Shown piece by piece: positions 1 to 64,000 of a DNA stretch of 64,000 nt. Numbering within the stretch: position 1 is the stretch's first letter; every line of letters starts with the position of its first letter. The stretch is from NCBI RefSeq assembly GCF_009833965.1, contig NZ_CP047165.1, positions 2,046,001 through 2,110,000 on the forward strand, read 5' to 3'. A program made the translations under genes and the position numbers. This DNA is from Pelistega ratti. GTDB taxonomy: Bacteria; Pseudomonadota; Gammaproteobacteria; Burkholderiales; Burkholderiaceae_B. The notes below the pieces were generated by a model. The model was not told the DNA's origin. It did not search any database and was given only the letters and a program-made list of their open reading frames with translations.

Positions 1-209
1 ATGCCTCGCGTATGAGCACTGGTTAATATTTCATTAATATCTTCTCTATCTTCCGGCTCATGCTGTAAGCTGAAGAGCCCTTTCACTTTTTGTGTTAGTC
101 GTTGAGAGAAAGATTTTTTAGCCGTTTTGATTTTGTCCGATTCGGCTACTGCGGACGGATAAGGTTCTGTTGACATCTCTGGACGTCGAGTTAATGGAAG
201 TTTAAGCAT
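1..209 (-). CDS. corC: CorC/HlyC-family protein, N-terminal fragment cut by the window edge
   Basis: The reverse strand encodes about 69 residues starting at 209 and running off the left edge. The fragment has a short basic lead, then an acidic stretch reading EPEDREDINEILTSAHTRG. In CorC/YbeX-type proteins (CBS-domain, HlyC/CorC family, linked to divalent-cation efflux and ribosome-related functions) the same kind of segment precedes the CBS pair. The CBS and CorC_HlyC domains lie outside the window. A second in-frame ATG at 176 is possible; neither start has a strong ribosome binding site. The family call rests on this short N-terminal motif only. Confidence 0.6.
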   Translation of the reverse strand, partial: MLKLPLTRRPEMSTEPYPSAVAESDKIKTAKKSFSQRLTQKVKGLFSLQHEPEDREDINEILTSAHTRG

Positions 210-457
210 AACCTAAAATGAAAGAATTTTGGTTAAAAAAGTAAATTTACATATAATTTATTTAAGGTTGTCGTCAAATAACCTCATTTTAAGTAAAAGG
301 TAATGGATATAAGGTGTATTTTTTGTAGTAAAAATACATTGAATAATGAAAATGACGTAAGTATAAAGAGGCTAAAGGTAATGATACTTATTGATGGTTG
401 AGGGGAAAGAAGATACTTTGCTGTGATAAACAATGATAGCTATTTGTAGGGTGATAG

Positions 458-658
458 CTATTTTAATTTAAGTGCTAGCTCAACGGCATTACGAACATTG
501 AGTTTTTTAAAAATTCTTGCCCGGTGCGCTTCAACGGTACGAATAGAACAGCCTAATAAAAGAGCAATAGCTTTATTTTGAGTGCCTTGTGATACTAACC
601 ACATAACTTCTTTTTCTCTGGGAGTGAGGACATCTAAAAAATGAGAGTGAGTTGGCAT
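458..658 (-). CDS. Stand-alone LuxR-type HTH protein, 66 aa
   Basis: Almost the whole protein is one LuxR/GerE DNA-binding domain. Residues about 12-25 read LTPREKEVMWLVSQG, followed by NKAIALLLGCSIRTVEAHR and a KKLNV recognition-helix end. No receiver or ligand-binding domain is present, so it is a minimal regulator in the style of GerE. A GAGG box lies about 7 nt before the ATG. The neighbour at 790-1287 is a related HTH protein, which suggests a local duplication. Target genes are unknown. An alternative is a fragment of a larger response regulator, but the upstream sequence shows no receiver domain in frame. Confidence 0.7.
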   Translation of the reverse strand: MPTHSHFLDVLTPREKEVMWLVSQGTQNKAIALLLGCSIRTVEAHRARIFKKLNVRNAVELALKLK

Positions 659-789
659 AATATACCTCTATTGATAAAAGTTATACGGTAGTAATAATTT
701 ATTTAGTGAGAGAAAACAATCATCTTATTCAATATAGTAAATAAATAGAGCAATACTTGTTGTGTTAATAATATAGTGAGAAGATGAGT

Positions 790-1287
790 TTATTTCTTGC
801 GAGGTGGTTTATTAGGGGGAACAGGCGTAGAGGGGGTTGTTGCATTGGCGATATATCGCTGTGCTTGCTGTTGAAGTTGTTCAGAGAGCGTTCCACTGGG
901 TTGATATGTATCGGTACTGCTTTCAGCGAGGGCAGCGATTGATGAGGTACTAGCATCATAAAACGGATGCCATATGGTATGGTCTGGTGTTTCTTTGTTG
1001 GTGTGATACAAAAGACGGTGTGTTTTTTCAACAAAAAGTCTTTCTTTGGCGGGGCTAGGAGGTGTGCGTAGGAGATGCTTAATAAATATGGATAGGGCTA
1101 ATGTGCTATGAAGATTTAGTTTTTTCAAGATATGCTTTCGGTGGTATTCAACCGTTCGAGAAGAGCATTCTAATATTAGGGCAATATTACGCGTGGGAAC
1201 ACCTAGCACGATTAACCACATGACTTGTTTTTCTTTTATAGTGAGTTGATGGCATAACTCAAATTGATCCCATATCTCGTCTTGCAT
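790..1287 (-). CDS. LuxR-type HTH protein with C-terminal tail, 165 aa
   Basis: Residues about 15-70 form a LuxR/GerE helix-turn-helix (LTIKEKQVMWLIVLG, then IALILECSSRTVEYHR and LKKLNLH) that matches the 66-aa neighbour position for position. The remaining 95 residues are Ser/Thr/Pro/Gln-rich, end in a basic cluster (PPNKPPRKK) and match no domain I know. A GGAGAG box sits just before the ATG. With the HTH at the N-terminus and no sensor domain, the usual LuxR layout is inverted. It is probably a DNA-binding regulator of unknown target; the tail could be a partner-binding or low-complexity region. Confidence 0.65.
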   Translation of the reverse strand: MQDEIWDQFELCHQLTIKEKQVMWLIVLGVPTRNIALILECSSRTVEYHRKHILKKLNLHSTLALSIFIKHLLRTPPSPAKERLFVEKTHRLLYHTNKETPDHTIWHPFYDASTSSIAALAESSTDTYQPSGTLSEQLQQQAQRYIANATTPSTPVPPNKPPRKK

Positions 1288-2016
1288 AATCTCTCCTGTT
1301 CGCTATCATTGCCTGAATTTATCAAAGGGGTAATCTGTTGTTTTATCGGTTATAGCAGACTGTTTGGGCTCAAACCAATCCGTGGAAAAAGGGGGGATTT
1401 TGTCGCGATTTTACGAAAGCGATTTTCCACACAAAAATGATAAAAAGTAATCCTATTTTTTGCTATAAAGATAAAAACACGCTATTAACAGCCCCTAATC
1501 TAACACAAAGAAAAGGCTTTCTCTATAGGCTTTTTGAGAAGTAGGCTAATAATATCCTAGTGGAGAGAGGTGGAAAAGAGGTTTGTGCCGTAGATTGTTA
1601 TGGACAAAAAAGGGAATGGGTAAGTCGATGAAAGTGGTTAATATAGGACATTTTGATATCGATTTAGACCAGTAGTGGTTTTTAGGTATAGAGGATTATA
1701 AGAATAAAACAAATAGTTACAAGTAGCGTGTAATCAATCACTTATTGCTTGCATTAGGCAAAAATAAATGGGGGCATGGAATAGGGTGCTGATTGTGAAG
1801 GGAAGTAAAAAGGCATTAACGGATTATCGTATAGCCCATCAAAAGAGAGTATCAGAAAAGCGTTCAAGGGGGGTGTAAAGAAAGCCGTGTAGCGAATAAA
1901 ATAATTTCGATGAATTTGTTGTATAAAAGCTACTTTATGAGTGAAATAATGAATAGATGATAAGTGAGTGGGAGCGATTGGTTAATAAAGGTACTTTTAA
2001 TCAGGATAATAAACTT

Positions 2017-2048
2017 TTTATTAGGGTAATCATTTATTAGGGTAATCA
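2017..2048. repeat. Exact 16-bp tandem duplication
   Basis: Two adjacent copies of tttattagggtaatca occur at 2017-2032 and 2033-2048. No gene overlaps them. Confidence 0.85.
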
Positions 2049-2288
2049 TTATCGTTATCTTATTATCTTATGCTGTGATATTAACAAAGAGGGGGGTATT
2101 ACTACCATTGAGATGCTTATTGTTGAAGTACGTCTATTTAGATATGGGGTTCATTTATTCGTTTGATGGAGAGATGAGGGTGCTCTTCTATTTTTATTTT
2201 TATGGCTAAGATAAAACGAATTATATAACAGAGAAAATGAGCCTATCGCTATCCCTATATCAGAGAAAAGGAGTTTATCACGGTCTCT

Positions 2289-2319
2289 ATATACTAGATA
2301 CAACATATACTAGATACAA
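2289..2319. repeat. 15-bp direct repeat with 16-nt period
   Basis: The sequence atatactagatacaa occurs at 2289-2303 and again at 2305-2319, separated by one base. It is not linked to any gene. Confidence 0.85.
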
Positions 2320-2764
2320 TAGGCTATTTCTTTATTAAGATTTTCTTTCATTAAGAAAAAGGGTATATGTATCTCTATATACCCTAATACCCATAAGATA
2401 GCGTGATGCCTAAACAATATATAATCGCTATTTCTCACCGCGTATGTATATTATGTATATGATGAGGGTCTATAACGCCAATAAAAGGATAAGCTATTAA
2501 AAATACAGTGTGCCTAAAAACAACAATGATAAAAAAGAAGTTCAGTTAAAAAACAATAATGATAGAAAGGGGGGCTATAAAAAATAAGTTGTAAAAAAAT
2601 TATTGATAGCTAAAAAGCAACAGGTTAAAAGAAAGTATGTGTCTTTTTAACGACATTTTATGGAATACTAAAAAGAGATGATAAATCAAGGTATTACAGC
2701 ATTACTTTGAGGTGTTAAACGGAAGGAAAATCTACCTGATAGCAAGGTTTTCGATCGAAACCAC

Positions 2765-2793
2765 TTGCTAAAGCGGGTAGAAGTTGGCATAAT
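2765..2793 (+). promoter_or_regulatory. rRNA operon promoter P1 (putative)
   Basis: The -35 box is TTGCTA (2765-2770) and the -10 box is CATAAT (2788-2793), with a 17-bp spacer. The flanking sequence is nearly copied at P2, 150 bp downstream: CACTTG before the -35, then CATAATTACATT and a TTCG-rich discriminator. A near-palindrome (2746-2762) abuts the -35 on the upstream side. The call rests on consensus boxes and on the duplication. Confidence 0.55.
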
Positions 2794-2913
2794 TACATTT
2801 CTTCGCTGCACAACAGTGTTTGTGCCAAGCGGTCAAGTGAAAAAAGAATCGTCGTAATGTGTTGTTTCTTTTTTCGTTTTTTAAAAAAGATTTTAAATTT
2901 TTTAAAAAAACAC

Positions 2914-2943
2914 TTGACAGAATGTAGTCAGTTAGTTCATAAT
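2914..2943 (+). promoter_or_regulatory. rRNA operon promoter P2
   Basis: A perfect TTGACA -35 box (2914-2919) is followed 18 bp later by CATAAT (2938-2943), one mismatch from consensus. A/T tracts at about 2875-2910 resemble an UP element. Transcription would start near 2950, upstream of boxA and the 16S processing stem. Confidence 0.7.
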
Positions 2944-2987
2944 TACATTCTTTCGTTGCTCAACGCAACGTCGCCTCAAAGCGAATC

Positions 2988-3000
2988 TGTTCTTTAACAA
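2988..3000 (+). promoter_or_regulatory. rrn boxA antitermination site (leader)
   Basis: TGTTCTTTAACAA matches the boxA core that nucleates the NusB/S10 antitermination complex on rRNA transcripts. An identical copy lies in the spacer before 23S at 5037-5049. Confidence 0.75.
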
Positions 3001-3007
3001 CTAACAG

Positions 3008-3028
3008 CCGATAAGTGTGGGTGCTTGG
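3008..3028 (+). other. 16S processing stem, 5' arm
   Basis: The 21 nt at 3008-3028 pair with 4741-4762 beyond the 16S 3' end. Pairing is nearly continuous with two G-U pairs and one bulge. Together they form the long stem that RNase III cleaves to release pre-16S. Confidence 0.7.
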
Positions 3029-3183
3029 AATGCAAAGCTCATTACCCTATCACGGGGTAAGCTTACAAGTTATTTTAAGTGCTTACACTACATATATGAA
3101 GAAGTAAGGTTTTATACATAAAACGTTATTTCTTTTGAGTGAAGCAGCGATGATAGATTTTTCTATCACAAGAAAACAGGAAT

Positions 3184-4721
<1,538 letters not shown>

Positions 4722-4740
4722 AAGAGCAAGAGCTTTAAAG

Positions 4741-4762
4741 CCAAAGCATCCACATTTATCGG
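4741..4762 (+). other. 16S processing stem, 3' arm
   Basis: This is the partner of 3008-3028. It lies between the end of 16S and tRNA-Ile and shows where RNase III would cut the precursor. Confidence 0.7.
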
Positions 4763-4790
4763 TTGTTCATGAAAAACGTAGCTAGAATTT

Positions 4791-4867
4791 GGGTCAGTAG
4801 CTCAGTCGGTTAGAGCACCGTCTTGATAAGGCGGGGGTCGCTGGTTCGATTCCAGCTTGACCCACCA
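4791..4867 (+). tRNA. ileT: tRNA-Ile (GAU)
   Basis: A 77-nt cloverleaf with an encoded CCA end. The acceptor stem GGGTCAG pairs with the 3' strand ending in TTGACCC. The anticodon GAT is at 4825-4827 and the T-arm reads GGTTCGATTCC. It sits in the 16S-23S spacer as the first of the usual Ile-Ala pair and is processed from the rRNA precursor. Confidence 0.97.
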
Positions 4868-4872
4868 ATCAC

Positions 4873-4948
4873 GGGGGATTAGCTTAGTTGGTAGAGCGCC
4901 TGCTTTGCAAGCAGGAGGTCATCGGTTCGATCCCGTTATCCTCCACCA
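4873..4948 (+). tRNA. alaT: tRNA-Ala (UGC)
   Basis: A 76-nt cloverleaf with an encoded CCA. The acceptor stem GGGGGAT/ATCCTCC has one G-U pair, the anticodon loop reads CTTTGCAAG with anticodon TGC, and the T-arm has GGTTCGATCCC. It lies 5 nt after tRNA-Ile. Confidence 0.97.
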
Positions 4949-5359
4949 CTCTATTCGGTGACTAGGTAGCGTTTTTTAAAAAACAACGAACAAGTTTTTA
5001 TTGTCTATTGCAGCAGGATATGCTACAATAGTCGGCTGTTCTTTAACAATTTGGAAGAAGCACAACAAGTAAATAAAGTGAACTTAAATTTCACCAGGAA
5101 TTTAAGCCAACTTATTGATGGGTTGTGATTGCATTATTATTTTTGAAGTTCTCAACGCATATAGGATAACCCCTATATGAATAAACATTGATGAACGGCA
5201 TAAACACGCAAACTCAAGCAAATGGGTGTTAACGGGTACGAACCAGTACCAAAAAGGCGTTAATATCCAAGGTAAATGGAAAGATGAGTGTATTTTACTT
5301 AATTTTTATTTATCTAAAACCGTAAAGTTAACTTATGCTATAGCAAAGTAGGCATTAAG
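4949..5359 (+). other. 16S-23S spacer, distal part, with second boxA
   Basis: About 410 nt without a gene between tRNA-Ala and the 23S processing stem. A second boxA-like site, TGTTCTTTAACAA, is at 5037-5049, as expected for restarting antitermination before 23S. A small hairpin with CTATTG/CAATAG arms lies just before it, near 5005-5031. The rest shows no coding signal. Confidence 0.7.
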
Positions 5360-5381
5360 CCGATAAAGTTATAGGATCAAG
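5360..5381 (+). other. 23S processing stem, 5' arm
   Basis: The 22 nt at 5360-5381 are the exact reverse complement of 8402-8423. The perfect 22-bp stem brackets the 23S gene and is the expected RNase III substrate for pre-23S release. Confidence 0.85.
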
Positions 5382-5910
5382 TGACTAAGTGCACATGGTG
5401 GATGCCTTGGCGATCACAGGCGATGAAGGACGTTATAGCTTGCGATAAGCTGCGGGGAGCTAGCAAATAAGCTTTGATCCGCAGATTTCCGAATGGGGAA
5501 ACCCACTGCTTTTGCAGTATCATTATCTGAATACATAGGGTAATGAAGCGAACCGAGTGAACTGAAACATCTAAGTAACTCGAGGAAAAGAAATCAACCG
5601 AGATTCCGACAGTAGCGGCGAGCGAAATCGGAAGAGCCTAGACGAGATAGCGTAAAAAGCAGTCGAAGGTGTTGGAAACCACCGCCGTAGCAGGTGATAG
5701 CCCTGTAGACGAAACTTTTTACGTGGTACTAAGCGTCAGACAAGTAGAGCGGGACACGTGTAATCCTGTTTGAAGATGGGGGGACCATCCTCCAAGGCTA
5801 AATACTCGTGATCGACCGATAGTGAACCAGTACCGTGAGGGAAAGGCGAAAAGAACCCCGGGAGGGGAGTGAAATAGAACCTGAAACCGTGTGCATACAA
5901 ACAGTCGGAG

Positions 5911-6087
5911 CTCCAGATTAAAGCACCTTGGGTCTTTAGGAAAAATGGACGAAGGCCATTTTTTCAAAAGATATAAAAGGAGTGAATAGCTTCTTAATCC
6001 TTTAGGAAAAATGGACGAAGGTCATTTTTTTAAAAGAGATAAAGGGAGTGACAATTGGCATTCAAGTCAGGATGCTTTAATCTGGAG
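5911..6087 (+). other. Intervening sequence in 23S helix 25
   Basis: The arms at 5911-5925 and 6073-6087 are perfect 15-bp reverse complements that replace the normal short helix-25 hairpin. The 147 nt between them carry two 51-nt direct repeats. The segment lies between the conserved ACCGTGTGCATACAAACAG and GTACCTTTTGTATAATGGG. In other bacteria such insertions are cut out by RNase III, leaving a fragmented 23S; excision here is inferred. It contains no reading frame for an IVS-encoded S23-type protein. Confidence 0.85.
5935..6051 (+). repeat. Two 51-nt direct repeats inside the 23S intervening sequence
   Basis: Units at 5935-5985 and 6001-6051 both start tttaggaaaaatggacgaag and end gggagtga or ggagtga, with only a few substitutions. 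The period is 66 nt, with 15 nt between the units. Confidence 0.9.
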
Positions 6088-6509
6088 TGACGGCGTACCT
6101 TTTGTATAATGGGTCAGCGACTTACATTCAGTGGCAAGCTTAACCGAATAGGGAAGGCGTAGCGAAAGCGAGTCCGAATAGGGCGATTTTAGTCGCTGGG
6201 TGTAGACCCGAAACCAGATGATCTATCCATGGTCAGGTTGAAGGTATCGTAACAGATACTGGAGGACCGAACCCACTAATGTTGAAAAATTAGGGGATGA
6301 ACTGTGGATAGGGGTGAAAGGCTAAACAAATCTGGAAATAGCTGGTTCTCTCCGAAAACTATTTAGGTAGTGCCTCATATATTACTGTCGGGGGTAGAGC
6401 ACTGTTATGGCTAGGGGGTCATGGCGACTTACCAAACCATGGCAAACTCCGAATACCGACAAGTACAGTATGGGAGACAGAGCACTGGGTGCTAACGTCC
6501 AGACTCAAG

Positions 6510-6546
<37 letters not shown>

Positions 6547-6586
6547 ATTGGCTAAGTGGGAAACGAAGTGGGAAGGCATAGACAGT

Positions 6587-6640
<54 letters not shown>

Positions 6641-7403
6641 ATCGAGTCGTCCTGTGCGGAAGATGTAACGGGGCTAAGCCAGTTACCGAAGCTGCGGGTG
6701 CATAGGCAACTATGCGCGGTAGGAGAGCGTTCTGTAAGCCTGAGAAGGTGGCTTGAAAAGGCTGCTGGAGGTATCAGAAGTGCGAATGCTGACATGAGTA
6801 GCGATAAAGGGAGTGAAAAGCTCCCTCGCCGTAAGTCCAAGGTTTCCTGCGCAACGTTCATCGGCGCAGGGTGAGTCGGCCCCTAAGGTGAGGCAGAGAT
6901 GCGTAGCTGATGGGAAGCTGGTTAATATTCCAGCACCGACATTAAATGCGATGGGGGGACGGATTGCGAAATGTTATCGAGTGATTGGTAGTACTCGTTG
7001 TTGATTTTAAGGTGGCTGTTAGGCAAATCCGGCAGCGAAATCCAAGAGATTGACCCGAAGGGGATTTATTCCCCGAAGTAACAGGCAGTGGTCCCAGGAA
7101 AAGCCTCTAAGCTCTAGTTTAATGTTGACCGTACCGCAAACCGACACAGGTGGACGGGATGAATATTCCAAGGCGCTTGAGAGAACTCAGGAGAAGGAAC
7201 TCGGCAAATTGATACCGTAACTTCGGGAGAAGGTATGCCTTTGTAGCGTGTAAAAGCGCCAAGAGGCCGCAGAGAATCGGTGGCTGCGACTGTTTATTAA
7301 AAACACAGCACTCTGCAAACACGAAAGTGGACGTATAGGGTGTGACGCCTGCCCGGTGCTGGAAGGTTAAGTGATGGGGTGCAAGCTCTTGATCGAAGCC
7401 CCA

Positions 7404-7485
<82 letters not shown>

Positions 7486-7558
7486 CGATGGCCACACTGT
7501 CTCCTCCTGAGACTCAGCGAAGTTGAAGTGTTTGTGATGATGCAATCTCCCCGCGGCT

Positions 7559-7590
<32 letters not shown>

Positions 7591-7742
7591 CTTTACATTG
7601 GATTGTGAACCGGCCTGTGTAGGATAGGTGGGAGGCGCAGAAGACAGAACGCTAGTTTTGTTGGAGCCGTCCTTGAAATACCACCCTGGTTTGTTTGCGG
7701 TTCTAACCTAGGCCCGTGATCCGGGTTGGGGACAGTGTATGG

Positions 7743-7776
<34 letters not shown>

Positions 7777-7911
7777 TGTAACGGAGGAGTTCGAAGGTAC
7801 GCTAGGTACGGTCGGAAATCGTGCTGATAGTGCATTGGCATAAGCGTGCTTGACTGTGAGACTGACAAGTCGAACAGGTGCGAAAGCAGGACAAAGTGAT
7901 CCGGTGGTTCT

Positions 7912-7967
<56 letters not shown>

Positions 7968-8041
7968 ACCGCCCAAGAGTTCATATCGACGGCGGTGTTT
8001 GGCACCTCGATGTCGGCTCATCTCATCCTGGGGCTGTAGCC

Positions 8042-8074
<33 letters not shown>

Positions 8075-8401
8075 AGGTACGTGAGCTGGGTTTAAAACGT
8101 CGTGAGACAGTTTGGTCCCTATCTGCCGTGGGCGTTGGATACTTGACGGAGGCTGCTCCTAGTACGAGAGGACCGGAGTGGACGTACCGCTGGTGTATCG
8201 GTTGTCATGCCAATGGCATTGCCGAGTAGCTAAGTACGGAAGAGATAACCGCTGAAGGCATCTAAGCGGGAAACTCGTCTGAAGATAAGGTATCCCGGGA
8301 ACTAGATTCCCCTAAAGGGTCGTTCGAGACCAGGACGTTGATAGGCTGGGTGTGTAAGTGCAGTAATGTATGCAGCTAACCAGTACTAATTGCCCGTGAG
8401 G

Positions 8402-8423
8402 CTTGATCCTATAACTTTATCGG
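8402..8423 (+). other. 23S processing stem, 3' arm
   Basis: Perfect complement of 5360-5381, overlapping the last bases of the mature 23S. Confidence 0.85.
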
Positions 8424-8541
8424 TTAACGAGAAAAGTGTGGGTATGCCCCATTAACAGAAAACTTCAAAATAACCATAACCCTCAATTCCTACAAGCTGT
8501 GTTTCTTCCAAAGGGCTAAAGCAACAAGCCTAATCCGTTTA

Positions 8542-8657
8542 CGCTTGACGACCATAGCAAGGTGGACCCACTCCTTCCCATCCCGAACAGGACAGTGAAA
8601 CGCCTTTGCGCCGATGATAGTGGGTGGACACCTGTGAAAGTAGGTCATCGTCAGGCT
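8542..8657 (+). rRNA. rrf: 5S ribosomal RNA
   Basis: A 116-nt sequence whose ends pair (GCTTGACG with CGTCAGGC). It contains the 5S core CCATCCCGAACAGGACAGTGAAACGC, given here only as landmarks between 8578 and 8602, and CGCCGATGATAGTG. It lies about 130 nt after 23S and just before the operon terminator. Confidence 0.95.
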
Positions 8658-8667
8658 CTTATTCCCT

Positions 8668-8706
8668 AAACCTCTCAATCCTAGACCGATTGAGAGGTTT
8701 TTTATT
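8668..8706 (+). terminator. Intrinsic terminator of the rRNA operon
   Basis: AACCTCTCAATC pairs with GATTGAGAGGTT (12 bp) around an 8-nt loop, followed by a run of T. It lies 11 nt after 5S. Confidence 0.9.
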
Positions 8707-9242
8707 GCCCATCTTTTCCTCCCTTCCCCTTATCGTATCGCCACGTTATATCTATCTCGTTAATGGGTGAATCGTAACGCTACCGCCATCGATAAATCGA
8801 TATACTTTGCGTTATCTGCTGAATGACGCTGACTACATTATGCTGACTTAACGCATTAAACTCGCAATTTTTTCCCCTTTTGGATTCAATACTGAAGACT
8901 AACATCGACAAAGTTTATAAAAAAGACTATTGGATTCTCTTCTCATTTAGAAAATAAAATACTTCCATGACATATCTATTTTTATATTAAAATATTTAAA
9001 TTAAAACTATTAATTTAAAATTTTTAATAGATATTATTCATTGTGTAAACCATTGAAATAATCATATCTTTTTGTATGATTATTTGCTAATACTCTATGC
9101 TATCTTATGAGAACTACATATATGATTAAAAATTATATGTATAAAAGATAGTACCGTCATCTATCACTAGATAGTAGTAATAAATACGGTTTTAGCCTAT
9201 CTAATAGTGAAAATAATGAATTATTTAAGGATGATAAATCGA
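8707..9242. other. AT-rich intergenic region between rrn and gst
   Basis: About 535 bp without a gene. An 11-bp perfect inverted repeat at 9056-9066/9075-9085 (aaataatcata, 8-nt loop) stands about 160 bp before the gst start. It could be an operator or an RNA hairpin. Nothing else is recognisable. Confidence 0.4.
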
Positions 9243-9860
9243 ATGATTACACTTTATCATTTAACCCAATCGCGTTCACAACGTATTGTATGGCTTTTAG
9301 AAGAGTTAGATTTGGAATATGATTTACAGGCGTTTGACCGTAATCCAGAAACAGGTCTTGCTCCTGATATTTTTAAAACTTTCCATCCTTTAGGTAAAGC
9401 ACCAGTGTTAGTTGATGGAGAAGTTACATTAGCAGAAAGTGGTGCTATTGTAGAATATTTAATTGATAAATATGGACAAAATAGGCTAAAACCTAATTTT
9501 GCAACAAAAGCATATTATCAATATATTCAATGGTTGCATTATGCTGAAGGTTCGTTAATGATGGCATTAATGGTGTTTCGATTGGCAAAAGAAGAGGTTA
9601 AAGAGCGCTATGCCTTGGATAATGCTATGACACATTTATCTTACTTAGATCAGCATTTGATGCATCATCATTGGTTACTTGGAAAAGACTTAACTGGAGC
9701 TGATTTTATGGTGAGTTTCCCCGCTCAGTTTGTGACGGCTATGATGGGTGATAAGTTTCCAAATATAGCCCGTTATGCAGAACAAATTGCTTCATACCCT
9801 AGCTATCTTAAAGCAATTGAAAAAGTAGGGCAATTAGATTTTTCTCAACTAAAAGGATAA
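9243..9860 (+). CDS. gst: Glutathione S-transferase family protein
   Basis: A 205-residue cytosolic GST-type protein. The thioredoxin-fold N-terminal domain (about 1-80) begins MITLYHLTQSRSQRIVWLLEEL, shown here as a landmark only to residue 20, and contains the cis-proline segment KAPVLVD and the ESGAIVEYL glutathione-binding motif. The helical C-terminal domain has the GADFMVSFP segment. The ATG at 9243 is preferred over 9207 because family members start at this strand; AAGGAT lies about 11 nt before it. ohr follows after 5 nt, so the pair probably forms a peroxide/electrophile detoxification operon. The substrate is not predictable. Confidence 0.88.
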   Translation: MITLYHLTQSRSQRIVWLLEELDLEYDLQAFDRNPETGLAPDIFKTFHPLGKAPVLVDGEVTLAESGAIVEYLIDKYGQNRLKPNFATKAYYQYIQWLHYAEGSLMMALMVFRLAKEEVKERYALDNAMTHLSYLDQHLMHHHWLLGKDLTGADFMVSFPAQFVTAMMGDKFPNIARYAEQIASYPSYLKAIEKVGQLDFSQLKG

Positions 9861-9865
9861 TAGAT

Positions 9866-10279
9866 ATGAAAATTTTTTATCATACAAGTGCTACCTCTAT
9901 TGGAGGACGTTCTGGTCATACACAATTAGATGATGGAACATTAGGATTTGATTTAGTATCTTTTCAAGAAAAAGATAAAAAAGGAGTAAATCCTGAACAA
10001 TTATTTGCAATGGGTTATGCAGCGTGTTTTGATAGTGCTTTATCACTTGTTGCTACACAAATGAAATTACCTGTCCAATCCTCTAAAACTTCAGTAGGTG
10101 TTGGTCTTGGTCAAAAACCAGATGGTGCATTTAGTCTTGATTTGGATATTACTATTGAAGTGAGTGGTTTAAGCCAAGAACAGGCACAGGCATTGATTGA
10201 GCGAGCTCATCAAGTATGCCCTTATTCTAATGCAGTAAGAGGTAATGTAGATGTACGCCTACATGTAAAAGTGGTATAA
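9866..10279 (+). CDS. ohr: Organic hydroperoxide resistance protein, OsmC/Ohr family
   Basis: A 137-residue protein with the Ohr layout. The first redox cysteine lies in GYAACFDSAL (about residue 54) and the second in HQVCPYSNA (about residue 118). The N-terminal GGRSGH segment and the GVNPEQLFAMGYAAC block are also typical. Ohr is a thiol peroxidase that reduces organic hydroperoxides using lipoylated partners. An AAGGAT box precedes the ATG, and the stop of the GST gene is 5 nt upstream. No MarR-type ohrR is next to it. A terminator hairpin follows. Confidence 0.93.
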   Translation: MKIFYHTSATSIGGRSGHTQLDDGTLGFDLVSFQEKDKKGVNPEQLFAMGYAACFDSALSLVATQMKLPVQSSKTSVGVGLGQKPDGAFSLDLDITIEVSGLSQEQAQALIERAHQVCPYSNAVRGNVDVRLHVKVV

Positions 10280-10302
10280 AGCAACCATTGTATTAAAAGA
10301 GG

Positions 10303-10336
10303 TATAAGTCATCGATTAGATGACTTATATTTTTTG
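10303..10336 (+). terminator. Terminator after ohr
   Basis: Tataagtcatc at 10303-10313 pairs perfectly with 10319-10329 around a 5-nt loop, followed by TTTTTT. Confidence 0.85.
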
Positions 10337-10577
10337 TAGAGTACTGATAAATTTATTGTAATGATAGTAGGCTATGCCTTTATGAAATAAAGTAAATATT
10401 AAAAATAATTTTCTACTTACCTTATTGAATACAAGTATTTTTATAAAAATAGGCACTTAGAATAATGAACTATAGAGTTATTGCTTATTTACCGATAATA
10501 TTTATTTCCCTTTTCTATTATTTGTACAGAAAATCTACATATTATTGCTATAAAAAGGGGGGTATAAGATTAAATAA

Positions 10578-11444
10578 TTAATGTTCGTCAGGCATAAACC
10601 AATTAATTACAGCATCCAATCCACAGTGATTAATACTAAAACGGGCTTTGTCTTGTACAATAGGTTTAGCTCGGTAAGCTACAGAATAGTAAGCTTTTTC
10701 CATCATGAGTAAATCATTTGAACCATCACCAATAGCGATACATTGCTGAATACTTGCCCCTGCTTTTGCTGCTAGTGCTTCTAAATAATGCGCTTTCGCT
10801 TGTGCATCGATAATAGGTCCAAGAACTCGTCCAGTAAGAAGACCTTTTTCATCGATTTCTAATGTATTGGCATGCGTTTCAGATAAACCTAAACGTGCTT
10901 GTAGTCGCTCTGTAAAAAAGGTAAAACCACCAGATACCAATAGTGTTTTAATACCTGCCTCATGGGCTTTTTGGAGAAGATATTCTGCACCGGGATTAAG
11001 GAATAGCTTTTCTTGATATACTTTTTCAAGTGCGCTAGCGGGGACACCTTCTAACATAGCGACACGCCGGCGAAGACTTTCAGCAAAATCAGTTATTTCC
11101 CCTCGCATGGCTGCTTCTGTAATGGTGGCAACTTGCGCTTTACGACCTGCGATTGCCGCAATTTCATCAATACACTCAATATTAATGAGTGTTGAATCCA
11201 TATCCATAGCAAGGACTTTTATGTCGCTCCAATTTGCTAAGGACTGTGGAAAAAAAGCAAAATCTGCCTTACTTACTTTTGCTAACAGCTTGACTTCTTC
11301 AATACTATTTATATCTACATCTACTAATAATCCTGCATGAGCTCCCTGTAAAATAAGCTGATTTGCTTGAGCAATCGCAGCAATTTGTTCCATTTTTGAT
11401 AGAGTGAGTGTAGGTGATTGAATAACAATACAAGGGTGAGTCAT
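10578..11444 (-). CDS. serB: Phosphoserine phosphatase
   Basis: A 288-residue SerB that catalyses the last step of serine synthesis. An ACT-like N-terminal region precedes the HAD domain, whose nucleophile motif is MDMDSTLINIECIDE (first Asp nucleophile). Motif II is SGGFTFF and motif III is IGDGSNDLLMM. The ATG at 11444 is chosen because AAGGA lies 6 nt before it; the in-frame TTG at 11459 would place the ribosome binding site inside the gene. It stands alone on this strand, about 340 bp from nth. Confidence 0.95.
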   Translation of the reverse strand: MTHPCIVIQSPTLTLSKMEQIAAIAQANQLILQGAHAGLLVDVDINSIEEVKLLAKVSKADFAFFPQSLANWSDIKVLAMDMDSTLINIECIDEIAAIAGRKAQVATITEAAMRGEITDFAESLRRRVAMLEGVPASALEKVYQEKLFLNPGAEYLLQKAHEAGIKTLLVSGGFTFFTERLQARLGLSETHANTLEIDEKGLLTGRVLGPIIDAQAKAHYLEALAAKAGASIQQCIAIGDGSNDLLMMEKAYYSVAYRAKPIVQDKARFSINHCGLDAVINWFMPDEH

Positions 11445-11782
11445 AGTCGTCCTTAACAATAAGAGAGATTTATTATAAACCTAGATTAGGTGTTAGGAAG
11501 ATAAAGTAAAAATAGAATCGTATTTTCCATTAGATTAAGTAGGGGAATACGATATGAGAGAAACAATATTTACTGTAAAAAAGTAGTAATGATTTGAGTA
11601 TATGGATTGGTAAAGTGTCGTATTTGCTTTGTTTATATACAACTCCCATATGTTATATCAGGAAAATAAGCACTCTTTTTTGGGTAATAGTAGGTTAAGC
11701 TTGATATATCATATGGGCTTATTCGATATAAAGAAAAGGATAGGGGACTAGTGTGTAAATAGTAGTCCTCTACCCAAAGTCC
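11445..11782. other. Intergenic region between serB and nth
   Basis: About 340 bp of AT-rich sequence. A hairpin with arms of type GGACTA/TAGTCC lies at 11738-11772 on the downstream side of nth and may be a weak terminator. No gene is visible. Confidence 0.4.
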
Positions 11783-12421
11783 CTACGAGGGTTTTGTTTT
11801 GTCCTTATATTCACATAAGTCTGAAATATTACAATGAGGGCATTTAGGTTTTCGAGCAACACAGATATAACGACCATGAAGAATTAACCAATGATGAGCA
11901 TTGAGTAAATATTCTTTTGGGACAACTTTAAGTAATTTTTGTTCTACTTCGAGTACATTTTTCCCTGGAGCAATCCCTGTGCGATTAGATACTCGGAAAA
12001 TATGTGTATCGACTGCCATTGTTGCTTGCCCAAAAGCGGTATTAAGGACAACATTTGCTGTTTTACGACCAACACCAGGCAATGCTTCTAAGGCTTCTCT
12101 CGTTTGAGGTACTTCACCATTGTATTGATTGACTAGTATTTCACAGGTTTTAAGTACATTTTTAGCCTTTGTTTTATAAAGACCAATAGAACGAATAGCT
12201 TGTGTAAAGTCATCCAGTCCCATATCCAGAATATCTTGTGCTGTTTTACGTGTTGAAAAAATAGGACGAGTTGCAATATTGACAGATTTGTCTGTTGCCT
12301 GGGCAGAAAGAATCACCGCAATTAATAGCTGAAAAGGATTCTCATAAAGTAATTCTGTCTTAGGATCTGGATTTGCCGCTTGAAAGCGAGCAAATATTTC
12401 GGTACGTTTTTGTTTATTCAT
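11783..12421 (-). CDS. nth: Endonuclease III (DNA glycosylase/AP lyase)
   Basis: A 212-residue protein matching the E. coli Nth length. It has the helix-hairpin-helix LPGVGRKTANVVL with the catalytic lysine (about residue 121), the catalytic aspartate in VDTHIFRVSNR, and a C-terminal 4Fe-4S loop spaced C-x6-C-x2-C-x5-C (CVARKPKCPHCNISDLC). It removes oxidised pyrimidines in base-excision repair. It is followed by the RnfB-like gene 81 bp upstream on the same strand; in many betaproteobacteria nth and rnfB are likewise adjacent. Confidence 0.96.
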   Translation of the reverse strand: MNKQKRTEIFARFQAANPDPKTELLYENPFQLLIAVILSAQATDKSVNIATRPIFSTRKTAQDILDMGLDDFTQAIRSIGLYKTKAKNVLKTCEILVNQYNGEVPQTREALEALPGVGRKTANVVLNTAFGQATMAVDTHIFRVSNRTGIAPGKNVLEVEQKLLKVVPKEYLLNAHHWLILHGRYICVARKPKCPHCNISDLCEYKDKTKPS

Positions 12422-12502
12422 AAATACATTCTACTGTATCAGGATTATCAATATTTATATCAATACTTTTATGGCAAGTAGAGAATGGTAAAAACTATTT
12501 GT

Positions 12503-13201
12503 TTATTGGGCGGATTGGCGTCTTGCTCTTGCCCGTGCTAATGCCATAGCAATAGCGGCTGATTTTGCATGACTTGCTTCTTGATTATTTTGTAAAATCC
12601 CTGATTGTTTATCCTCTTTATGGAGCTTTTCGGCAACTGTATCAGCAGAGGATAATATATCTGTTGGTCGGGAAGAATGTTGATTTAAACGTTCCTCTTC
12701 ATTTGCCGCTAAATCTGCTAAACGTTTTGTTCGGTGCTCATGGCGTGCTTTGGCATCATCTGCATCAAGTTGAGTCCATTCTTTGGGCGCAGGAATCATT
12801 TGAATACAGTCAACAGGACAAACGGGAACGCATAATTCACAGCCAGAGCATAAGTCTGAAATGATGGTATGCATAAATTTATTTGCCCCCATAATGGCAT
12901 CCACAGGACAGGCTTTTATGCAGAGGGTACAGCCAATACAGTGATTTTCATCTATTTTTGCCCAATGTAGGGGGGTAGTCTCCCCACAGCTTGTATTTAG
13001 TGGAAGAGGGGGAGTATTGAGTAATGCTGCTAGTTTGGCAATACCTGCTTCACCGCCAGGGGGGCATCGGTTAATGGATTCACCCTTTGTAGCAATGGCA
13101 GTAGCATAGGCATGACAATCTTCATAACCGCATTTGGTACATTGTGTTTGCGGTAGGATAGTGTCAATTTTTTGAATCAGTATTTGTGTTGATTCACTCA
13201 T
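12503..13201 (-). CDS. rnfB: RnfB-like iron-sulfur protein without a membrane anchor
   Basis: 232 residues. An N-terminal Fe-S domain has the cysteine pattern [11 protein letters not shown] followed by CPPGG, and two 4Fe-4S ferredoxin motifs follow ([12 protein letters not shown] and [12 protein letters not shown]). This is the order in RnfB/RsxB, but the N-terminal transmembrane helix of RnfB is missing. The tail is charged and basic (RARARR). No other rnf subunit genes lie nearby, so it probably acts as a soluble electron carrier rather than in a full Rnf complex. It is upstream of nth on the same strand. Confidence 0.82.
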
Positions 13202-13337
13202 ACAATAGAAAATCCTTAGAGGGGTATAGATATATCAGAAGGCAGACTTTACGTTAGAGTGCAACATGGGGGTTCTACATTGATTAATGGATTATTTATG
13301 TTGCACTTCTATTTTAAATTTAAGGGTGTATCAATAC

Positions 13338-14108
13338 TTACCAATACTTCTCAACAGCAAGATTACCGATATTACCTCGGCGACCTGCAGCAAATCCTTT
13401 TTCACTTAAGATTTTACGAGCCTCTGTTAGCATATCGGGATTACCACATAACATCACACAATCCGTTGCAGGGTTTAAATCTACTCCTGCTAGTTTAGCT
13501 AACTCATCGTGTTCAATCAGGTGTGTTAGGCGTTTTTGAGGGTAATGTGCATGAGGTTCACGCGTAGGAAGTGGTAAGTAAATAAAACGATCTCCCCATT
13601 GGGATTTCCATTGGGCAATGGTTTCTTGATAACTAAGTTCGTTGATATAGCGAACCCCGTGGCATAAAACCACTTGATCAAAACGTTCCCATGTGGTGGC
13701 ATCATGAATAATAGATAAATAAGCGGATAAACCCGTCCCTGTTGCCAGTAACCAAAGGGTTTTACCACCATTAGGAAAATTATCAAGTGTTAAAAAACCA
13801 ACAGGTGTCTTATCAATGTAGAGTGAATCACCAATCGATAAAGCGGCTAATCGAGGGCTAAACTGCCCATCAGGTACGACAACTGCATAAAATTCTAGGT
13901 CAGTGCTATCAACAGGGTTTACCATTGAAAAACCACGCCAAAGAGTAGGTTCTCCATTTTCTTGTTCTGGCAAACCTAAACGCGCAAATTGCCCTGGTTT
14001 AAACTGAAACTCAGGAGACCGAGTTGTTTTAATAGAAAAGAGTTTATTATCTACCCAATAGCGAATATCTGTAATGGTTTCTTTGGTATATCGTTGTTCA
14101 GTTGACAT
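13338..14108 (-). CDS. fpr: Ferredoxin-NADP(+) reductase
   Basis: 256 residues, the usual size of bacterial Fpr. The FAD-binding barrel includes FKPGQFARLGL and the flavin motif RGFSMVN (R-x-x-S type), and the NAD(P) domain has LLATGTGLSAYLS and MLCGNPDMLTEARK. The C-terminus ends in an aromatic (VEKYW). The enzyme moves electrons between NADPH and ferredoxin. The start codon lies 1 bp after the fdxA stop, so the two are one transcript and likely redox partners. Confidence 0.94.
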   Translation of the reverse strand: MSTEQRYTKETITDIRYWVDNKLFSIKTTRSPEFQFKPGQFARLGLPEQENGEPTLWRGFSMVNPVDSTDLEFYAVVVPDGQFSPRLAALSIGDSLYIDKTPVGFLTLDNFPNGGKTLWLLATGTGLSAYLSIIHDATTWERFDQVVLCHGVRYINELSYQETIAQWKSQWGDRFIYLPLPTREPHAHYPQKRLTHLIEHDELAKLAGVDLNPATDCVMLCGNPDMLTEARKILSEKGFAAGRRGNIGNLAVEKYW

Positions 14109-14109
14109 A

Positions 14110-14436
14110 TTAAGGCTTTTCTAAATAGGGAAGTTTATCAGGAACACCATTCCATTTGTCCGCATCTTCAAGCGGTTTTTTAGAACGATTAATAAAACCA
14201 AAAGTAGGTGCTAATTCTTCATTGATTTTGATAAAGTTAACTTGATCTGCTGGTACATCTTCTTCAGCAAAAATAGCATTAGCAGGGCATTCTGGTACAC
14301 AAACACCACAGTCGATGCACTCATCGGGGTCAATAACTAAAAAATTAGGACCTTCTTTGAAACAGTCCACCGGACAAACATCAACACAGTCAGTATATTT
14401 ACATTTGATGCAATTTTCAGTTACTACATGGGTCAT
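14110..14436 (-). CDS. fdxA: Ferredoxin FdxA (7Fe type)
   Basis: 108 residues. The N-terminal cluster ligands are [18 protein letters not shown] and the second motif is [12 protein letters not shown], the 3Fe-4S plus 4Fe-4S pattern of FdxA. The tail contains the family segment [10 protein letters not shown]. The ATG at 14436 is preferred over an in-frame GTG at 14448 because GGAA then sits at ribosome-binding distance. It is first in a two-gene operon with fpr and divergent from pncB. Confidence 0.95.
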
Positions 14437-14556
14437 TTGGATTTCCACAAAAAAGAAATTGATAATGTATGATTTTACTCTTTATTTTCTAAAAAAGTAC
14501 CTAAAACCCTAAAGCTATGATAACGTTATAGTAGTTTTATGCAAAAAGGTAATGGA

Positions 14557-15732
14557 ATGATTATTAATTCACTATTAGATACTGATTTGTACAAGTTTAG
14601 TATGATGCAGGTGGTATTGCATCAGTTTCCTAGTGCGCAAGTAGAATATCTTTTTAAATGTCGTACACAAGGGATTAATTTACGTCCGTTTATCAAAGAA
14701 ATTCGAGAAGAAATTCATCATTTATGTCAATTAAGGTTTTCTGATGATGAGTTGGAGTATTTGAGAAATTTACGCTTTATTAAAGAAGATTTTGTAGAGT
14801 TTTTAGGATTATTCCATTTGCCTGAGCGCTGCATTACTGTTTCTGAAGCCCCTGAAGATGGCGAGATCAATATTCAAGTTAAGGGGTCGTGGTTGCATAC
14901 GATTCTTTTTGAAATTCCTGTTCTCGCTATTGTGAATGAAGTGTATTTCAGAAATACTTATCCAAATATGGATTTTGCAGAGGGTCGCCGGCGATTAAAA
15001 GCAAAGATAGACTTGGTCAAAAATGCAACGGATATAGCTGACTTTAAATTTGCTGATTATGGGACACGTCGCCGTTTTTCTAAAGAATGGCATGATGAGG
15101 TTGTATATACCTTAATGCAGCATTTACCTGAGCAATTTGTCGGCACTAGTAATGTATGGTTAGCTAAAAAATATAATATTACACCATTAGGGACAATGGC
15201 TCATGAATACTTACAGGCTTGCCAAGCATTAGGGCCTCGTTTGAGAGATTCGCAAGTCTTTGCTCTTGAAAAATGGGCACAAGAATATCGAGGAGACTTA
15301 GGCATTGCCCTATCAGATGTATATGGGTTAAATGCTTTTTTGCGTGATTTTGATATGTTCTTCTGCAAATTATTTGATGGTGCGCGTCATGATTCAGGTG
15401 ATCCATTTGAATGGGGAGAACGATTATTACAGCACTATCTCAATAATCGGGTTGATCCTCGTATGAAAACATTGGTTTTCTCAGATAGCTTGAATTTTGA
15501 GTTGGCATTAGAAATCGCTAGACGATTTAAAGGACGTTGCAAAACCTCTTTTGGTATTGGTACAAATCTGACAAATGATATTGGTGTACCTCCCCTACAA
15601 ATTGTGATGAAGATGGTAGGGTGTAATGGACAACCTGTTGCAAAAGTATCGGATGAACCGAGTAAAACTATGAGTGTTGATCCAGAGTATTTAAGTTATT
15701 TACGTCATGTGTTTGATTTACCAAAGGGGTAA
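14557..15732 (+). CDS. pncB: Nicotinate phosphoribosyltransferase
   Basis: 391 residues from the chosen start. The protein begins [18 protein letters not shown], the typical PncB opening, and has [15 protein letters not shown] with the histidine that is phosphorylated in the E. coli enzyme. [15 protein letters not shown] and [10 protein letters not shown] near the end are family motifs. It makes NaMN from nicotinate in NAD salvage. AAAGG lies about 8 nt before 14557; an in-frame ATG at 14539 is less likely. Confidence 0.95.
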
Positions 15733-15972
15733 TGTGTATATAGGACTTCTTCTTCGCCATAGAAAATTTATTAAGTGAATGGCTATTTATTCGTACTTTA
15801 TTATAGGGGTTAAAGTCATTTCTTGATATAGGTAGAGAATACTGCTTGGCTGTATGGTGAAAGGATGGGTATAGAAATCTTGTATATGTTTTTTTAGATG
15901 TGATTTAGGGTAAATAAAATATATTATTATTGTATGATTTGGGATAAACAGTATAGATAAAAGGAATGTTTG

Positions 15973-16323
15973 ATGAGTGATATAAAACGAACAAATGTAG
16001 AAGTACGCTATTCAGATATGGCGGTATATAATGGAGTGGCTTATTTAGCAGGGCAAGTACCTGATGATGCTAGTTTAGATATGCAGGGGCAAACACGACA
16101 AGTATTAGAAACCATTGATCGCTTATTGGCACAAGCAGGGACGAATAAAGACCGTTTGCTTATGGTACAAATCTTTATCAGTAATATCGCAGAGATTGAT
16201 GAAATGAATAAAGCCTGGGATGCTTGGGTATCTAAAACAAATGCGCCGCCACGAGCAACCGTGGAGGCTCGTTTAGCCAATCCTGATTGGAAAGTGGAAA
16301 TTATTGTTACTGCGGCAGTTTAA
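15973..16323 (+). CDS. RidA family protein (YjgF/YER057c/UK114)
   Basis: 116 residues. It has the family segments YLAGQVPDD, QTRQVLETIDRLLAQAGT and APPRATVEARLANPDWKVEI; the conserved arginine of the active site is in PPRATVEA. RidA proteins hydrolyse reactive enamine/imine intermediates formed by PLP enzymes. The acidic-loop variant LANPDWKVEI places it in a RidA subfamily (Rid1-7) rather than clearly in archetypal RidA. The ATG at 15973 is used; a TTG sits one codon earlier. It stands alone. Confidence 0.88.
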   Translation: MSDIKRTNVEVRYSDMAVYNGVAYLAGQVPDDASLDMQGQTRQVLETIDRLLAQAGTNKDRLLMVQIFISNIAEIDEMNKAWDAWVSKTNAPPRATVEARLANPDWKVEIIVTAAV

Positions 16324-16528
16324 AAGGCTGTATTATGTAGGCTAAAAATAGCCTATGCTAAATTTATCCAATTTCTTTTTTTCAAAAAGTCATTAACAAT
16401 AATACTTATTGCCTTATTCATTTTGTATGAATAGAGGTAGGCATAGTGAAGAAAAGAGTTATAGACAATGTCTTAGGATAATATTTTACGAGCAAATATC
16501 TTTTTCTTCACTTAAAAATAAATAAAAG

Positions 16529-16575
16529 CTAAGTTGGGATACGCCAAATCAGGTGTATCGACTGACTTAGTTTTT
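16529..16575 (+). terminator. Hairpin with T-run just before the RHS gene
   Basis: CTAAGT pairs with ACTTAG outside and GATACGCC with GGTGTATC inside, followed by TTTTT. The hairpin ends only 31 nt before the RHS start codon, so it is either the ridA terminator or an attenuator in the RHS leader. Confidence 0.6.
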
Positions 16576-16606
16576 ATAGTGCTACTATTTTTTGGTGAGG
16601 TAAGTG

Positions 16607-19363
16607 ATGAAGTATATTTGGTGGGGGCTTTTTGTCTTTTTGATAGTAAATAATACCGTTGCACAAGAGGTAAAAACGTGTTTAGCCGCTAAAACAGGCA
16701 ATCCTTGTGCCTATCATGCATTTGAACCTAAACTGAATTTGGGGGTGGGTAACCCCATTCATTTAATGAGTGGTAATAAGTTTCAACAAGAAGAAGATGT
16801 ATTGATGCGTCCTTCAGGCTTAGAAATGACACGGTATTACAATGCCATGGCAACAGTGGCTAATCCAATGGGGGCAGGGTGGACACATTCTTATTCAACA
16901 CATTTATACCCTTTTTCGCACGCTTGGCAGATTGTATTAGATGATGGGCAAAGAATTCTGTTTAGCTCTCCCAAAAATGGGAAGGCAGTAGCACAAAATA
17001 CTAATGAAGGTTATATCCAACAAAACACGCAAGGAAATTGGGAGTGGCATAGACCAGAAGGTAGCCTGCGAGTTTTCAATGCACAAGGTTATTTGATTGA
17101 ATTAGCGTTATTTGGTTTTCCTAAAGTGTATATTGATTATCAGCTATTAGATGGTAAACCGTATATTTCTCGTGTCTTTAATGAACAGGAAACCTTAACG
17201 TTTCACTATGCATTACAAGGTCAACATTATGTATTAAAACAAGTGGAAAGCCCTGTAGGTATATTTAGCTATCAATATGATATACCGACTGATTTTTCTG
17301 CTACGCGTTTATTAAAAGTTGTACGTGCTGATAAATGGCAACGAGAATATCTCTATGAGGAAATACATCAAGCAGGTGATCCTTATCGTTTGACGGGGAT
17401 TCATTTAATCACACCAGAAAGCAAAATATTACGCCTAAATGAATGGCATTATCAAGCAGATGGAAAGGCAATTTATAGCTATACAACATTAGTAGATGAA
17501 GCATTAACCATTGATTATCAGCAAGAAGCAACACAAAATAACACACACAGCCTAACCGTAGTAACAGATAAAGAGGGACAACAAACATTCATTAAAGGAG
17601 TGATGAAAGCTGGGCAGTATTTGCTTGAAGAGGTTTCTGGTGTAGGGTGTTATCTTTGCCCTCAAGTGGGAACAAAAGCGAGTTATAACGCACAGGGACA
17701 GTTAAGCTACATCAATGGGTTTTCTATTTATCGAGATCAACAAGCTAATGTAAAGTCTATTGATTTTGAACACCCTACATGGGGTAAGACAACTATTTTT
17801 TATCATTCAAATGGGATGCCTATTGAATGGGAAAATGTTTTAACAGGTAAGAAAAAAGTTGGTTTTCAACATAGTATTCTGCTGGAAGAAAATAAGGATA
17901 ATGTGGCCCAGCCGTTTGTTAAGCTAGAAGAGGATAAACTTATCTTTAAAAATAATTTATATTTAAAGCAAAATAATAAAAACTTTCAAGACCGACATCT
18001 CATCTTAGAAAAAGCAGGAAAACCAATTTGGACACAACAACGACAATATAGCCCTGAGGGTATTTTGCTCGCTGAAAAAATTATTTTTCATGAGATGAAT
18101 AAAACAGTATATCAACAGTATTCTTATGATAATAAAATACGATTAATAGTAGGTTTACAAAATATTTATGATGGCGTGGATAGTGAAAAGTTATATATAC
18201 CCAATCAGAAAAAAGTAGTACCCAATAAGGGAGAACAACAAGTATTTAATACAGTTGATGTCAGTGAGTTATCTGCTCATACTACCAGTATAAATAATAA
18301 ATCTACGGTAGAAACTAAAGAAAAAGTGCAGGTAGAAGAACCCCCTCAACATACAAAGCCAATAGCCTCTCATACGTTTTATTATGCTTGGCAACGAGAA
18401 GGGAATAGTGCTGCTTATGCTATTGATGGAAAGACAGAGAAACCTGTTGTATATCATCCGCAAAAAGAGCGTATTATTGAGGTGAATAATCTACGGTTAC
18501 ATTATCAAATAATGCAACGAACTATCTCTGTAGAAGAGGGTAAATTGGGTGATAAGCAAAAAGGAGCAGTAATTCGTGATAGAGAGAATACACAAGAAGA
18601 TAAAAATAACCGTACAGAAGCAAATGCTAACCTTACAGATTCATCCTATACTTTATGGCGGATTGACTCGGTTAAAAAGGGTAATGAGCTTATTGCAAAA
18701 TATGATTATGAGGGAGGTATCCGTACGAAGAAAACATTGAAAGATAAAGTCATTTATTTTAAGTATAAAGAAAATAAATTAGTAGAAGAAATCATAGAAA
18801 GACAAGGAAAAGTAAGTTTAAAAAGACACTATTATTATTCAGGCATAATGCCTATTGCTTTTACAGAAGAAGTGATTTCTCTTAGTGAAAGGGAGGATAC
18901 TGTTTTTGGTAAAAGGATAAAAGAGAATAATGTTTCTACTCAAGGAAAGAATGAAGAGGGAATTGTTGAGCATCAAGATACACTAAAAGTATTTTATATT
19001 CATAATGATCACCTTGGGCAACCCTTTTTAGTATCAGATGAACAGCAAAATATTCAATGGGCAGCCTATTATAGCCCTATGGGAGAGGCAACTATTATCA
19101 AAGAGAATATTGAATTTAATCTACGACAACCTGGGCAATACTATGATGTAGAAACACAATTGCATGATAATTATTTTAGAACCTATGATCCTAAAGCAGG
19201 ACATTATTTAGAGCCTGACCCTCTAGGGCCTACGCTAACAAATGACCCTTATGGTTATGTTGCTCAACAACCCCGCCATTTTATTGATCCATTAGGGTTA
19301 GAGTATATTAATTGGTTAGAACAAGAGTTAGATTGGACTTCTCATTTAGAAGTAGTAGAATAA
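16607..19363 (+). CDS. RHS-repeat protein with signal peptide and no toxin tail
   Basis: 918 residues. A Sec-type signal peptide (MKYIWWGLFVFLIVNNTVAQ) opens the protein. A DUF6531-like region follows at about 45-100, with VGNPIHLMSGNK and GAGWTHSYS. The middle has degenerate YD repeats interrupted by a Lys/Glu-rich stretch (about 530-690). The C-terminus holds the RHS core (HNDHLGQP, YSPMGEA, DNYFRTYDPKAGHYLEPDP, and DPLGL). Only about 20 residues follow DPLGL, where polymorphic toxins carry a 100-200-residue toxin. GAGG precedes the ATG at 16607. No immunity gene, VgrG or PAAR gene is near. The role is unknown; it may be a shell protein or a toxin-less relic. Confidence 0.85.
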   Translation: MKYIWWGLFVFLIVNNTVAQEVKTCLAAKTGNPCAYHAFEPKLNLGVGNPIHLMSGNKFQQEEDVLMRPSGLEMTRYYNAMATVANPMGAGWTHSYSTHLYPFSHAWQIVLDDGQRILFSSPKNGKAVAQNTNEGYIQQNTQGNWEWHRPEGSLRVFNAQGYLIELALFGFPKVYIDYQLLDGKPYISRVFNEQETLTFHYALQGQHYVLKQVESPVGIFSYQYDIPTDFSATRLLKVVRADKWQREYLYEEIHQAGDPYRLTGIHLITPESKILRLNEWHYQADGKAIYSYTTLVDEALTIDYQQEATQNNTHSLTVVTDKEGQQTFIKGVMKAGQYLLEEVSGVGCYLCPQVGTKASYNAQGQLSYINGFSIYRDQQANVKSIDFEHPTWGKTTIFYHSNGMPIEWENVLTGKKKVGFQHSILLEENKDNVAQPFVKLEEDKLIFKNNLYLKQNNKNFQDRHLILEKAGKPIWTQQRQYSPEGILLAEKIIFHEMNKTVYQQYSYDNKIRLIVGLQNIYDGVDSEKLYIPNQKKVVPNKGEQQVFNTVDVSELSAHTTSINNKSTVETKEKVQVEEPPQHTKPIASHTFYYAWQREGNSAAYAIDGKTEKPVVYHPQKERIIEVNNLRLHYQIMQRTISVEEGKLGDKQKGAVIRDRENTQEDKNNRTEANANLTDSSYTLWRIDSVKKGNELIAKYDYEGGIRTKKTLKDKVIYFKYKENKLVEEIIERQGKVSLKRHYYYSGIMPIAFTEEVISLSEREDTVFGKRIKENNVSTQGKNEEGIVEHQDTLKVFYIHNDHLGQPFLVSDEQQNIQWAAYYSPMGEATIIKENIEFNLRQPGQYYDVETQLHDNYFRTYDPKAGHYLEPDPLGPTLTNDPYGYVAQQPRHFIDPLGLEYINWLEQELDWTSHLEVVE

Positions 19364-19390
19364 GTGAATTTGAATCTACTATATTTATAT

Positions 19391-19425
19391 AAAACCTATT
19401 ATATAAGATTTATATAATAGGTTTT
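19391..19425. terminator. Bidirectional terminator between RHS gene and tannase gene
   Basis: A 15-bp perfect inverted repeat, aaaacctattatata at 19391-19405 with its complement at 19411-19425 around AGATT. Flanking T-rich and A-rich tracts serve both strands. Confidence 0.75.
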
Positions 19426-19522
19426 AATATTTTATATTTAAAATTTTATAGATTATTTATAAGATTTTATAATCTTTTTTAGAATCAAAATGATAAAGAA
19501 ACAACGGCATTTGCAATTGTTT

Positions 19523-21136
19523 TTAATTTAGTTGTCGGCATTCAAAGCTCTCTGCTTTATTTTCATCACCACCTATATAAGTTGCAATTTTAGGATAAGC
19601 ACAAATTGGCATTTGCTTATTTGGATAAGTTTTACTTTTCGCCAACAGACTTTCTGGTGCTTGATGATTATCATGCCATTGCTCTAATGCTGTCAGAGGA
19701 TCAAAATCATCTAACCCATTGCCACCGCCACAATGGGTTAACCCCGGAGCAACGAAAAGTCGGGAAAATTCCTTCACATTTTGGGTATCTTTTTGAAATT
19801 CATTAAACCATGCTACTTGGTCTTTTGCTGAAAATACTGGATCAGATACCCCTGTTACGATAATCAATTTACCACCGTTGGCTTTAAAGCTACTTAGATC
19901 TGTGGAAACTGCATCGTTTATTGCGCCGGTTTGATATACACGAGGCGTATCTTTGTCAAAGTCAAACTTATGCCAATTAAAGTTCGGATTATAGGGTGTC
20001 ATAAAATACATTGTCAGTGAACCTGCTCCTAAGGTTGCACTTAATGCATTAATTTCACCTGTTTGTGAAGAACCTAATTTCCAATTACGCCAATTAGGCT
20101 GATTAATACCTGAATCATAGTACCAACCGCTATAAATTTGATTTCCTTTACTATCTTTTGCACCATCAAATACCGATTTTAATACTGTAATTTTCTCTTT
20201 CGGTAAGTCAAGGGAATCTGGTGAAAAATCACAACTCTCCCATGCATTAATAATGCCATCTTTTAAACCATCTTTGGCATCACAGTGTTGCAATACACCG
20301 TTAGATACTTTATCTAACTCTTCTTGGGTAAATGCGTTAGATAAGACTTTTTCGCCTTGAGCATTGATTGGTGCTATACTCATAAAATGCTGTAGATCCC
20401 ATTGTTGGGCGATATTTGCACGAGATAAACGAAAACCAGCATTGGCTGCCACGATCCCATCAAACTCCAGAGGATAACGTTGTACCGCAATCATTGCCTC
20501 ACGTCCTCCATTTGAACATCCCATAAAGAAACTATGTTTAGGTCGTTGTTGATAAATCTGCTGAATAATTTGTTTTGCGACTGTTGTCACTTTACCTATA
20601 GATTGGTAAGCAAAATCAAGTCGTGCTTGTTGATCTGCTCCAAATTCAGGCGTTGGCGTTGGATGTCCTCCATCCATGCTGACTACCGTATAACCACGCA
20701 TTAAAGCTGGTGTTGCCGTTGTCGTGTTAAATGGAATATTACCAACAGCAGGTGCAACAAAGCCATCTACTCCACCCCCTCCTTGAAATAAAAATTTATT
20801 ATTCCAATTTTTAGGCAAGCGTAGCTGAAAACGAGTGCCATAGTGTTTGCCGTCCACACCAGTTCTCGCACCAATTTCCCCCTCCACAATACAATGTGGT
20901 GTGGTATATAAATTTTTTGCAGCTCCTCCAGTAAACGCTGACATTTTATCTGCAGGGATTTCACCATTTGCATTCCATTCGACTCTTTGAATTTCAGTAT
21001 TAAGAATTGATGTTTCTTTTAATGCAAGGCACTTCGCCTCATTAATTGCGATTGAGTTTTTTAAGGATGAGGCAAAAGAAGAATAAGAAACACTGAGTAA
21101 GACAAGTGAAATTAAAGAAAAAGAAAATTTATTCAT
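19523..21136 (-). CDS. Secreted tannase/feruloyl esterase family protein
   Basis: 537 residues. A Sec signal peptide (MNKFSFSLISLVLLSVSYSS, then FAS) is followed by the tannase/feruloyl esterase domain. The nucleophile serine lies in GCSNGGREAM, the catalytic aspartate is likely in GVSDPVF and the histidine in LTHCGGG. Paired cysteines next to Asp and His fit the CS-D-HC disulfide of the family, and CDAKDGLKDGIINAWESCD resembles its calcium-binding lid. It hydrolyses ester bonds of gallate or hydroxycinnamate type; the real substrate is unknown. GGAG precedes the ATG at 21136; an earlier in-frame start at 21163 would precede the signal peptide. Confidence 0.9.
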   Translation of the reverse strand: MNKFSFSLISLVLLSVSYSSFASSLKNSIAINEAKCLALKETSILNTEIQRVEWNANGEIPADKMSAFTGGAAKNLYTTPHCIVEGEIGARTGVDGKHYGTRFQLRLPKNWNNKFLFQGGGGVDGFVAPAVGNIPFNTTTATPALMRGYTVVSMDGGHPTPTPEFGADQQARLDFAYQSIGKVTTVAKQIIQQIYQQRPKHSFFMGCSNGGREAMIAVQRYPLEFDGIVAANAGFRLSRANIAQQWDLQHFMSIAPINAQGEKVLSNAFTQEELDKVSNGVLQHCDAKDGLKDGIINAWESCDFSPDSLDLPKEKITVLKSVFDGAKDSKGNQIYSGWYYDSGINQPNWRNWKLGSSQTGEINALSATLGAGSLTMYFMTPYNPNFNWHKFDFDKDTPRVYQTGAINDAVSTDLSSFKANGGKLIIVTGVSDPVFSAKDQVAWFNEFQKDTQNVKEFSRLFVAPGLTHCGGGNGLDDFDPLTALEQWHDNHQAPESLLAKSKTYPNKQMPICAYPKIATYIGGDENKAESFECRQLN

Positions 21137-21575
21137 AGTGACTCCGAAAGAATAAAAATCCACTACTGTAGTCTGTCATAAAAAGCATTTAATAATAAGT
21201 TCAAGTGTTTATAACAACTATAATTAAATAGCCGCACTAAATAGTACATCAACAATTATTAATTTCTTTAATTTTAAACTTTTTTATTTGGCTGATTCAA
21301 AAATGAAGTGCAATACTACACATCTTACCTTATCAACTCAGTTTTTAAAATGTTATATTTCTATCTTAAGATTAAGTTGCATAAAAAAGCAATCTATAGT
21401 TTATTTTTAAAATAAAACTTAACCATAATAGTTGGGATTACTAAAAAACTGAGGTTGAATAATGGATTACTAAAAATAGATAGTTATTGCTATATCTCTA
21501 TTTTGTTGTTGAATACGGTACTGCTTTTTCATTGTATTCTCTCTGTTTTTAATAATCTGTTAAGTGAATTTATTT
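21137..21575. other. Intergenic region upstream of the tannase gene
   Basis: About 440 bp with no gene. An 11-bp palindrome (actactgtagt) at about 21164-21174 lies 28 bp before the tannase start. A 13-bp direct repeat (ggattactaaaaa) occurs at 21435-21447 and 21464-21476. Either could be an operator; no regulator gene is adjacent. Confidence 0.4.
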
Positions 21576-22542
21576 CTACTTCAAGAATCTATTTACAATA
21601 AAGTTTTTTAGTTTTACCCATAGTGCATACAATAAATGGCTTAGTCCTTCACTAAAGCTTAACCATAGTAAGATAATCCCAAGCTCGTAGAGATATTTTA
21701 CAATGTGAAAAATAAGAGGAGAAAGGGTGAAAATATCGTAGGCTATTAATAAGAATACACTTGCTAATAAGGTTTTGAGTAAATAGTCTTCAAAGTTTTT
21801 AGCATAATATTTAATAAAGACAGCAATAAAGGTTAGAGGTACAAATTTTATAATATATTGTAGAGGAAATGGTATATCATTTAAAGAAGAATAGTTTAAA
21901 TAGGCATCATATAAATCAAAATAAATGAATGAGAAAAGATAATATGGTGAGTTGAGTTATCAAAAAGCAGATATATAGGGGTATATTTTTTATAGATAAG
22001 GAAACTGATTTCTCTGTTTCTATATTCTGTATTCTTTTCTGAGGGATTTCACAGAGTAATAATGTTCCTATTACTAAAGAAAATAATTGTAAGAATAAAT
22101 TGATTACGTCAGAAGAGGTTCTACCATGACTAAATGTAAAAGCTAATTGCATAAAGAAATAGATTGGAAAGAGGGAAATAAAACTATTGATGAAAAATGC
22201 AGTTTTTGGTTTTTTTCTACATTTATACCGAATAAGTGTCATAATAAAAAGGGGTGGGATGACTAAGGGACTCAGGTTGAAGAACATACCAATTACTTCT
22301 GCTATTGCTTCTATAAAATTATGGTTGTCTTTATTATTTATCCAATACTCGTAAATAAATAATAAAAAATAAAAAGAAACTATGGCTGAAAAAGAATACT
22401 TAACCATAAAATCTATTTTCTTAGAAGAGTCTTTTTGATTTGTGGAATTGTGTCCTATTGGTTTTGTAGGAATAGAATTATCTACCCCAAATGATAAGTC
22501 TTCGTGATATTTATTATTTATCTTATTTTTTCCAGTGTTCAT
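21576..22542 (-). pseudogene. Multi-pass membrane protein, frameshifted paralogue of the next gene
   Basis: The open frame from 22542 stops at 21916 after 208 residues. The sequence continues in the +1 frame at a TTTT run (reverse strand) about 21920 and runs on to a stop at 21576. The continuation (FDLYDAYLNYSSLNDIPFP, then IKYYAKNFEDYLL and GIILLWLSFSEGLSHLL) aligns along its length with the C-terminal part of the neighbour at 22542-23495. Joined, the protein would be about 320 residues, like the neighbour's 317. Several transmembrane segments are evident. The start overlaps the upstream stop (TAATG). The cause is a one-base change in a homopolymer, either a mutation or a sequencing error. 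Function is unknown. Confidence 0.75.
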
Positions 22543-23495
22543 TATGTTTCCTTTTTGATAGTAATCTGAATTCCTAGTAAAAGTAATAATGTTGCTATTC
22601 CTTCACTCAATAATGACCATAAGAGAATAATTGTTGTCCAATATATATAGCAAAGAGGATTGCCTTTAGTGAAGGGAAGGTTAAATGCTAAGAGGTAATA
22701 GCTAGCAAATAGTAGAATAATTAATAAAGAAAGACTGAAAAGATAGGAGCGGATACTTTTAGTGTAATATCGGATAAATAAGGAGATAGGGATAAATGGT
22801 ATCAGTTGAATTCCATATTGTTGAGTAGCTTGTCGTATGGTATCAATATTGAAGTATTGTTCCTTACCAAATTGATAATCAATCCCTATAAAAATAAAGG
22901 GAATAAGTAGAGTTTGTACTATAAAAAGTAAAGCATAATAAGAAAATCTTTGTATAGGGGTTATTTTGTTATAAGAAAAATTTATCCATTTGAGTAGGAT
23001 TTCACTGAGTAATAATGTTCCAATGACTAAAGATGTTAATTCTAAGAATAAAATAATCCCTTCAAATGATTTTTGATGACCGTTCCATCCTGTAGTAAGC
23101 TGTACTAAGAGCATAATGGGAAAGAAAGCCGTGGTCATATTAAGGAAAAAGGTTGTTCGCTTGTCTGATCTATATCCAAATCGAAAAAGTACCATAATCA
23201 TCAAGATAGGGATAAGGAAGGGGATAAAGTTATATAGAATATCGCCTACTTCTACGAGTGATTCTGTAATATGATTGCTTTTTTTACTACTCCAATATTT
23301 ATAAATAAATAATAAAAAGCAAAATGAAATCACCATAAAGAAAGTATGTAGTCCAATAAGACTTATTTTTTGTTGAAGAGGTTCATTATTTTGGTGGTTA
23401 TTGATAATATACTTTTTATTGGGATTGACTATAGATATATCTTGTTCTTTTAAATAAGATATGGTCTTTATTTTATCTTTTATCTTTTTCTCCAT
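22542..23495 (-). CDS. Multi-pass membrane protein of unknown function, 317 aa
   Basis: The first 55 residues are hydrophilic. About eight hydrophobic segments follow (for example FFMVISFCFLLFIYKYW and FIPFLIPILMIMVLF), separated by short charged loops. I recognise no family. Homology to the frameshifted gene at 21576-22542 is clear (shared LLFIYxYW, LVIGTLLLxEI and a conserved C-terminal LLW-S-SEG motif). AAGGAG precedes the ATG by about 8 nt. The pair is translationally coupled by a TAATG overlap. A YIP1-like or DUF-type integral membrane protein is a possible guess, not supported by a motif. Confidence 0.75.
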   Translation of the reverse strand: MEKKIKDKIKTISYLKEQDISIVNPNKKYIINNHQNNEPLQQKISLIGLHTFFMVISFCFLLFIYKYWSSKKSNHITESLVEVGDILYNFIPFLIPILMIMVLFRFGYRSDKRTTFFLNMTTAFFPIMLLVQLTTGWNGHQKSFEGIILFLELTSLVIGTLLLSEILLKWINFSYNKITPIQRFSYYALLFIVQTLLIPFIFIGIDYQFGKEQYFNIDTIRQATQQYGIQLIPFIPISLFIRYYTKSIRSYLFSLSLLIILLFASYYLLAFNLPFTKGNPLCYIYWTTIILLWSLLSEGIATLLLLLGIQITIKKET

Positions 23496-23644
23496 GTCTT
23501 AATCTCCTTTGAGTATATAACCATATATTTTGCGGTGTACACCGTTAATCTGCTTTATCCATACTATCGTATAAATAAGTCAAATAAGTGTCATAACCTC
23601 TTTATAGTTATACACCTTTTCTTTTCAAAATGTAAGGGTATAAA

Positions 23645-23676
23645 AAAACACTAGGATAAATTTATCCTAGTGTTTT
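23645..23676 (-). terminator. Terminator after the succinate-semialdehyde dehydrogenase gene
   Basis: A perfect palindrome (arms aaaacactaggataaa and its complement) is followed on the reverse strand by a T-run. It lies 13 nt past the stop of the gene at 23689. Confidence 0.85.
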
Positions 23677-23688
23677 GGGTATTAGTGG

Positions 23689-25128
23689 CTATTCGCTTAT
23701 ATCGACACACATATACTTCATTTCTAGGTACTCATCAATACCATATTTACTGCCTTCTCTACCTAAACCACTTAATTTAACACCACCAAAGGGGGCGACT
23801 TCATTACTAATAAGCCCTGTATTAATACCTACCATACCGTATGCCAAGGCTTCTCCCACACGCCATTGACGAGCGGTATTTTGGGTAAAGAGATAGGATG
23901 CTAAGCCAAATTCTGTATCGTTAGCCTGAGCAATGACCTCTTCTTCTGTATCAAATGGGAAGAGAGGACAAAGAGGACCAAATGTTTCTTCTTTGGCAAC
24001 TTTCATATTTTGGGTAACGTGTGTCAGTACAGTTGGTTCAAAAAAAGTACCGCCTAATACACTTCGCTTGCCCCCTACCATACATTGTGCACCTTTACTT
24101 AGTGCATCAGCGATATGTTCTTCGACTTTGCTAACGGCTTTTTCATCAATAAGCGGGCCTTGCTGAACACCATCTTCTAAGCCATTACCAAGTTTAAGAT
24201 TTGAGGTTTTTTCAGCAACAATCTTAGCAAATTGTTCGTAAATAGAGCGGTGTACATATACACGGTTTGTACATACACATGTTTGCCCACTATTACGGAA
24301 TTTACTCTGAATAAGACCTTCGGCAGCTTTTTCTAAATCGGCATCTTCAAAGACAATAAAGGGGGCATTACCACCAAGTTCTAGGCTTAATTTTTTGATA
24401 TGTTTAGCACTCTTTTCAAAAATTTTAATTCCTACATCTGTTGATCCAGTAAAGCTAATTTTACGAATGATCGGGTTATCTGCAAAGGCTTGGCTAATGT
24501 CGGCAGCCTTGCCATTTATAATGACAAATAAATCATTAGGAATACCTGCTTCATAGGCTAATACTGCTTGTGCATAAGCACTAAGTGGTGTCTGGCTAGC
24601 TGGTTTAACAATCATCGCACATCCAGCAGCAAGGGCAGGGGCGGCTTTACGAGTAATCATTGCCGCCGGGAAATTCCATGGGGTAATGGCGGCTGTTACA
24701 CCAATGGCTTGTTTAATTACCAGTAATTTTTGGGTTTTCTTAACACTGGTAAGAATATCGCCATCCATACGGCGTGCTTCTTCGGCAAACCAACGAATAA
24801 AGCTGGCGGCATAATCAATTTCCCCACGAGATTCTGTTAGGCTTTTGCCTTGTTCCATAGTCATAATGCGAGCAAGATTTTCTTTATTCTCTTTTAAGGC
24901 ATAGTACCAATTCCAGAGAATATCTGCTCTTTCTAAGGCAGTTTTTTGTTGCCACACTTGTTGTGCTTTTTCGGCTTGATTAATTAATGTGTGAAGTGTG
25001 GGTATTGATGTCGTACGAACATAGGCTATAGGGGTTTGTGTAGCAGGATTAACCACTGTTATAGCGTTATCAATAGGGGTGAAGGTAATATCGGGGTGCT
25101 GTAAGAGTTGTTCAATCGTTTTCATCAT
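23689..25128 (-). CDS. gabD: NAD(P)-dependent succinate-semialdehyde dehydrogenase
   Basis: 479 residues of the aldehyde dehydrogenase superfamily. It has the cofactor motifs TPWNFPAAM and FTGSTDVG, the general-base glutamate in LELGGNAPF, and the nucleophile cysteine in NSGQTCVCTN near residue 285. The C-terminal GLGREGSKYGIDEYLEMKYM block is characteristic of GabD-type enzymes. A second cysteine two residues after the nucleophile is typical of redox-regulated GabD. It oxidises succinate semialdehyde to succinate. No gabT is near, so the source of the substrate is open. The Nudix gene lies 28 bp upstream on the same strand, probably co-transcribed. Confidence 0.9.
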   Translation of the reverse strand: MMKTIEQLLQHPDITFTPIDNAITVVNPATQTPIAYVRTTSIPTLHTLINQAEKAQQVWQQKTALERADILWNWYYALKENKENLARIMTMEQGKSLTESRGEIDYAASFIRWFAEEARRMDGDILTSVKKTQKLLVIKQAIGVTAAITPWNFPAAMITRKAAPALAAGCAMIVKPASQTPLSAYAQAVLAYEAGIPNDLFVIINGKAADISQAFADNPIIRKISFTGSTDVGIKIFEKSAKHIKKLSLELGGNAPFIVFEDADLEKAAEGLIQSKFRNSGQTCVCTNRVYVHRSIYEQFAKIVAEKTSNLKLGNGLEDGVQQGPLIDEKAVSKVEEHIADALSKGAQCMVGGKRSVLGGTFFEPTVLTHVTQNMKVAKEETFGPLCPLFPFDTEEEVIAQANDTEFGLASYLFTQNTARQWRVGEALAYGMVGINTGLISNEVAPFGGVKLSGLGREGSKYGIDEYLEMKYMCVDISE

Positions 25129-25156
25129 CTATCCTTATAAAATAAGCGTTGATTAA

Positions 25157-25726
25157 TTAAGGTAATACAAGGTGTAGAGGAGGGGGAGTTGAGTGTGGAT
25201 AACACTCTATATAATAACGTAATGTTTTTTCGACAGTTGGAAAAGCAATTTCTGCCCAAGGGATATTTTCAAAAGAAAATAATTGAACCTCTAAAGATTC
25301 TTCACCTGGGGTGAAATGAAGATTTTGTAGTGTGGCAAGGTAATAGAGGTGTACTTGGCTGACAGAGGGAACATCTAAAATAGTGAGTAATTGTTGTAGT
25401 TGGATATGAGCCCCTGCTTCTTCAAGGGTTTCTCGTATTGCCCCTTGTTCTGTACTTTCGTCTAGTTCCATAAAGCCTGCTGGTAAAGTCCATTTTCCAT
25501 AGCATGGTTCAATCGCTCTTTTGCAGAGTAAAATTTTATCTTCCCAAATAGGTAATGTGCCAACTACAGGTAAAGGGTTTCGATAGTGAACTGCCCCACA
25601 GTGAGTACAACAATCTCTTTCTTTGTTGTCAAGTGGTGGTCGCATTCGAGTGAGTTGATGTCCGCATTGGGTGCAAAAGTGTTGTGTAATTGGTGCAGGG
25701 AAATAAAAAGTAGAATTGGATGTCAT
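25157..25726 (-). CDS. Nudix hydrolase with N-terminal zinc ribbon
   Basis: 189 residues. The N-terminus has two zinc-knuckle pairs (CTQCGHQL and CTHCGAVHYRNP). The Nudix box runs from GFMELDESTEQGAIRETLEE to AGAHI, fitting G-x5-E-x7-RE-U-x-EE-x-G-U. This arrangement is like NADH pyrophosphatase-related Nudix proteins (YjaD/NudC style zinc ribbon), but the protein lacks the NudC SQPWPFPxS motif, so the substrate is unknown. It lies just upstream of gabD on the same strand. A start two codons earlier is possible. Confidence 0.85.
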   Translation of the reverse strand: MTSNSTFYFPAPITQHFCTQCGHQLTRMRPPLDNKERDCCTHCGAVHYRNPLPVVGTLPIWEDKILLCKRAIEPCYGKWTLPAGFMELDESTEQGAIRETLEEAGAHIQLQQLLTILDVPSVSQVHLYYLATLQNLHFTPGEESLEVQLFSFENIPWAEIAFPTVEKTLRYYIECYPHSTPPPLHLVLP

Positions 25727-25991
25727 GATCAACTCACTTAACTAATAGTCGTTAATGATAAGTTTAATCAGTTTCAGATAGTTTTGCAAAGAAGGGAAGT
25801 GATAAGGATAGACTTTCTCTTAAATTAAGGTTTTTACAGGATGGGATAAGCGAGTGGCATCATCAAATTTTAAATTTGATTCGTTACGTTAGAGGGAATG
25901 AAGGTAGGTTGATGGGTAATAATTTTATAGGGTGTAAAATAAATTGACTAAGGTAAATTGACTAAGGGGGAACTACATTTGATAGAAACAA

Positions 25992-26016
25992 AAAAACCTC
26001 CAATAGCGGAGGTTAT
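25992..26016 (-). terminator. Terminator of the tRNA-Leu/tRNA-Ser transcript
   Basis: AACCTCC and GGAGGTT form a hairpin. On the reverse strand it is followed by TTTTTTT, 13 nt past tRNA-Ser. Confidence 0.85.
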
Positions 26017-26028
26017 TTATCTTTATAT

Positions 26029-26118
26029 TGGCGGAAGCTGTGAGATTCGAACTCACGGAGGGCGCAAACCCTCGCCGGTTTTCAAGACCGGTGCATTCAA
26101 CCGCTCTGCCAAGCTTCC
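26029..26118 (-). tRNA. tRNA-Ser (UGA)
   Basis: A 90-nt class II tRNA with a long variable arm. The acceptor stem GGAAGCT pairs with AGCTTCC, the anticodon stem-loop is CGGTCTTGAAAACCG with anticodon TGA, and CCA is encoded. It lies 17 nt after tRNA-Leu on the same strand, so the two are likely one transcript. Confidence 0.96.
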
Positions 26119-26135
26119 TATCACACCAATAAAAT

Positions 26136-26223
26136 TGGTGCACTCGGCCGGAATCGAACCGGCACGGGCGTAATGCCCGAGAGATTTTAAGTCTCTTGTG
26201 TCTACCTATTTCACCACGAGTGC
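26136..26223 (-). tRNA. tRNA-Leu (UAA)
   Basis: An 88-nt class II tRNA. The acceptor stem GCACTCG pairs with CGAGTGC. The anticodon loop CTTAAAA gives TAA, the variable arm is CTCGGGCATTACGCCCG, and CCA is encoded. Its promoter is about 10 nt upstream. Confidence 0.96.
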
Positions 26224-26240
26224 GTTTTGTGAAAGATGTA

Positions 26241-26269
26241 ATTATGCCTAATCTAAAAAATATTGTCTA
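26241..26269 (-). promoter_or_regulatory. Promoter of the tRNA-Leu/tRNA-Ser genes
   Basis: On the reverse strand TAGACA (-35, 26264-26269) and CATAAT (-10, 26241-26246) are separated by 17 bp. The -10 and following bases (CATAATTACAT) are the same as at both rRNA promoters. Confidence 0.65.
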
Positions 26270-26649
26270 GTCTTTTGGGTTGTTTTTGATAAAAAAATGA
26301 TGTTTGTATAAAAAAAACAACAATAATTATTGATAATTCACAAGAAAATCTTGGGGAAGAAAATAAATAGCAAAGATATACTGAATATCGTTTTTGTTTC
26401 TTTCTTGTTAGAGGATATATTAAAGAATAATCTGTAGAGAGAGCTGAACTTATTTTTAAATCGAAACGTATAAAAAATATTATGCTATTGAAATAGTGTA
26501 ATACAGGAGATAAAACAATTATTGTATAACTTCGCTATTCGTTTATTTTTAGTAGTGTATTTTTTAAGTTTGAATATAAGTGGAAATTTTTATTTAAGCA
26601 TAGATTTTATAGTAAGTAGCGATAAAACAACAAAAGTGAAATAAAAGAC
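26270..26649. other. AT-rich gap between the divergent tRNA promoters
   Basis: About 380 bp of AT-rich sequence with no gene or clear repeat, lying between the leftward tRNA-Leu promoter and the rightward tRNA-Pro promoter. Confidence 0.4.
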
Positions 26650-26677
26650 TTGCATAATTATGTAATTAGCGTATAAT
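26650..26677 (+). promoter_or_regulatory. Promoter of tRNA-Pro (putative)
   Basis: TTGCAT (26650-26655) and a perfect TATAAT (26672-26677) are separated by 16 bp. The start would fall near 26684, about 30 nt before the tRNA. Confidence 0.6.
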
Positions 26678-26712
26678 TTATATTCTTGATTGAGATAACT
26701 CAATTTTGAAGT

Positions 26713-26789
<77 letters not shown>

Positions 26790-26800
26790 TTTTGAAGAAT

Positions 26801-26825
26801 TACCGCCTAGAGGGCGGTATTTTTT
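26801..26825 (+). terminator. Terminator after tRNA-Pro
   Basis: TACCGCC and GGCGGTA form a 7-bp hairpin with a TAGAG loop, followed by TTTTTT. Confidence 0.9.
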
Positions 26826-27233
26826 GTCTAAAATATGTTTGGGTTATCTATAAAACCTGAAAACGACACTTTTCTACATGATAAAAATACTCAATATTTA
26901 AAGTCTAGTTATCGTGTCATTGATACACTCTTATGGCATTTTGCTCGTAAAAAGTTGCTATTTCTTAGTTTAATCGTATAAATATTATTTTGGGGTGGTA
27001 AGCAACTAAGATGTTTATTCCTTTTTAGGTATTATTGAGACTTGTTGAGAGAGATTTTTCTATATGCACTATGTTTGTTATAGTGATAAGTGGTGTGATG
27101 ATTTAGGGTATCAGTTTAATTAAGCACCTAAATTCAAACAATAATAAGAAGAAAATTATATTTTCCATAACAGAAATAGTCGTATGTGTTTTGTGTCAAT
27201 AGTTCACATGGTAAAATAACCCCTTTTAGCCGA
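26826..27233. other. Intergenic region upstream of recQ
   Basis: About 410 bp without a gene. A small inverted repeat (cactat/atagtg) lies at 27067-27085. No consensus promoter stands out. Confidence 0.35.
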
Positions 27234-29075
27234 ATGCCCTATGAGATGGCAACAATCCCGTCCTTTTCCTCCCAACGTGCGTTAGAAGTACTCAAAAATA
27301 TATTTGGTTATCATCATTTTCGAGGTAATCAAGAAGATGTTATCCAACATTTAATTAATGGAGATGATTGCTTAGCGTTAATGCCAACAGGTGCAGGTAA
27401 ATCGCTTTGTTATCAAGTGCCAGCGTTGGTTCGCCCAGGCTCGGGGGTAGTGATTTCTCCTTTAATCGCTTTAATGAATGATCAAGTACAAGCCTTATTA
27501 GGACTGGGGATAAGGGCTGCATGTTTAAATGCCACGATGTCGTTAGATGCTCTCAAAGCGGTTGAAAATGCATGGGTACAGGGTCATATTGACTTACTTT
27601 ATATTACGCCAGAACGGTTATTGACCGCTCGTTGTTTGTCTTTGTTAAAGCGTGCGCCTATTTCACTATTTGCGATTGATGAAGCACATTGTGTGTCTCA
27701 ATGGGGGCATGATTTTCGTCCTGAATATTTAGGTTTATCTGAGCTTCAGCGATTATGGCCCCATGTTCCTCGTATAGCTTTAACGGCTACGGCAACGAGT
27801 ACAACACGGCAAGAAATAGAAGAACGACTACAACTTAAAAAAACCTTTGTATCTAGCTTTGATCGTCCAAATATTCGGTATGAAATAGTTGAGAAAAATC
27901 AGGTTCGCAAACAACTTGTTCAGTTTATTAGTGAGAAGCACCCCAATGAATCAGGGATTGTTTATTGTTTATCGCGTAAACGTTGTGAAGAGATAGCGGC
28001 TTTTTTGAATAAACAAGGGATACCTGCTTTACCATATCATGCGGGTATGGATGCTCAAGTACGGGCAGATCATCAATACCGATTTCTACATGAGGATGGG
28101 CTAGTTATGGTAGCGACGATTGCCTTTGGTATGGGGGTAAACAAATTAGATGTACGGTTTGTGGCACATATTGATATTCCTAAATCTATTGAGGGTTATT
28201 ATCAAGAAACGGGTAGGGCTGGGCGTGATGGTTTACCTGCTACCGCATGGATGGCATATGGACTACAAGATGTTTTACAGCAATATAAAATGATTGAAAC
28301 CTCTCAAGGTGATGAGTCATTTAAACAAAAAGCACGTTATCAATTAAATGCTATGTTGGCATTATGTGAAACCGCTTCTTGTCGGCGAGTGCAATTACTT
28401 TCTTATTTTGGTGAGGTAAGTACCCCCTGTGGAAATTGTGATGTTTGCCTTACCCCTCCAGAATTATGGGATGGTACGCAGGTAGGACAAAAAGTATTAT
28501 CAACGGTTTATCGTCTTTATTATCAATACCATCAACGGTTTGGGGCACAATATATCATTGATATTTTATTGGGTAATCAGACCGATCGTATTAAGGAGTT
28601 TTCTCATACTGCATTGAGTACGTTTGGGATTGGTAAAGAGTATAGTAAGGAACAGTGGAATAGTATTATTCGCCAACTCTTAGCGCAAGGTTATTTGATG
28701 GTCGATTTTGAGGGGTATTCTACCTTAGCATTAACTGAGCGTAGTCGGGCATTATTAAAAGGTGAGGCAGTATTAATGCTTCGCCAAGAATCTATCTTAC
28801 TAACGGGTAAATCAAAAAATATTATGCCTACACGTAAGAAAACTTTCCAAGAGCAATACCCCGATGCATATGAGCGTTATCTCAAATTAAAAGCATGGTG
28901 TGTCGCAAGGGGTCAGCAAGATGGTTTGGATGCTCAATTTATTTTTAATGATACTACTTTAAAAAATATTGCGATTGATAATCCATCCAGTTTAAAAAGG
29001 TTATCTTTAATTGATGGGGTAAATTTATTTAAATTAAATACGTATGGGAAAGAAGTATTAGAAGTTTTAGCGTAA
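27234..29075 (+). CDS. recQ: ATP-dependent DNA helicase RecQ
   Basis: About 613 residues, close to E. coli RecQ. It begins with an FGYHHFRGNQ Q-motif, Walker A MPTGAGKSLCYQ, the DEAH box AIDEAHCVSQWGHDFRPEY and motif VI QETGRAGRDG. The zinc-binding cysteines C-x-RR to CGNCDVC follow at about 370-400, then the RQC winged helix and an HRDC domain at the end. RecQ unwinds DNA at stalled forks and gaps in RecF-type repair. The start is uncertain: ATGs at 27234 and 27246 fit family length, and 27186 would add an unsupported leader. It converges on ruvB. Confidence 0.95.
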   Translation: MPYEMATIPSFSSQRALEVLKNIFGYHHFRGNQEDVIQHLINGDDCLALMPTGAGKSLCYQVPALVRPGSGVVISPLIALMNDQVQALLGLGIRAACLNATMSLDALKAVENAWVQGHIDLLYITPERLLTARCLSLLKRAPISLFAIDEAHCVSQWGHDFRPEYLGLSELQRLWPHVPRIALTATATSTTRQEIEERLQLKKTFVSSFDRPNIRYEIVEKNQVRKQLVQFISEKHPNESGIVYCLSRKRCEEIAAFLNKQGIPALPYHAGMDAQVRADHQYRFLHEDGLVMVATIAFGMGVNKLDVRFVAHIDIPKSIEGYYQETGRAGRDGLPATAWMAYGLQDVLQQYKMIETSQGDESFKQKARYQLNAMLALCETASCRRVQLLSYFGEVSTPCGNCDVCLTPPELWDGTQVGQKVLSTVYRLYYQYHQRFGAQYIIDILLGNQTDRIKEFSHTALSTFGIGKEYSKEQWNSIIRQLLAQGYLMVDFEGYSTLALTERSRALLKGEAVLMLRQESILLTGKSKNIMPTRKKTFQEQYPDAYERYLKLKAWCVARGQQDGLDAQFIFNDTTLKNIAIDNPSSLKRLSLIDGVNLFKLNTYGKEVLEVLA

Positions 29076-29191
29076 CGGATAGATGTGTTTTTTCTCTCAT
29101 CAAATCGCTTGGTAGTAGAAAATATACTGTATTTTTACGCTTGAATATACTATCTAGTATAAAAATAATTGAGCAAAGTGACTGTAACTGG

Positions 29192-29219
29192 CATAGAGTA
29201 GGTAAGGGACTACTCTATG
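29192..29219. terminator. Hairpin between recQ and ruvB
   Basis: CATAGAGTA and TACTCTATG pair perfectly between the two converging genes. There is no clear T-run, so its strength as a terminator is doubtful. Confidence 0.4.
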
Positions 29220-29227
29220 GTATGCTC

Positions 29228-30286
29228 TTAAAATAACTCTGGGTGTATGTCCTTTTTAGGTGGTATTAATTCAAAATGTAGCCAAGCACTTTGTGTGGCA
29301 ATCCGTCCACGTGGTGTACGTTGGATAAGCCCTCTTTGGATAAGATAGGGTTCAATGACTTCTTCAATGGTATCGCTTTCTTCGCCAATCGCTGCGGCTA
29401 AGTTATCGACACCAACAGGGCCTCCATCAAATTTATGGATAATGGTTTCAAGGAGTTTTCTATCCATTAGATCTAAACCGTGGGGATCAACTTCTAGCAT
29501 ACTTAATGCATCAGCAGCGCAAGTATCAGAGATAATCCCGTTATTTTTAACTTCAGCATAATCACGAACACGGCGAAGTAGGCGATTGGCAATCCGAGGT
29601 GTACCACGAGAACGGCGGGCAATTTCAGTTGCACCTTCAGGGGTAATTTCACAGTGGAGTAGCCCAGCACTACGCGTTACAATCTTGGCGAGATGTTCGG
29701 TGGAGTAAAATTCAAGACGAGAAATAATACCAAAGCGATCGCGTAAGGGGTTAGTGAGCATCCCTGCTCGTGTAGTGGCACCGACAAGGGTAAAGGGTTG
29801 AAGATCAATTTTGATACTACGGGCGGCTGGACCATCACCAATCATAATATCAATCTGAAAATCTTCTAAGGCAGGGTAAAGTATCTCTTCAACAACAGGG
29901 GATAGACGATGTATTTCATCAATAAAGAGGACATCATTTGTTTGTAAATTTGTCAGAAGAGAGACCAGATCGCCCGGTTTTTCAAGAACGGGGCCTGATG
30001 TTTGGCGCATTTGAGACCCCATTTCATTGGCAATGATATGGGCAAGCGTGGTTTTACCCAATCCCGGGGGACCAAATAGGAGAACATGGTCTAAGGGTTC
30101 TTGTCGCTTTTGTGCGGCAGCAATAAAAATGGCTAATTGCTCACAGACCTTATCTTGCCCTGTGTAGTCTTTGAGGTACTTAGGCCGTAAGGCTCGCTCA
30201 ATAGATTCTTCTTTCGTATTATGGCGCTCAGGGCTGATAATACCGCGAGAGGGTTGAGAAGATAAGTTGTCAGGCACAATAGGCAT
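29228..30286 (-). CDS. ruvB: Holliday junction branch-migration ATPase RuvB
   Basis: 352 residues. It has Walker [14 protein letters not shown], Walker [11 protein letters not shown], sensor GATTRAGML and the arginine-finger region PLRDRFGI. The C-terminal winged helix includes [12 protein letters not shown] and QRTPRGR. It forms hexameric motors on RuvA-bound junctions. It is the last gene of the dusB-fis-purH-ruvC-ruvA-ruvB cluster, 102 bp after ruvA. Confidence 0.97.
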
Positions 30287-30388
30287 AAGTATCTATGAAA
30301 TGATTGATTACTGGATTATTATACAGTATTTTAATATTTAAAATAGAGAGAATGATAGTGTACTAATAGGAAGACTTAACCGTATGAT

Positions 30389-30961
30389 TTATTTTGCAAA
30401 CTGCTGTAGAGCTAATCGAATACCATCTGAGACCGATATATCAGCAGGAAGTTGTTTAACCGCATGACGGCTTTCTTTTTCAGAATAACCCAGTGCCATT
30501 AAGGCATTAAGAATATCGCTTTGTACGCTTGGTTGCTGGTTTTCGGTAGTATGGCTACTTAAATCAAATTTGCCTTTTAGCTCAAGTAAGAGACGAGCAG
30601 CTGTTTTAGCACCGATACCTGGGATTTTGACGAGTAAACTAGCATCTTGTTGTTGAATAGCTTGTGATAGGGTTTGATTACTCATTCCCGATAAAATAGC
30701 GAGTGCGGTACGAGCACCAATACCGCTGACTTTGATGAGTGAACGGAAAGCGATACGCTCTTCTGCGGTCAGAAAACCGTAGAGAATATGTGCGTCTTCA
30801 CGAATGGCTAGATGTGTAAAAAGAGAGACTTTTCCCCCTAGATCGGGTAAATCGTATAGGGTACTCATAGGCACTTCAAGATCATATCCCACACCATTGA
30901 TATCAACACAGATATGAGGGGGGAGTTTTTCAATTAATATACCTGTAATACGACCAATCAT
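30389..30961 (-). CDS. ruvA: Holliday junction DNA helicase subunit RuvA
   Basis: 190 residues. The OB-fold N-terminus starts [20 protein letters not shown], two helix-hairpin-helix motifs follow ([16 protein letters not shown] and [19 protein letters not shown]), and the C-terminal domain III that contacts RuvB has ALGYSEKES. It binds four-way junctions and recruits RuvB. It lies 26 bp after ruvC. Confidence 0.97.
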
Positions 30962-30987
30962 AATACGATTTTCCTATAAAACAAACC

Positions 30988-31530
30988 TTAGAAATGTAAA
31001 CGACCATGACGTAATCGGGCGGTATGGGTCGTATCCATGTCTAAATCCTGTATTTTTTGTGTAAGAGGTAAGGCATGAGCGTGTGTAATGGCGCAGGCGA
31101 GTGCATCCGCAGAGTCTGGCTCGGGGCGACCATTAAGATTTAAAAGATGTTGTACCATAAATTGTACTTGATCTTTAGAAGCATGACCACGACCTACTAC
31201 GGCTTTTTTGATTTGTAATGCGGTGTATTCTGCGACAGATAAACCCGTATCGGCTAAAGCACACATAGCTGCTCCACGAGCTTGTCCTAATAATAAAGTG
31301 GTTTGTGGATTGGTATTCACAAATACTTTTTCTAAGGCTGACTGAGAGGGCTTGTAATGGGCAATAACCTCTCGGATAGTATCCATAATATATTTGAGAC
31401 GGCGATGTAGCGCAAGATCGGTTGGAATTGTAATCGTGCCACTACTGATATAGCTCAATTGAGCATATTGTGTATCAATAATGCCATAACCTGTTTTCCG
31501 TAAACCAGGATCGATCCCAATGATTCTCAC
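30988..31530 (-). CDS. ruvC: Holliday junction resolvase RuvC
   Basis: 180 residues with the four acidic active-site residues: Asp in [16 protein letters not shown], Glu in ALEKVFVN, and the pair in [13 protein letters not shown]. The catalytic-region HASKDQVQ helix is also present. It resolves Holliday junctions produced by RuvAB. It lies 21 bp after purH, so recombination genes are co-transcribed with purine synthesis here. Confidence 0.97.
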
Positions 31531-31551
31531 GCTACTTATCCTCTATCTTTA

Positions 31552-33141
31552 TTAGTGACGGAAGTGGCGAGTACCTGTATAAACCATCACAATACCATGT
31601 TCATCTGCGGCATTAATGACTTCTTCATCACGAATACTGCCACCGGGTTGAATAATACAATCTGCACCAGCTGCCACAATCACATCTAAACCATCACGGA
31701 ATGGGAAGAAAGCATCGGACGCTGCTGCTGTATTTTTTAAACTCAAGCCATTGGCTTCTGCTTTAATAGAGGCAATACGTGCTGAATCTAATCGGCTCAT
31801 TTGACCTGCACCGACACCCATTGTCATCCCATTAGCACAGAAAACAATAGCGTTAGACTTAACATATTTAGCAACTTTCCATGCAAACATGAGATCTTTG
31901 AGTTGTTGTTCAGTAGGTTGTTTTTTTGTGACGACTTTGAGTGATTCAACAGGAACATCAAATGCATCATGGTCTTGAACTAACCAACCACCACCAACAC
32001 GTTTAACATCAAATGGATTTTGAGCTGTCCCTTGTGCTACTTTAAGTACACGTACATTTTTCTTAGCGGTGAGTAAAGCAAGGGCTTCTTCTGTATAGTC
32101 TGGAGCAAGTAGCACTTCCATAAATTGTTTACTGACTTCTTCGGCAACGGCTAGATCAACCGTGCGGTTAAAAGCAATAATGCCACCAAAAGCAGAGGTA
32201 GGGTCTGTTTTAAACGCCTTTTGGTAAGCGGCAAAAGGCGTATCTGCAATGGCAACACCGCAAGGATTAGCGTGTTTTACAATCACGCAAACAGGGACAT
32301 CAAAACTACGAGAGCATTCCCATGCCGCATCTGCATCGGCAATATTATTATAAGAAAGCTCTTTTCCTTGTAATTGAACATAATTCCCTAATAAACCTGC
32401 TCCACGACTAGGATCAATATAGAAAGCAGCTTGTTGGTGGGGGTTTTCACCATAACGTAAGTTTTGGTGTTTTTGAAGTTGTAAGGTTAGGGTATCAGCC
32501 CAAGGTTGGCGATCAGGTGCTTTGTCTTGTGCAGGTTCTGCTTCAGTAATACTGCTAAGATATTGTGCAATAGCGCCGTCATAAGCTGCAGTATGCGCAT
32601 AAACTTTACCGGCTAATTTAAGGCGTAAACCGTAAGAAGGTTGTCCTAAGGTATCAATTTCTTGTAGGACTTGAGCATAATCGCTTGGATCAATTACAAC
32701 AGTCACACCGCCTTCTGCTGTTCCATGATTTTTGGCGGCTGCTCGTAACATAGCAGGCCCACCAATATCAATATTTTCTACCGCATCAGCAAAAGAACAA
32801 TTTGGCTTAGCAATCGTTTCACGGAAAGGATATAAATTGACTACTAATAAATCAATGGGGGCAATATCATGTACTTGCATGGTGGCTAAATGCTCTGCAT
32901 TGTCTCGGCGACCCAGTAACCCTCCATGAATTTTAGGGTGGAGTGTTTTAACGCGTCCATCTAAAATTTCAGGTGATCCTGTGTGTTCAGCGACTTCGGT
33001 GACCGTTAAGCCAGCTTGTTTGAGAAGGGCAGCTGTGCCACCAGTCGATAATAGTTTAATGCCACGAGCAGCAAGTGCTTGTGCAAACTCAACAATACCC
33101 GTTTTATCAGAAACGGAAAGTAAGGCGGTAGAAAGTTTCAT
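31552..33141 (-). CDS. purH: Bifunctional AICAR formyltransferase/IMP cyclohydrolase
   Basis: 529 residues. The N-terminal MGS-like cyclohydrolase domain has [17 protein letters not shown] and [11 protein letters not shown]. The C-terminal formyltransferase contains the catalytic [18 protein letters not shown] and a C-terminal [10 protein letters not shown] end typical of PurH. It carries out the last two steps to IMP. The start overlaps the fis stop by 4 bp (ATGA), so the two are translationally coupled. Confidence 0.97.
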
Positions 33142-33383
33142 GTTTCGTTAATAAGATGGTTAGAAATAAGTTTTTTGCGAAGAGTATTACGGGTAATACC
33201 AAGAATTTCAGCGGTTTTGGACTGATTCCCATTGGTATATTCCATGACTTTTTTAAGCATGGCTTTTTCGACACTACCCATGACCATATCCCAGACATGA
33301 CAAGTAGGGTTGCCCTCCAACTCTTTAAAATAAGCGTCTAAATTCGCACTTATGCATTGATCGATTGAATCTAAATTCTTCAT
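33138..33383 (-). CDS. fis: Fis-like nucleoid-associated DNA-binding protein
   Basis: 81 residues, somewhat shorter than E. coli Fis (98). The C-terminal half carries the Fis helix-turn-helix ([23 protein letters not shown]). The N-terminal beta-hairpin arm is reduced. It overlaps dusB and purH by 4 bp each. The dusB-fis gene order is conserved in proteobacteria, and Fis activates rRNA promoters in enterics, so it could act on the rrn promoters here; that link is inference. Confidence 0.93.
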
Positions 33384-34369
33384 TGTTCTAATCGTGTGAT
33401 ACGTTCGTTAAACCAAGCCATAACGGCATTATATTGCTCGGCACTATTATCAATGGTATTCATATGAGTGATAAAGGGCTTGCTGTTTGGTATATTGGCA
33501 ATGTACCAAGCGATATGTTTACGTGCTGTACGTACACCCGTATATTCACCATAAAATTGATAATGTTCATGCAAATGATCGAGTAAAACCGTTTGCATTT
33601 CTTGAAGGCTTGGAGGTGCCATCTCCTTACCATGTGCTAAGAAATAATTGATTTCTCTAAAAATCCATGGATTCCCTTGTGCTGCTCGTCCAATCATAAT
33701 GGCATCAGCACCGGTATAATCGAGGACATATTTTGCTTTTTGGGGTGAATCAATATCACCATTGGCAATAACAGGGATAGATAAAGAGACTTTAACCTTT
33801 TTGATGGTATCGTATTCGGCTTTTCCTTTGTAGAAATCGGCACGCGTACGTCCGTGAATGGTTAAGGCATGGATACCTATATCCTGAGCGAGATGGGCAA
33901 TGCGTAAGATATTTTTATGTTCGTTATCCCAACCAGTTCGTGTTTTTAGGGTAACGGGTACATCAAAAGGTTTACAGGCATTGACCACTGCTTTTAAAAT
34001 CGAGACGACCAAATCTTCATGTTTAAGCAGGGCTGAGCCTGAGGCAACATGACAGACTTTTTTGGCTGGACAACCCATATTAATATCAATAATCTTAGCA
34101 CCTTTATGGATATTAAAAATGGCGGCTTGTGCCATCATCTCTGGATCTGCCCCCGCAATCTGTACGGTAATAGGATTGACTTCTCCGTCATGGTTAAGCC
34201 GTCTTGCTGTTTTGACGCTTTCCCATAGCGCGGGGTTGCTTGCTGCCATTTCAGATACTGCATAACCTGCACCTAATCGTTTGCAAAGCTGACGAAAAGG
34301 GCGATCAGTTACACCTGCCATTGGGGCAACAAATACAGGGTTGGGGATTGTCCATTGTCCGATTTTCAT
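33380..34369 (-). CDS. dusB: tRNA-dihydrouridine synthase B
   Basis: 329 residues of the Dus family. It has an FMN TIM barrel beginning VFVAPMAGVTDRPFRQLCK, the catalytic cysteine in DINMGCPAKKVC, the HGRTRADFYKG signature and GADAIMIGRAAQGNPW. It reduces uridines in the tRNA D-loop. It is first in the dusB-fis-purH-ruvCAB cluster and overlaps fis by 4 bp, as in many proteobacteria. Confidence 0.96.
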   Translation of the reverse strand: MKIGQWTIPNPVFVAPMAGVTDRPFRQLCKRLGAGYAVSEMAASNPALWESVKTARRLNHDGEVNPITVQIAGADPEMMAQAAIFNIHKGAKIIDINMGCPAKKVCHVASGSALLKHEDLVVSILKAVVNACKPFDVPVTLKTRTGWDNEHKNILRIAHLAQDIGIHALTIHGRTRADFYKGKAEYDTIKKVKVSLSIPVIANGDIDSPQKAKYVLDYTGADAIMIGRAAQGNPWIFREINYFLAHGKEMAPPSLQEMQTVLLDHLHEHYQFYGEYTGVRTARKHIAWYIANIPNSKPFITHMNTIDNSAEQYNAVMAWFNERITRLEQ

Positions 34370-34570
34370 TCGTGAGATTTTAGCCGATTTTGGGGTTTTC
34401 TTTGTTGGTTTTTGTGGAAAACCATAATATTTATTGGTGTGATGATGTTAATAGCATTTTGGGTTTTTCTGGTGTATAAAAAATATAAGGTTTGTTGAGA
34501 TGGTTGTTTATTTGAATGCCTATTTATCGATGTATAGGAGGTTATTGTTTAGATGGTTTATAGAGAAGAG

Positions 34571-34594
34571 AAACCCCTCTTTGGGAGGGGGTTA
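34571..34594 (-). terminator. Terminator after the cysteine-cluster gene
   Basis: On the reverse strand CCCCTC and GAGGGG pair around CCAAA and are followed by TTTCTCTT. It is 14 nt past the stop at 34608. Confidence 0.65.
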
Positions 34595-34607
34595 GTTTTA
34601 AAAAAAA

Positions 34608-34871
34608 TTATAATTTTTCACAAATTTCTAAGTTAATTTTTATAAAATCATCCCATTCATATTTATCAGAAAGATAGGTTTGATAGTATTGTTCCACTCG
34701 GCATACGAGAGGGCGTGTTTCATAAATATTACAAAGGTTGGTTGATTCATTAAAATAGTGGCAAATGCCATCGCCACGATCTAGAAACTTTGTTTGTTCG
34801 CTTAAATGAACGTTTCGACAGCATTTACCACAAGCATTACAAGGAAAAGGTTTATTTTTGACTGCATTCAT
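34608..34871 (-). CDS. YkgJ-family cysteine cluster protein, 87 aa
   Basis: The CxxCxxCC signature (CNACGKCC) is near residue 11, followed by CHYF, LCNIYETRPLVC and a late cysteine (EICEKL). These are hallmarks of the YkgJ/FliB-like zinc- or iron-chelating domain. The function of the family is not well known. The start lies inside the last codons of the 544-residue gene (20-bp overlap), indicating translational coupling and membership in the cassette. It has no signal peptide. Confidence 0.8.
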   Translation of the reverse strand: MNAVKNKPFPCNACGKCCRNVHLSEQTKFLDRGDGICHYFNESTNLCNIYETRPLVCRVEQYYQTYLSDKYEWDDFIKINLEICEKL

Positions 34872-36486
34872 GTTGCTTTTTTAAGAGCATTTTTTTAAAT
34901 GCACCTTCTTCATTAATATCATATGGTAGAGTGATATTTCTGGATTGAATTTCTTTTTTCAAAAAAGTATTTAATTCAAGTTCATCATTAATACTATTTA
35001 ATGTAAGAGCAAATTGTGTTAATTCATTAGCATTAAGATTAAATTCAATCTTTGTTAGTTCCTCTAAATAACGATCAAGCTCTGCATTTATTTTAATCAT
35101 TGCATCTTTCATTTGTTCGTATTTAGATTTTAAGCTATTTAAGAATGTCCAAATCTTATTAGCTATTTCACTATGTTCTAGAAAATAAGTAAAGCCAAGT
35201 GTAAGAATTCCAGATAACATACCACTAATAAATACTGAAATTTCTTCTCCAAATGGTATTACTAGGATGGTTGATAAATAGTTATTTACAATAGCACCAA
35301 CTGCAATCGATACTCCGACACTTAGTAGCTTGAATACTTCTTTGATTAAATCACCTTTTTTAAGATTTTGTGGATTAAAGAATAATAGTTTTCCAACTTG
35401 TACCAGGCTGTTCCACATCTCACGGATTAATTTACCCACTAGAGAGGTTGTGGTTTTAAAAATATTTATAAAGGTAGTAGAAAGACTTGATAAAATTCCT
35501 CCTAAAAAACCTTCTTTAAATTGGGTAAGTAAATCAGAGAACCGTTCTTTTAACCTGATAAAAATATTTGCTAATGTTTCTTTTATATGGGATAAAAATT
35601 CTTGAAAATTAAAACTTGTTTTACAATGTTCATATATTTTAGGGATTTGTGTTTTTAATTCAAACCAAACTTCAGCAAACACTAATCCTAATGCTTGGCG
35701 AACCCCCATTTTTACACCCTTATTTCCTGCGGCACTTGCTGTATTTTTGAAAAATTTGCTACTAGTGTAATAAGTATGATTTATTTCATAGTCAATAGCT
35801 GCTCGTGCTTTCTTATCTGCTGCTAACATTTTTTCTCGATCAGCAGACTCAAAGTTTTCAATATAGTCTTCAGCATTTTTAATTTTCTTTTCTAGTTCCT
35901 GTCGTTTATGCAATGGCATATCTTTTTGAGTAGTTAATTTTTCTTTTAATGTAATTAATTCATTCTTTTTATTTTCTACGCGAGCATCCATAGAGGCGAC
36001 AAAATCAGACATTTTAGAAGCATTTTTTGCTTTATTTAATGATTGATTTGTCATTGCAAAATTAATTTCTTGATTAGCTAAATCAGCACCATTTATTTCA
36101 GCTAAAACACGTCTAGGATCATTATGAATTTCATGTGCAGAAACAATATGATCAAGATTTTTCTTTTCATTAAGCTTAATTTTTTTATCGGTATATTTAT
36201 CTACAAGTTTACCTTGTTGTTGTAAATTATGTGATTCTCTATTTTTAGCAATGTAATTTTGATGGGTATGATATTCATGTGAATTATATTGCCCACGATT
36301 TTCATAACGAGATCTTTCTTCTTCTGTTGCATAGACTCCTTGAGCAACATTGTTTATCGTATCAACATCACCTCCTTTTTTATCGTTTAAGAGCATGAAG
36401 TCTAAATGAAAAGAAGTGGCAATATTTTGTAGTAAGGTTTTCTCTAGTTCTTGTACAAAATTAAACTCTGTTGTTGCTGTCGCCAT
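34852..36486 (-). CDS. Coiled-coil and membrane protein of unknown function, 544 aa
   Basis: I do not recognise this protein. Residues 1-230 are hydrophilic and rich in charged coiled-coil stretches (for example LITLKEKLTTQKD and KRQELEKKIKNAE). From about 255 there are amphipathic helices, and at about 390-450 two hydrophobic segments (SVGVSIAVGAIVNNYLS and ISVFISGMLSGILTLGF). A last coiled-coil segment ends the protein. AAGGAA precedes the ATG. It is the largest gene of the cassette and follows a terminator-like hairpin at 36508-36534. A membrane-anchored scaffold or pore component is possible; no motif proves it. Confidence 0.7.
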   Translation of the reverse strand: MATATTEFNFVQELEKTLLQNIATSFHLDFMLLNDKKGGDVDTINNVAQGVYATEEERSRYENRGQYNSHEYHTHQNYIAKNRESHNLQQQGKLVDKYTDKKIKLNEKKNLDHIVSAHEIHNDPRRVLAEINGADLANQEINFAMTNQSLNKAKNASKMSDFVASMDARVENKKNELITLKEKLTTQKDMPLHKRQELEKKIKNAEDYIENFESADREKMLAADKKARAAIDYEINHTYYTSSKFFKNTASAAGNKGVKMGVRQALGLVFAEVWFELKTQIPKIYEHCKTSFNFQEFLSHIKETLANIFIRLKERFSDLLTQFKEGFLGGILSSLSTTFINIFKTTTSLVGKLIREMWNSLVQVGKLLFFNPQNLKKGDLIKEVFKLLSVGVSIAVGAIVNNYLSTILVIPFGEEISVFISGMLSGILTLGFTYFLEHSEIANKIWTFLNSLKSKYEQMKDAMIKINAELDRYLEELTKIEFNLNANELTQFALTLNSINDELELNTFLKKEIQSRNITLPYDINEEGAFKKMLLKKQHECSQK

Positions 36487-36507
36487 AATATATTCCTTTT
36501 TAGATAA

Positions 36508-36534
36508 AAATAGCAGGAATAAGTCCTGCTATTT
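36508..36534 (-). terminator. Terminator-like hairpin inside the cassette
   Basis: Aaatagcagga and its perfect complement pair around 5 nt. On the reverse strand they are followed by TTTTTAT. It lies between the glycine-zipper gene and the 544-residue gene, whose start is 22 nt downstream, so it may attenuate the distal genes. Confidence 0.65.
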
Positions 36535-36554
36535 CTTTGTTGCTAAAGATACTA

Positions 36555-37622
36555 TTAATATTGAGTAGCTTCGTTTAATGCTGTTTGAATATCTGCATCA
36601 ATTTCTTTTTTATTGATAATTTGTTGCCCATTAGCATCTACTTCTAATTGAACAGCTTTATCCTTTAAGATAGGATTCCCATTACTATCTTTTTTAACTA
36701 CAAATAGTGGTGTATCAATAATATCAGTAAGAAGAGCGGCAACGAGATAACCATTTTCAACAATACGGAGGGTAGCATCCTCTAATTCCTCTATGTTACC
36801 ACCGTAACGAACTGATAAATCAACACGCTTTAAATCCTCAAAATAGTGGGTAAATTTAGCATAGATATGTTGTAGTGCCTTCTCAATTTTAGCTGCATAA
36901 AGATCAATTTCTTTGAGGTGTGTTGCTGCTAAAGCAAGTTTTTTTACTGCTCTGGCGGATTCAGTACGAAAATCTCTTGCATTCTCTAATGCTTCTTCTG
37001 CATGATTATCATAGGCAAAACCTGCTACGGCAATAATAGGTGCAGCTACAACACCACCTAAAATTGCTGCTCCGCCAGCCATACCTAATCCACCTGCTGA
37101 TAATGCACCGCCTCCAATAGCAGCCATTGTAGCATTATATGCAGCTGCTCCTGATAGGGCTGCAATAGGAGTTCCTGTTGATGCCGCAGCAAGTGCCATC
37201 ACACCCCCATAGGTAGCATAAGCGGCAGCGGCACCGGCAACACCAGCTCCTGCTAATTGTGTCATATAGGTTGTTGCTGAAAGAGATAAATCCGCTACTT
37301 TGTTAAGACGATATGGGGGGACGTTAATCTTAATGTCCTTATTAGAGGATTTAGCGAGTTTATTTAATAACTCTTCTGCTATTTTTTTAAACTCTGCAAA
37401 ATCTGTTCCGATTTTTAATTGTAATTTACCAAGGCTCTCTAGCTGTTGGTCAGTTTTTTTCTCTACCTTATCAAAATCAGATCGAGCTTTATCATAAGCT
37501 TGTTGGGCTTCTTTTGTAATATCCTCAGCAATTGATTTTTTCTGATAACCTTCATAACCTTTTTTGATACCTGCTACGGCAGCGGCAGCCGCAGCTGCTC
37601 CAAGAATAAATGGTAAAGGCAT
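36555..37622 (-). CDS. Glycine-zipper membrane protein, 355 aa
   Basis: It opens with a short hydrophobic Ala-rich segment (PFILGAAAAAAAVAGIKKGY). A coiled coil follows (about 30-95), then a long Ala/Gly-rich hydrophobic core at about 115-205 with GAGVAGAAAAY, ALAAASTGTPIAALSG, AAIGGGALSAGGLGMAGG and AAILGGVVAAPIIAVAG. A helical C-terminal region is less hydrophobic. This pattern resembles proteins sometimes labelled as chemotaxis proteins in databases without evidence. Gly/Ala zippers of this kind insert into membranes. It starts 29 bp after the YaaW-like gene. A membrane-inserting effector is my inference. Confidence 0.72.
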   Translation of the reverse strand: MPLPFILGAAAAAAAVAGIKKGYEGYQKKSIAEDITKEAQQAYDKARSDFDKVEKKTDQQLESLGKLQLKIGTDFAEFKKIAEELLNKLAKSSNKDIKINVPPYRLNKVADLSLSATTYMTQLAGAGVAGAAAAYATYGGVMALAAASTGTPIAALSGAAAYNATMAAIGGGALSAGGLGMAGGAAILGGVVAAPIIAVAGFAYDNHAEEALENARDFRTESARAVKKLALAATHLKEIDLYAAKIEKALQHIYAKFTHYFEDLKRVDLSVRYGGNIEELEDATLRIVENGYLVAALLTDIIDTPLFVVKKDSNGNPILKDKAVQLEVDANGQQIINKKEIDADIQTALNEATQY

Positions 37623-37651
37623 TTTAATCTCCTATTATTGATTCATAAAAA

Positions 37652-38338
37652 TTAACTGTACTTTCTTCTTAGCATAGCAATTTGAATAACAGCTGGTATT
37701 GTTACTCGTTTTGCAGGTCCTGCTAAATCACTTACTGTCCACATGGTGGTTAGTCCCCACCCTATTGGTCCTGTTGCAATACCTAATAAACGTCCTAATA
37801 AGGTTTGTTGTAGAAAAATAGGGGCAAAATTCATAAAAACGATAGGTGAAAAATTTACATTCAAAAGAGCTGCTTGTAAGCTAGCTGTTAATGCTTGATT
37901 ACTAAGATTTGTGGTAGGTAAATCTAAACTTTGTAATACTTCTTTCTTTTGTTCTTCAGATAAATCCTCAATGGCTTGTGTATAAACTTTATCTAATAAG
38001 TTTTTTTCAATAGCTTTAGTAGAAGAGCTTTTATTAAAGTTTACCTTCATATCTTCACATGCATCACAAAGAATTTCTTTATACAAGACTCCTTTACCTA
38101 ACCTAAAGATTGTTGCGATAGTATTTGCCCCAAATGTTTGAATTTCTGCGGCAATGTCTTGCCAGTATTTTTGATGGTCTGGATAATATCGCCTATAGTT
38201 TTGTGATGATGTGAGTTCTTCCGTATTACGAGTTTTTCCATCTTCAGGATCATGTGTCAATAAATATACAAGATCATTTAAATCTTCATTTGAGCAATAA
38301 GCTAAAAACTCAAGGTCTCTGTCCTCTCTATAAGCCAT
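37652..38338 (-). CDS. YaaW-like protein (DUF3944, UPF0174), 228 aa
   Basis: The N-terminal segment AYREDRDLEFLAYCSNEDLN matches the DUF3944 pattern, and the C-terminus RVTIPAVIQIAMLRRKYS is nearly the end of E. coli YaaW (RVTIPAVLQIACLRR). Between them, DIAAEIQTFGANTIATIFR and the hydrophobic Gly-rich FLQQTLLGRLLGIATGPIGWG also fit that family. The function of YaaW is not established. AAAGGAA precedes the ATG. It is the first gene of the four-gene cassette, about 210 bp downstream (in the transcription sense) of the poly-T tract. Confidence 0.82.
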   Translation of the reverse strand: MAYREDRDLEFLAYCSNEDLNDLVYLLTHDPEDGKTRNTEELTSSQNYRRYYPDHQKYWQDIAAEIQTFGANTIATIFRLGKGVLYKEILCDACEDMKVNFNKSSSTKAIEKNLLDKVYTQAIEDLSEEQKKEVLQSLDLPTTNLSNQALTASLQAALLNVNFSPIVFMNFAPIFLQQTLLGRLLGIATGPIGWGLTTMWTVSDLAGPAKRVTIPAVIQIAMLRRKYS

Positions 38339-38865
<527 letters not shown>

Positions 38866-39507
38866 CTAAACAACAGGATAAAATGGTTTTCCCCAATCAA
38901 TTTCATTCGGATTATCAATCATAATATTTAGTATTAGGGGCATAAGTGTTGTTAGAATAGCACAGGCATCTTTAACTTGTGAGCGATTAACTGAGCTATT
39001 AAATGTAGAGCTACCATGTAGAATTTGATTACGAAGCGTATAGAGTCGCTGACAAAGAATAATTAAGATTTTAGCAGTATCCTGATTGGAAAGAGCGTAT
39101 TGTAAGCTTTTTTTAGATTGTTTAAAATTGCTTAACCACTCTTGCTCAGTAATCTTATTATTATGAAAATCCCAAAAGGGTTGGAAAATATAGGGATTGT
39201 CTAATAGAGTACGGATGCTTCCTGAGAAAGTATGCCAAATAAGATGATAAATTTTTTGATTTTTATCAAACTCACAGATTCGAAAAATTAACTCATTAAA
39301 AGCAATTTTTTCACTTAATTTATCATCTATTTCTTGAGCATAAGCAGCATTAAAGGATACCCATAAGGCAATAAACTTAAAATCTAACTCTTCTGTTTGT
39401 TCAGCTTGTTTTAACCAGCTTAGTGAACGATGGATGCGTAAACGAAAATTATCTGAATAGTGTTCTTTATTTTGTTTATAAATTTGTTCAAGTTGGGTAA
39501 GTTGCAT
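38866..39507 (-). CDS. HEPN-domain protein (Apea-like), putative RNase
   Basis: 213 residues, mostly helical. The N-terminal part has LKQAEQTEELDFKFIALWVSFNAAYA, read here as a landmark around residues 32-57, which is typical of HEPN proteins annotated as Apea-like. Near residue 165 RNQILHG gives the R-x4-H motif that defines the HEPN RNase active site. HEPN RNases act in toxin-antitoxin, abortive infection and CRISPR systems. No MNT nucleotidyltransferase partner is adjacent. It lies upstream of the YaaW-like cassette, on the same strand, next to an IS30 element. Confidence 0.72.
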   Translation of the reverse strand: MQLTQLEQIYKQNKEHYSDNFRLRIHRSLSWLKQAEQTEELDFKFIALWVSFNAAYAQEIDDKLSEKIAFNELIFRICEFDKNQKIYHLIWHTFSGSIRTLLDNPYIFQPFWDFHNNKITEQEWLSNFKQSKKSLQYALSNQDTAKILIILCQRLYTLRNQILHGSSTFNSSVNRSQVKDACAILTTLMPLILNIMIDNPNEIDWGKPFYPVV

Positions 39508-39639
39508 AATTAACAGGAGAATGAGAAAGATTATAATTAAGTAAAAATTGAAAGCTAGTAATAATACATTTTATGATAAGGTGAGCAATAAGAGCTAACC
39601 ATCTATAAAGTAAGTGGTTAGCCTTTTATTATATTTTCA

Positions 39640-40723
39640 TTTGTCAAATTAAGCTAGACATTTTTAGACATTGCTTTTTTAAGAGCCTCTTTTAAATAGA
39701 TCAGAAAAACATGGTAAGGGGTTTTATAACCGAGAGATTTTCTAGGTATCATATTTATTTTATGAGCAATACTGGACAAATATGATTGAGTCATTCCTAT
39801 AAAATCAGTCTGTTTCGGTAGTCCATGTCGGCGTAATAATCCATTAGAATGTTCATTAAGTCCTCTCTGACTTGGACAGCCTGGATCGGCAAAGAAAATA
39901 TCAATATCATGTGCATTGGCAATCGTTTTCCAGTCAGAGAACTCTTTGCCTCTATCAAAGGTGATGGATTTAAATAAATGAGGTAGAGTTGAAAAAGAAG
40001 ACATCCAGCGACTGATTGCCTTTTGTATATCCTGTGCTTTTCGTCCATCTGTTTGTAAGGTAATAATAGCTTTAGACTTTCTCTCAACCAGTGTTATCAC
40101 CGCACTTTGATGATTTTTCCCTACGATAGTATCGCCTTCTAAATGTCCAAATTCTTCCTTAAACGCTGGATAATATTTGGCTCGTTCATGAATATCCCTT
40201 ACAAAAGCTTGTTTACCCCGTGTTTCTTTTCGTCCATTGGCTCTACGCTTACCTTTCCAAGGTAAATCCTCTTTCTTAAAAACACCTCGTTCCACTAAGC
40301 GATACAGTGTTCTCATTGAGCAAGAAATCTTCTTGCGATAGACCCCTTTAATCACATCAAAGTTCCACCCCTTATTCAAATGGGCTTGTATCAACGCTCT
40401 CTCTTTCTTGGATAATTGGGTTTTACCTTGTCCACAATAGCGCTTATTCTTTTTATACTGTTCATAATATTCATAGGCAGAGTAACCCTTTTTTAACATC
40501 GCTATTACCTTATAGATCGTTTGCCTTGACCGATTTAATGCCTTAGCTATATCTATTACTTTTTTACCAATTTGGTAATATGCCTCTATTATGACCAATT
40601 CATTTATGCTAAGATGTCTATAAGTCATTTATGTTAGTTCCTTTTCAGTAAATGTGGTGTTTATCTGAATCTAATGTAAATGGCTTTTTTGTCTAGTCTT
40701 TTGTCTAACTTAATTTTACAAAT
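39640..40723 (-). mobile_element. IS30-family insertion sequence, apparently intact
   Basis: The ends are inverted repeats of 22 bp with two mismatches: atttgtcaaattaagctaga at 39640 and the complement of 40702-40723. Inside each end TAGACA is repeated about 10-12 nt further in, a likely transposase-binding array. The element is about 1.08 kb with one transposase gene. No clear target-site duplication is visible, so the outer boundaries may shift by 1-2 nt. Confidence 0.85.
39654..40628 (-). CDS. IS30-family transposase
   Basis: 324 residues. An N-terminal helix-turn-helix (MTYRHLSINELVIIEAYYQI, then IAKALNRSRQTIYKV) precedes a DDE integrase core: Asp in LEGDTIVGK, Asp in TFDRGKEF and Glu in LNEHSNGLLRR. 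All three are present, so it may be active. AAGGAA precedes the ATG. Its stop lies just inside the left terminal repeat. The gene is on the same strand as the cassette downstream, so read-through into it is conceivable. Confidence 0.95.
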   Translation of the reverse strand: MTYRHLSINELVIIEAYYQIGKKVIDIAKALNRSRQTIYKVIAMLKKGYSAYEYYEQYKKNKRYCGQGKTQLSKKERALIQAHLNKGWNFDVIKGVYRKKISCSMRTLYRLVERGVFKKEDLPWKGKRRANGRKETRGKQAFVRDIHERAKYYPAFKEEFGHLEGDTIVGKNHQSAVITLVERKSKAIITLQTDGRKAQDIQKAISRWMSSFSTLPHLFKSITFDRGKEFSDWKTIANAHDIDIFFADPGCPSQRGLNEHSNGLLRRHGLPKQTDFIGMTQSYLSSIAHKINMIPRKSLGYKTPYHVFLIYLKEALKKAMSKNV

Positions 40724-40778
40724 TGGGTGTATTGATATCTTTCTCATTTAATAGAATATCTGTGCTATTTGAATAGGA

Positions 40779-41690
40779 TTAAGCACGACTATTACTTATT
40801 CGTTCTGATAGGAATGTTGATAATATATTGACTTTTGCACTATGTCGTAAATGGGGTGGATAGATAAGATAGATACCATCTTCCTCAAGAGTATCTGTTG
40901 GGGTAATTTGCCAGTCAATGAGAAGAGGGTGTAATTCTCCTGTTTGTAGGTAAGGCATGATGAGCCAGTCGGGCAGATGTGTGATTCCTTGTCCATTTAA
41001 TGCACTAGAAAGTAAAATATGAACGCTATTTGTACTGAGTGAACTATTTATTGGTATAAATTCACTTTTGCCCTTTTGTCGGAAAAACCATTTAGGAGCA
41101 TAGCCGTGATAAATATAAGGTAAACAGCGGTGATTCGTTAAATCAGATGGTGTTTTAGGGATACCGTATTGTGAGAGATAGTCTGGGGAGGCGACTAAGA
41201 GACGTTTTTGTGTGGTGAGTTTCTTGGCAATGAGCCTATCATCTGCTACTCTTCCTAGGCGAATGCCTATATCAAAGCCTTCTGTTATAAGATCAATAAA
41301 TGTATCTGTTACTAAGGCTTCTAATTCAATTTTTGGGTATTGTTGGGAAAATTCGATGATTAATGTACTTAATTTACTATTCCCATAATCGATTGGAAAG
41401 GTGATGCGTAGTTTACCTTGTGGCTCTGCTTGTTCGTTTTGTAATGATTGATTGGCATCAGCTAAGTCCGCTAGAATAGGGCGTATTTTAGTGAGATAAC
41501 GTTCTCCTGCTGCTGTGAGGGTGAGTTTACGTGTAGAGCGTGTAAATAGTGTAACACCAAGATGATTTTCTAGTGTATCAATTTGGCGAGTGACTGAGGA
41601 TACGGCAATGCCCATCAGTCGAGCTGTCGCAGTAAAACTACCATTATGAGCAATATGTTGAAAAATTGTAAGGGCATGAAAATAGTCCAT
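40779..41690 (-). CDS. LysR-family transcriptional regulator
   Basis: 303 residues. The winged HTH occupies the first 60 residues (FQHIAHNGSFTATARLMGIA, SSVTRQIDTLENHLGVTLF). The effector domain has YGNSKLSTLIIEFSQQYPKI and FDIGIRLG. It is divergent from the luciferase-like oxidoreductase gene at 41801 across 110 bp, which makes it the likely regulator of that gene. The inducer is unknown. Confidence 0.93.
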   Translation of the reverse strand: MDYFHALTIFQHIAHNGSFTATARLMGIAVSSVTRQIDTLENHLGVTLFTRSTRKLTLTAAGERYLTKIRPILADLADANQSLQNEQAEPQGKLRITFPIDYGNSKLSTLIIEFSQQYPKIELEALVTDTFIDLITEGFDIGIRLGRVADDRLIAKKLTTQKRLLVASPDYLSQYGIPKTPSDLTNHRCLPYIYHGYAPKWFFRQKGKSEFIPINSSLSTNSVHILLSSALNGQGITHLPDWLIMPYLQTGELHPLLIDWQITPTDTLEEDGIYLIYPPHLRHSAKVNILSTFLSERISNSRA

Positions 41691-41800
41691 TTTTATTCCT
41701 TTTATTATTGCGTTTTTTGCAAAACTATTTGTATTTTAAAACATATTATCATTTTAAATAATAAGAAATATAATATCTTCTATTGAAAAGGAGTACTAAG
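41691..41800. promoter_or_regulatory. Divergent promoter region of lysR and the LLM oxidoreductase
   Basis: 110 bp of AT-rich sequence. A TATAAT at 41769-41774 has a weak TTATCA 17 bp upstream and would serve the rightward gene. Direct AT-rich repeats (attttaaaa/attttaaat) between the genes could be LysR contacts. Confidence 0.4.
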
Positions 41801-42832
41801 ATGAAAAATGTACCAAATTTATCGATTTTAGGAAAAGACGATAGCCATTTATTTAATAATGCTGAAAGGGTAGCATCTAAAACAGATCTTTCACCTGACC
41901 TTGCTGATCATCGTGCTTTTTCTCGTGTGTTTCAACGTGATAAGCTTACCTTTGGGTTAATTGCACCATTTAAAGGGTATGCAGATGTGCCTATTCCAAG
42001 TATTGAAGACTTAGGGGATATAGCAGTATTAGCCGATCAATTAGGTTTTGCGGCATTATGGTTACGTGATGTACCTTTTTATGATCCAAACTTTGGTGAT
42101 GTCGGGCAAGGATTAGATCCGTTTGTATCGCTAGGCTATTTAGCGGCGAAAACAAAAGATATTGCTTTGGGTACAGCAGGGCTTGTTTCTCCTTTGCGTG
42201 AGCCTATTCATATCGCTAAAGCAGCAGCGAGTACAGATGTTTTAACAAATGGTCGGTTTATTTTGGGTTTATCGAGTGGTGATCGTCCTGTGGAGTATCC
42301 TGCATTTAAAGCAGATTTTGAGAATAGAGCAGAGCGTTTCCGTGAAAGCTGGGAAATGATAGATACCTTATTACGGAATGACTTTCCCCGTTTTAAAGGA
42401 AATCACTATGGGGATTTACAAGGGAATATTGATTTTATTCCTAAAATTAAACACCGCCTACCAATGGTGGCGATAGGACGTGCTAGACAAGAATTGAGTT
42501 GGTTAGCCAATCGTGCGGATGCGTGGATTTGGCATGGTGTTGATCCTAAAGATACCGCTAAAATAGTGAACACTTTATCGACTCTCAATCAAGATGGTAC
42601 ATGGCATCCTTTTGGCTATGCTAATTTTATTGATTTGTCTGAGGATAGAAATGAGCCTGTGCGTCTTTTTAATAAGATTTATTTGCGAGGTGGTGCAAAT
42701 GGTTTGAGAGAGTTCTATCAAGAGCAAAAAGCACAAGGTTTGGCTCATGTAACGCTTAACCTAAAACCTACGCGTAGAGGTAGTGTAGAGGTATTGCAAG
42801 AGCTAGCGGAAGAAGTGGTAGGGAAAGTGTAG
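41801..42832 (+). CDS. Luciferase-like (LLM class) flavin oxidoreductase
   Basis: 343 residues from the ATG that has AAGGAG 7 nt upstream. The fold is a TIM barrel of the bacterial-luciferase superfamily, with LADQLGFAALWLRDVP, DPFVSLGYLAAKTKDIALGT, GLVSPLREPIHIAK and GRFILGLSSGDRPVEY. It resembles the LLM subgroup TIGR03571. These use FMNH2 or F420; in this lineage FMN is likely. The substrate is unknown. Probably controlled by the divergent LysR protein. Confidence 0.88.
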   Translation: MKNVPNLSILGKDDSHLFNNAERVASKTDLSPDLADHRAFSRVFQRDKLTFGLIAPFKGYADVPIPSIEDLGDIAVLADQLGFAALWLRDVPFYDPNFGDVGQGLDPFVSLGYLAAKTKDIALGTAGLVSPLREPIHIAKAAASTDVLTNGRFILGLSSGDRPVEYPAFKADFENRAERFRESWEMIDTLLRNDFPRFKGNHYGDLQGNIDFIPKIKHRLPMVAIGRARQELSWLANRADAWIWHGVDPKDTAKIVNTLSTLNQDGTWHPFGYANFIDLSEDRNEPVRLFNKIYLRGGANGLREFYQEQKAQGLAHVTLNLKPTRRGSVEVLQELAEEVVGKV

Positions 42833-42883
42833 TGGTTGGATTGTTAATCCCTATCTATTAGCATATTATAGCTATTATAGTAA

Positions 42884-42976
42884 AAAGCACGGCAAAATAG
42901 TGTTAAGTCGATTAAGTTGTTTCTCGCTATGCTTGAAAAACTCGTTTGATTAATCACTATTTTCTGTGTTTTTTGC
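42884..42976. repeat. Dispersed intergenic repeat, copy A
   Basis: About 90 nt that align with 62725-62812. Shared blocks include aaagcacg, tgtt-agtcg, agttg, ctcgct, aaaactcg and tctgt-ttttt. Copies differ by small indels. Confidence 0.65.
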
Positions 42977-43092
42977 TACTAATCAGATAAATGAAATAAG
43001 TAAAGTAGAATGCTCTATTACCGTAGGTTAAATATGAATTATTTGAGTCTTTATAAATTTTGAGAAAAGGAAAACAATACTGAATCATATCT

Positions 43093-43111
43093 TATAGTGA
43101 TTATCACTATA
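43093..43111. promoter_or_regulatory. Fur-box-like 19-bp palindrome
   Basis: Tatagtgattatcactata matches the 19-bp Fur consensus (GATAATGATAATCATTATC) at 14 positions and is itself a perfect 8-bp inverted repeat. It lies about 230 bp before ctaG. AT-rich background makes this tentative. Confidence 0.35.
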
Positions 43112-43344
43112 CAAAATATATTTCTAAAATCAATCCTTAAAAATCTCCTTATCAAATATTAACTACATCTCCCTCATTTGATTTTTGTTAAAAAATATTT
43201 AAAAATAATTCTTTTTGTGGTTTAATTGTAAAAGAATTTACCGTACTATTATCAGATAGACTTTGTATTCTGATAAAATAACCCCTTTAAGTAAGAGAAT
43301 AAAAATAACTCAGTTGTTTTTAATATGAGTAGATAAGGATTTTT

Positions 43345-44166
43345 ATGGATTTAACGCTCGCACAGTGGCTCACACCTTGGGAGTTTTCCCCTACACTGAT
43401 GATTTGTTTTATAGTGAGTGCTTATCTATTTATTAAAGGCACATTGACTAGGCATGTGAGCTTCACTCGTCAGTTATTATTCTGGTCAGGTTGGGTGATG
43501 CTTTATTTATCTTTACATACCCATGTTGATTATTTTGCTGAAAGGGTATTTTTTGTTCATCGTGCTCAGCACGTTTTTTTACACCATTTAGCACCTCTAT
43601 TAGTGATGGCAGCCTATCCGGGTCAGGTGATGCGTGTAGGGATGCCTCGTTCTTGGCGAGTGGCGTTACGGCGGTTTTTGGCGAGTAGAGTAGGGCAGAT
43701 TGTAGAGCGTATTTGTACGGATAAATACTTTGTTCCTTTCCTTTTTGTCTTTTTAGTGTTGGTATGGTTGATACCAACGGTTCAATTTTATTCTATGCTG
43801 GATATTTACCTTTACCGCTTAATGAATTGGTCGGTAGTGGTCAGTGGTTTTATGTATTGGAATTTGGTGCTAGATAGACGTCCCTCTAAACCAGCGGCTA
43901 TGTCGCCAAGAGGAAGAATTTTATCCCCTATCTTTACGATGATTCCACAAATTATTGCCGGTATTTATATTGCACTTGCCCCTAATGATTTGTACCCTTT
44001 ATTTGATTTATGCGGAAGAGCCTTACCGATTTCTGCGAGTAAAGATCAGACTTTTGGTGGAATTATTATGTGGGTGCCTGCGGCAATTGTTGAAAGTTTT
44101 GGTATTTTGGTGGCATTGTCTAATTGGATGCGATTAGCGGCAAAAGGTCGTTTAGCAAAAAGATAA
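43345..44166 (+). CDS. ctaG: CtaG-type cytochrome c oxidase assembly protein
   Basis: 273 residues, an integral membrane protein of the caa3-type CtaG family (Caa3_CtaG). It has about six hydrophobic helices. The conserved histidine-rich region FVHRAQHVFLHHLAPLLVM could bind copper, and LFDLCGRALPISASKDQTFGG is another family block. It is thought to help deliver copper to terminal oxidases. It stands alone here with no oxidase gene near. Confidence 0.88.
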   Translation: MDLTLAQWLTPWEFSPTLMICFIVSAYLFIKGTLTRHVSFTRQLLFWSGWVMLYLSLHTHVDYFAERVFFVHRAQHVFLHHLAPLLVMAAYPGQVMRVGMPRSWRVALRRFLASRVGQIVERICTDKYFVPFLFVFLVLVWLIPTVQFYSMLDIYLYRLMNWSVVVSGFMYWNLVLDRRPSKPAAMSPRGRILSPIFTMIPQIIAGIYIALAPNDLYPLFDLCGRALPISASKDQTFGGIIMWVPAAIVESFGILVALSNWMRLAAKGRLAKR

Positions 44167-44368
44167 ATGCTACAAAAGAGGGGCTAAATTTACCTACACA
44201 TTACACCCTACACCCATTATGTAGTAGGAAAATCATTATCAATGTATATAGGTTCTATGCCCTCTAAATTATTTATACCCTATCGCAGTGGTATTTTTTT
44301 GCGCTACTTTTCTTGTATCGTACGTTACCCTCTATTTAGTATGTTTACTTAAACGGGTTACTTCCTTA

Positions 44369-45460
44369 TTATTGCTTATCCTCAAAAAAGCGGAGCACTC
44401 GCTGGCTTAGCCAACCTAAATGAGAGGGAAATCTTCCTTGAGAAAAACCAACATGCCCCCCATGTAAGGGTTGATGTAATAGCACTTCGCTTGATACCTC
44501 ATCTACTGTCGGTAGGCTATTTGCAGGAATAAAAGGATCATTTTTAGCGTTAAGAATCAGTGTAGGGGTATGAATATTTTTTAATACGGGTTTAGCAGAG
44601 CAACGTCTCCAATAATCTTCAGCATCTTTAAAACCATGTATAGGGCCGGTATAAATATCATCAAATGCTTTGAGGGTTTTAACCGCTAAGATTTCTTTAA
44701 TAGGGATAAGATCGGGAAACTGTTGGTATTTTTGTTGTATTTTGTGTTTCATACTACTGAGGAAATAGTTGGTATAAACCACTTTCCCAAAAAAGCCTGT
44801 CCCTAGCTGCTTACCGGCGGCAGATAAATCAGTAGGTGCTGAAATACCCACTGCTCCTTTTAAGAATATAGTTTGAGGTGATGCTTCACCGAGGTATTTT
44901 AAGAGGACATTACCCCCCATAGAAACCCCTGCAGCATACCATTGTGCATGAGGTAGTCGAGCCTTGATAGCGGACATCACTGTAGCAACATCGGCAATAT
45001 CGCCTGAAAAATAGGAACGAGCAAGTCGATTGGGTTCACCTGAACAGCCTCGAAAATGTGCCACAACAACCGCCCACCCCGCCAATCTTAAATCATGGCA
45101 AAGGGATTGTGCATAATGGCTTTGACTAGATCCTTCTAAACCATGAAAGAGAACAAATGCCTTGCCTGTATAATTTGGTATAGGGGTGGTATTTTTATTA
45201 GAAGTATCTATAGAAGAGGGGGTAAAAGTATTGCTCTTAACTGAGGCGGAGTGGAAAGCGTATTGCTCTATCGTATCAGTCGGATAGGGAGGAATATTCC
45301 AATCTAAATCAATAAAATCCTGATCTGGCGTAGTAATACGTTGTCGCTCAAATGCAATTTTGGGATAGCGGGCAAACTTGCTACCTATAATTGTTTGGCT
45401 TTGCCCCTCAGGCAACCAAAAGGGTGGATAAAATTCGCTCGTATCAATACGCCCAGCCAT
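44369..45460 (-). CDS. yheT: YheT-family alpha/beta hydrolase
   Basis: 363 residues. The N-terminal block YPPFWLPEGQSQTIIGS is the YheT opening. The fold has FHGLEGSSQSHYAQSL and the HFRGCSGEPN oxyanion region. The catalytic serine is in GVSMGGNVLLKYL, aspartate in NAKNDPFIP and histidine in HGGHVGF. The substrate in bacteria is unknown. The zinc-finger gene starts 3 bp upstream, so the two form an operon. Confidence 0.9.
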   Translation of the reverse strand: MAGRIDTSEFYPPFWLPEGQSQTIIGSKFARYPKIAFERQRITTPDQDFIDLDWNIPPYPTDTIEQYAFHSASVKSNTFTPSSIDTSNKNTTPIPNYTGKAFVLFHGLEGSSQSHYAQSLCHDLRLAGWAVVVAHFRGCSGEPNRLARSYFSGDIADVATVMSAIKARLPHAQWYAAGVSMGGNVLLKYLGEASPQTIFLKGAVGISAPTDLSAAGKQLGTGFFGKVVYTNYFLSSMKHKIQQKYQQFPDLIPIKEILAVKTLKAFDDIYTGPIHGFKDAEDYWRRCSAKPVLKNIHTPTLILNAKNDPFIPANSLPTVDEVSSEVLLHQPLHGGHVGFSQGRFPSHLGWLSQRVLRFFEDKQ

Positions 45461-45462
45461 TA

Positions 45463-45666
45463 TTAATGTCCTTTTAGTTTTTCACCTGCTTTGAGTGTGT
45501 AAGTGGTTGAACAGTAAGGGCAAGTTGCAGAGTGATCAGGTGAATGTGCAATATCTAAAAAGACACGCGGATGTAAGCGCCAACGAGGGGCGTTAGGTGG
45601 GGGACAGTATAAGGGAACGTCTTGGGCGGTTATTTCAATAACTTCAGGTTTTTTTTGATCTGCCAT
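45463..45666 (-). CDS. Small zinc-finger protein (zf-CHCC type), 67 aa
   Basis: 67 residues. It has HPRVFLDIAHSPDHSATCPYC with the CxxC zinc pair and the upstream Cys/His ligands of the zf-CHCC domain that is also found in mitochondrial complex I subunit NDUFS6. The ATG at 45666 has GGAGAAT at 6 nt; an earlier start at 45681 is unlikely. It is paired with the YheT hydrolase. The role is unknown. Confidence 0.82.
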   Translation of the reverse strand: MADQKKPEVIEITAQDVPLYCPPPNAPRWRLHPRVFLDIAHSPDHSATCPYCSTTYTLKAGEKLKGH

Positions 45667-45851
45667 GATAATTCTCCACAAATGAAAACTATTTTACCAT
45701 ATATACAAGCATATCTTTTTGATAAAGGTTACAATAGTAGCTTATGTGTAGAATCTTTGATTAACAGGGCTTTTATATTAAAAGCGCATATTTTATGGAT
45801 AAGTAGTGTTGTTTCTCAAAGATTTTCTTCTTATAAAAACTGAGCCTTATA

Positions 45852-47231
45852 ATGAGTGCAAACGAACACAAAAATAATTTAACTTTTAATGATTTTGGGT
45901 TGCATCCAGATTTACTTAAAGCGATTCAATTAAGTGGCTATACCAACCCTACACCTATTCAAGCACAAGCCATTGGTCCTATTATAGATGGATATGATGT
46001 CATGGGAGCTGCACAGACGGGTACAGGTAAGACAGCTGCATTTACACTACCGCTATTACATCGTATGATGCCTTTTGCGAGTACGAGTACATCGCCAGCA
46101 CGCCACCCTGTGAGAGCATTGATTTTAACCCCGACAAGAGAGTTGGCAGATCAAGTTGCAGATAATGTGAAACGCTATGCTGAAACATCACCCTTACGAT
46201 CTGCCGTTGTTTATGGTGGGGTAGATATTCACGCTCAGAAAGAAGAGTTGCGCCGTGGTTGTGAGGTATTGATTGCTACTCCCGGAAGATTGCTTGATCA
46301 TATTGAGCAGAAAAATATTTCATTGGCACAAGTCAATGTGTTGGTATTAGATGAGGCAGATAGAATGTTGGATATGGGATTTATGCCTGATTTAGAGCGT
46401 ATCCTACACCATCTACCTGTACAACGCCAAAGTTTATTATTTTCAGCGACATTTAGTCCTGACATTCGTAAATTAGGGCGAACTTTTTTAAAAAATCCTA
46501 TTGAAATTAGTGTGGCAGCGAGTAATACTGCTGCTTCAACCGTTACACAGATTGCCTATAAAGTACCGAATGAGCATAAAAAGGCGGCATTGGTTTTTTT
46601 ATTAAAAACGCGCAAATTGTCTCAAGTCATTATTTTTTCAAATACCAAAATAGGTACGGCACAAATTGCACGTGATTTAACGCAAGAGGGAATTACTGCA
46701 GAGTCGATTCATGGTGATAAATCGCAAATGGAACGAACACGTGCCTTAGAGGCTTTCAAAGAAGGGCGTGTGCAAGTGTTGGTGGCAACAGATGTGGCGG
46801 CTCGTGGTTTAGATGTAGCAGGTCTGGACTGTGTGATTAATATGGATTTGCCCTATAACCCTGAAGATTATGTTCATCGTATTGGGCGAACGGGTCGTGC
46901 GGGTGCATCAGGTATTGCGATTGCTTTTTATGGTGATCACAATGAAAAACAATTAGGGGATATTGAGGCGTTAATGAAAACCGCTGTTCCTAAAGAAGAT
47001 TTATATATCCCTGATGTTTTTTTAGAGCGCTATCACCCTGGTCGGAAGAAAGATACCTATCATCGATATAGTAAGCAAGAACCTATAGATCCTTTTTTCT
47101 ATGCTCCGTATGACCCAGAGGAAGATGATGGATTATTAGAGTCTTCTACTATTGAGAAAAGAGATTTCCCAGAGGTCAATGCACCACCGCTCGCGGTTTT
47201 ATTAGGTGGTCGTCCTAAGCCTAGAAAATAA
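45852..47231 (+). CDS. rhlE: DEAD-box RNA helicase, RhlE type
   Basis: 459 residues. Q motif and motif I are GYTNPTPIQAQAIG and AQTGTGKTAAF, motif Ia is PTRELADQ, motif II is LDEADRMLDMGF, motif III SAT, motif V ATDVAARGLDV and motif VI HRIGRTGRAG. The C-terminal tail is acidic then basic (GGRPKPRK). It is probably involved in mRNA turnover or ribosome assembly, which fits the nearby rne, though the genes are far apart. It is transcribed divergently from the zinc-finger gene. Confidence 0.93.
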   Translation: MSANEHKNNLTFNDFGLHPDLLKAIQLSGYTNPTPIQAQAIGPIIDGYDVMGAAQTGTGKTAAFTLPLLHRMMPFASTSTSPARHPVRALILTPTRELADQVADNVKRYAETSPLRSAVVYGGVDIHAQKEELRRGCEVLIATPGRLLDHIEQKNISLAQVNVLVLDEADRMLDMGFMPDLERILHHLPVQRQSLLFSATFSPDIRKLGRTFLKNPIEISVAASNTAASTVTQIAYKVPNEHKKAALVFLLKTRKLSQVIIFSNTKIGTAQIARDLTQEGITAESIHGDKSQMERTRALEAFKEGRVQVLVATDVAARGLDVAGLDCVINMDLPYNPEDYVHRIGRTGRAGASGIAIAFYGDHNEKQLGDIEALMKTAVPKEDLYIPDVFLERYHPGRKKDTYHRYSKQEPIDPFFYAPYDPEEDDGLLESSTIEKRDFPEVNAPPLAVLLGGRPKPRK

Positions 47232-47505
47232 TATAATTGATTTTTGCTTATATAAATCGTCATTTATAGATACCCTCAGTATTGGATTTTCTATATTGGG
47301 GGTATTGTTTTGTGGGCTAGAGTATTACTATTTTGAAAGGGATAAAAGAATATTAAATGGTCTTCATCGGTACTTATGGGGTTGTATTCCTATAAAAGCG
47401 TTTATTCTTTAGGATTAAATATTTTGTATAAGAAGAAACCTATCTAAAAGAGAATAGCTATACTAAAATATCTTTTAACCATAAAATAAATAGCCTGTTA
47501 CGTTT

Positions 47506-47895
47506 TTATCCCTCCAAGAGATTGGCTAAATTATCAGGCCCATTCTGTATGGTGTAAGTTGTCGCGAGATTTTCTTCAGTGGTTTGGATTAACCGCTTTA
47601 GGTGTTCGATATGCGGTAGCATAGTACCAAAGAAAAAGTTTTTATCTTGTTGTTGAATAAGGATGGTAGGAAAGTTTTCTACATCTATATCATCTAATAA
47701 TTCAGGTGAATCTTCTATATCTATCCAAACAAATAGATGCTGTGGAAATTGCTGGCTAAGTTGTTCAAAAGCAGTCAAGTAGGTGGTACAGGTATTGCAC
47801 CATTGCGCACAATAGCAAGCAATCGTCAATCCTGTTGAGTGTGTAAGTGCTGTTTTAAGCGTTTCTGCTTGAGTGACAATATCATTAATAAACAT
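47506..47895 (-). CDS. Thioredoxin-fold protein
   Basis: 129 residues. The active site is CYCAQWCNTC, a CxxC in thioredoxin position with WCNTC in place of WCGPC, and the cis-proline loop is ENFPTILI. The extra cysteines before the motif are unusual. It has no signal peptide, so it is probably cytoplasmic. The partner is unknown. It stands alone. Confidence 0.82.
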   Translation of the reverse strand: MFINDIVTQAETLKTALTHSTGLTIACYCAQWCNTCTTYLTAFEQLSQQFPQHLFVWIDIEDSPELLDDIDVENFPTILIQQQDKNFFFGTMLPHIEHLKRLIQTTEENLATTYTIQNGPDNLANLLEG

Positions 47896-48119
47896 AGAAA
47901 ATGGTTATCCTTATCATGCACAAAGATATGCTTGTGCTATTATAAAATAATTGCTTGGATATAAAATTTCTGATGAGGTTATTATATCTGTAAAAAGAGG
48001 TATGGCTATGCATTGATAAGGTAGTGTAACTTATTTAATCCAGTGGATAATCTGGTGTCGTGAGCTATTTTTTAGGATAGCGAAGATGTGAAGCAATAAA
48101 GATAAATGTAGGTAAAAAA

Positions 48120-48929
48120 ATGTCTCAGCAAAGAAAGTTTGGTTTAATTGTAGTGGGTGATGAGATTTTATCGGGTCGCCGTCAAGATGCGCATTTTAGC
48201 AAGGTGATTGAACTACTAGGCAAAAGGGGACTTCAGCTGTCATGGGCACATTTTGTTCCTGATGATTTTGATGCGTTAGTGCAAGAGTATCAACGCTCTT
48301 TTGCAAGTGGTGATATTGTGTTTTCTAGTGGTGGTATTGGTTCTACTCCTGATGATAAAACACGGGATGCGGTTGCTCATGCTTTAGAATTACCGCTACA
48401 GTTACACCCAGAGGCTGCCGAATTAATTACACAAAGAACGTTAAAAATGGCAGAAAAAGGTGTCTATAGTTCAGATATGGGAACCCCTGAAAATCAACGC
48501 CGTTTAGCAATGGGTTTATTTCCTCAGGGGGCAGAAATAGTTCCAAATGCCTATAATCAAATTCCCGGTTTTTTTATTAAAGATCATACCTTTGTACCGG
48601 GTTTTCCAGAAATGGCATGGTCAATGATAGAGTGGGTATTAGATACACATTATGCCTATTTACACAATACGCAGATAGAGCAAAGTCAGTCGGTATTTGT
48701 ATATAACTTACCAGAGTCTCGTATTACGGCAACACTTGAATTTATTGAAAATAAATGGCCATCGGTTAAAACATTTAGCCTACCAACGGTAGAGCGTAAT
48801 GGACAACCTCCTTATATTGATTTAGGGGTTAAGGGTGCTGACCAACAAGCATTACAAGAGGCTTTTGATCATCTCAAGGAGGCTGTGCTTCGTTTGGGTG
48901 GGCATTTTATGGATAAACTAGATAATTAA
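48120..48929 (+). CDS. Molybdopterin-binding (MoaB/CinA-N) domain protein
   Basis: 269 residues. The N-terminal domain has LIVVGDEILSGRRQDAH and VFSSGGIGSTPDDKTRDAVAHAL, the MoCF/CinA-N signature. VPGFPEMAWSM is a CinA-family block. It lacks the C-terminal CinA deamidase domain, so it is a short CinA-like protein. The role (pyrophosphatase or molybdopterin binding) is uncertain. It stands alone. Confidence 0.82.
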   Translation: MSQQRKFGLIVVGDEILSGRRQDAHFSKVIELLGKRGLQLSWAHFVPDDFDALVQEYQRSFASGDIVFSSGGIGSTPDDKTRDAVAHALELPLQLHPEAAELITQRTLKMAEKGVYSSDMGTPENQRRLAMGLFPQGAEIVPNAYNQIPGFFIKDHTFVPGFPEMAWSMIEWVLDTHYAYLHNTQIEQSQSVFVYNLPESRITATLEFIENKWPSVKTFSLPTVERNGQPPYIDLGVKGADQQALQEAFDHLKEAVLRLGGHFMDKLDN

Positions 48930-48993
48930 AGAGGATATTTATAAAATACGCAGATAATAGTTTAAATATAAAATTAAATACTATTAAAAATAT

Positions 48994-49031
48994 AAAAGGT
49001 ATCTTACTATGCCTGTAGTGAGATACCTTTT
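48994..49031. terminator. Bidirectional terminator between the CinA-like gene and pyrD
   Basis: A 15-bp inverted repeat, aaaaggtatcttact at 48994-49008 and its complement at 49017-49031 with one G-U pair, has A/T-rich tails on both sides. Confidence 0.8.
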
Positions 49032-49053
49032 CTGTAATTGCTTACTTAAAGCA

Positions 49054-50097
49054 TTACCCTCTTAGTGCTTCTACACATTCTTGCACTAGTTTAGGCCCTT
49101 TATAAATTAACCCAGTATAGAGTTGTACAGCATTAGCCCCAGCATTGACTTTTTCAATGGCTTGTTGTCCTGACATAATACCGCCAACACCAATAATTGA
49201 AAATTCTTGCCCTAAGGCTTTTCGTAAGGTTTCAATCACGCGTAAAGAGAGTTCATGTACCGCAGGTCCTGATAAGCCGCCTGCTTCAGTCGCATTGGCA
49301 AATCCCTGAACATAGTCTCTAGTGAGTGTTGTATTGGTCGCAATAACCCCATCCATTTTATGGGTTGTGAGTAAATGGGCAATTACATTCACTTGTTCAC
49401 TATCCATATCTGGGGCAATTTTAATGGCAATAGGAACATAGCGTTGGTGCAAATCAGCGAGTGCAAGGCGTTTTTCTTGTAATTGTTTTAGTAAAGTACT
49501 TAACTCATCTTCCCCTTGCAGAGAGCGTAGATTTTTTGTATTGGGGGAGGAAATATTAATCGTAATATAGTCAGCAAAAGGATAGACCCCTTCTAATCCA
49601 ATAAGGTAGTCACCACTTGCTTTCTCGATAGGTGTATCTGCATTTTTCCCTAAATTTAACCCTAGTACGCCCCCTTTTTGCCTAAATGTACTTTGTTGTA
49701 CATTACGCAGAAAGGTCTCTAATCCCTCATTATTAAATCCCATGCGGTTAATAAGACTTTCTTTTTCAGGGATTCTGAATAGGCGTGGTTTAGGATTGCC
49801 CGGTTGTGGGCGAGGTGTGACTGTTCCTACCTCTATAAAACCAAATCCCAAACTGGATAAGGGATCAATAAATTCCCCGTTTTTATCCAGCCCTGCCGCT
49901 AATCCGACAGGGTTTTTTATGTCAATCCCCATGATTTTACTAGGTAAGGGAGCTATAGTATTCTGGGTAAAGGTCTTTAATAAAGGGTTTTGATAATGTT
50001 TTTTGAGTTGTTCTAAAGTAAAGTGGTGTGCTTTTTCAGCATCCATTGAAAATAAAACAGAACGTGCTAAGGTATAAGGGTTTAAACGGTCAAACAT
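49054..50097 (-). CDS. pyrD: Dihydroorotate dehydrogenase, class 2 (quinone)
   Basis: 347 residues. The N-terminal membrane-contacting helices ([20 protein letters not shown]) mark class 2. It has [15 protein letters not shown], the FMN segment [10 protein letters not shown], the catalytic serine in [14 protein letters not shown], and [22 protein letters not shown] as landmark over about residues 305-326. It oxidises dihydroorotate with quinone in pyrimidine synthesis, on the inner face of the membrane. It precedes aat on the same strand (99 bp away). Confidence 0.96.
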
Positions 50098-50196
50098 AGG
50101 GGTTATATGAGTAGAATAAATGAATGGTAACTATTGTAGAATAATCAAGGTCTTTAGTGGTTCGTAAAGGGTGAATATAGGGAATAAATACGCGTA

Positions 50197-50961
50197 TTAA
50201 TATGATAAATTTATTGATGGTAAGAATAAAGTATCTAATATTTGTGGATGAATAATGCCTTTTTCCCATATGATAGGTGGTTGAGAGCAGACTTTATCAA
50301 GATGGAGCGAAAAATCTCTTCGACTAATACAAGTCCCTCCCATACGAGTAAGATGCCCTGTTTCTTGCTGGCAATCAATGAGAAATACTTGCTGTTTTGC
50401 TAAGTAGTACATCAAAAAAATAAGGGCTAATTTAGAGCTATCGGTTTGGTGTGAAAACATAGATTCTCCAAAAAACATTTTCCCTATGCTGACTCCGTAT
50501 AACCCCCCGACTAGCGTATCTTCATACCATGTTTCAATACTATGGGTGATCCCTGCATGATGTAGTTGTGTATAAGCTATTATAAAGTCTTCACTAATCC
50601 ATGTTCCTTGTGCATATTCTCTTGTACTAGCACAGTGTTGAATCACAGAAGAAAAATCCGTATCAATTTTAATTTGCCAAGGCCCATCAGGGTTTCGATA
50701 GAGTTTTTTAAGTAATTTGCGCATACTATGTGAGATGTTTAGTTGCTCAAAAGGTAAAACCATTCGTTGGCTAGGATTCCACCATAATAAGGGTTCATCA
50801 GGCATACTCCATGGAAAAATACCTAAACGATAAGCGAGTAATAGCCGTTGTGGTGATAAATCACCGCCCCACGCTAATAAACCATCAGGTTCTTGTAAGG
50901 CACTTTCTACAGGTGGGAATGCTAGTGTGGTAAGTTGCGGAAGATATAACTGTGTTGGCAT
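50197..50961 (-). CDS. aat: Leucyl/phenylalanyl-tRNA-protein transferase
   Basis: 254 residues from the ATG at 50961. It has FPPVESALQEPDGLLAWGGDL, PWSMPDEPLLWWNP and GEYAQGTWISEDF-type blocks (here TREYAQGTWI), with GGLYGVSIGKMFFGESMFS near residue 170. It adds Leu or Phe to N-terminal Lys/Arg for the N-end rule. A TTG start three codons earlier is possible. No strong ribosome binding site is visible. Confidence 0.95.
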   Translation of the reverse strand: MPTQLYLPQLTTLAFPPVESALQEPDGLLAWGGDLSPQRLLLAYRLGIFPWSMPDEPLLWWNPSQRMVLPFEQLNISHSMRKLLKKLYRNPDGPWQIKIDTDFSSVIQHCASTREYAQGTWISEDFIIAYTQLHHAGITHSIETWYEDTLVGGLYGVSIGKMFFGESMFSHQTDSSKLALIFLMYYLAKQQVFLIDCQQETGHLTRMGGTCISRRDFSLHLDKVCSQPPIIWEKGIIHPQILDTLFLPSINLSY

Positions 50962-51283
50962 CGTAAGCAAAGAAGTAAATAAGTATCGTTAAAATTTTAT
51001 CAAATGTTTAGGACATAGTAGAGAGAATAAAAAAGGGTATGACAATAATGTCTCAAATAACATTTCAAAGGGTTTTTATGGATATAGTTGATATAAAATC
51101 CCATATATAATAGTGGGGGGGTTGTAGATGCTTTATTGTTATACTTTTTACGAAACCTTATTTTTAGTTAGTAAAAGTGGTGAGGTTTAGTTATTCTAAA
51201 TAAGCCACTTTTATATATCATCCAAACAAAATATCTACAGATCCTAATATGAAGAGTTTTCTAAAGAAGCGTAGGGTAGTTTA
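50962..51283. other. Divergent intergenic region between aat and relA
   Basis: About 320 bp of AT-rich sequence with a G-run (ggggggg) near 51115-51121. No clear promoter consensus or hairpin is found. Confidence 0.35.
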
Positions 51284-53578
51284 ATGACAAGTGCTTTTGA
51301 TACTGCTTGGCGTGCCGAAGTATTTGAAGATTTTAGTGATACAGATAAGCAATTTTTAGATAAAGTTATTGCTTGGGTAGAGCCTTATATTGCTGATAAG
51401 GTTTTATTTACGCAAGAATTAGCTGTCCATCATGTTAAAGGTACGCTGAAAGTGCTATCTTTATTAGAGATGGATGTGGCGACAATGGCGGCAGCGCTTA
51501 TCTCAACGATTACCTTAACGCAAGAGGGTAGCCATCTACTGGAAGATAGTCAATTTACCACCAAAATATTAGATGAGTTTGGGACGGAGATTTTTGATTT
51601 GGTTGAGGGAGCTCAAGCTTTAATTCGTATTGGTACGGTTGCCTCACAAGCCACATTAGCGACAGAAGAGCAAGAAAAACTGCAGCAAGAAATGCTACGT
51701 AAAATGCTATTAGCGATGGCAACGGATTTACGAATTGTTTTAATTCGATTAGCGGCACGTTTGCAGACTTTACGTTGGTATGCTGAAAGTAAATTACCTT
51801 GTCCTCCAGAAATTGCTTTACAAACAAGTAATATTTATGCCCCTTTGGCAAACCGTCTTGGTATTTGGCAAATTAAGTGGGAAATGGAAGATTTATCGCT
51901 ACGATTTTTAAAACCTGAGATTTATCGAGAAATTGCTCAAAAATTAGAAGCAAAACGTACAGAAAGAGAAGACTTAGTTAATAATTTTATTGCTAAATTA
52001 CGCCAATCACTAGAAGAGCAACATATTAAAGCAGATGTCGCAGGTAGGGCAAAGCATATTTATAGTATCTATAATAAAATGCGTAATAAATCACTCGCTT
52101 TTGAAGAGTTATATGATTTATTAGCAATTAGGATTATTGTTAAAACTGAAAGAGATTGTTATACCGCCCTATCATTGGTGCATTCTTATTGGACACCGGT
52201 GATGGAAGAGTTTGATGATTATATCGCTCGACCAAAACCGAATGGTTATCGTTCATTACATACGGTTGTGAAAGATGATAAAGGCCATATTTTTGAGGTG
52301 CAAATCCGTACGCATCAAATGCACCAATTTGCTGAATATGGGATGGCTGCCCATTGGCGTTATAAAGAAGCAGGAAAACAAGGCGGTAAAGTCAGTGCTT
52401 CTAGTCTATATGATCGCCAGATTTCTTGGATGCGCCAACTCCTCTCATGGCGTAAGGAAGTGGGTATTACCGAGCAAGCCGAAAAAAACCAAACGGCTTC
52501 TCAAGCAGATATTGCGCGTAAAAAAACAGCGCTTGAGAAAGAAAAAGAACAACTTATTAAAACAAAACCAACGCAAGATAAACCTGATCGTATTTATGTG
52601 ATGACCCCACAAGCTCGATTATTAGAGCTACCAGCAGGTAGTACGCCTGTCGATTTTGCGTATTTACTGCATACGGATTTAGGACACCGTTGTCGTGGAG
52701 CAAAGGTAGATGGTCAGTTAGTGGCATTAAATACTCCCCTAAAAACAGGGCAAACGGTAGAGATTATTGCGGCTAAATCGGGAGGCCCCTCTCGCGATTG
52801 GTTAAATCCCCAATTAGGGTATTTACATAGTCCCCGAGCTAAAGCTAAGGTGCGATTGTGGTTTAATGCAATCGAATTACAGTTGCGGATTAATCATGGT
52901 CAAGAATTAGTTGAAAAAGAATTACAACGTCTTGGTAAAACCTCAGTTAATCTTGAACATTTAGCGAGTAAACTGGGTTTTGCTCACCCTGATGACTTAT
53001 ATGTGGCGGTGGCTAAGGATGAATTTAGCTTACGACAAATTGCACAAGCCTTTGTAGAGGTAGAACCTTCTACCACTGAGGAAAAAACCTTGTTTTCGCC
53101 TCGACAAAGTGCGGCAACCAGTGCGACAACAACAGGTAAAAGTGGTGTCCTAGTGGTTGGGGTTGATTCTCTAATGACACAATTAGCACGTTGTTGCCAT
53201 CCTGCACCGCCTGATGCGATTGGTGGTTTTGTGACAAGAGGAAGAGGGGTTTCTATTCATCGGATTAATTGCCCGTCTTTTAAAGTGATGCAACAAAAAG
53301 ACCCTGATCGTATTATTGAAGTAGATTGGGGAAATACGAATGAAACAGTCTATCCTGTCAATATCAAAGTTGTTTCTATGGATAGGAATGGTTTACTGCG
53401 TGATATTTCAGAAGTATTTGCTAAGATGAAGTTAAATGTTATTGGCGTGCATACGCAGACAAAAGAGTCTAATGCTTACCTGAATTTTACCGTTGAAATC
53501 TCTAATGGTACGCAATTAAATAAAGCATTAAAAACGATTAGTGATGTTTCTGGGGTTATCAGTGCTCACCGTGTGTAG
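51284..53578 (+). CDS. relA: (p)ppGpp synthetase RelA
   Basis: 764 residues. The N-terminal hydrolase-like domain is degenerate: the HDTIEDT motif of SpoT/Rel is replaced by STITLTQEGS. The synthetase domain is intact (RAKHIYSIYNKMRNK, ARPKPNGYRSLHTVV, FEVQIRTHQMHQFAEYG, AAHWRYKE). A TGS domain (RIYVMTPQARLLELPAGSTP), a zinc-finger-like CCHPAPPD segment and a C-terminal ACT domain follow. It is a monofunctional, ribosome-linked synthetase; a SpoT should exist elsewhere. trpB starts 27 bp downstream, suggesting co-transcription. Confidence 0.94.
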   Translation: MTSAFDTAWRAEVFEDFSDTDKQFLDKVIAWVEPYIADKVLFTQELAVHHVKGTLKVLSLLEMDVATMAAALISTITLTQEGSHLLEDSQFTTKILDEFGTEIFDLVEGAQALIRIGTVASQATLATEEQEKLQQEMLRKMLLAMATDLRIVLIRLAARLQTLRWYAESKLPCPPEIALQTSNIYAPLANRLGIWQIKWEMEDLSLRFLKPEIYREIAQKLEAKRTEREDLVNNFIAKLRQSLEEQHIKADVAGRAKHIYSIYNKMRNKSLAFEELYDLLAIRIIVKTERDCYTALSLVHSYWTPVMEEFDDYIARPKPNGYRSLHTVVKDDKGHIFEVQIRTHQMHQFAEYGMAAHWRYKEAGKQGGKVSASSLYDRQISWMRQLLSWRKEVGITEQAEKNQTASQADIARKKTALEKEKEQLIKTKPTQDKPDRIYVMTPQARLLELPAGSTPVDFAYLLHTDLGHRCRGAKVDGQLVALNTPLKTGQTVEIIAAKSGGPSRDWLNPQLGYLHSPRAKAKVRLWFNAIELQLRINHGQELVEKELQRLGKTSVNLEHLASKLGFAHPDDLYVAVAKDEFSLRQIAQAFVEVEPSTTEEKTLFSPRQSAATSATTTGKSGVLVVGVDSLMTQLARCCHPAPPDAIGGFVTRGRGVSIHRINCPSFKVMQQKDPDRIIEVDWGNTNETVYPVNIKVVSMDRNGLLRDISEVFAKMKLNVIGVHTQTKESNAYLNFTVEISNGTQLNKALKTISDVSGVISAHRV

Positions 53579-53605
53579 TTGCTTTGATTTTTAAGGGGTA
53601 TTCTC

Positions 53606-54865
53606 ATGTTAGAGCGTACTAATTTACGCTACAATAGTAGTTTATTAAATGAAGACCAGGGAGTTATCTTGGATACACCATTACCTGATGAAAGAGGACA
53701 TTTTGCTCAGTATGGCGGGCTTTTTGTGGCGGAAACCTTGATGCATGCGATTTCCGAACTAAAAGAAGCCTATGAACGCTACAAAGATGATCCTGATTTT
53801 TTAGCTGAATTTCACCATGAGTTAGCCCATTTTGTAGGTCGTCCCAGCCCTATTTATCATGCGAAACGATGGTCAGAAACCCTTGGTGGTGCACAAATCT
53901 GGTTTAAACGTGAAGATTTAAATCATACAGGGGCTCATAAGGTCAATAATTGTATCGGTCAGATGTTACTCGCCAAACGGATGGGTAAAAAGCGCATTAT
54001 TGCTGAAACTGGCGCTGGTATGCATGGTGTCGCCACAGCAACAGTAGCCGCTCGTTATGGGTTAGAATGTGTTGTCTATATGGGGGCAGAAGATGTTCGC
54101 CGTCAAGCTGCCAATGTTCACCGTATGAAGTTATTAGGAGCAAAGGTTATCCCTGTTACATCAGGCTCTAAAACACTTAAAGATGCTCTTAATGAGGCGA
54201 TGCGAGACTGGGTTGCACATATTGATGATACATTTTATATTATTGGTACAGTAGCAGGCCCTCACCCTTATCCTATGATGGTGCGTGATTTCCAAAAAAT
54301 AATTGGTGAAGAATGTATCGAACAAATGGCATTATTTGCTGGTCGCCAACCTGATTATGTTGTTGCGTGTGTGGGTGGTGGCTCTAATGCAATGGGTATT
54401 TTTTATCCTTATATTCCCTATGAAAATGTTCAACTACGAGGTGTTGAAGCAGGGGGTGATGGTCTTGAAACAGGGCGACATGCCGCATCCATTAATGCAG
54501 GGAAAGTAGGTGTTTTACATGGTAATCGTACCTATGTGATGCAAGATAAAGATGGTCAAGTACAAGAAACACACTCTATTTCTGCAGGACTAGATTATCC
54601 TGGTGTTGGGCCTGAGCATGCTTGGCTAAATGATACGGGGCGAGCTACATATGAAGTGATTAAAGATGATGAGGCACTAGAGGCTTTTCAGGCTTGTTGC
54701 CGATTAGAGGGGATTATTCCTGCCTTAGAGTCTTCTCATGCATTGGCTTATGCCGCTAAATTAGCACCCACGTTAGCAAAGGATAAGATTATATTAGTTA
54801 ATGTTTCAGGCCGTGGTGATAAAGATATGCATACGGTAGCGGAATATTTACATATGGATTTATAA
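53606..54865 (+). CDS. trpB: Tryptophan synthase beta chain
   Basis: 419 residues. It has [17 protein letters not shown] with the PLP lysine (near residue 109), [12 protein letters not shown], the phosphate loop GGGSNAMG and SGRGDKD at the C-terminus. It condenses indole with serine. It lies between relA and trpA; the usual upstream trpF is absent here. Confidence 0.97.
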
Positions 54866-54874
54866 GGGAGTTGT

Positions 54875-55699
54875 ATGGCAATGGCTCGAATAGAAAAAAC
54901 ATTTGCAGGAATACAAGACCGTGCAGCACTGATTCCTTATATTTGTGCAGGGGATCCTAATGCAGAAACCACATTAGCGGTTATGCATGCCTTAGTCCGT
55001 CATGGAGCGGATATTCTTGAGTTAGGGATTCCTTTCTCTGACCCTATGGCAGATGGCCCTGTGATTCAGCATGCAAGTGAACGTGCTTTAGCTGCTGGGA
55101 TGACACTAGAAAAGGTTCTGAATATTGTTGCCCAGTTTCGTCAAACCGATACATCAACCCCTGTTGTACTGATGGGCTATGCCAATCCGATTGAAGCAAT
55201 GGGAAGAGCAATATTTGCTGAAGCAGCGACAAAAGCGGGTGTTGATGGTGTATTGATTGTAGATTACCCACCAGAAGAGTATGATGAGTTTGGTATTTTG
55301 CTAAAATCTAAACAGATTGATCCTATTTTTCTGCTTGCCCCTACTTCTACGGTTGAACGTATTCAACAAGTAGCGAGTATTGCAAGTGGTTATTTATATT
55401 ATGTTTCACTCAGAGGGGTAACAGGATCGGCACAGTTGAATATTGAAGAAGTTGAACAACGTGTCAAATTAATTAAACAATATGCTAATATCCCTGTTGG
55501 CGTAGGATTTGGTATTTCTGATGCACAGAGTGCTAAACGTATTGCTTCTGTTGCAGATGCTGTTGTCATTGGTAGTAAATTAGTAGATACAATGCATCAA
55601 GCAAGTAATGACCAAGTCATACAGGGTGTTTCAGTTGCTGTTGAACAGGCGGCTACTGAATGGATTGCCACTATCGCTCAAGCATTAAAAAAGGAATAG
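54875..55699 (+). CDS. trpA: Tryptophan synthase alpha chain
   Basis: 274 residues. It has the catalytic glutamate in [15 protein letters not shown] (with Asp) and [15 protein letters not shown] and GVGFGISD phosphate-binding segments. It releases indole from indole-glycerol phosphate and passes it to TrpB. It is 9 bp after trpB and 3 bp before accD. Confidence 0.97.
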
Positions 55700-55702
55700 A
55701 AA

Positions 55703-56572
55703 ATGAGTTGGTTAGATAAAGTTTTTCCACCTAAGATTAAAAAATCTGAAAATAGTAATCGTCGTGTCCCTGAGGGGGTTTGGGTAAAATGTCCTTCTTG
55801 CGAAACGGCACTTTATCATGAAGATTTAACTAAAAATCTTAATGTTTGCCCTAAATGTAATCACCATTTGCGTATTCGGGTGCGTGAGCGTATTGATACT
55901 TTATTAGACCCTGAAAATAGAGTGGAAATTGCGGCTAATATCCGTTCAACCGATCCTTTAAAATTTAAGGATTCTCGTAAATATCCTGAACGTATTAATG
56001 AAGCGACTAAAGCAACCAATGAAAAAGATGCTTTAGTGGTGGTTCGTGGAACCATTTCTGATGTTCCTGCGGTTGTTGCTGCATTTGAGTTCAATTTTAT
56101 GGGTGGCTCTATGGGCTCAGTCGTTGGTGAAAAATTTGTACGAGGCGTACAAGAGGCTATTGAACACCGTGTTCCCTTTATTTGTGTGGCTGCCTCTGGT
56201 GGTGCGCGTATGCAAGAGAGTCTATTCTCATTAATGCAGATGGCAAAAACAAATGCAATGCTTACTCGTCTATCTGAAAAAGGGCTTCCTTTTATTAGTG
56301 TGCTAACTGATCCTACTATGGGTGGTGTTTCTGCGAGTTTTGCTTTTATGGGTGATGTTGTGATTGCTGAACCTAAAGCATTAATTGGTTTTGCTGGACC
56401 TCGTGTGATTGAGCAAACTGTGCGTGAGCAATTACCAGAAGGTTTCCAAAGAGCAGAGTTTCTTTTAGAGAAAGGAGCGGTTGATATGGTGGTTGACCGT
56501 AAAAACTTGAAAGAAGAAATTGCTCGTATTATTACCTTATTAATGCGTCAATCAGTAGAGGTTGTTCATTAA
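55703..56572 (+). CDS. accD: Acetyl-CoA carboxylase, carboxyltransferase beta subunit
   Basis: 289 residues. An N-terminal zinc ribbon ([10 protein letters not shown] and [10 protein letters not shown]) precedes the carboxyltransferase domain with [16 protein letters not shown] and [10 protein letters not shown]. It works with AccA, AccB and AccC. The trpBA-accD order is typical of betaproteobacteria; folC, which often follows, is not here. The ribosome binding site lies within the end of trpA, so translation is coupled. Confidence 0.97.
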
Positions 56573-56677
56573 TAACGTTATACCTATTTTATTGAAAGAT
56601 AAATGATTTATCACAGAGATATTTAATGTCTTATGAGAGGAGTCAATTTATTGGATTTTCTGTCAATATTCTTAGAG

Positions 56678-56706
56678 ACGGTCATGTTTTTTTAAGACGT
56701 GACCGT
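56678..56706 (+). terminator. Hairpin after accD
   Basis: ACGGTCATG pairs with CGTGACCGT with one G-U, around a T-rich loop. A T-run is missing, so the terminator is weak or the hairpin regulates the ABC gene. Confidence 0.45.
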
Positions 56707-56751
56707 TCGTCATTGTATGTTTTCAATTAATCATTTAGGAATGTGTGGTAT

Positions 56752-58590
56752 ATGATTAAATCAATTTTTGAATGGTTTGAAAATCGTATTGATCCTTATC
56801 CTGAAACCAAACCTATTTCACCTAAAAAGGGACTTATTCCTTTTATTTGGTCAGGATTAGAGGGATTAAAGATTTATTTTTTATTACTGGTTATTTTTGC
56901 GGCGGGTGTCGGTATTTTTGAAGCTGTTCTCTTCAAATTTATGGGGTCGCTTGTGGATTGGATGGAACAGTATCCTGTGAGTCAATTATGGCAAGAGAAA
57001 TCTCATACGATTATTGGAATGGGGGTTTTACTATTGCTGTTTCCTTTATGGATAGCCATATCTTGCAATATTCGTTTTCAGAGTTTGCAAGGTGTCTTCC
57101 CTATGCGATTACGCTGGAATTATCACCGTTTAATGTTGAGACAAAGCCTTGCTTTTTACCAAGATGAATTTGCAGGACGAGTTTCTGCTAAAGTAATGCA
57201 AACAGCACTAGCCGTACGCGATACCGTTATGATTTTAGCGGATATGATGGTATATGTGGTGGTTTATTTTTTAAGTGTTGGTATTATATTATCGCAATTT
57301 GATAGTTGGCTTATTTTACCTTTTGCTGGTTGGTTATTATTATTTGGTTGTGCTTTATATTGGTTTATCCCTCGCTTAGAAGAGTCGGCACGTTTACAGT
57401 CAGATGCACGTAGTTTGATGACAGGGCGAATTACAGATGCATACGCGAATATTCAAACTGTCAAACTATTCTCTTATGATGGTAGAGAAACAGCTTATGC
57501 TAAATTATCTATGCAAGAATTTATGGGGACTGTTCATAAACAAATGCGCTTAGTCAGTCAATTAGAAGTAACGAATCAAACCATTAATATGCTATTGTTA
57601 GCAAGTACAGCTGGACTTGGTTTATATCTCTGGACACAAGGGCAAGTCGGTGTAGGTGGGATTGCTGCGGCGACAGCGATGGCACTACGGGTTAATTCTT
57701 TATCGCATTGGATGATGTGGGAATCTGCTCGTTTATTTGAGAATATTGGTACTGTTCAAGATGGTATGAATACCTTGAGTAAACCACAAAAAGTTTTAGA
57801 TGCTCCTGATGCCACTACGCTTAAAGTCAGTCAAGGAGAAATCGTTTTTGACCATGTAAATTTTATGTATGGTGAGAATAAAACGCTCTTAAATGACTTT
57901 AATCTTGTTATTAAACCGGGAGAAAAAGTTGGTTTAGTCGGACGTAGTGGAGCAGGTAAATCTACGCTGATGAATTTATTGCTACGTTTTTATGATATTA
58001 ATGGAGGTCAAATTCGTATTGATGGTCAAGATATTAAAACGGTGAAGCAAGAGTCTTTACGTCGTCAGATTGGTTTAGTGACACAAGATACTTCTTTATT
58101 ACATCGTTCTGTGCGAGATAATATTAAATATGGTCGAGTTGATGCGAGTGATGAAGAAATGTATGAAGCGGCAAGACGTGCACAGGCAGCTGATTTTATT
58201 CCACTTTTACAAGATAATAAGGGTCGTACAGGATATGATGCTTATGTTGGAGAACGAGGGGTAAAACTATCAGGAGGGCAACGTCAGCGGATTGCTATTG
58301 CACGGGTGATGCTAAAAGATGCCCCTATCTTGATTTTAGATGAAGCAACCAGTGCGTTGGACTCAGAAGTAGAAATTGCTATTCAAGAGAGTTTGAGTGA
58401 ATTGATGCAGAATAAGACAGTCATTGCGATTGCTCACCGGCTTTCAACCATTGCGGCAATGGATCGATTAATAGTGATGGATCAGGGACGTATTGTAGAG
58501 CAGGGAACACATGAAGAGTTACTGGCGATGAATGGTGTTTATGCTCGATTATGGTCTCACCAGAGTGGTGGATTCTTAAATATGCACTAA
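56752..58590 (+). CDS. ABC exporter, fused permease/ATPase
   Basis: 612 residues from ATG 56752. A six-helix type IV transmembrane domain (about 35-320) has DEFAGRVSAKVMQTA as coupling region. The nucleotide-binding domain follows, with Walker A GRSGAGKSTL, signature LSGGQRQRIAIARV, Walker B ILILDEATSALD and H-loop IAHRLSTI. It is a MsbA/MDR-type half-transporter acting as a homodimer, probably exporting a lipid or drug. A GTG start at 56743 is possible but spacing favours 56752. Confidence 0.9.
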   Translation: MIKSIFEWFENRIDPYPETKPISPKKGLIPFIWSGLEGLKIYFLLLVIFAAGVGIFEAVLFKFMGSLVDWMEQYPVSQLWQEKSHTIIGMGVLLLLFPLWIAISCNIRFQSLQGVFPMRLRWNYHRLMLRQSLAFYQDEFAGRVSAKVMQTALAVRDTVMILADMMVYVVVYFLSVGIILSQFDSWLILPFAGWLLLFGCALYWFIPRLEESARLQSDARSLMTGRITDAYANIQTVKLFSYDGRETAYAKLSMQEFMGTVHKQMRLVSQLEVTNQTINMLLLASTAGLGLYLWTQGQVGVGGIAAATAMALRVNSLSHWMMWESARLFENIGTVQDGMNTLSKPQKVLDAPDATTLKVSQGEIVFDHVNFMYGENKTLLNDFNLVIKPGEKVGLVGRSGAGKSTLMNLLLRFYDINGGQIRIDGQDIKTVKQESLRRQIGLVTQDTSLLHRSVRDNIKYGRVDASDEEMYEAARRAQAADFIPLLQDNKGRTGYDAYVGERGVKLSGGQRQRIAIARVMLKDAPILILDEATSALDSEVEIAIQESLSELMQNKTVIAIAHRLSTIAAMDRLIVMDQGRIVEQGTHEELLAMNGVYARLWSHQSGGFLNMH

Positions 58591-58950
58591 TTGTGTAGTG
58601 TTGATAGTGGGAGAGAAAAGTAGTGGATTTTTATTCACTACTTTTTTTCGTTCAATAAAAACAGATAAAAATAATTTTAAAAATTAGAAACTTATAGAGT
58701 GAATAAATAAAATAGCGACACTTTGTTAATAATACTTCTATTTGGTTTTAGCAATAATGATGTGATGATTAATTCTACTTAATCATATATTTTTTAAAAG
58801 GAATAGCCGTTTTTTAATAGGTAGTACGAATTTATTACTTGAGATTTAGTTTAAATTTATACGAAATACGGTTATTGTATAAAAACAGAAAACAATAAAA
58901 AACCACTCATGATAGTATGAGTGGTTTTTATCTTAATACATCATCAAATC
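58591..58950. other. Intergenic region between the ABC exporter and rne
   Basis: About 360 bp, AT-rich, with the rne terminator at 58899-58928 at its right end. Nothing else is visible. Confidence 0.4.
58899..58928 (-). terminator. Terminator of rne
   Basis: Aaaaccactcat and atgagtggtttt form a perfect 12-bp hairpin, followed on the reverse strand by TTTTTTATTG. It is 22 nt past the rne stop. Confidence 0.9.
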
Positions 58951-61900
58951 TTAATGATTTTTTGATGTTTCGACTAATACTAGCGGTTCATCACTGCTTG
59001 TCGTAGTGGTTACTTTACGAGGACGACCGAGTTTAGGTGCTGGAATTACCACTGTTTCAACCAGTTCTTGCTTGGTTTCTACCCATTGCATACCTGCTTG
59101 ATTAACGACTTGTTCAAGCACCTGTTTATTCACAACTGGATCTGATGAAGGTGTAGTGATTTCCTCTTGTTGGGTTTGAGTGGTTATATCCTCTGTAGTC
59201 GTAGTTACTACACTTTGTGTAAAGGTAGTCGAATGTGTAGCTGTCAGCTCAATTCCTTTATCACCATCAGTCGTCGCTACATTATTGACTTCTGTATCCG
59301 TTGTGATGGTAGAAGAAGGGAGTATTTCTTCATTTGAATGGATAACAGATGTTTCTGTTGTTGCTACGGTTACAGGAGTATTATAGCTATCTTCGGTGCT
59401 AGCTGTTTGTGCTACTGATTCTGTTGTTGAAAGAGTGTCTGTGGCGCTATGTTCTACGGTTTTATGTGTAGCCGTAGCAAGTGCCATTTTAACCGCATTG
59501 GTCAGTGGATTAATAGCATACTGATCAATCTGTGGATAAGCTAAGGTAATAGGTGTTTGTGATACAACGGTATCATTGACTTTATGGGTAGTGGTTTGTT
59601 GTGATGAACCCACTGTCAATGTTTCACTTGTCCCTTTATCATCTGTGTTAGTAACAGATTCTATTGGTGCAACTATCTGTGTTGTTTCCTCGGTAATTGT
59701 GGTTTGTATAGCCTTTTCAGAAGATTCTGATTGTACTTTCTCAGAAACAGCTTTAATGTGCTGATCAGCCACAGGGTCAGGTTCTGTAATATTTTCTGTA
59801 ATGACGACAGGCGCTTGTTGTGCAAGGCGTTTTGCTTGCTCTTCTTGCTCTAGTAATACTTCGTTAGGGATAAAGGCTAGATTTTCAGTATCTACTACTT
59901 TGGTATCATCTCGGCGACTACGACGGTTACGGCGACGACGGCGACGACCTTCATCTTGATCATTATTCGTATCTATCGCTGTATCTACAGAGACATCAAG
60001 TGTTTTTTCCATTATCTCTTCTGCTGGAAGAGGTGTTGTAGTCGGTATGACAGTAGGAGCTGATAAGTCTTTTTCTACTTTGTCATTTGATTTATGACTT
60101 AAACGTTCTGCTTTAGGTTTATCAACCGATTTCTCTTGGTGTGATTTTACGGCATTACGTTTAGGTGGAATATTAGGTAACTGTACTGGTGTGTCAGTTG
60201 TATTGGTATGAGTTGTACCTTCATCTTCCTGTGTACGGCGAGTACGACGGGGACGATTTTCAGTAATATCTTTAATCGTTTCTTTATCTGACTTATGCTC
60301 AGAACGTTGTTTAACTTTGCGAGGAATCGCCTTTTCATCGTCTTTTTCATTGCGACGGCGATTGCGTTGTTTTGGATTATTTTTTGTTTTTGTTGTAGCC
60401 TCTTTGCCTTCTGCCATTTCTGGTGTTGGCGTATAAGGTTTACGTGTAAACCATGATTTAATACGTTGGAAGAAACTAATAGTTTGTTCCTCTTCTTTGG
60501 GGGCAGGTGCAGGGGCTGGGGTCTCATGGTTGATACCCTTAATAATAGCTTCCTGACGTTGTTTTTCTTCGTCTTTTTCTTTTTTGTCTTGCCAAGTGAG
60601 TGAGGTATTTTCAGGGACTTCAATCATCTCAAGGCTAGATTTTTGCTCATCTAAGCGAGGGTCGTCATAACGCACACGCTCGATATGGTGGTGAGGGGTT
60701 TCAAGATTTTTGTTAGGAATGAGATAAACACGGATTTTCATGCGTGCTTCCATCTTAACAATATCTGTCCGTTTTTCATTGAGTAGATAAGTAGCAACAT
60801 CCACAGGCACTTGTGCATAGAGGGCTGCGGTATTTTCTTTCATGGCCTCTTCTTGAAGCAGACGCAGAATATTGAGTGCGCTAGACTCTACATCACGAAT
60901 AACACCCGTACCATTACAACGAGGGCAAGTAACATGAGAGCCTTCGTTAAGTGATGGGCGTAAGCGTTGGCGAGATAATTCCATTAAGCCAAAACGCGAG
61001 ATCTTACCCATTTGGACACGGGCGCGATCCATATGAAGGGCATCCCGTAATTTTTGTTCAACACTGCGTTGGTTTTTGTTATCTTCCATATCAATAAAGT
61101 CGATAACAATGAGTCCCCCTAAGTCGCGTAAGCGTAACTGACGGGCAACTTCTTCTGCAGCTTCAAGATTGGTACGAAGTGCTGTTTCTTCAATATCGCC
61201 ACCACGAGTAGAGCGAGCAGAATTGACATCTACAGCGACTAATGCTTCGGTATGATCAATAACGATAGATCCACCAGAGGGTAATTGTACGGTACGAGAA
61301 TAGGCTGTTTCAATTTGGTACTCAACTTGGAAGCGAGAAAAAAGAGGAACAGCATTACGGTAACGTTTGACCTTGCTGATATTTTCAGGCATCACATCTT
61401 GCATAAAGGCTAATGCCTGATCATGAATAGCATCTGTATCAATGAGAATTTCAGCTATATCTGATGAAAAATAATCACGGATTGCTCGAATAACAAGACT
61501 AGATTCTTGATAAATTAAGACTGGAGCAGGATATTGTTGTGCAGCATTATAAATTGCTCGCCATAATTTAAGTAGGTATTTTAAATCCCAGTCTAGCTCA
61601 GGGGCGGTACGACCAATCCCTGCTGTACGAGCAATCATACTCATGCCTTCAGGTAAATCAAGCTGACTCATGGTTTCTCGGAGTTCTTGACGTTCTTCAC
61701 CATCAATACGGCGAGAAACACCGCCACCACGAGGATTATTAGGCATTAAGACAAGGTAACGACCAGCAAGTGAAATAAAGGTAGTAAGTGCAGCCCCTTT
61801 GTTGCCACGTTCTTCTTTTTCGACTTGAATGATGAGTTCTTGACCTTCGCTTAGTGCTTCTTGGATACGTGCATTACGAACATCTATCCCTTCTTTAAAA

Positions 61901-62130
61901 TAGCTACGAGCAACTTCTTTAAAGGGTAAAAAACCATGACGTTCGTGTCCATAATCTACAAAACACGCCTCTAGGCTAGGTTCAATACGGGTAATAACCC
62001 CTTTGTAAATATTGCCTTTACGCTGTTCTCTACCAGCTGTTTCGATGTCAATATCAAGCAGTTTTTGCCCGTCCACAATAGCAACACGTAATTCTTCTTG
62101 ATGTGTTGCATTAAATAGCATACGTTTCAT
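58951..62130 (-). CDS. rne: Ribonuclease E
   Basis: 1059 residues. The catalytic half (1-520) begins [19 protein letters not shown] and has an S1 domain ([19 protein letters not shown]), the DNase I-like site ([11 protein letters not shown], then LIVIDFIDM) and the zinc link CPRCNGTG. The C-terminal half is disordered. It carries Arg-rich blocks ([13 protein letters not shown] near 720), Lys/Glu tracts, and a long Thr/Val/Glu-rich stretch (about 790-1040) before a [10 protein letters not shown] end. It scaffolds the degradosome. A long leader with an extended -10 promoter at 62622-62630 precedes it. Confidence 0.95.
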
Positions 62131-62621
62131 ATTTTGGTTCTCATAAAAATTCTAATGTATTCACCATAAATACATTAACCCTAGGGAACTACGGGCGAAC
62201 CAAAAAACGTCATGCAATGACTAAACGAGCGATAGCATCAGCTATCACTTGAGGTATCATAATTTAAAAAACTCAAACAGTTGAGTTATATTACTTAGAT
62301 TTAAAAATCCAGACCACGTTGACAAGTGGTACAACAGTGTATCTGTGATGGTAATAGGTTACAGTGCATAAACAAGGTTCTAACAAACGGATATATGCAT
62401 TTATGTGGGTAGGAGACTAAACAAGGACTACCGCATTCAAAACATAAATAAGCATGCGTTTGCAACCAGTAAGCACCCAAACGGAGACACCTACGCGATA
62501 AAAAATTCAACGTGCCAATTTATGAGCGGTATCTACGGAGCTAAGGGGGTTGTTATCATCTCTTGCTCGACGTATATCTGCTATTGGCCCTTGGGTTAAG
62601 CCGTTTTTGTTTGGGTAAGTC

Positions 62622-62630
62622 ATTATAGCA
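62622..62630 (-). promoter_or_regulatory. Extended -10 promoter of rne (putative)
   Basis: On the reverse strand TGCTATAAT gives an extended -10 motif (TGnTATAAT). The -35 region is weak, as extended -10 promoters allow. It implies a leader of about 485 nt. Confidence 0.55.
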
Positions 62631-62724
62631 TAAGCCTTTTAAATAGGGATAGGAATTTAGGCTTATATAGAGGATTGATAATGATAATTAATATATAGGA
62701 ATAATATTAGTTATATAAGATGTT

Positions 62725-62812
62725 AAAGCACGACAAATAATGTTGAGTCGTAGTTGCTCGCTCTGCTAGCAAAACTCGCTTAGGTATCCTCTATTTTTCT
62801 GTATTTTTAAGC
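62725..62812. repeat. Dispersed intergenic repeat, copy B
   Basis: About 90 nt aligning with 42884-42976. Copy B has gaps of 1-4 nt relative to copy A. It lies between the rne promoter and the hydrolase terminator. Confidence 0.65.
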
Positions 62813-62823
62813 AATACCAATAA

Positions 62824-62848
62824 AAACTCCTCCGTAAGGGAGGAGTTA
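62824..62848 (-). terminator. Terminator of the secreted hydrolase gene
   Basis: AACTCCTCC and GGAGGAGTT pair around 5 nt, followed on the reverse strand by TTTTATT. Confidence 0.85.
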
Positions 62849-62873
62849 AAGAGGAATTTACCTAATATGTGCT

Positions 62874-63932
62874 TTAGAGATTTTTCTTAAAGAATTCAGA
62901 GAATTTTCCCATTGCTTGTTGAACATACTCAGGTTTCCAGTAGGTTTCAATATGGGTTGCATCAGGGATGAGGAACAATTCTTTATTTTGTGTTCCTGTG
63001 GCATTTTCAAACACTTCTTTCGTCATATAGAGGCTATCAGCCTTATCACCTGCAACCATTAGTAAGGGTTGATTAATTAAATCAACATTCGTATTAACAT
63101 CAAATTCCATTAAATCTGCCAAGCTATCCATTGTACTATTGGTTTGTGAGTTAGGGTGGGCATGGGTTTGTGCGTAATACTCATAACCTTGACGATATAA
63201 ATCAAAAGGTAAGGCGGCGACTTGTTCAGGGGTTAGTCCTGCACCGAAAGAGGGGGTGTATTGTACTTCGCCTGTTTGTGCTTCTTTTGCTCGAGCTTGG
63301 GCAATTTGAGCAAGTCGTTCTTGAATACTATCTTTTTGACTTCTCATAAAACCATTTCGGCGAGCATCGCCTGAATTAAACATACTTAGTGTTGCTACTG
63401 CTTTAAAGCGCTTATCCGTTTGTGCCGCTTTAATAGAGTAGCCTCCGCCACCACAAATACCGAGTAATCCTAGATGGTCAGGATCTACTCCTTGGTATTG
63501 GCTAATAAAGTCTGCTGCTGCACGAATATCTTCAATACGATTTTGTGGTTTATCGGTATAACGAGGTGTACCTTGGCTTCCCCCTTGATAGGCAGCATCA
63601 AAGGCAATGGTAATATAACCTTGTTCGGCTAATCGTTGAGCATATAAACCAGCCACTTGTTCTTTCACTCCTCCATTTGGGTGAGCAACTACAATGGTAG
63701 GGTATTTTTTATTGGCATCAAAATGAGCTGGGGTATAGACATTGGCAACGACTTCAATCCCCGTTTGTTTTTGTACATACTTAACGGGATGAATCTGTAC
63801 TTGACCTGCTACATTTTCGGTAATAGCGCCTTCATAAGTAAGGGTAAAGGGATTTTTTGCATAATCAGCTGCCATAGTAACTCCTGTTGTCGCTAAAATA
63901 AGTGATGTGCTTAATAGTGTTTTTCTTAACAT
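62874..63932 (-). CDS. Secreted dienelactone-hydrolase-like alpha/beta hydrolase
   Basis: 352 residues. A Sec signal peptide (MLRKTLLSTSLILATTGVTM, then AADY) opens the protein. The nucleophile elbow GICGGGGYS has cysteine, not serine, at the nucleophile position, as in dienelactone hydrolases (GxCxG). The acid is likely in VAGDKADSLYM and the histidine in DATHIETYW. VYTPAHFDANKKYPTIVVAHPNGG fits hydrolases once tied to xylose/cephalosporin esterase groups only distantly. It is probably periplasmic; substrate unknown. The start is set two codons inside the longest frame. Confidence 0.85.
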   Translation of the reverse strand: MLRKTLLSTSLILATTGVTMAADYAKNPFTLTYEGAITENVAGQVQIHPVKYVQKQTGIEVVANVYTPAHFDANKKYPTIVVAHPNGGVKEQVAGLYAQRLAEQGYITIAFDAAYQGGSQGTPRYTDKPQNRIEDIRAAADFISQYQGVDPDHLGLLGICGGGGYSIKAAQTDKRFKAVATLSMFNSGDARRNGFMRSQKDSIQERLAQIAQARAKEAQTGEVQYTPSFGAGLTPEQVAALPFDLYRQGYEYYAQTHAHPNSQTNSTMDSLADLMEFDVNTNVDLINQPLLMVAGDKADSLYMTKEVFENATGTQNKELFLIPDATHIETYWKPEYVQQAMGKFSEFFKKNL

Positions 63933-64000
63933 AATCATTCCTTATATTCATTAAAACCATAAGAAAAGTATAAAAGGTTTTAGGGTTTTTGATTAGAGGG

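Follow-up and report, generated by a model that had tools for sequence, protein, structure and literature searches.

A four-gene cassette in a mobile island

Do four adjacent genes in an accessory island act as one system, and if so, against what? The question is raised by a cassette in the 64,000-nucleotide stretch of Pelistega ratti DNA analysed here, which as a whole is called the window. All four open reading frames are real and run along the minus strand, JukA/YaaW first, followed by the zipper, coiled-coil/HNH-like and Cys-cluster genes. The first (37652..38338) encodes 228 aa with DUF3944 (YaaW) and Ubiq_cyt_C_chap domains, the second (36555..37622) an Ala/Gly-zipper coiled-coil protein of 355 aa, the third (34852..36486) a 544-aa protein in which a predicted HNH-like domain is combined with a coiled coil and membrane segments, and the last (34608..34871) an 87-aa protein with 8 cysteines and a YkgJ-type CxxCxxCC cluster. 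The JukA and zipper genes are 29 nt apart, the zipper and 544-aa genes 68 nt, and the 544-aa gene overlaps the Cys-cluster gene by 20 nt; this is the layout of the original prediction, which had described four same-strand genes with short gaps or overlap.

A site scan of the stretch yielded 8 terminator-like sites against 2.5 expected, including a stem-loop 3' of the last cassette gene (34574..34590, minus strand). Promoter-like sites numbered 27 against 26 expected, and thus no promoter is claimed. The spacer between the zipper and HNH genes holds a hairpin (36508..36534, minus strand), which is possibly an attenuator or mRNA 3' stabiliser. Across the family a hairpin is kept though its sequence is not conserved, and stems of at least 7 pairs were found in 47 of 65 such spacers versus 13 of 65 upstream controls. 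Upstream of JukA lies a 31-nt poly-T tract (38547..38577), a possible phase-variation tract; no other A/T run in the window reaches a length of 12. A gene for a HEPN-like protein (38866..39507, minus strand), whose membership of the operon is uncertain, is separated from JukA by 527 nt. Its RNQILH motif (Rx4H) is present in 4 of 4 homologues, the window's included, and its Pfam HEPN match (E=0.0053) is below the cut-off.

The cassette sits in a mobile accessory island (34370..43344), which was defined by same-genus comparison, GC content and Pfam names and which also carries the HEPN-like gene, an IS30, a LysR regulator and a luciferase-like monooxygenase. The GC content is 33% in the island versus 41% and 39% in its flanks, and the site is empty in 5 of 6 same-genus genomes, where dusB and the homologue of CtaG (gene 43345-44166) are direct neighbours. 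An accessory island had been proposed from the IS30 and the HEPN protein; both are present, and the empty sites bear the proposal out.

The first gene encodes a JukA family member

The YaaW gene product matches the PADLOC JukA model with E=6.4e-57, and its Pfam scores (DUF3944 50.8 bits, Ubiq_cyt_C_chap 26 bits) are both above the cut-offs, as is that of the Cys-cluster protein (PF03692, 32.5 bits against a cut-off of 23). Both family assignments of the original prediction, YaaW/DUF3944 and YkgJ-type, are thereby upheld. By its sequence matches, the window's YaaW protein is a member of the JukA family, and we propose that it serves as a phage sensor. JukA has been published as a sensor of jumbo-phage infection, and a review (PMC13282480) describes it as occurring with diverse effectors and JukB as a protein that makes tetrameric pores. 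The earlier statement that YaaW has no settled function is therefore outdated.

JukB itself was not detected: neither the zipper nor the HNH nor the Cys-cluster protein matched the PADLOC model PDLC04114 at E up to 1, so that the zipper protein as a JukB found no support from sequence matches to that model. The zipper protein instead matches a PADLOC defence-candidate model, PDC-M09A (E=4.4e-22), and the 544-aa protein another, PDC-M40B (E=1.7e-37); relatives that were scanned match the same two models. PADLOC also has a model for PDC-M09B, which matched none of the five proteins scanned. Together with the JukA match, these hits lend support to the suggestion of a defence device with YaaW as its probable control subunit.

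The other three genes form a conserved module

Among 80 related loci from several phyla, 74 carry the zipper, 544-aa and Cys-cluster genes side by side as a set and 75 have the Cys-cluster gene, so the genes are by no means found only singly. JukA lay within the flank examined in 1 of these 80 loci besides the window, and the four-gene set is therefore rare. In 140 Pasteurellaceae-like genomes, JukA (16) and the 544 family (6) were nowhere adjacent. The conserved unit is thus three genes, not four: the expected co-location holds for the three, and the idea of a standard four-gene cassette has to be given up. What the window contains is JukA joined to a separately conserved three-gene module.

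A WYL-domain regulator was found in 30 of 33 module-upstream ORFs chosen for scanning; among eight proteins of the window's island that were scanned, none matched WYL. According to PMC9122601, WYL regulators of the BrxR type are found together with phage defence. The 544-aa gene has relatives in 69 of 72,556 plasmid records (six of them Escherichia), in four Aeromonas jumbo phages (7 records) and in 376 of 5,426 complete E. coli genomes (about 7%), where all 410 places are chromosomal. In E. coli AH21, a relative of the module, with the genes WYL/zipper/HNH/YkgJ, lies beside an integrase at tRNA-Sec. Scans of viral contigs with alignments A2 and A1 (the latter of the zipper family) gave no relatives, although the phages collection contained some.

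Among the titles and abstracts listed in literature searches, none describes the three-gene module, and a term search of the DefensePredictor main text (PMC13092281) returned no mention of it. Source labels such as 'chemotaxis protein', 'cobalamin adenosyltransferase' and 'YkgJ' hide the module. Neither the first two names nor 'ATPase' and 'DNA repair protein' have a supporting Pfam match in the window's proteins.

A predicted nuclease domain on a protein with membrane segments

The N-terminal part of the 544-aa protein, in which the original prediction had noted no such domain, is predicted to be an HNH-like nuclease domain. Residues D112, H113, N142 and N151, in the order DH...N...N, do not vary in any of the 30 aligned sequences, the window's included. 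Such invariance over phyla is as expected for catalysis. In the AF2 model, whose numbering is one below that of the protein, the region forms two strands (108-112 and 142-146) and a helix (147-153) with high pLDDT. An hhalign comparison with GmrSD_C aligned the DH...N...N pattern in a weak match (P=9.8e-4, probability 22%), and the family member L013 matches the 652-754 region of SspE with E=5.3e-4, one of three members scanned with PADLOC having an SspE match. The window's protein matched no Pfam HNH family at E up to 1. Among 70 scans of members, the best HNH-family value was E=0.024, for GmrSD_C (3 of 40); another set gave 0.042 for GmrSD_C (5 of 30) and 0.047 for HNH_4 (6 of 30). The GmrSD_C model, run on 120 members of the family, found nothing significant (best E=0.17).

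Family-averaged hydropathy places the main hydrophobic segments at about 380-412 and 406-438, in agreement with the two that had been predicted, and adds a weaker third at about 326-346. The transporter membrane family BPD_transp_1 is matched by 10 of 30 relatives (best E=4.8e-6), presumably through likeness of the membrane segments. Housekeeping membrane proteins were rejected as an identity, since neither the window's zipper nor its 544-aa protein has an above-cut-off match to any.

The zipper protein itself is proposed to be a membrane partner, on the evidence of the PDC-M09A match, family alignment A1 and hydropathy. Its family has marginal LeoBC matches, and the core of its predicted model has pLDDT <50. 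A comparison of the zipper, JukA and a small plasmid partner (see below) gave no support for their being mutual homologues. Foldseek returned no significant structural match for the predicted model of either the zipper or the 544-aa protein, Foldseek and VIA-align gave nothing above noise, and no solved-structure relative was significant by sequence; the label 'pore-forming' thus finds no structural support here.

One operon or two modules

The reading that we favour, with a confidence slightly better than even, is that the island holds one anti-phage operon, in which a JukA sensor would be served by a membrane-nuclease module. The tight same-strand layout and the terminator-like site after the last gene argue for a single operon. 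The link between JukA and the putative nuclease module is suggested by loci elsewhere at which JukA adjoins an HNH relative or a protein with a zipper core. On three enterobacterial plasmids of one lineage, JukA stands directly before an HNH-family gene and is fused to a small partner protein, which on other plasmids is a separate gene preceding the HNH gene (fused part against small partner, E=4e-11 in a 205-sequence set versus 0.079 as the best of 200 shuffles). The WYL-JukA-HNH operon of these plasmids was found in none of 5,426 E. coli genomes at 80% coverage, and 11 genomes matched only part of it, which in the matches listed was 9% of the query. A Methylomonas plasmid carries JukA (51% identical) and, 130 nt further, a 157-aa protein with a zipper core, a match in which composition bias accounts for 36 of 46 bits. 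At a Gilliamella locus, JukA follows the module after 124 nt. One JukA relative (P0253) and one zipper relative (P0127) come from metagenome contigs of the same length, 3,862 bp, which hints at a further JukA-zipper locus; this may be chance and was not counted.

The main rival holds that JukA, alone or with HEPN, and the zipper/HNH/Cys-cluster module are two independent neighbouring defence modules, which we consider possible, if somewhat doubtful. Defence genes cluster in islands, 79 of the 80 module loci are without JukA in the flanks examined, the module often has its own WYL regulator, and none of 19 Pasteurellaceae-like JukA regions examined holds the module. JukA moreover keeps other company: among 23 JukA loci examined, a HEPN gene lies at most four ORFs away in 4 and a small HTH-type gene (two clusters) is associated in 13. 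However, independence does not account well for the 29-nt gap on one strand, for the lack of a WYL match among the island proteins scanned, or for JukA lying beside the HNH relative and the zipper-core protein on unrelated plasmids.

An improbable third reading is a membrane-damaging abortive device, in which the zipper and membrane segments would depolarise the infected host and the HNH-like domain would be a degenerate binding scaffold; the residues invariant over phyla speak against such decay. That the genes serve not host defence but the competition or maintenance of mobile elements, as in superinfection exclusion or rivalry between plasmids, is very improbable, as the relatives on plasmids and in jumbo phages that would favour it are offset by the wholly chromosomal E. 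coli set and by the partnership with JukA, which points to phage defence.

If the four genes do form one anti-phage operon, the target would be a phage. In Juk, JukA reportedly binds an early phage protein at the infection-associated membrane, and the window's JukA may do likewise, recruiting or releasing the zipper and coiled-coil/HNH proteins there. The zipper would open or perturb the membrane, the anchored HNH domain could then cut the DNA behind it, and the Cys-cluster protein might supply or guard a metal centre. Because the DNA of jumbo phages is screened by membranes, many defences that cut DNA fail; a nuclease anchored in the membrane and guided by JukA, if real, would meet this protection directly. 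A wider version, which we regard as rather unlikely, is a second Juk class in which JukA would bring an HNH nuclease anchored in the membrane, and not a pore alone, to the vesicle that conceals the DNA of nucleus-forming jumbo phages, where the DNA would be cut within its protecting membrane. The same nuclease module, combined with different sensors and regulated by WYL proteins, would then be a phylum-crossing defence. A known sensor joined to a widespread unstudied three-gene unit is a candidate for a new form of virus defence, and the module a concrete one that is easily testable in E. coli.

Comparison with known systems

The cassette resembles Juk (JukA-JukB) in that a short operon begins with JukA and includes a partner proposed to act at membranes, but JukA is accompanied here by the zipper, HNH and Cys-cluster proteins, none of which matches JukB. 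Eleos (LeoA/LeoBC) and other dynamin-like systems are brought to mind by the dynamin-like or LeoBC-like GTPases that lie near JukA in some relatives and by the marginal LeoBC matches of the zipper family, whereas the window's cassette is without a GTPase. With GmrSD/SspE-type HNH nucleases, the 544-aa protein shares the DH...N...N pattern that aligns with GmrSD_C and, through L013, the match to SspE. It differs from them in that its HNH-like part is fused to a coiled coil and membrane segments, with neither an NTPase nor a modification-reading domain nor a significant HNH score in the Pfam scan. The PADLOC candidates PDC-M09 and PDC-M40, which no paper in the literature searched was found to name, are represented by a PDC-M09A-like zipper and a PDC-M40B-like protein, with no PDC-M09B match among the proteins scanned; in the window the two belong to a single module that also includes a Cys-cluster protein and is joined by JukA.

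Gene content and insertion site

The four genes occupy 38338-34608 on the minus strand, with spacers of 29 nt and 68 nt and an overlap of 20 nt between the last pair. By its sequence, the first gene is a JukA, the sensor of the Juk anti-jumbo-phage system: the PADLOC JukA model matches it at E=6.4e-57, and DUF3944 and Ubiq_cyt_C_chap score above the Pfam cut-offs. The second encodes an Ala/Gly-zipper coiled-coil protein of 355 aa (PADLOC defence candidate PDC-M09A, E=4.4e-22), the third a 544-aa protein (PDC-M40B, E=1.7e-37), and the fourth a YkgJ-type CxxCxxCC protein of 87 aa with 8 cysteines. A terminator-like stem (34590-34574, minus strand) lies past the last gene. Promoter-like sites in the window were no more numerous than expected by chance. 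A 31-nt poly-T tract (38547-38577), the sole A or T run of at least 12 nt in the window, lies 5' of JukA, 208 nt from its start, and may be a site of phase variation or an assembly-sensitive spot. NCBIfam model NF007593, "acidic protein MsyB", also matches the window JukA (E=8e-35, below the model cut-off), and plasmid YaaW genes carry the name MsyB, a label that looks misleading.

The original prediction placed these genes in an accessory island, and this was right: dusB directly adjoins the homologue of the window CtaG gene (43345-44166) in G001, G003, G004, G005 and G006, five of the six genomes of the genus that were compared (in G002 the homologue was not seen inside the fetched flank), while about 9 kb at 33% GC separates the two genes here, between flanks of 41% and 39%. 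The island also encodes a HEPN-like protein, an IS30 transposase, a LysR regulator and a luciferase-like monooxygenase.

A conserved three-gene module

A scan of named genomes returned 138 relatives of the 544-aa protein. The best 80 of these 138, from Pseudomonadota, Bacillota, spirochaetes, Fibrobacter and Desulfovibrio, were kept. An ORF search found the zipper gene in 79 of the 80 loci, the Cys-cluster gene in 75 (and in one more, L077, by tblastn only), and all three genes together in 74. In every one of the 74 complete loci the genes share one strand and span at most 6.5 kb; 59 run zipper-HNH-YkgJ, 13 HNH-YkgJ-zipper and two HNH-zipper-YkgJ. JukA was present within the fetched flanks (up to 8 kb, shorter at contig ends) in only one of the 80, Gilliamella App6-5, where it lies 124 nt 3' of the Cys-cluster gene. 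The conserved unit is three genes, not four.

Of 33 ORFs picked by hand from the longer ones that precede the module on its strand (31 belonging to the 80 loci, two to E. coli), 30 contain a WYL domain. About half of the BrxR-family WYL regulators are described in PMC9122601 as co-localising with known defence systems. On a Paraclostridium plasmid (L195, 2398-4725), a 213-aa "glycine zipper family protein" is encoded directly 5' of a divergent HNH-family gene, close to a Sau3AI-type restriction gene; judged from this locus, the HNH gene can apparently take different upstream partners.

A hairpin often occupies the spacer between zipper and HNH genes. Stems of at least 7 pairs occur in the 45 nt past the zipper stop in 47 of 65 loci; the equally long stretch 5' of the zipper start has them in 13 of 65. 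The set includes a few near-identical loci, such as L006 and L059. Mean folding z-scores are -2.65 and -0.08, respectively, with z < -2 in 40/65 and 4/63. Among distant loci the hairpin structure is kept and its sequence varies, and 26 of 59 spacers with a stem of at least 6 pairs have a T-rich tail. Such a conserved intra-operon hairpin could hold nuclease expression below that of the zipper.

A probable HNH-like domain

The 544-aa protein likely contains an HNH-like domain with putative nuclease activity. In a 30-sequence alignment spanning these phyla and one jumbo phage, none of the residues D112, H113, N142 and N151 varies, and their DH...N...N order is that of HNH nucleases. The AF2 model, confident over about residues 61-230, shows a strand at DH, another immediately past the earlier of the two N residues and a helix at the later one. 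With hhalign, residues 60-160 aligned to GmrSD_C domains at P=9.8e-4 (probability 22%; control slice P=0.59), with H113, N142 and N151 opposite their HNH residues. Pfam matches among the 30 members were HNH_4 in six, GmrSD_C in five and GH-E in two (best E-values 0.04-0.38), none of which matched the window protein; BPD_transp_1 matched 10 (best E=4.8e-6). A GmrSD_C model gave no significant match among 120 family members (best E=0.17), and one of three members scanned with PADLOC matched the SspE 652-754 region (E=5.3e-4). Hydrophobic segments follow at about 380-438, C-terminal to the domain. In one family member (L013, 8001-9566), the coiled-coil part has a sub-threshold match to the SLATT 2TM effector domain PF18169 (E=0.022).

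Distribution and mobility

The 544 family was found on 69 of 72,556 plasmid records and in seven phage records, representing four Aeromonas jumbo phages (LAh10, D3, D6 and D9). In LAh10 (L089, 3973-6569) the zipper gene adjoins the HNH gene, a pair that perhaps serves to exclude rival phages. Relatives occur in 376 of 5,426 E. coli genomes, at 410 places, all chromosomal. Strain AH21 has a regulator-zipper-HNH-YkgJ set next to an integrase at tRNA-Sec; ETEC1716 has a frameshifted zipper gene and no annotated YkgJ. In a species-level sample of the class, three of 369 genomes contain the 544 family (including the genome studied here and one weak partial match), and three contain JukA, again counting this genome.

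JukA and its partners

Among 140 genomes of one family, Pasteurellaceae-like by uptake-sequence counts, JukA was found in 16 and the 544 family in six; both occur in two (G440 and G526): one has them at a distance of 17 kb, the other on separate contigs. Across 23 JukA loci, a HEPN gene lies within four ORFs of JukA in four (the window, L148, L156 and L158), and a related WYL-type gene is present in four (L139, L148, L156 and L158). Thirteen have a small HTH-type gene belonging to either of two clusters (a single member of each was scanned, and both are HTH_3), and some have GTPases or a PDC-M09B-like gene. These data make JukA a modular sensor and the window combination a rare one. JukA and HEPN may form a partnership in their own right. 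The window HEPN-like gene (38866-39507) has an Rx4H motif and is of the kind recurring near JukA. Locus L139 (G541, 3805-8319) holds another JukA effector set, with WYL, a 107-aa protein and JukA followed by PDC-M09B-like and BnzA-like genes, and two plasmid proteins (L190, 4959-6758, 599 aa; L191, 4956-6725, 589 aa) combine an N-terminal JukA domain with a long C-terminal region.

JukA and the zipper/HNH/Cys-cluster genes could be two independent modules that happen to be neighbours, a serious though less likely alternative. Elsewhere JukA also stands next to either half of the set. In Raoultella, Citrobacter and Enterobacter (one lineage, 98% alike), an operon without a zipper gene runs from WYL through a 404-aa JukA to a 528-aa relative of the HNH protein. 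This JukA has a C-terminal extension homologous to a free-standing protein of 179-189 aa (E=4e-11 among 205 sequences; best of 200 shuffles 0.079). On plasmids of Pseudomonas and Photobacterium, that protein is encoded directly 5' of the HNH gene. Such a fusion links JukA with the HNH protein. A plasmid of Methylomonas DH-1 encodes a JukA that shares 51% identity with that of the window; 130 nt further on comes the gene for a 157-aa protein with the zipper-family core (HMM E=2.7e-13, though 36 of 46 bits reflect composition bias). JukA occurs on 29 plasmid and two phage-collection records; among the 11 whose surroundings were checked, three (the one lineage) have an HNH relative, one the zipper core and seven neither.

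We are inclined, if only slightly, to regard JukA and the zipper/HNH module as one jointly acting system, on the basis of these sequence links and of analogy with Juk. The proposed pore formation is unproven, because Foldseek returned no significant match for the zipper or the 544-aa protein and the zipper core has a pLDDT <50. The review PMC13282480 describes JukA as a detector of early phage proteins in the infection vesicle that partners with a range of effectors; one of them, JukB, makes tetrameric pores in that vesicle. A similar role here would have JukA carry the zipper/HNH module to a phage-associated membrane. Elsewhere in the genus, a single block at locus L158 (G006, 641-9405) holds JukA and HEPN together with a WYL regulator and three dynamin-like GTPases, a combination resembling Juk and Eleos.
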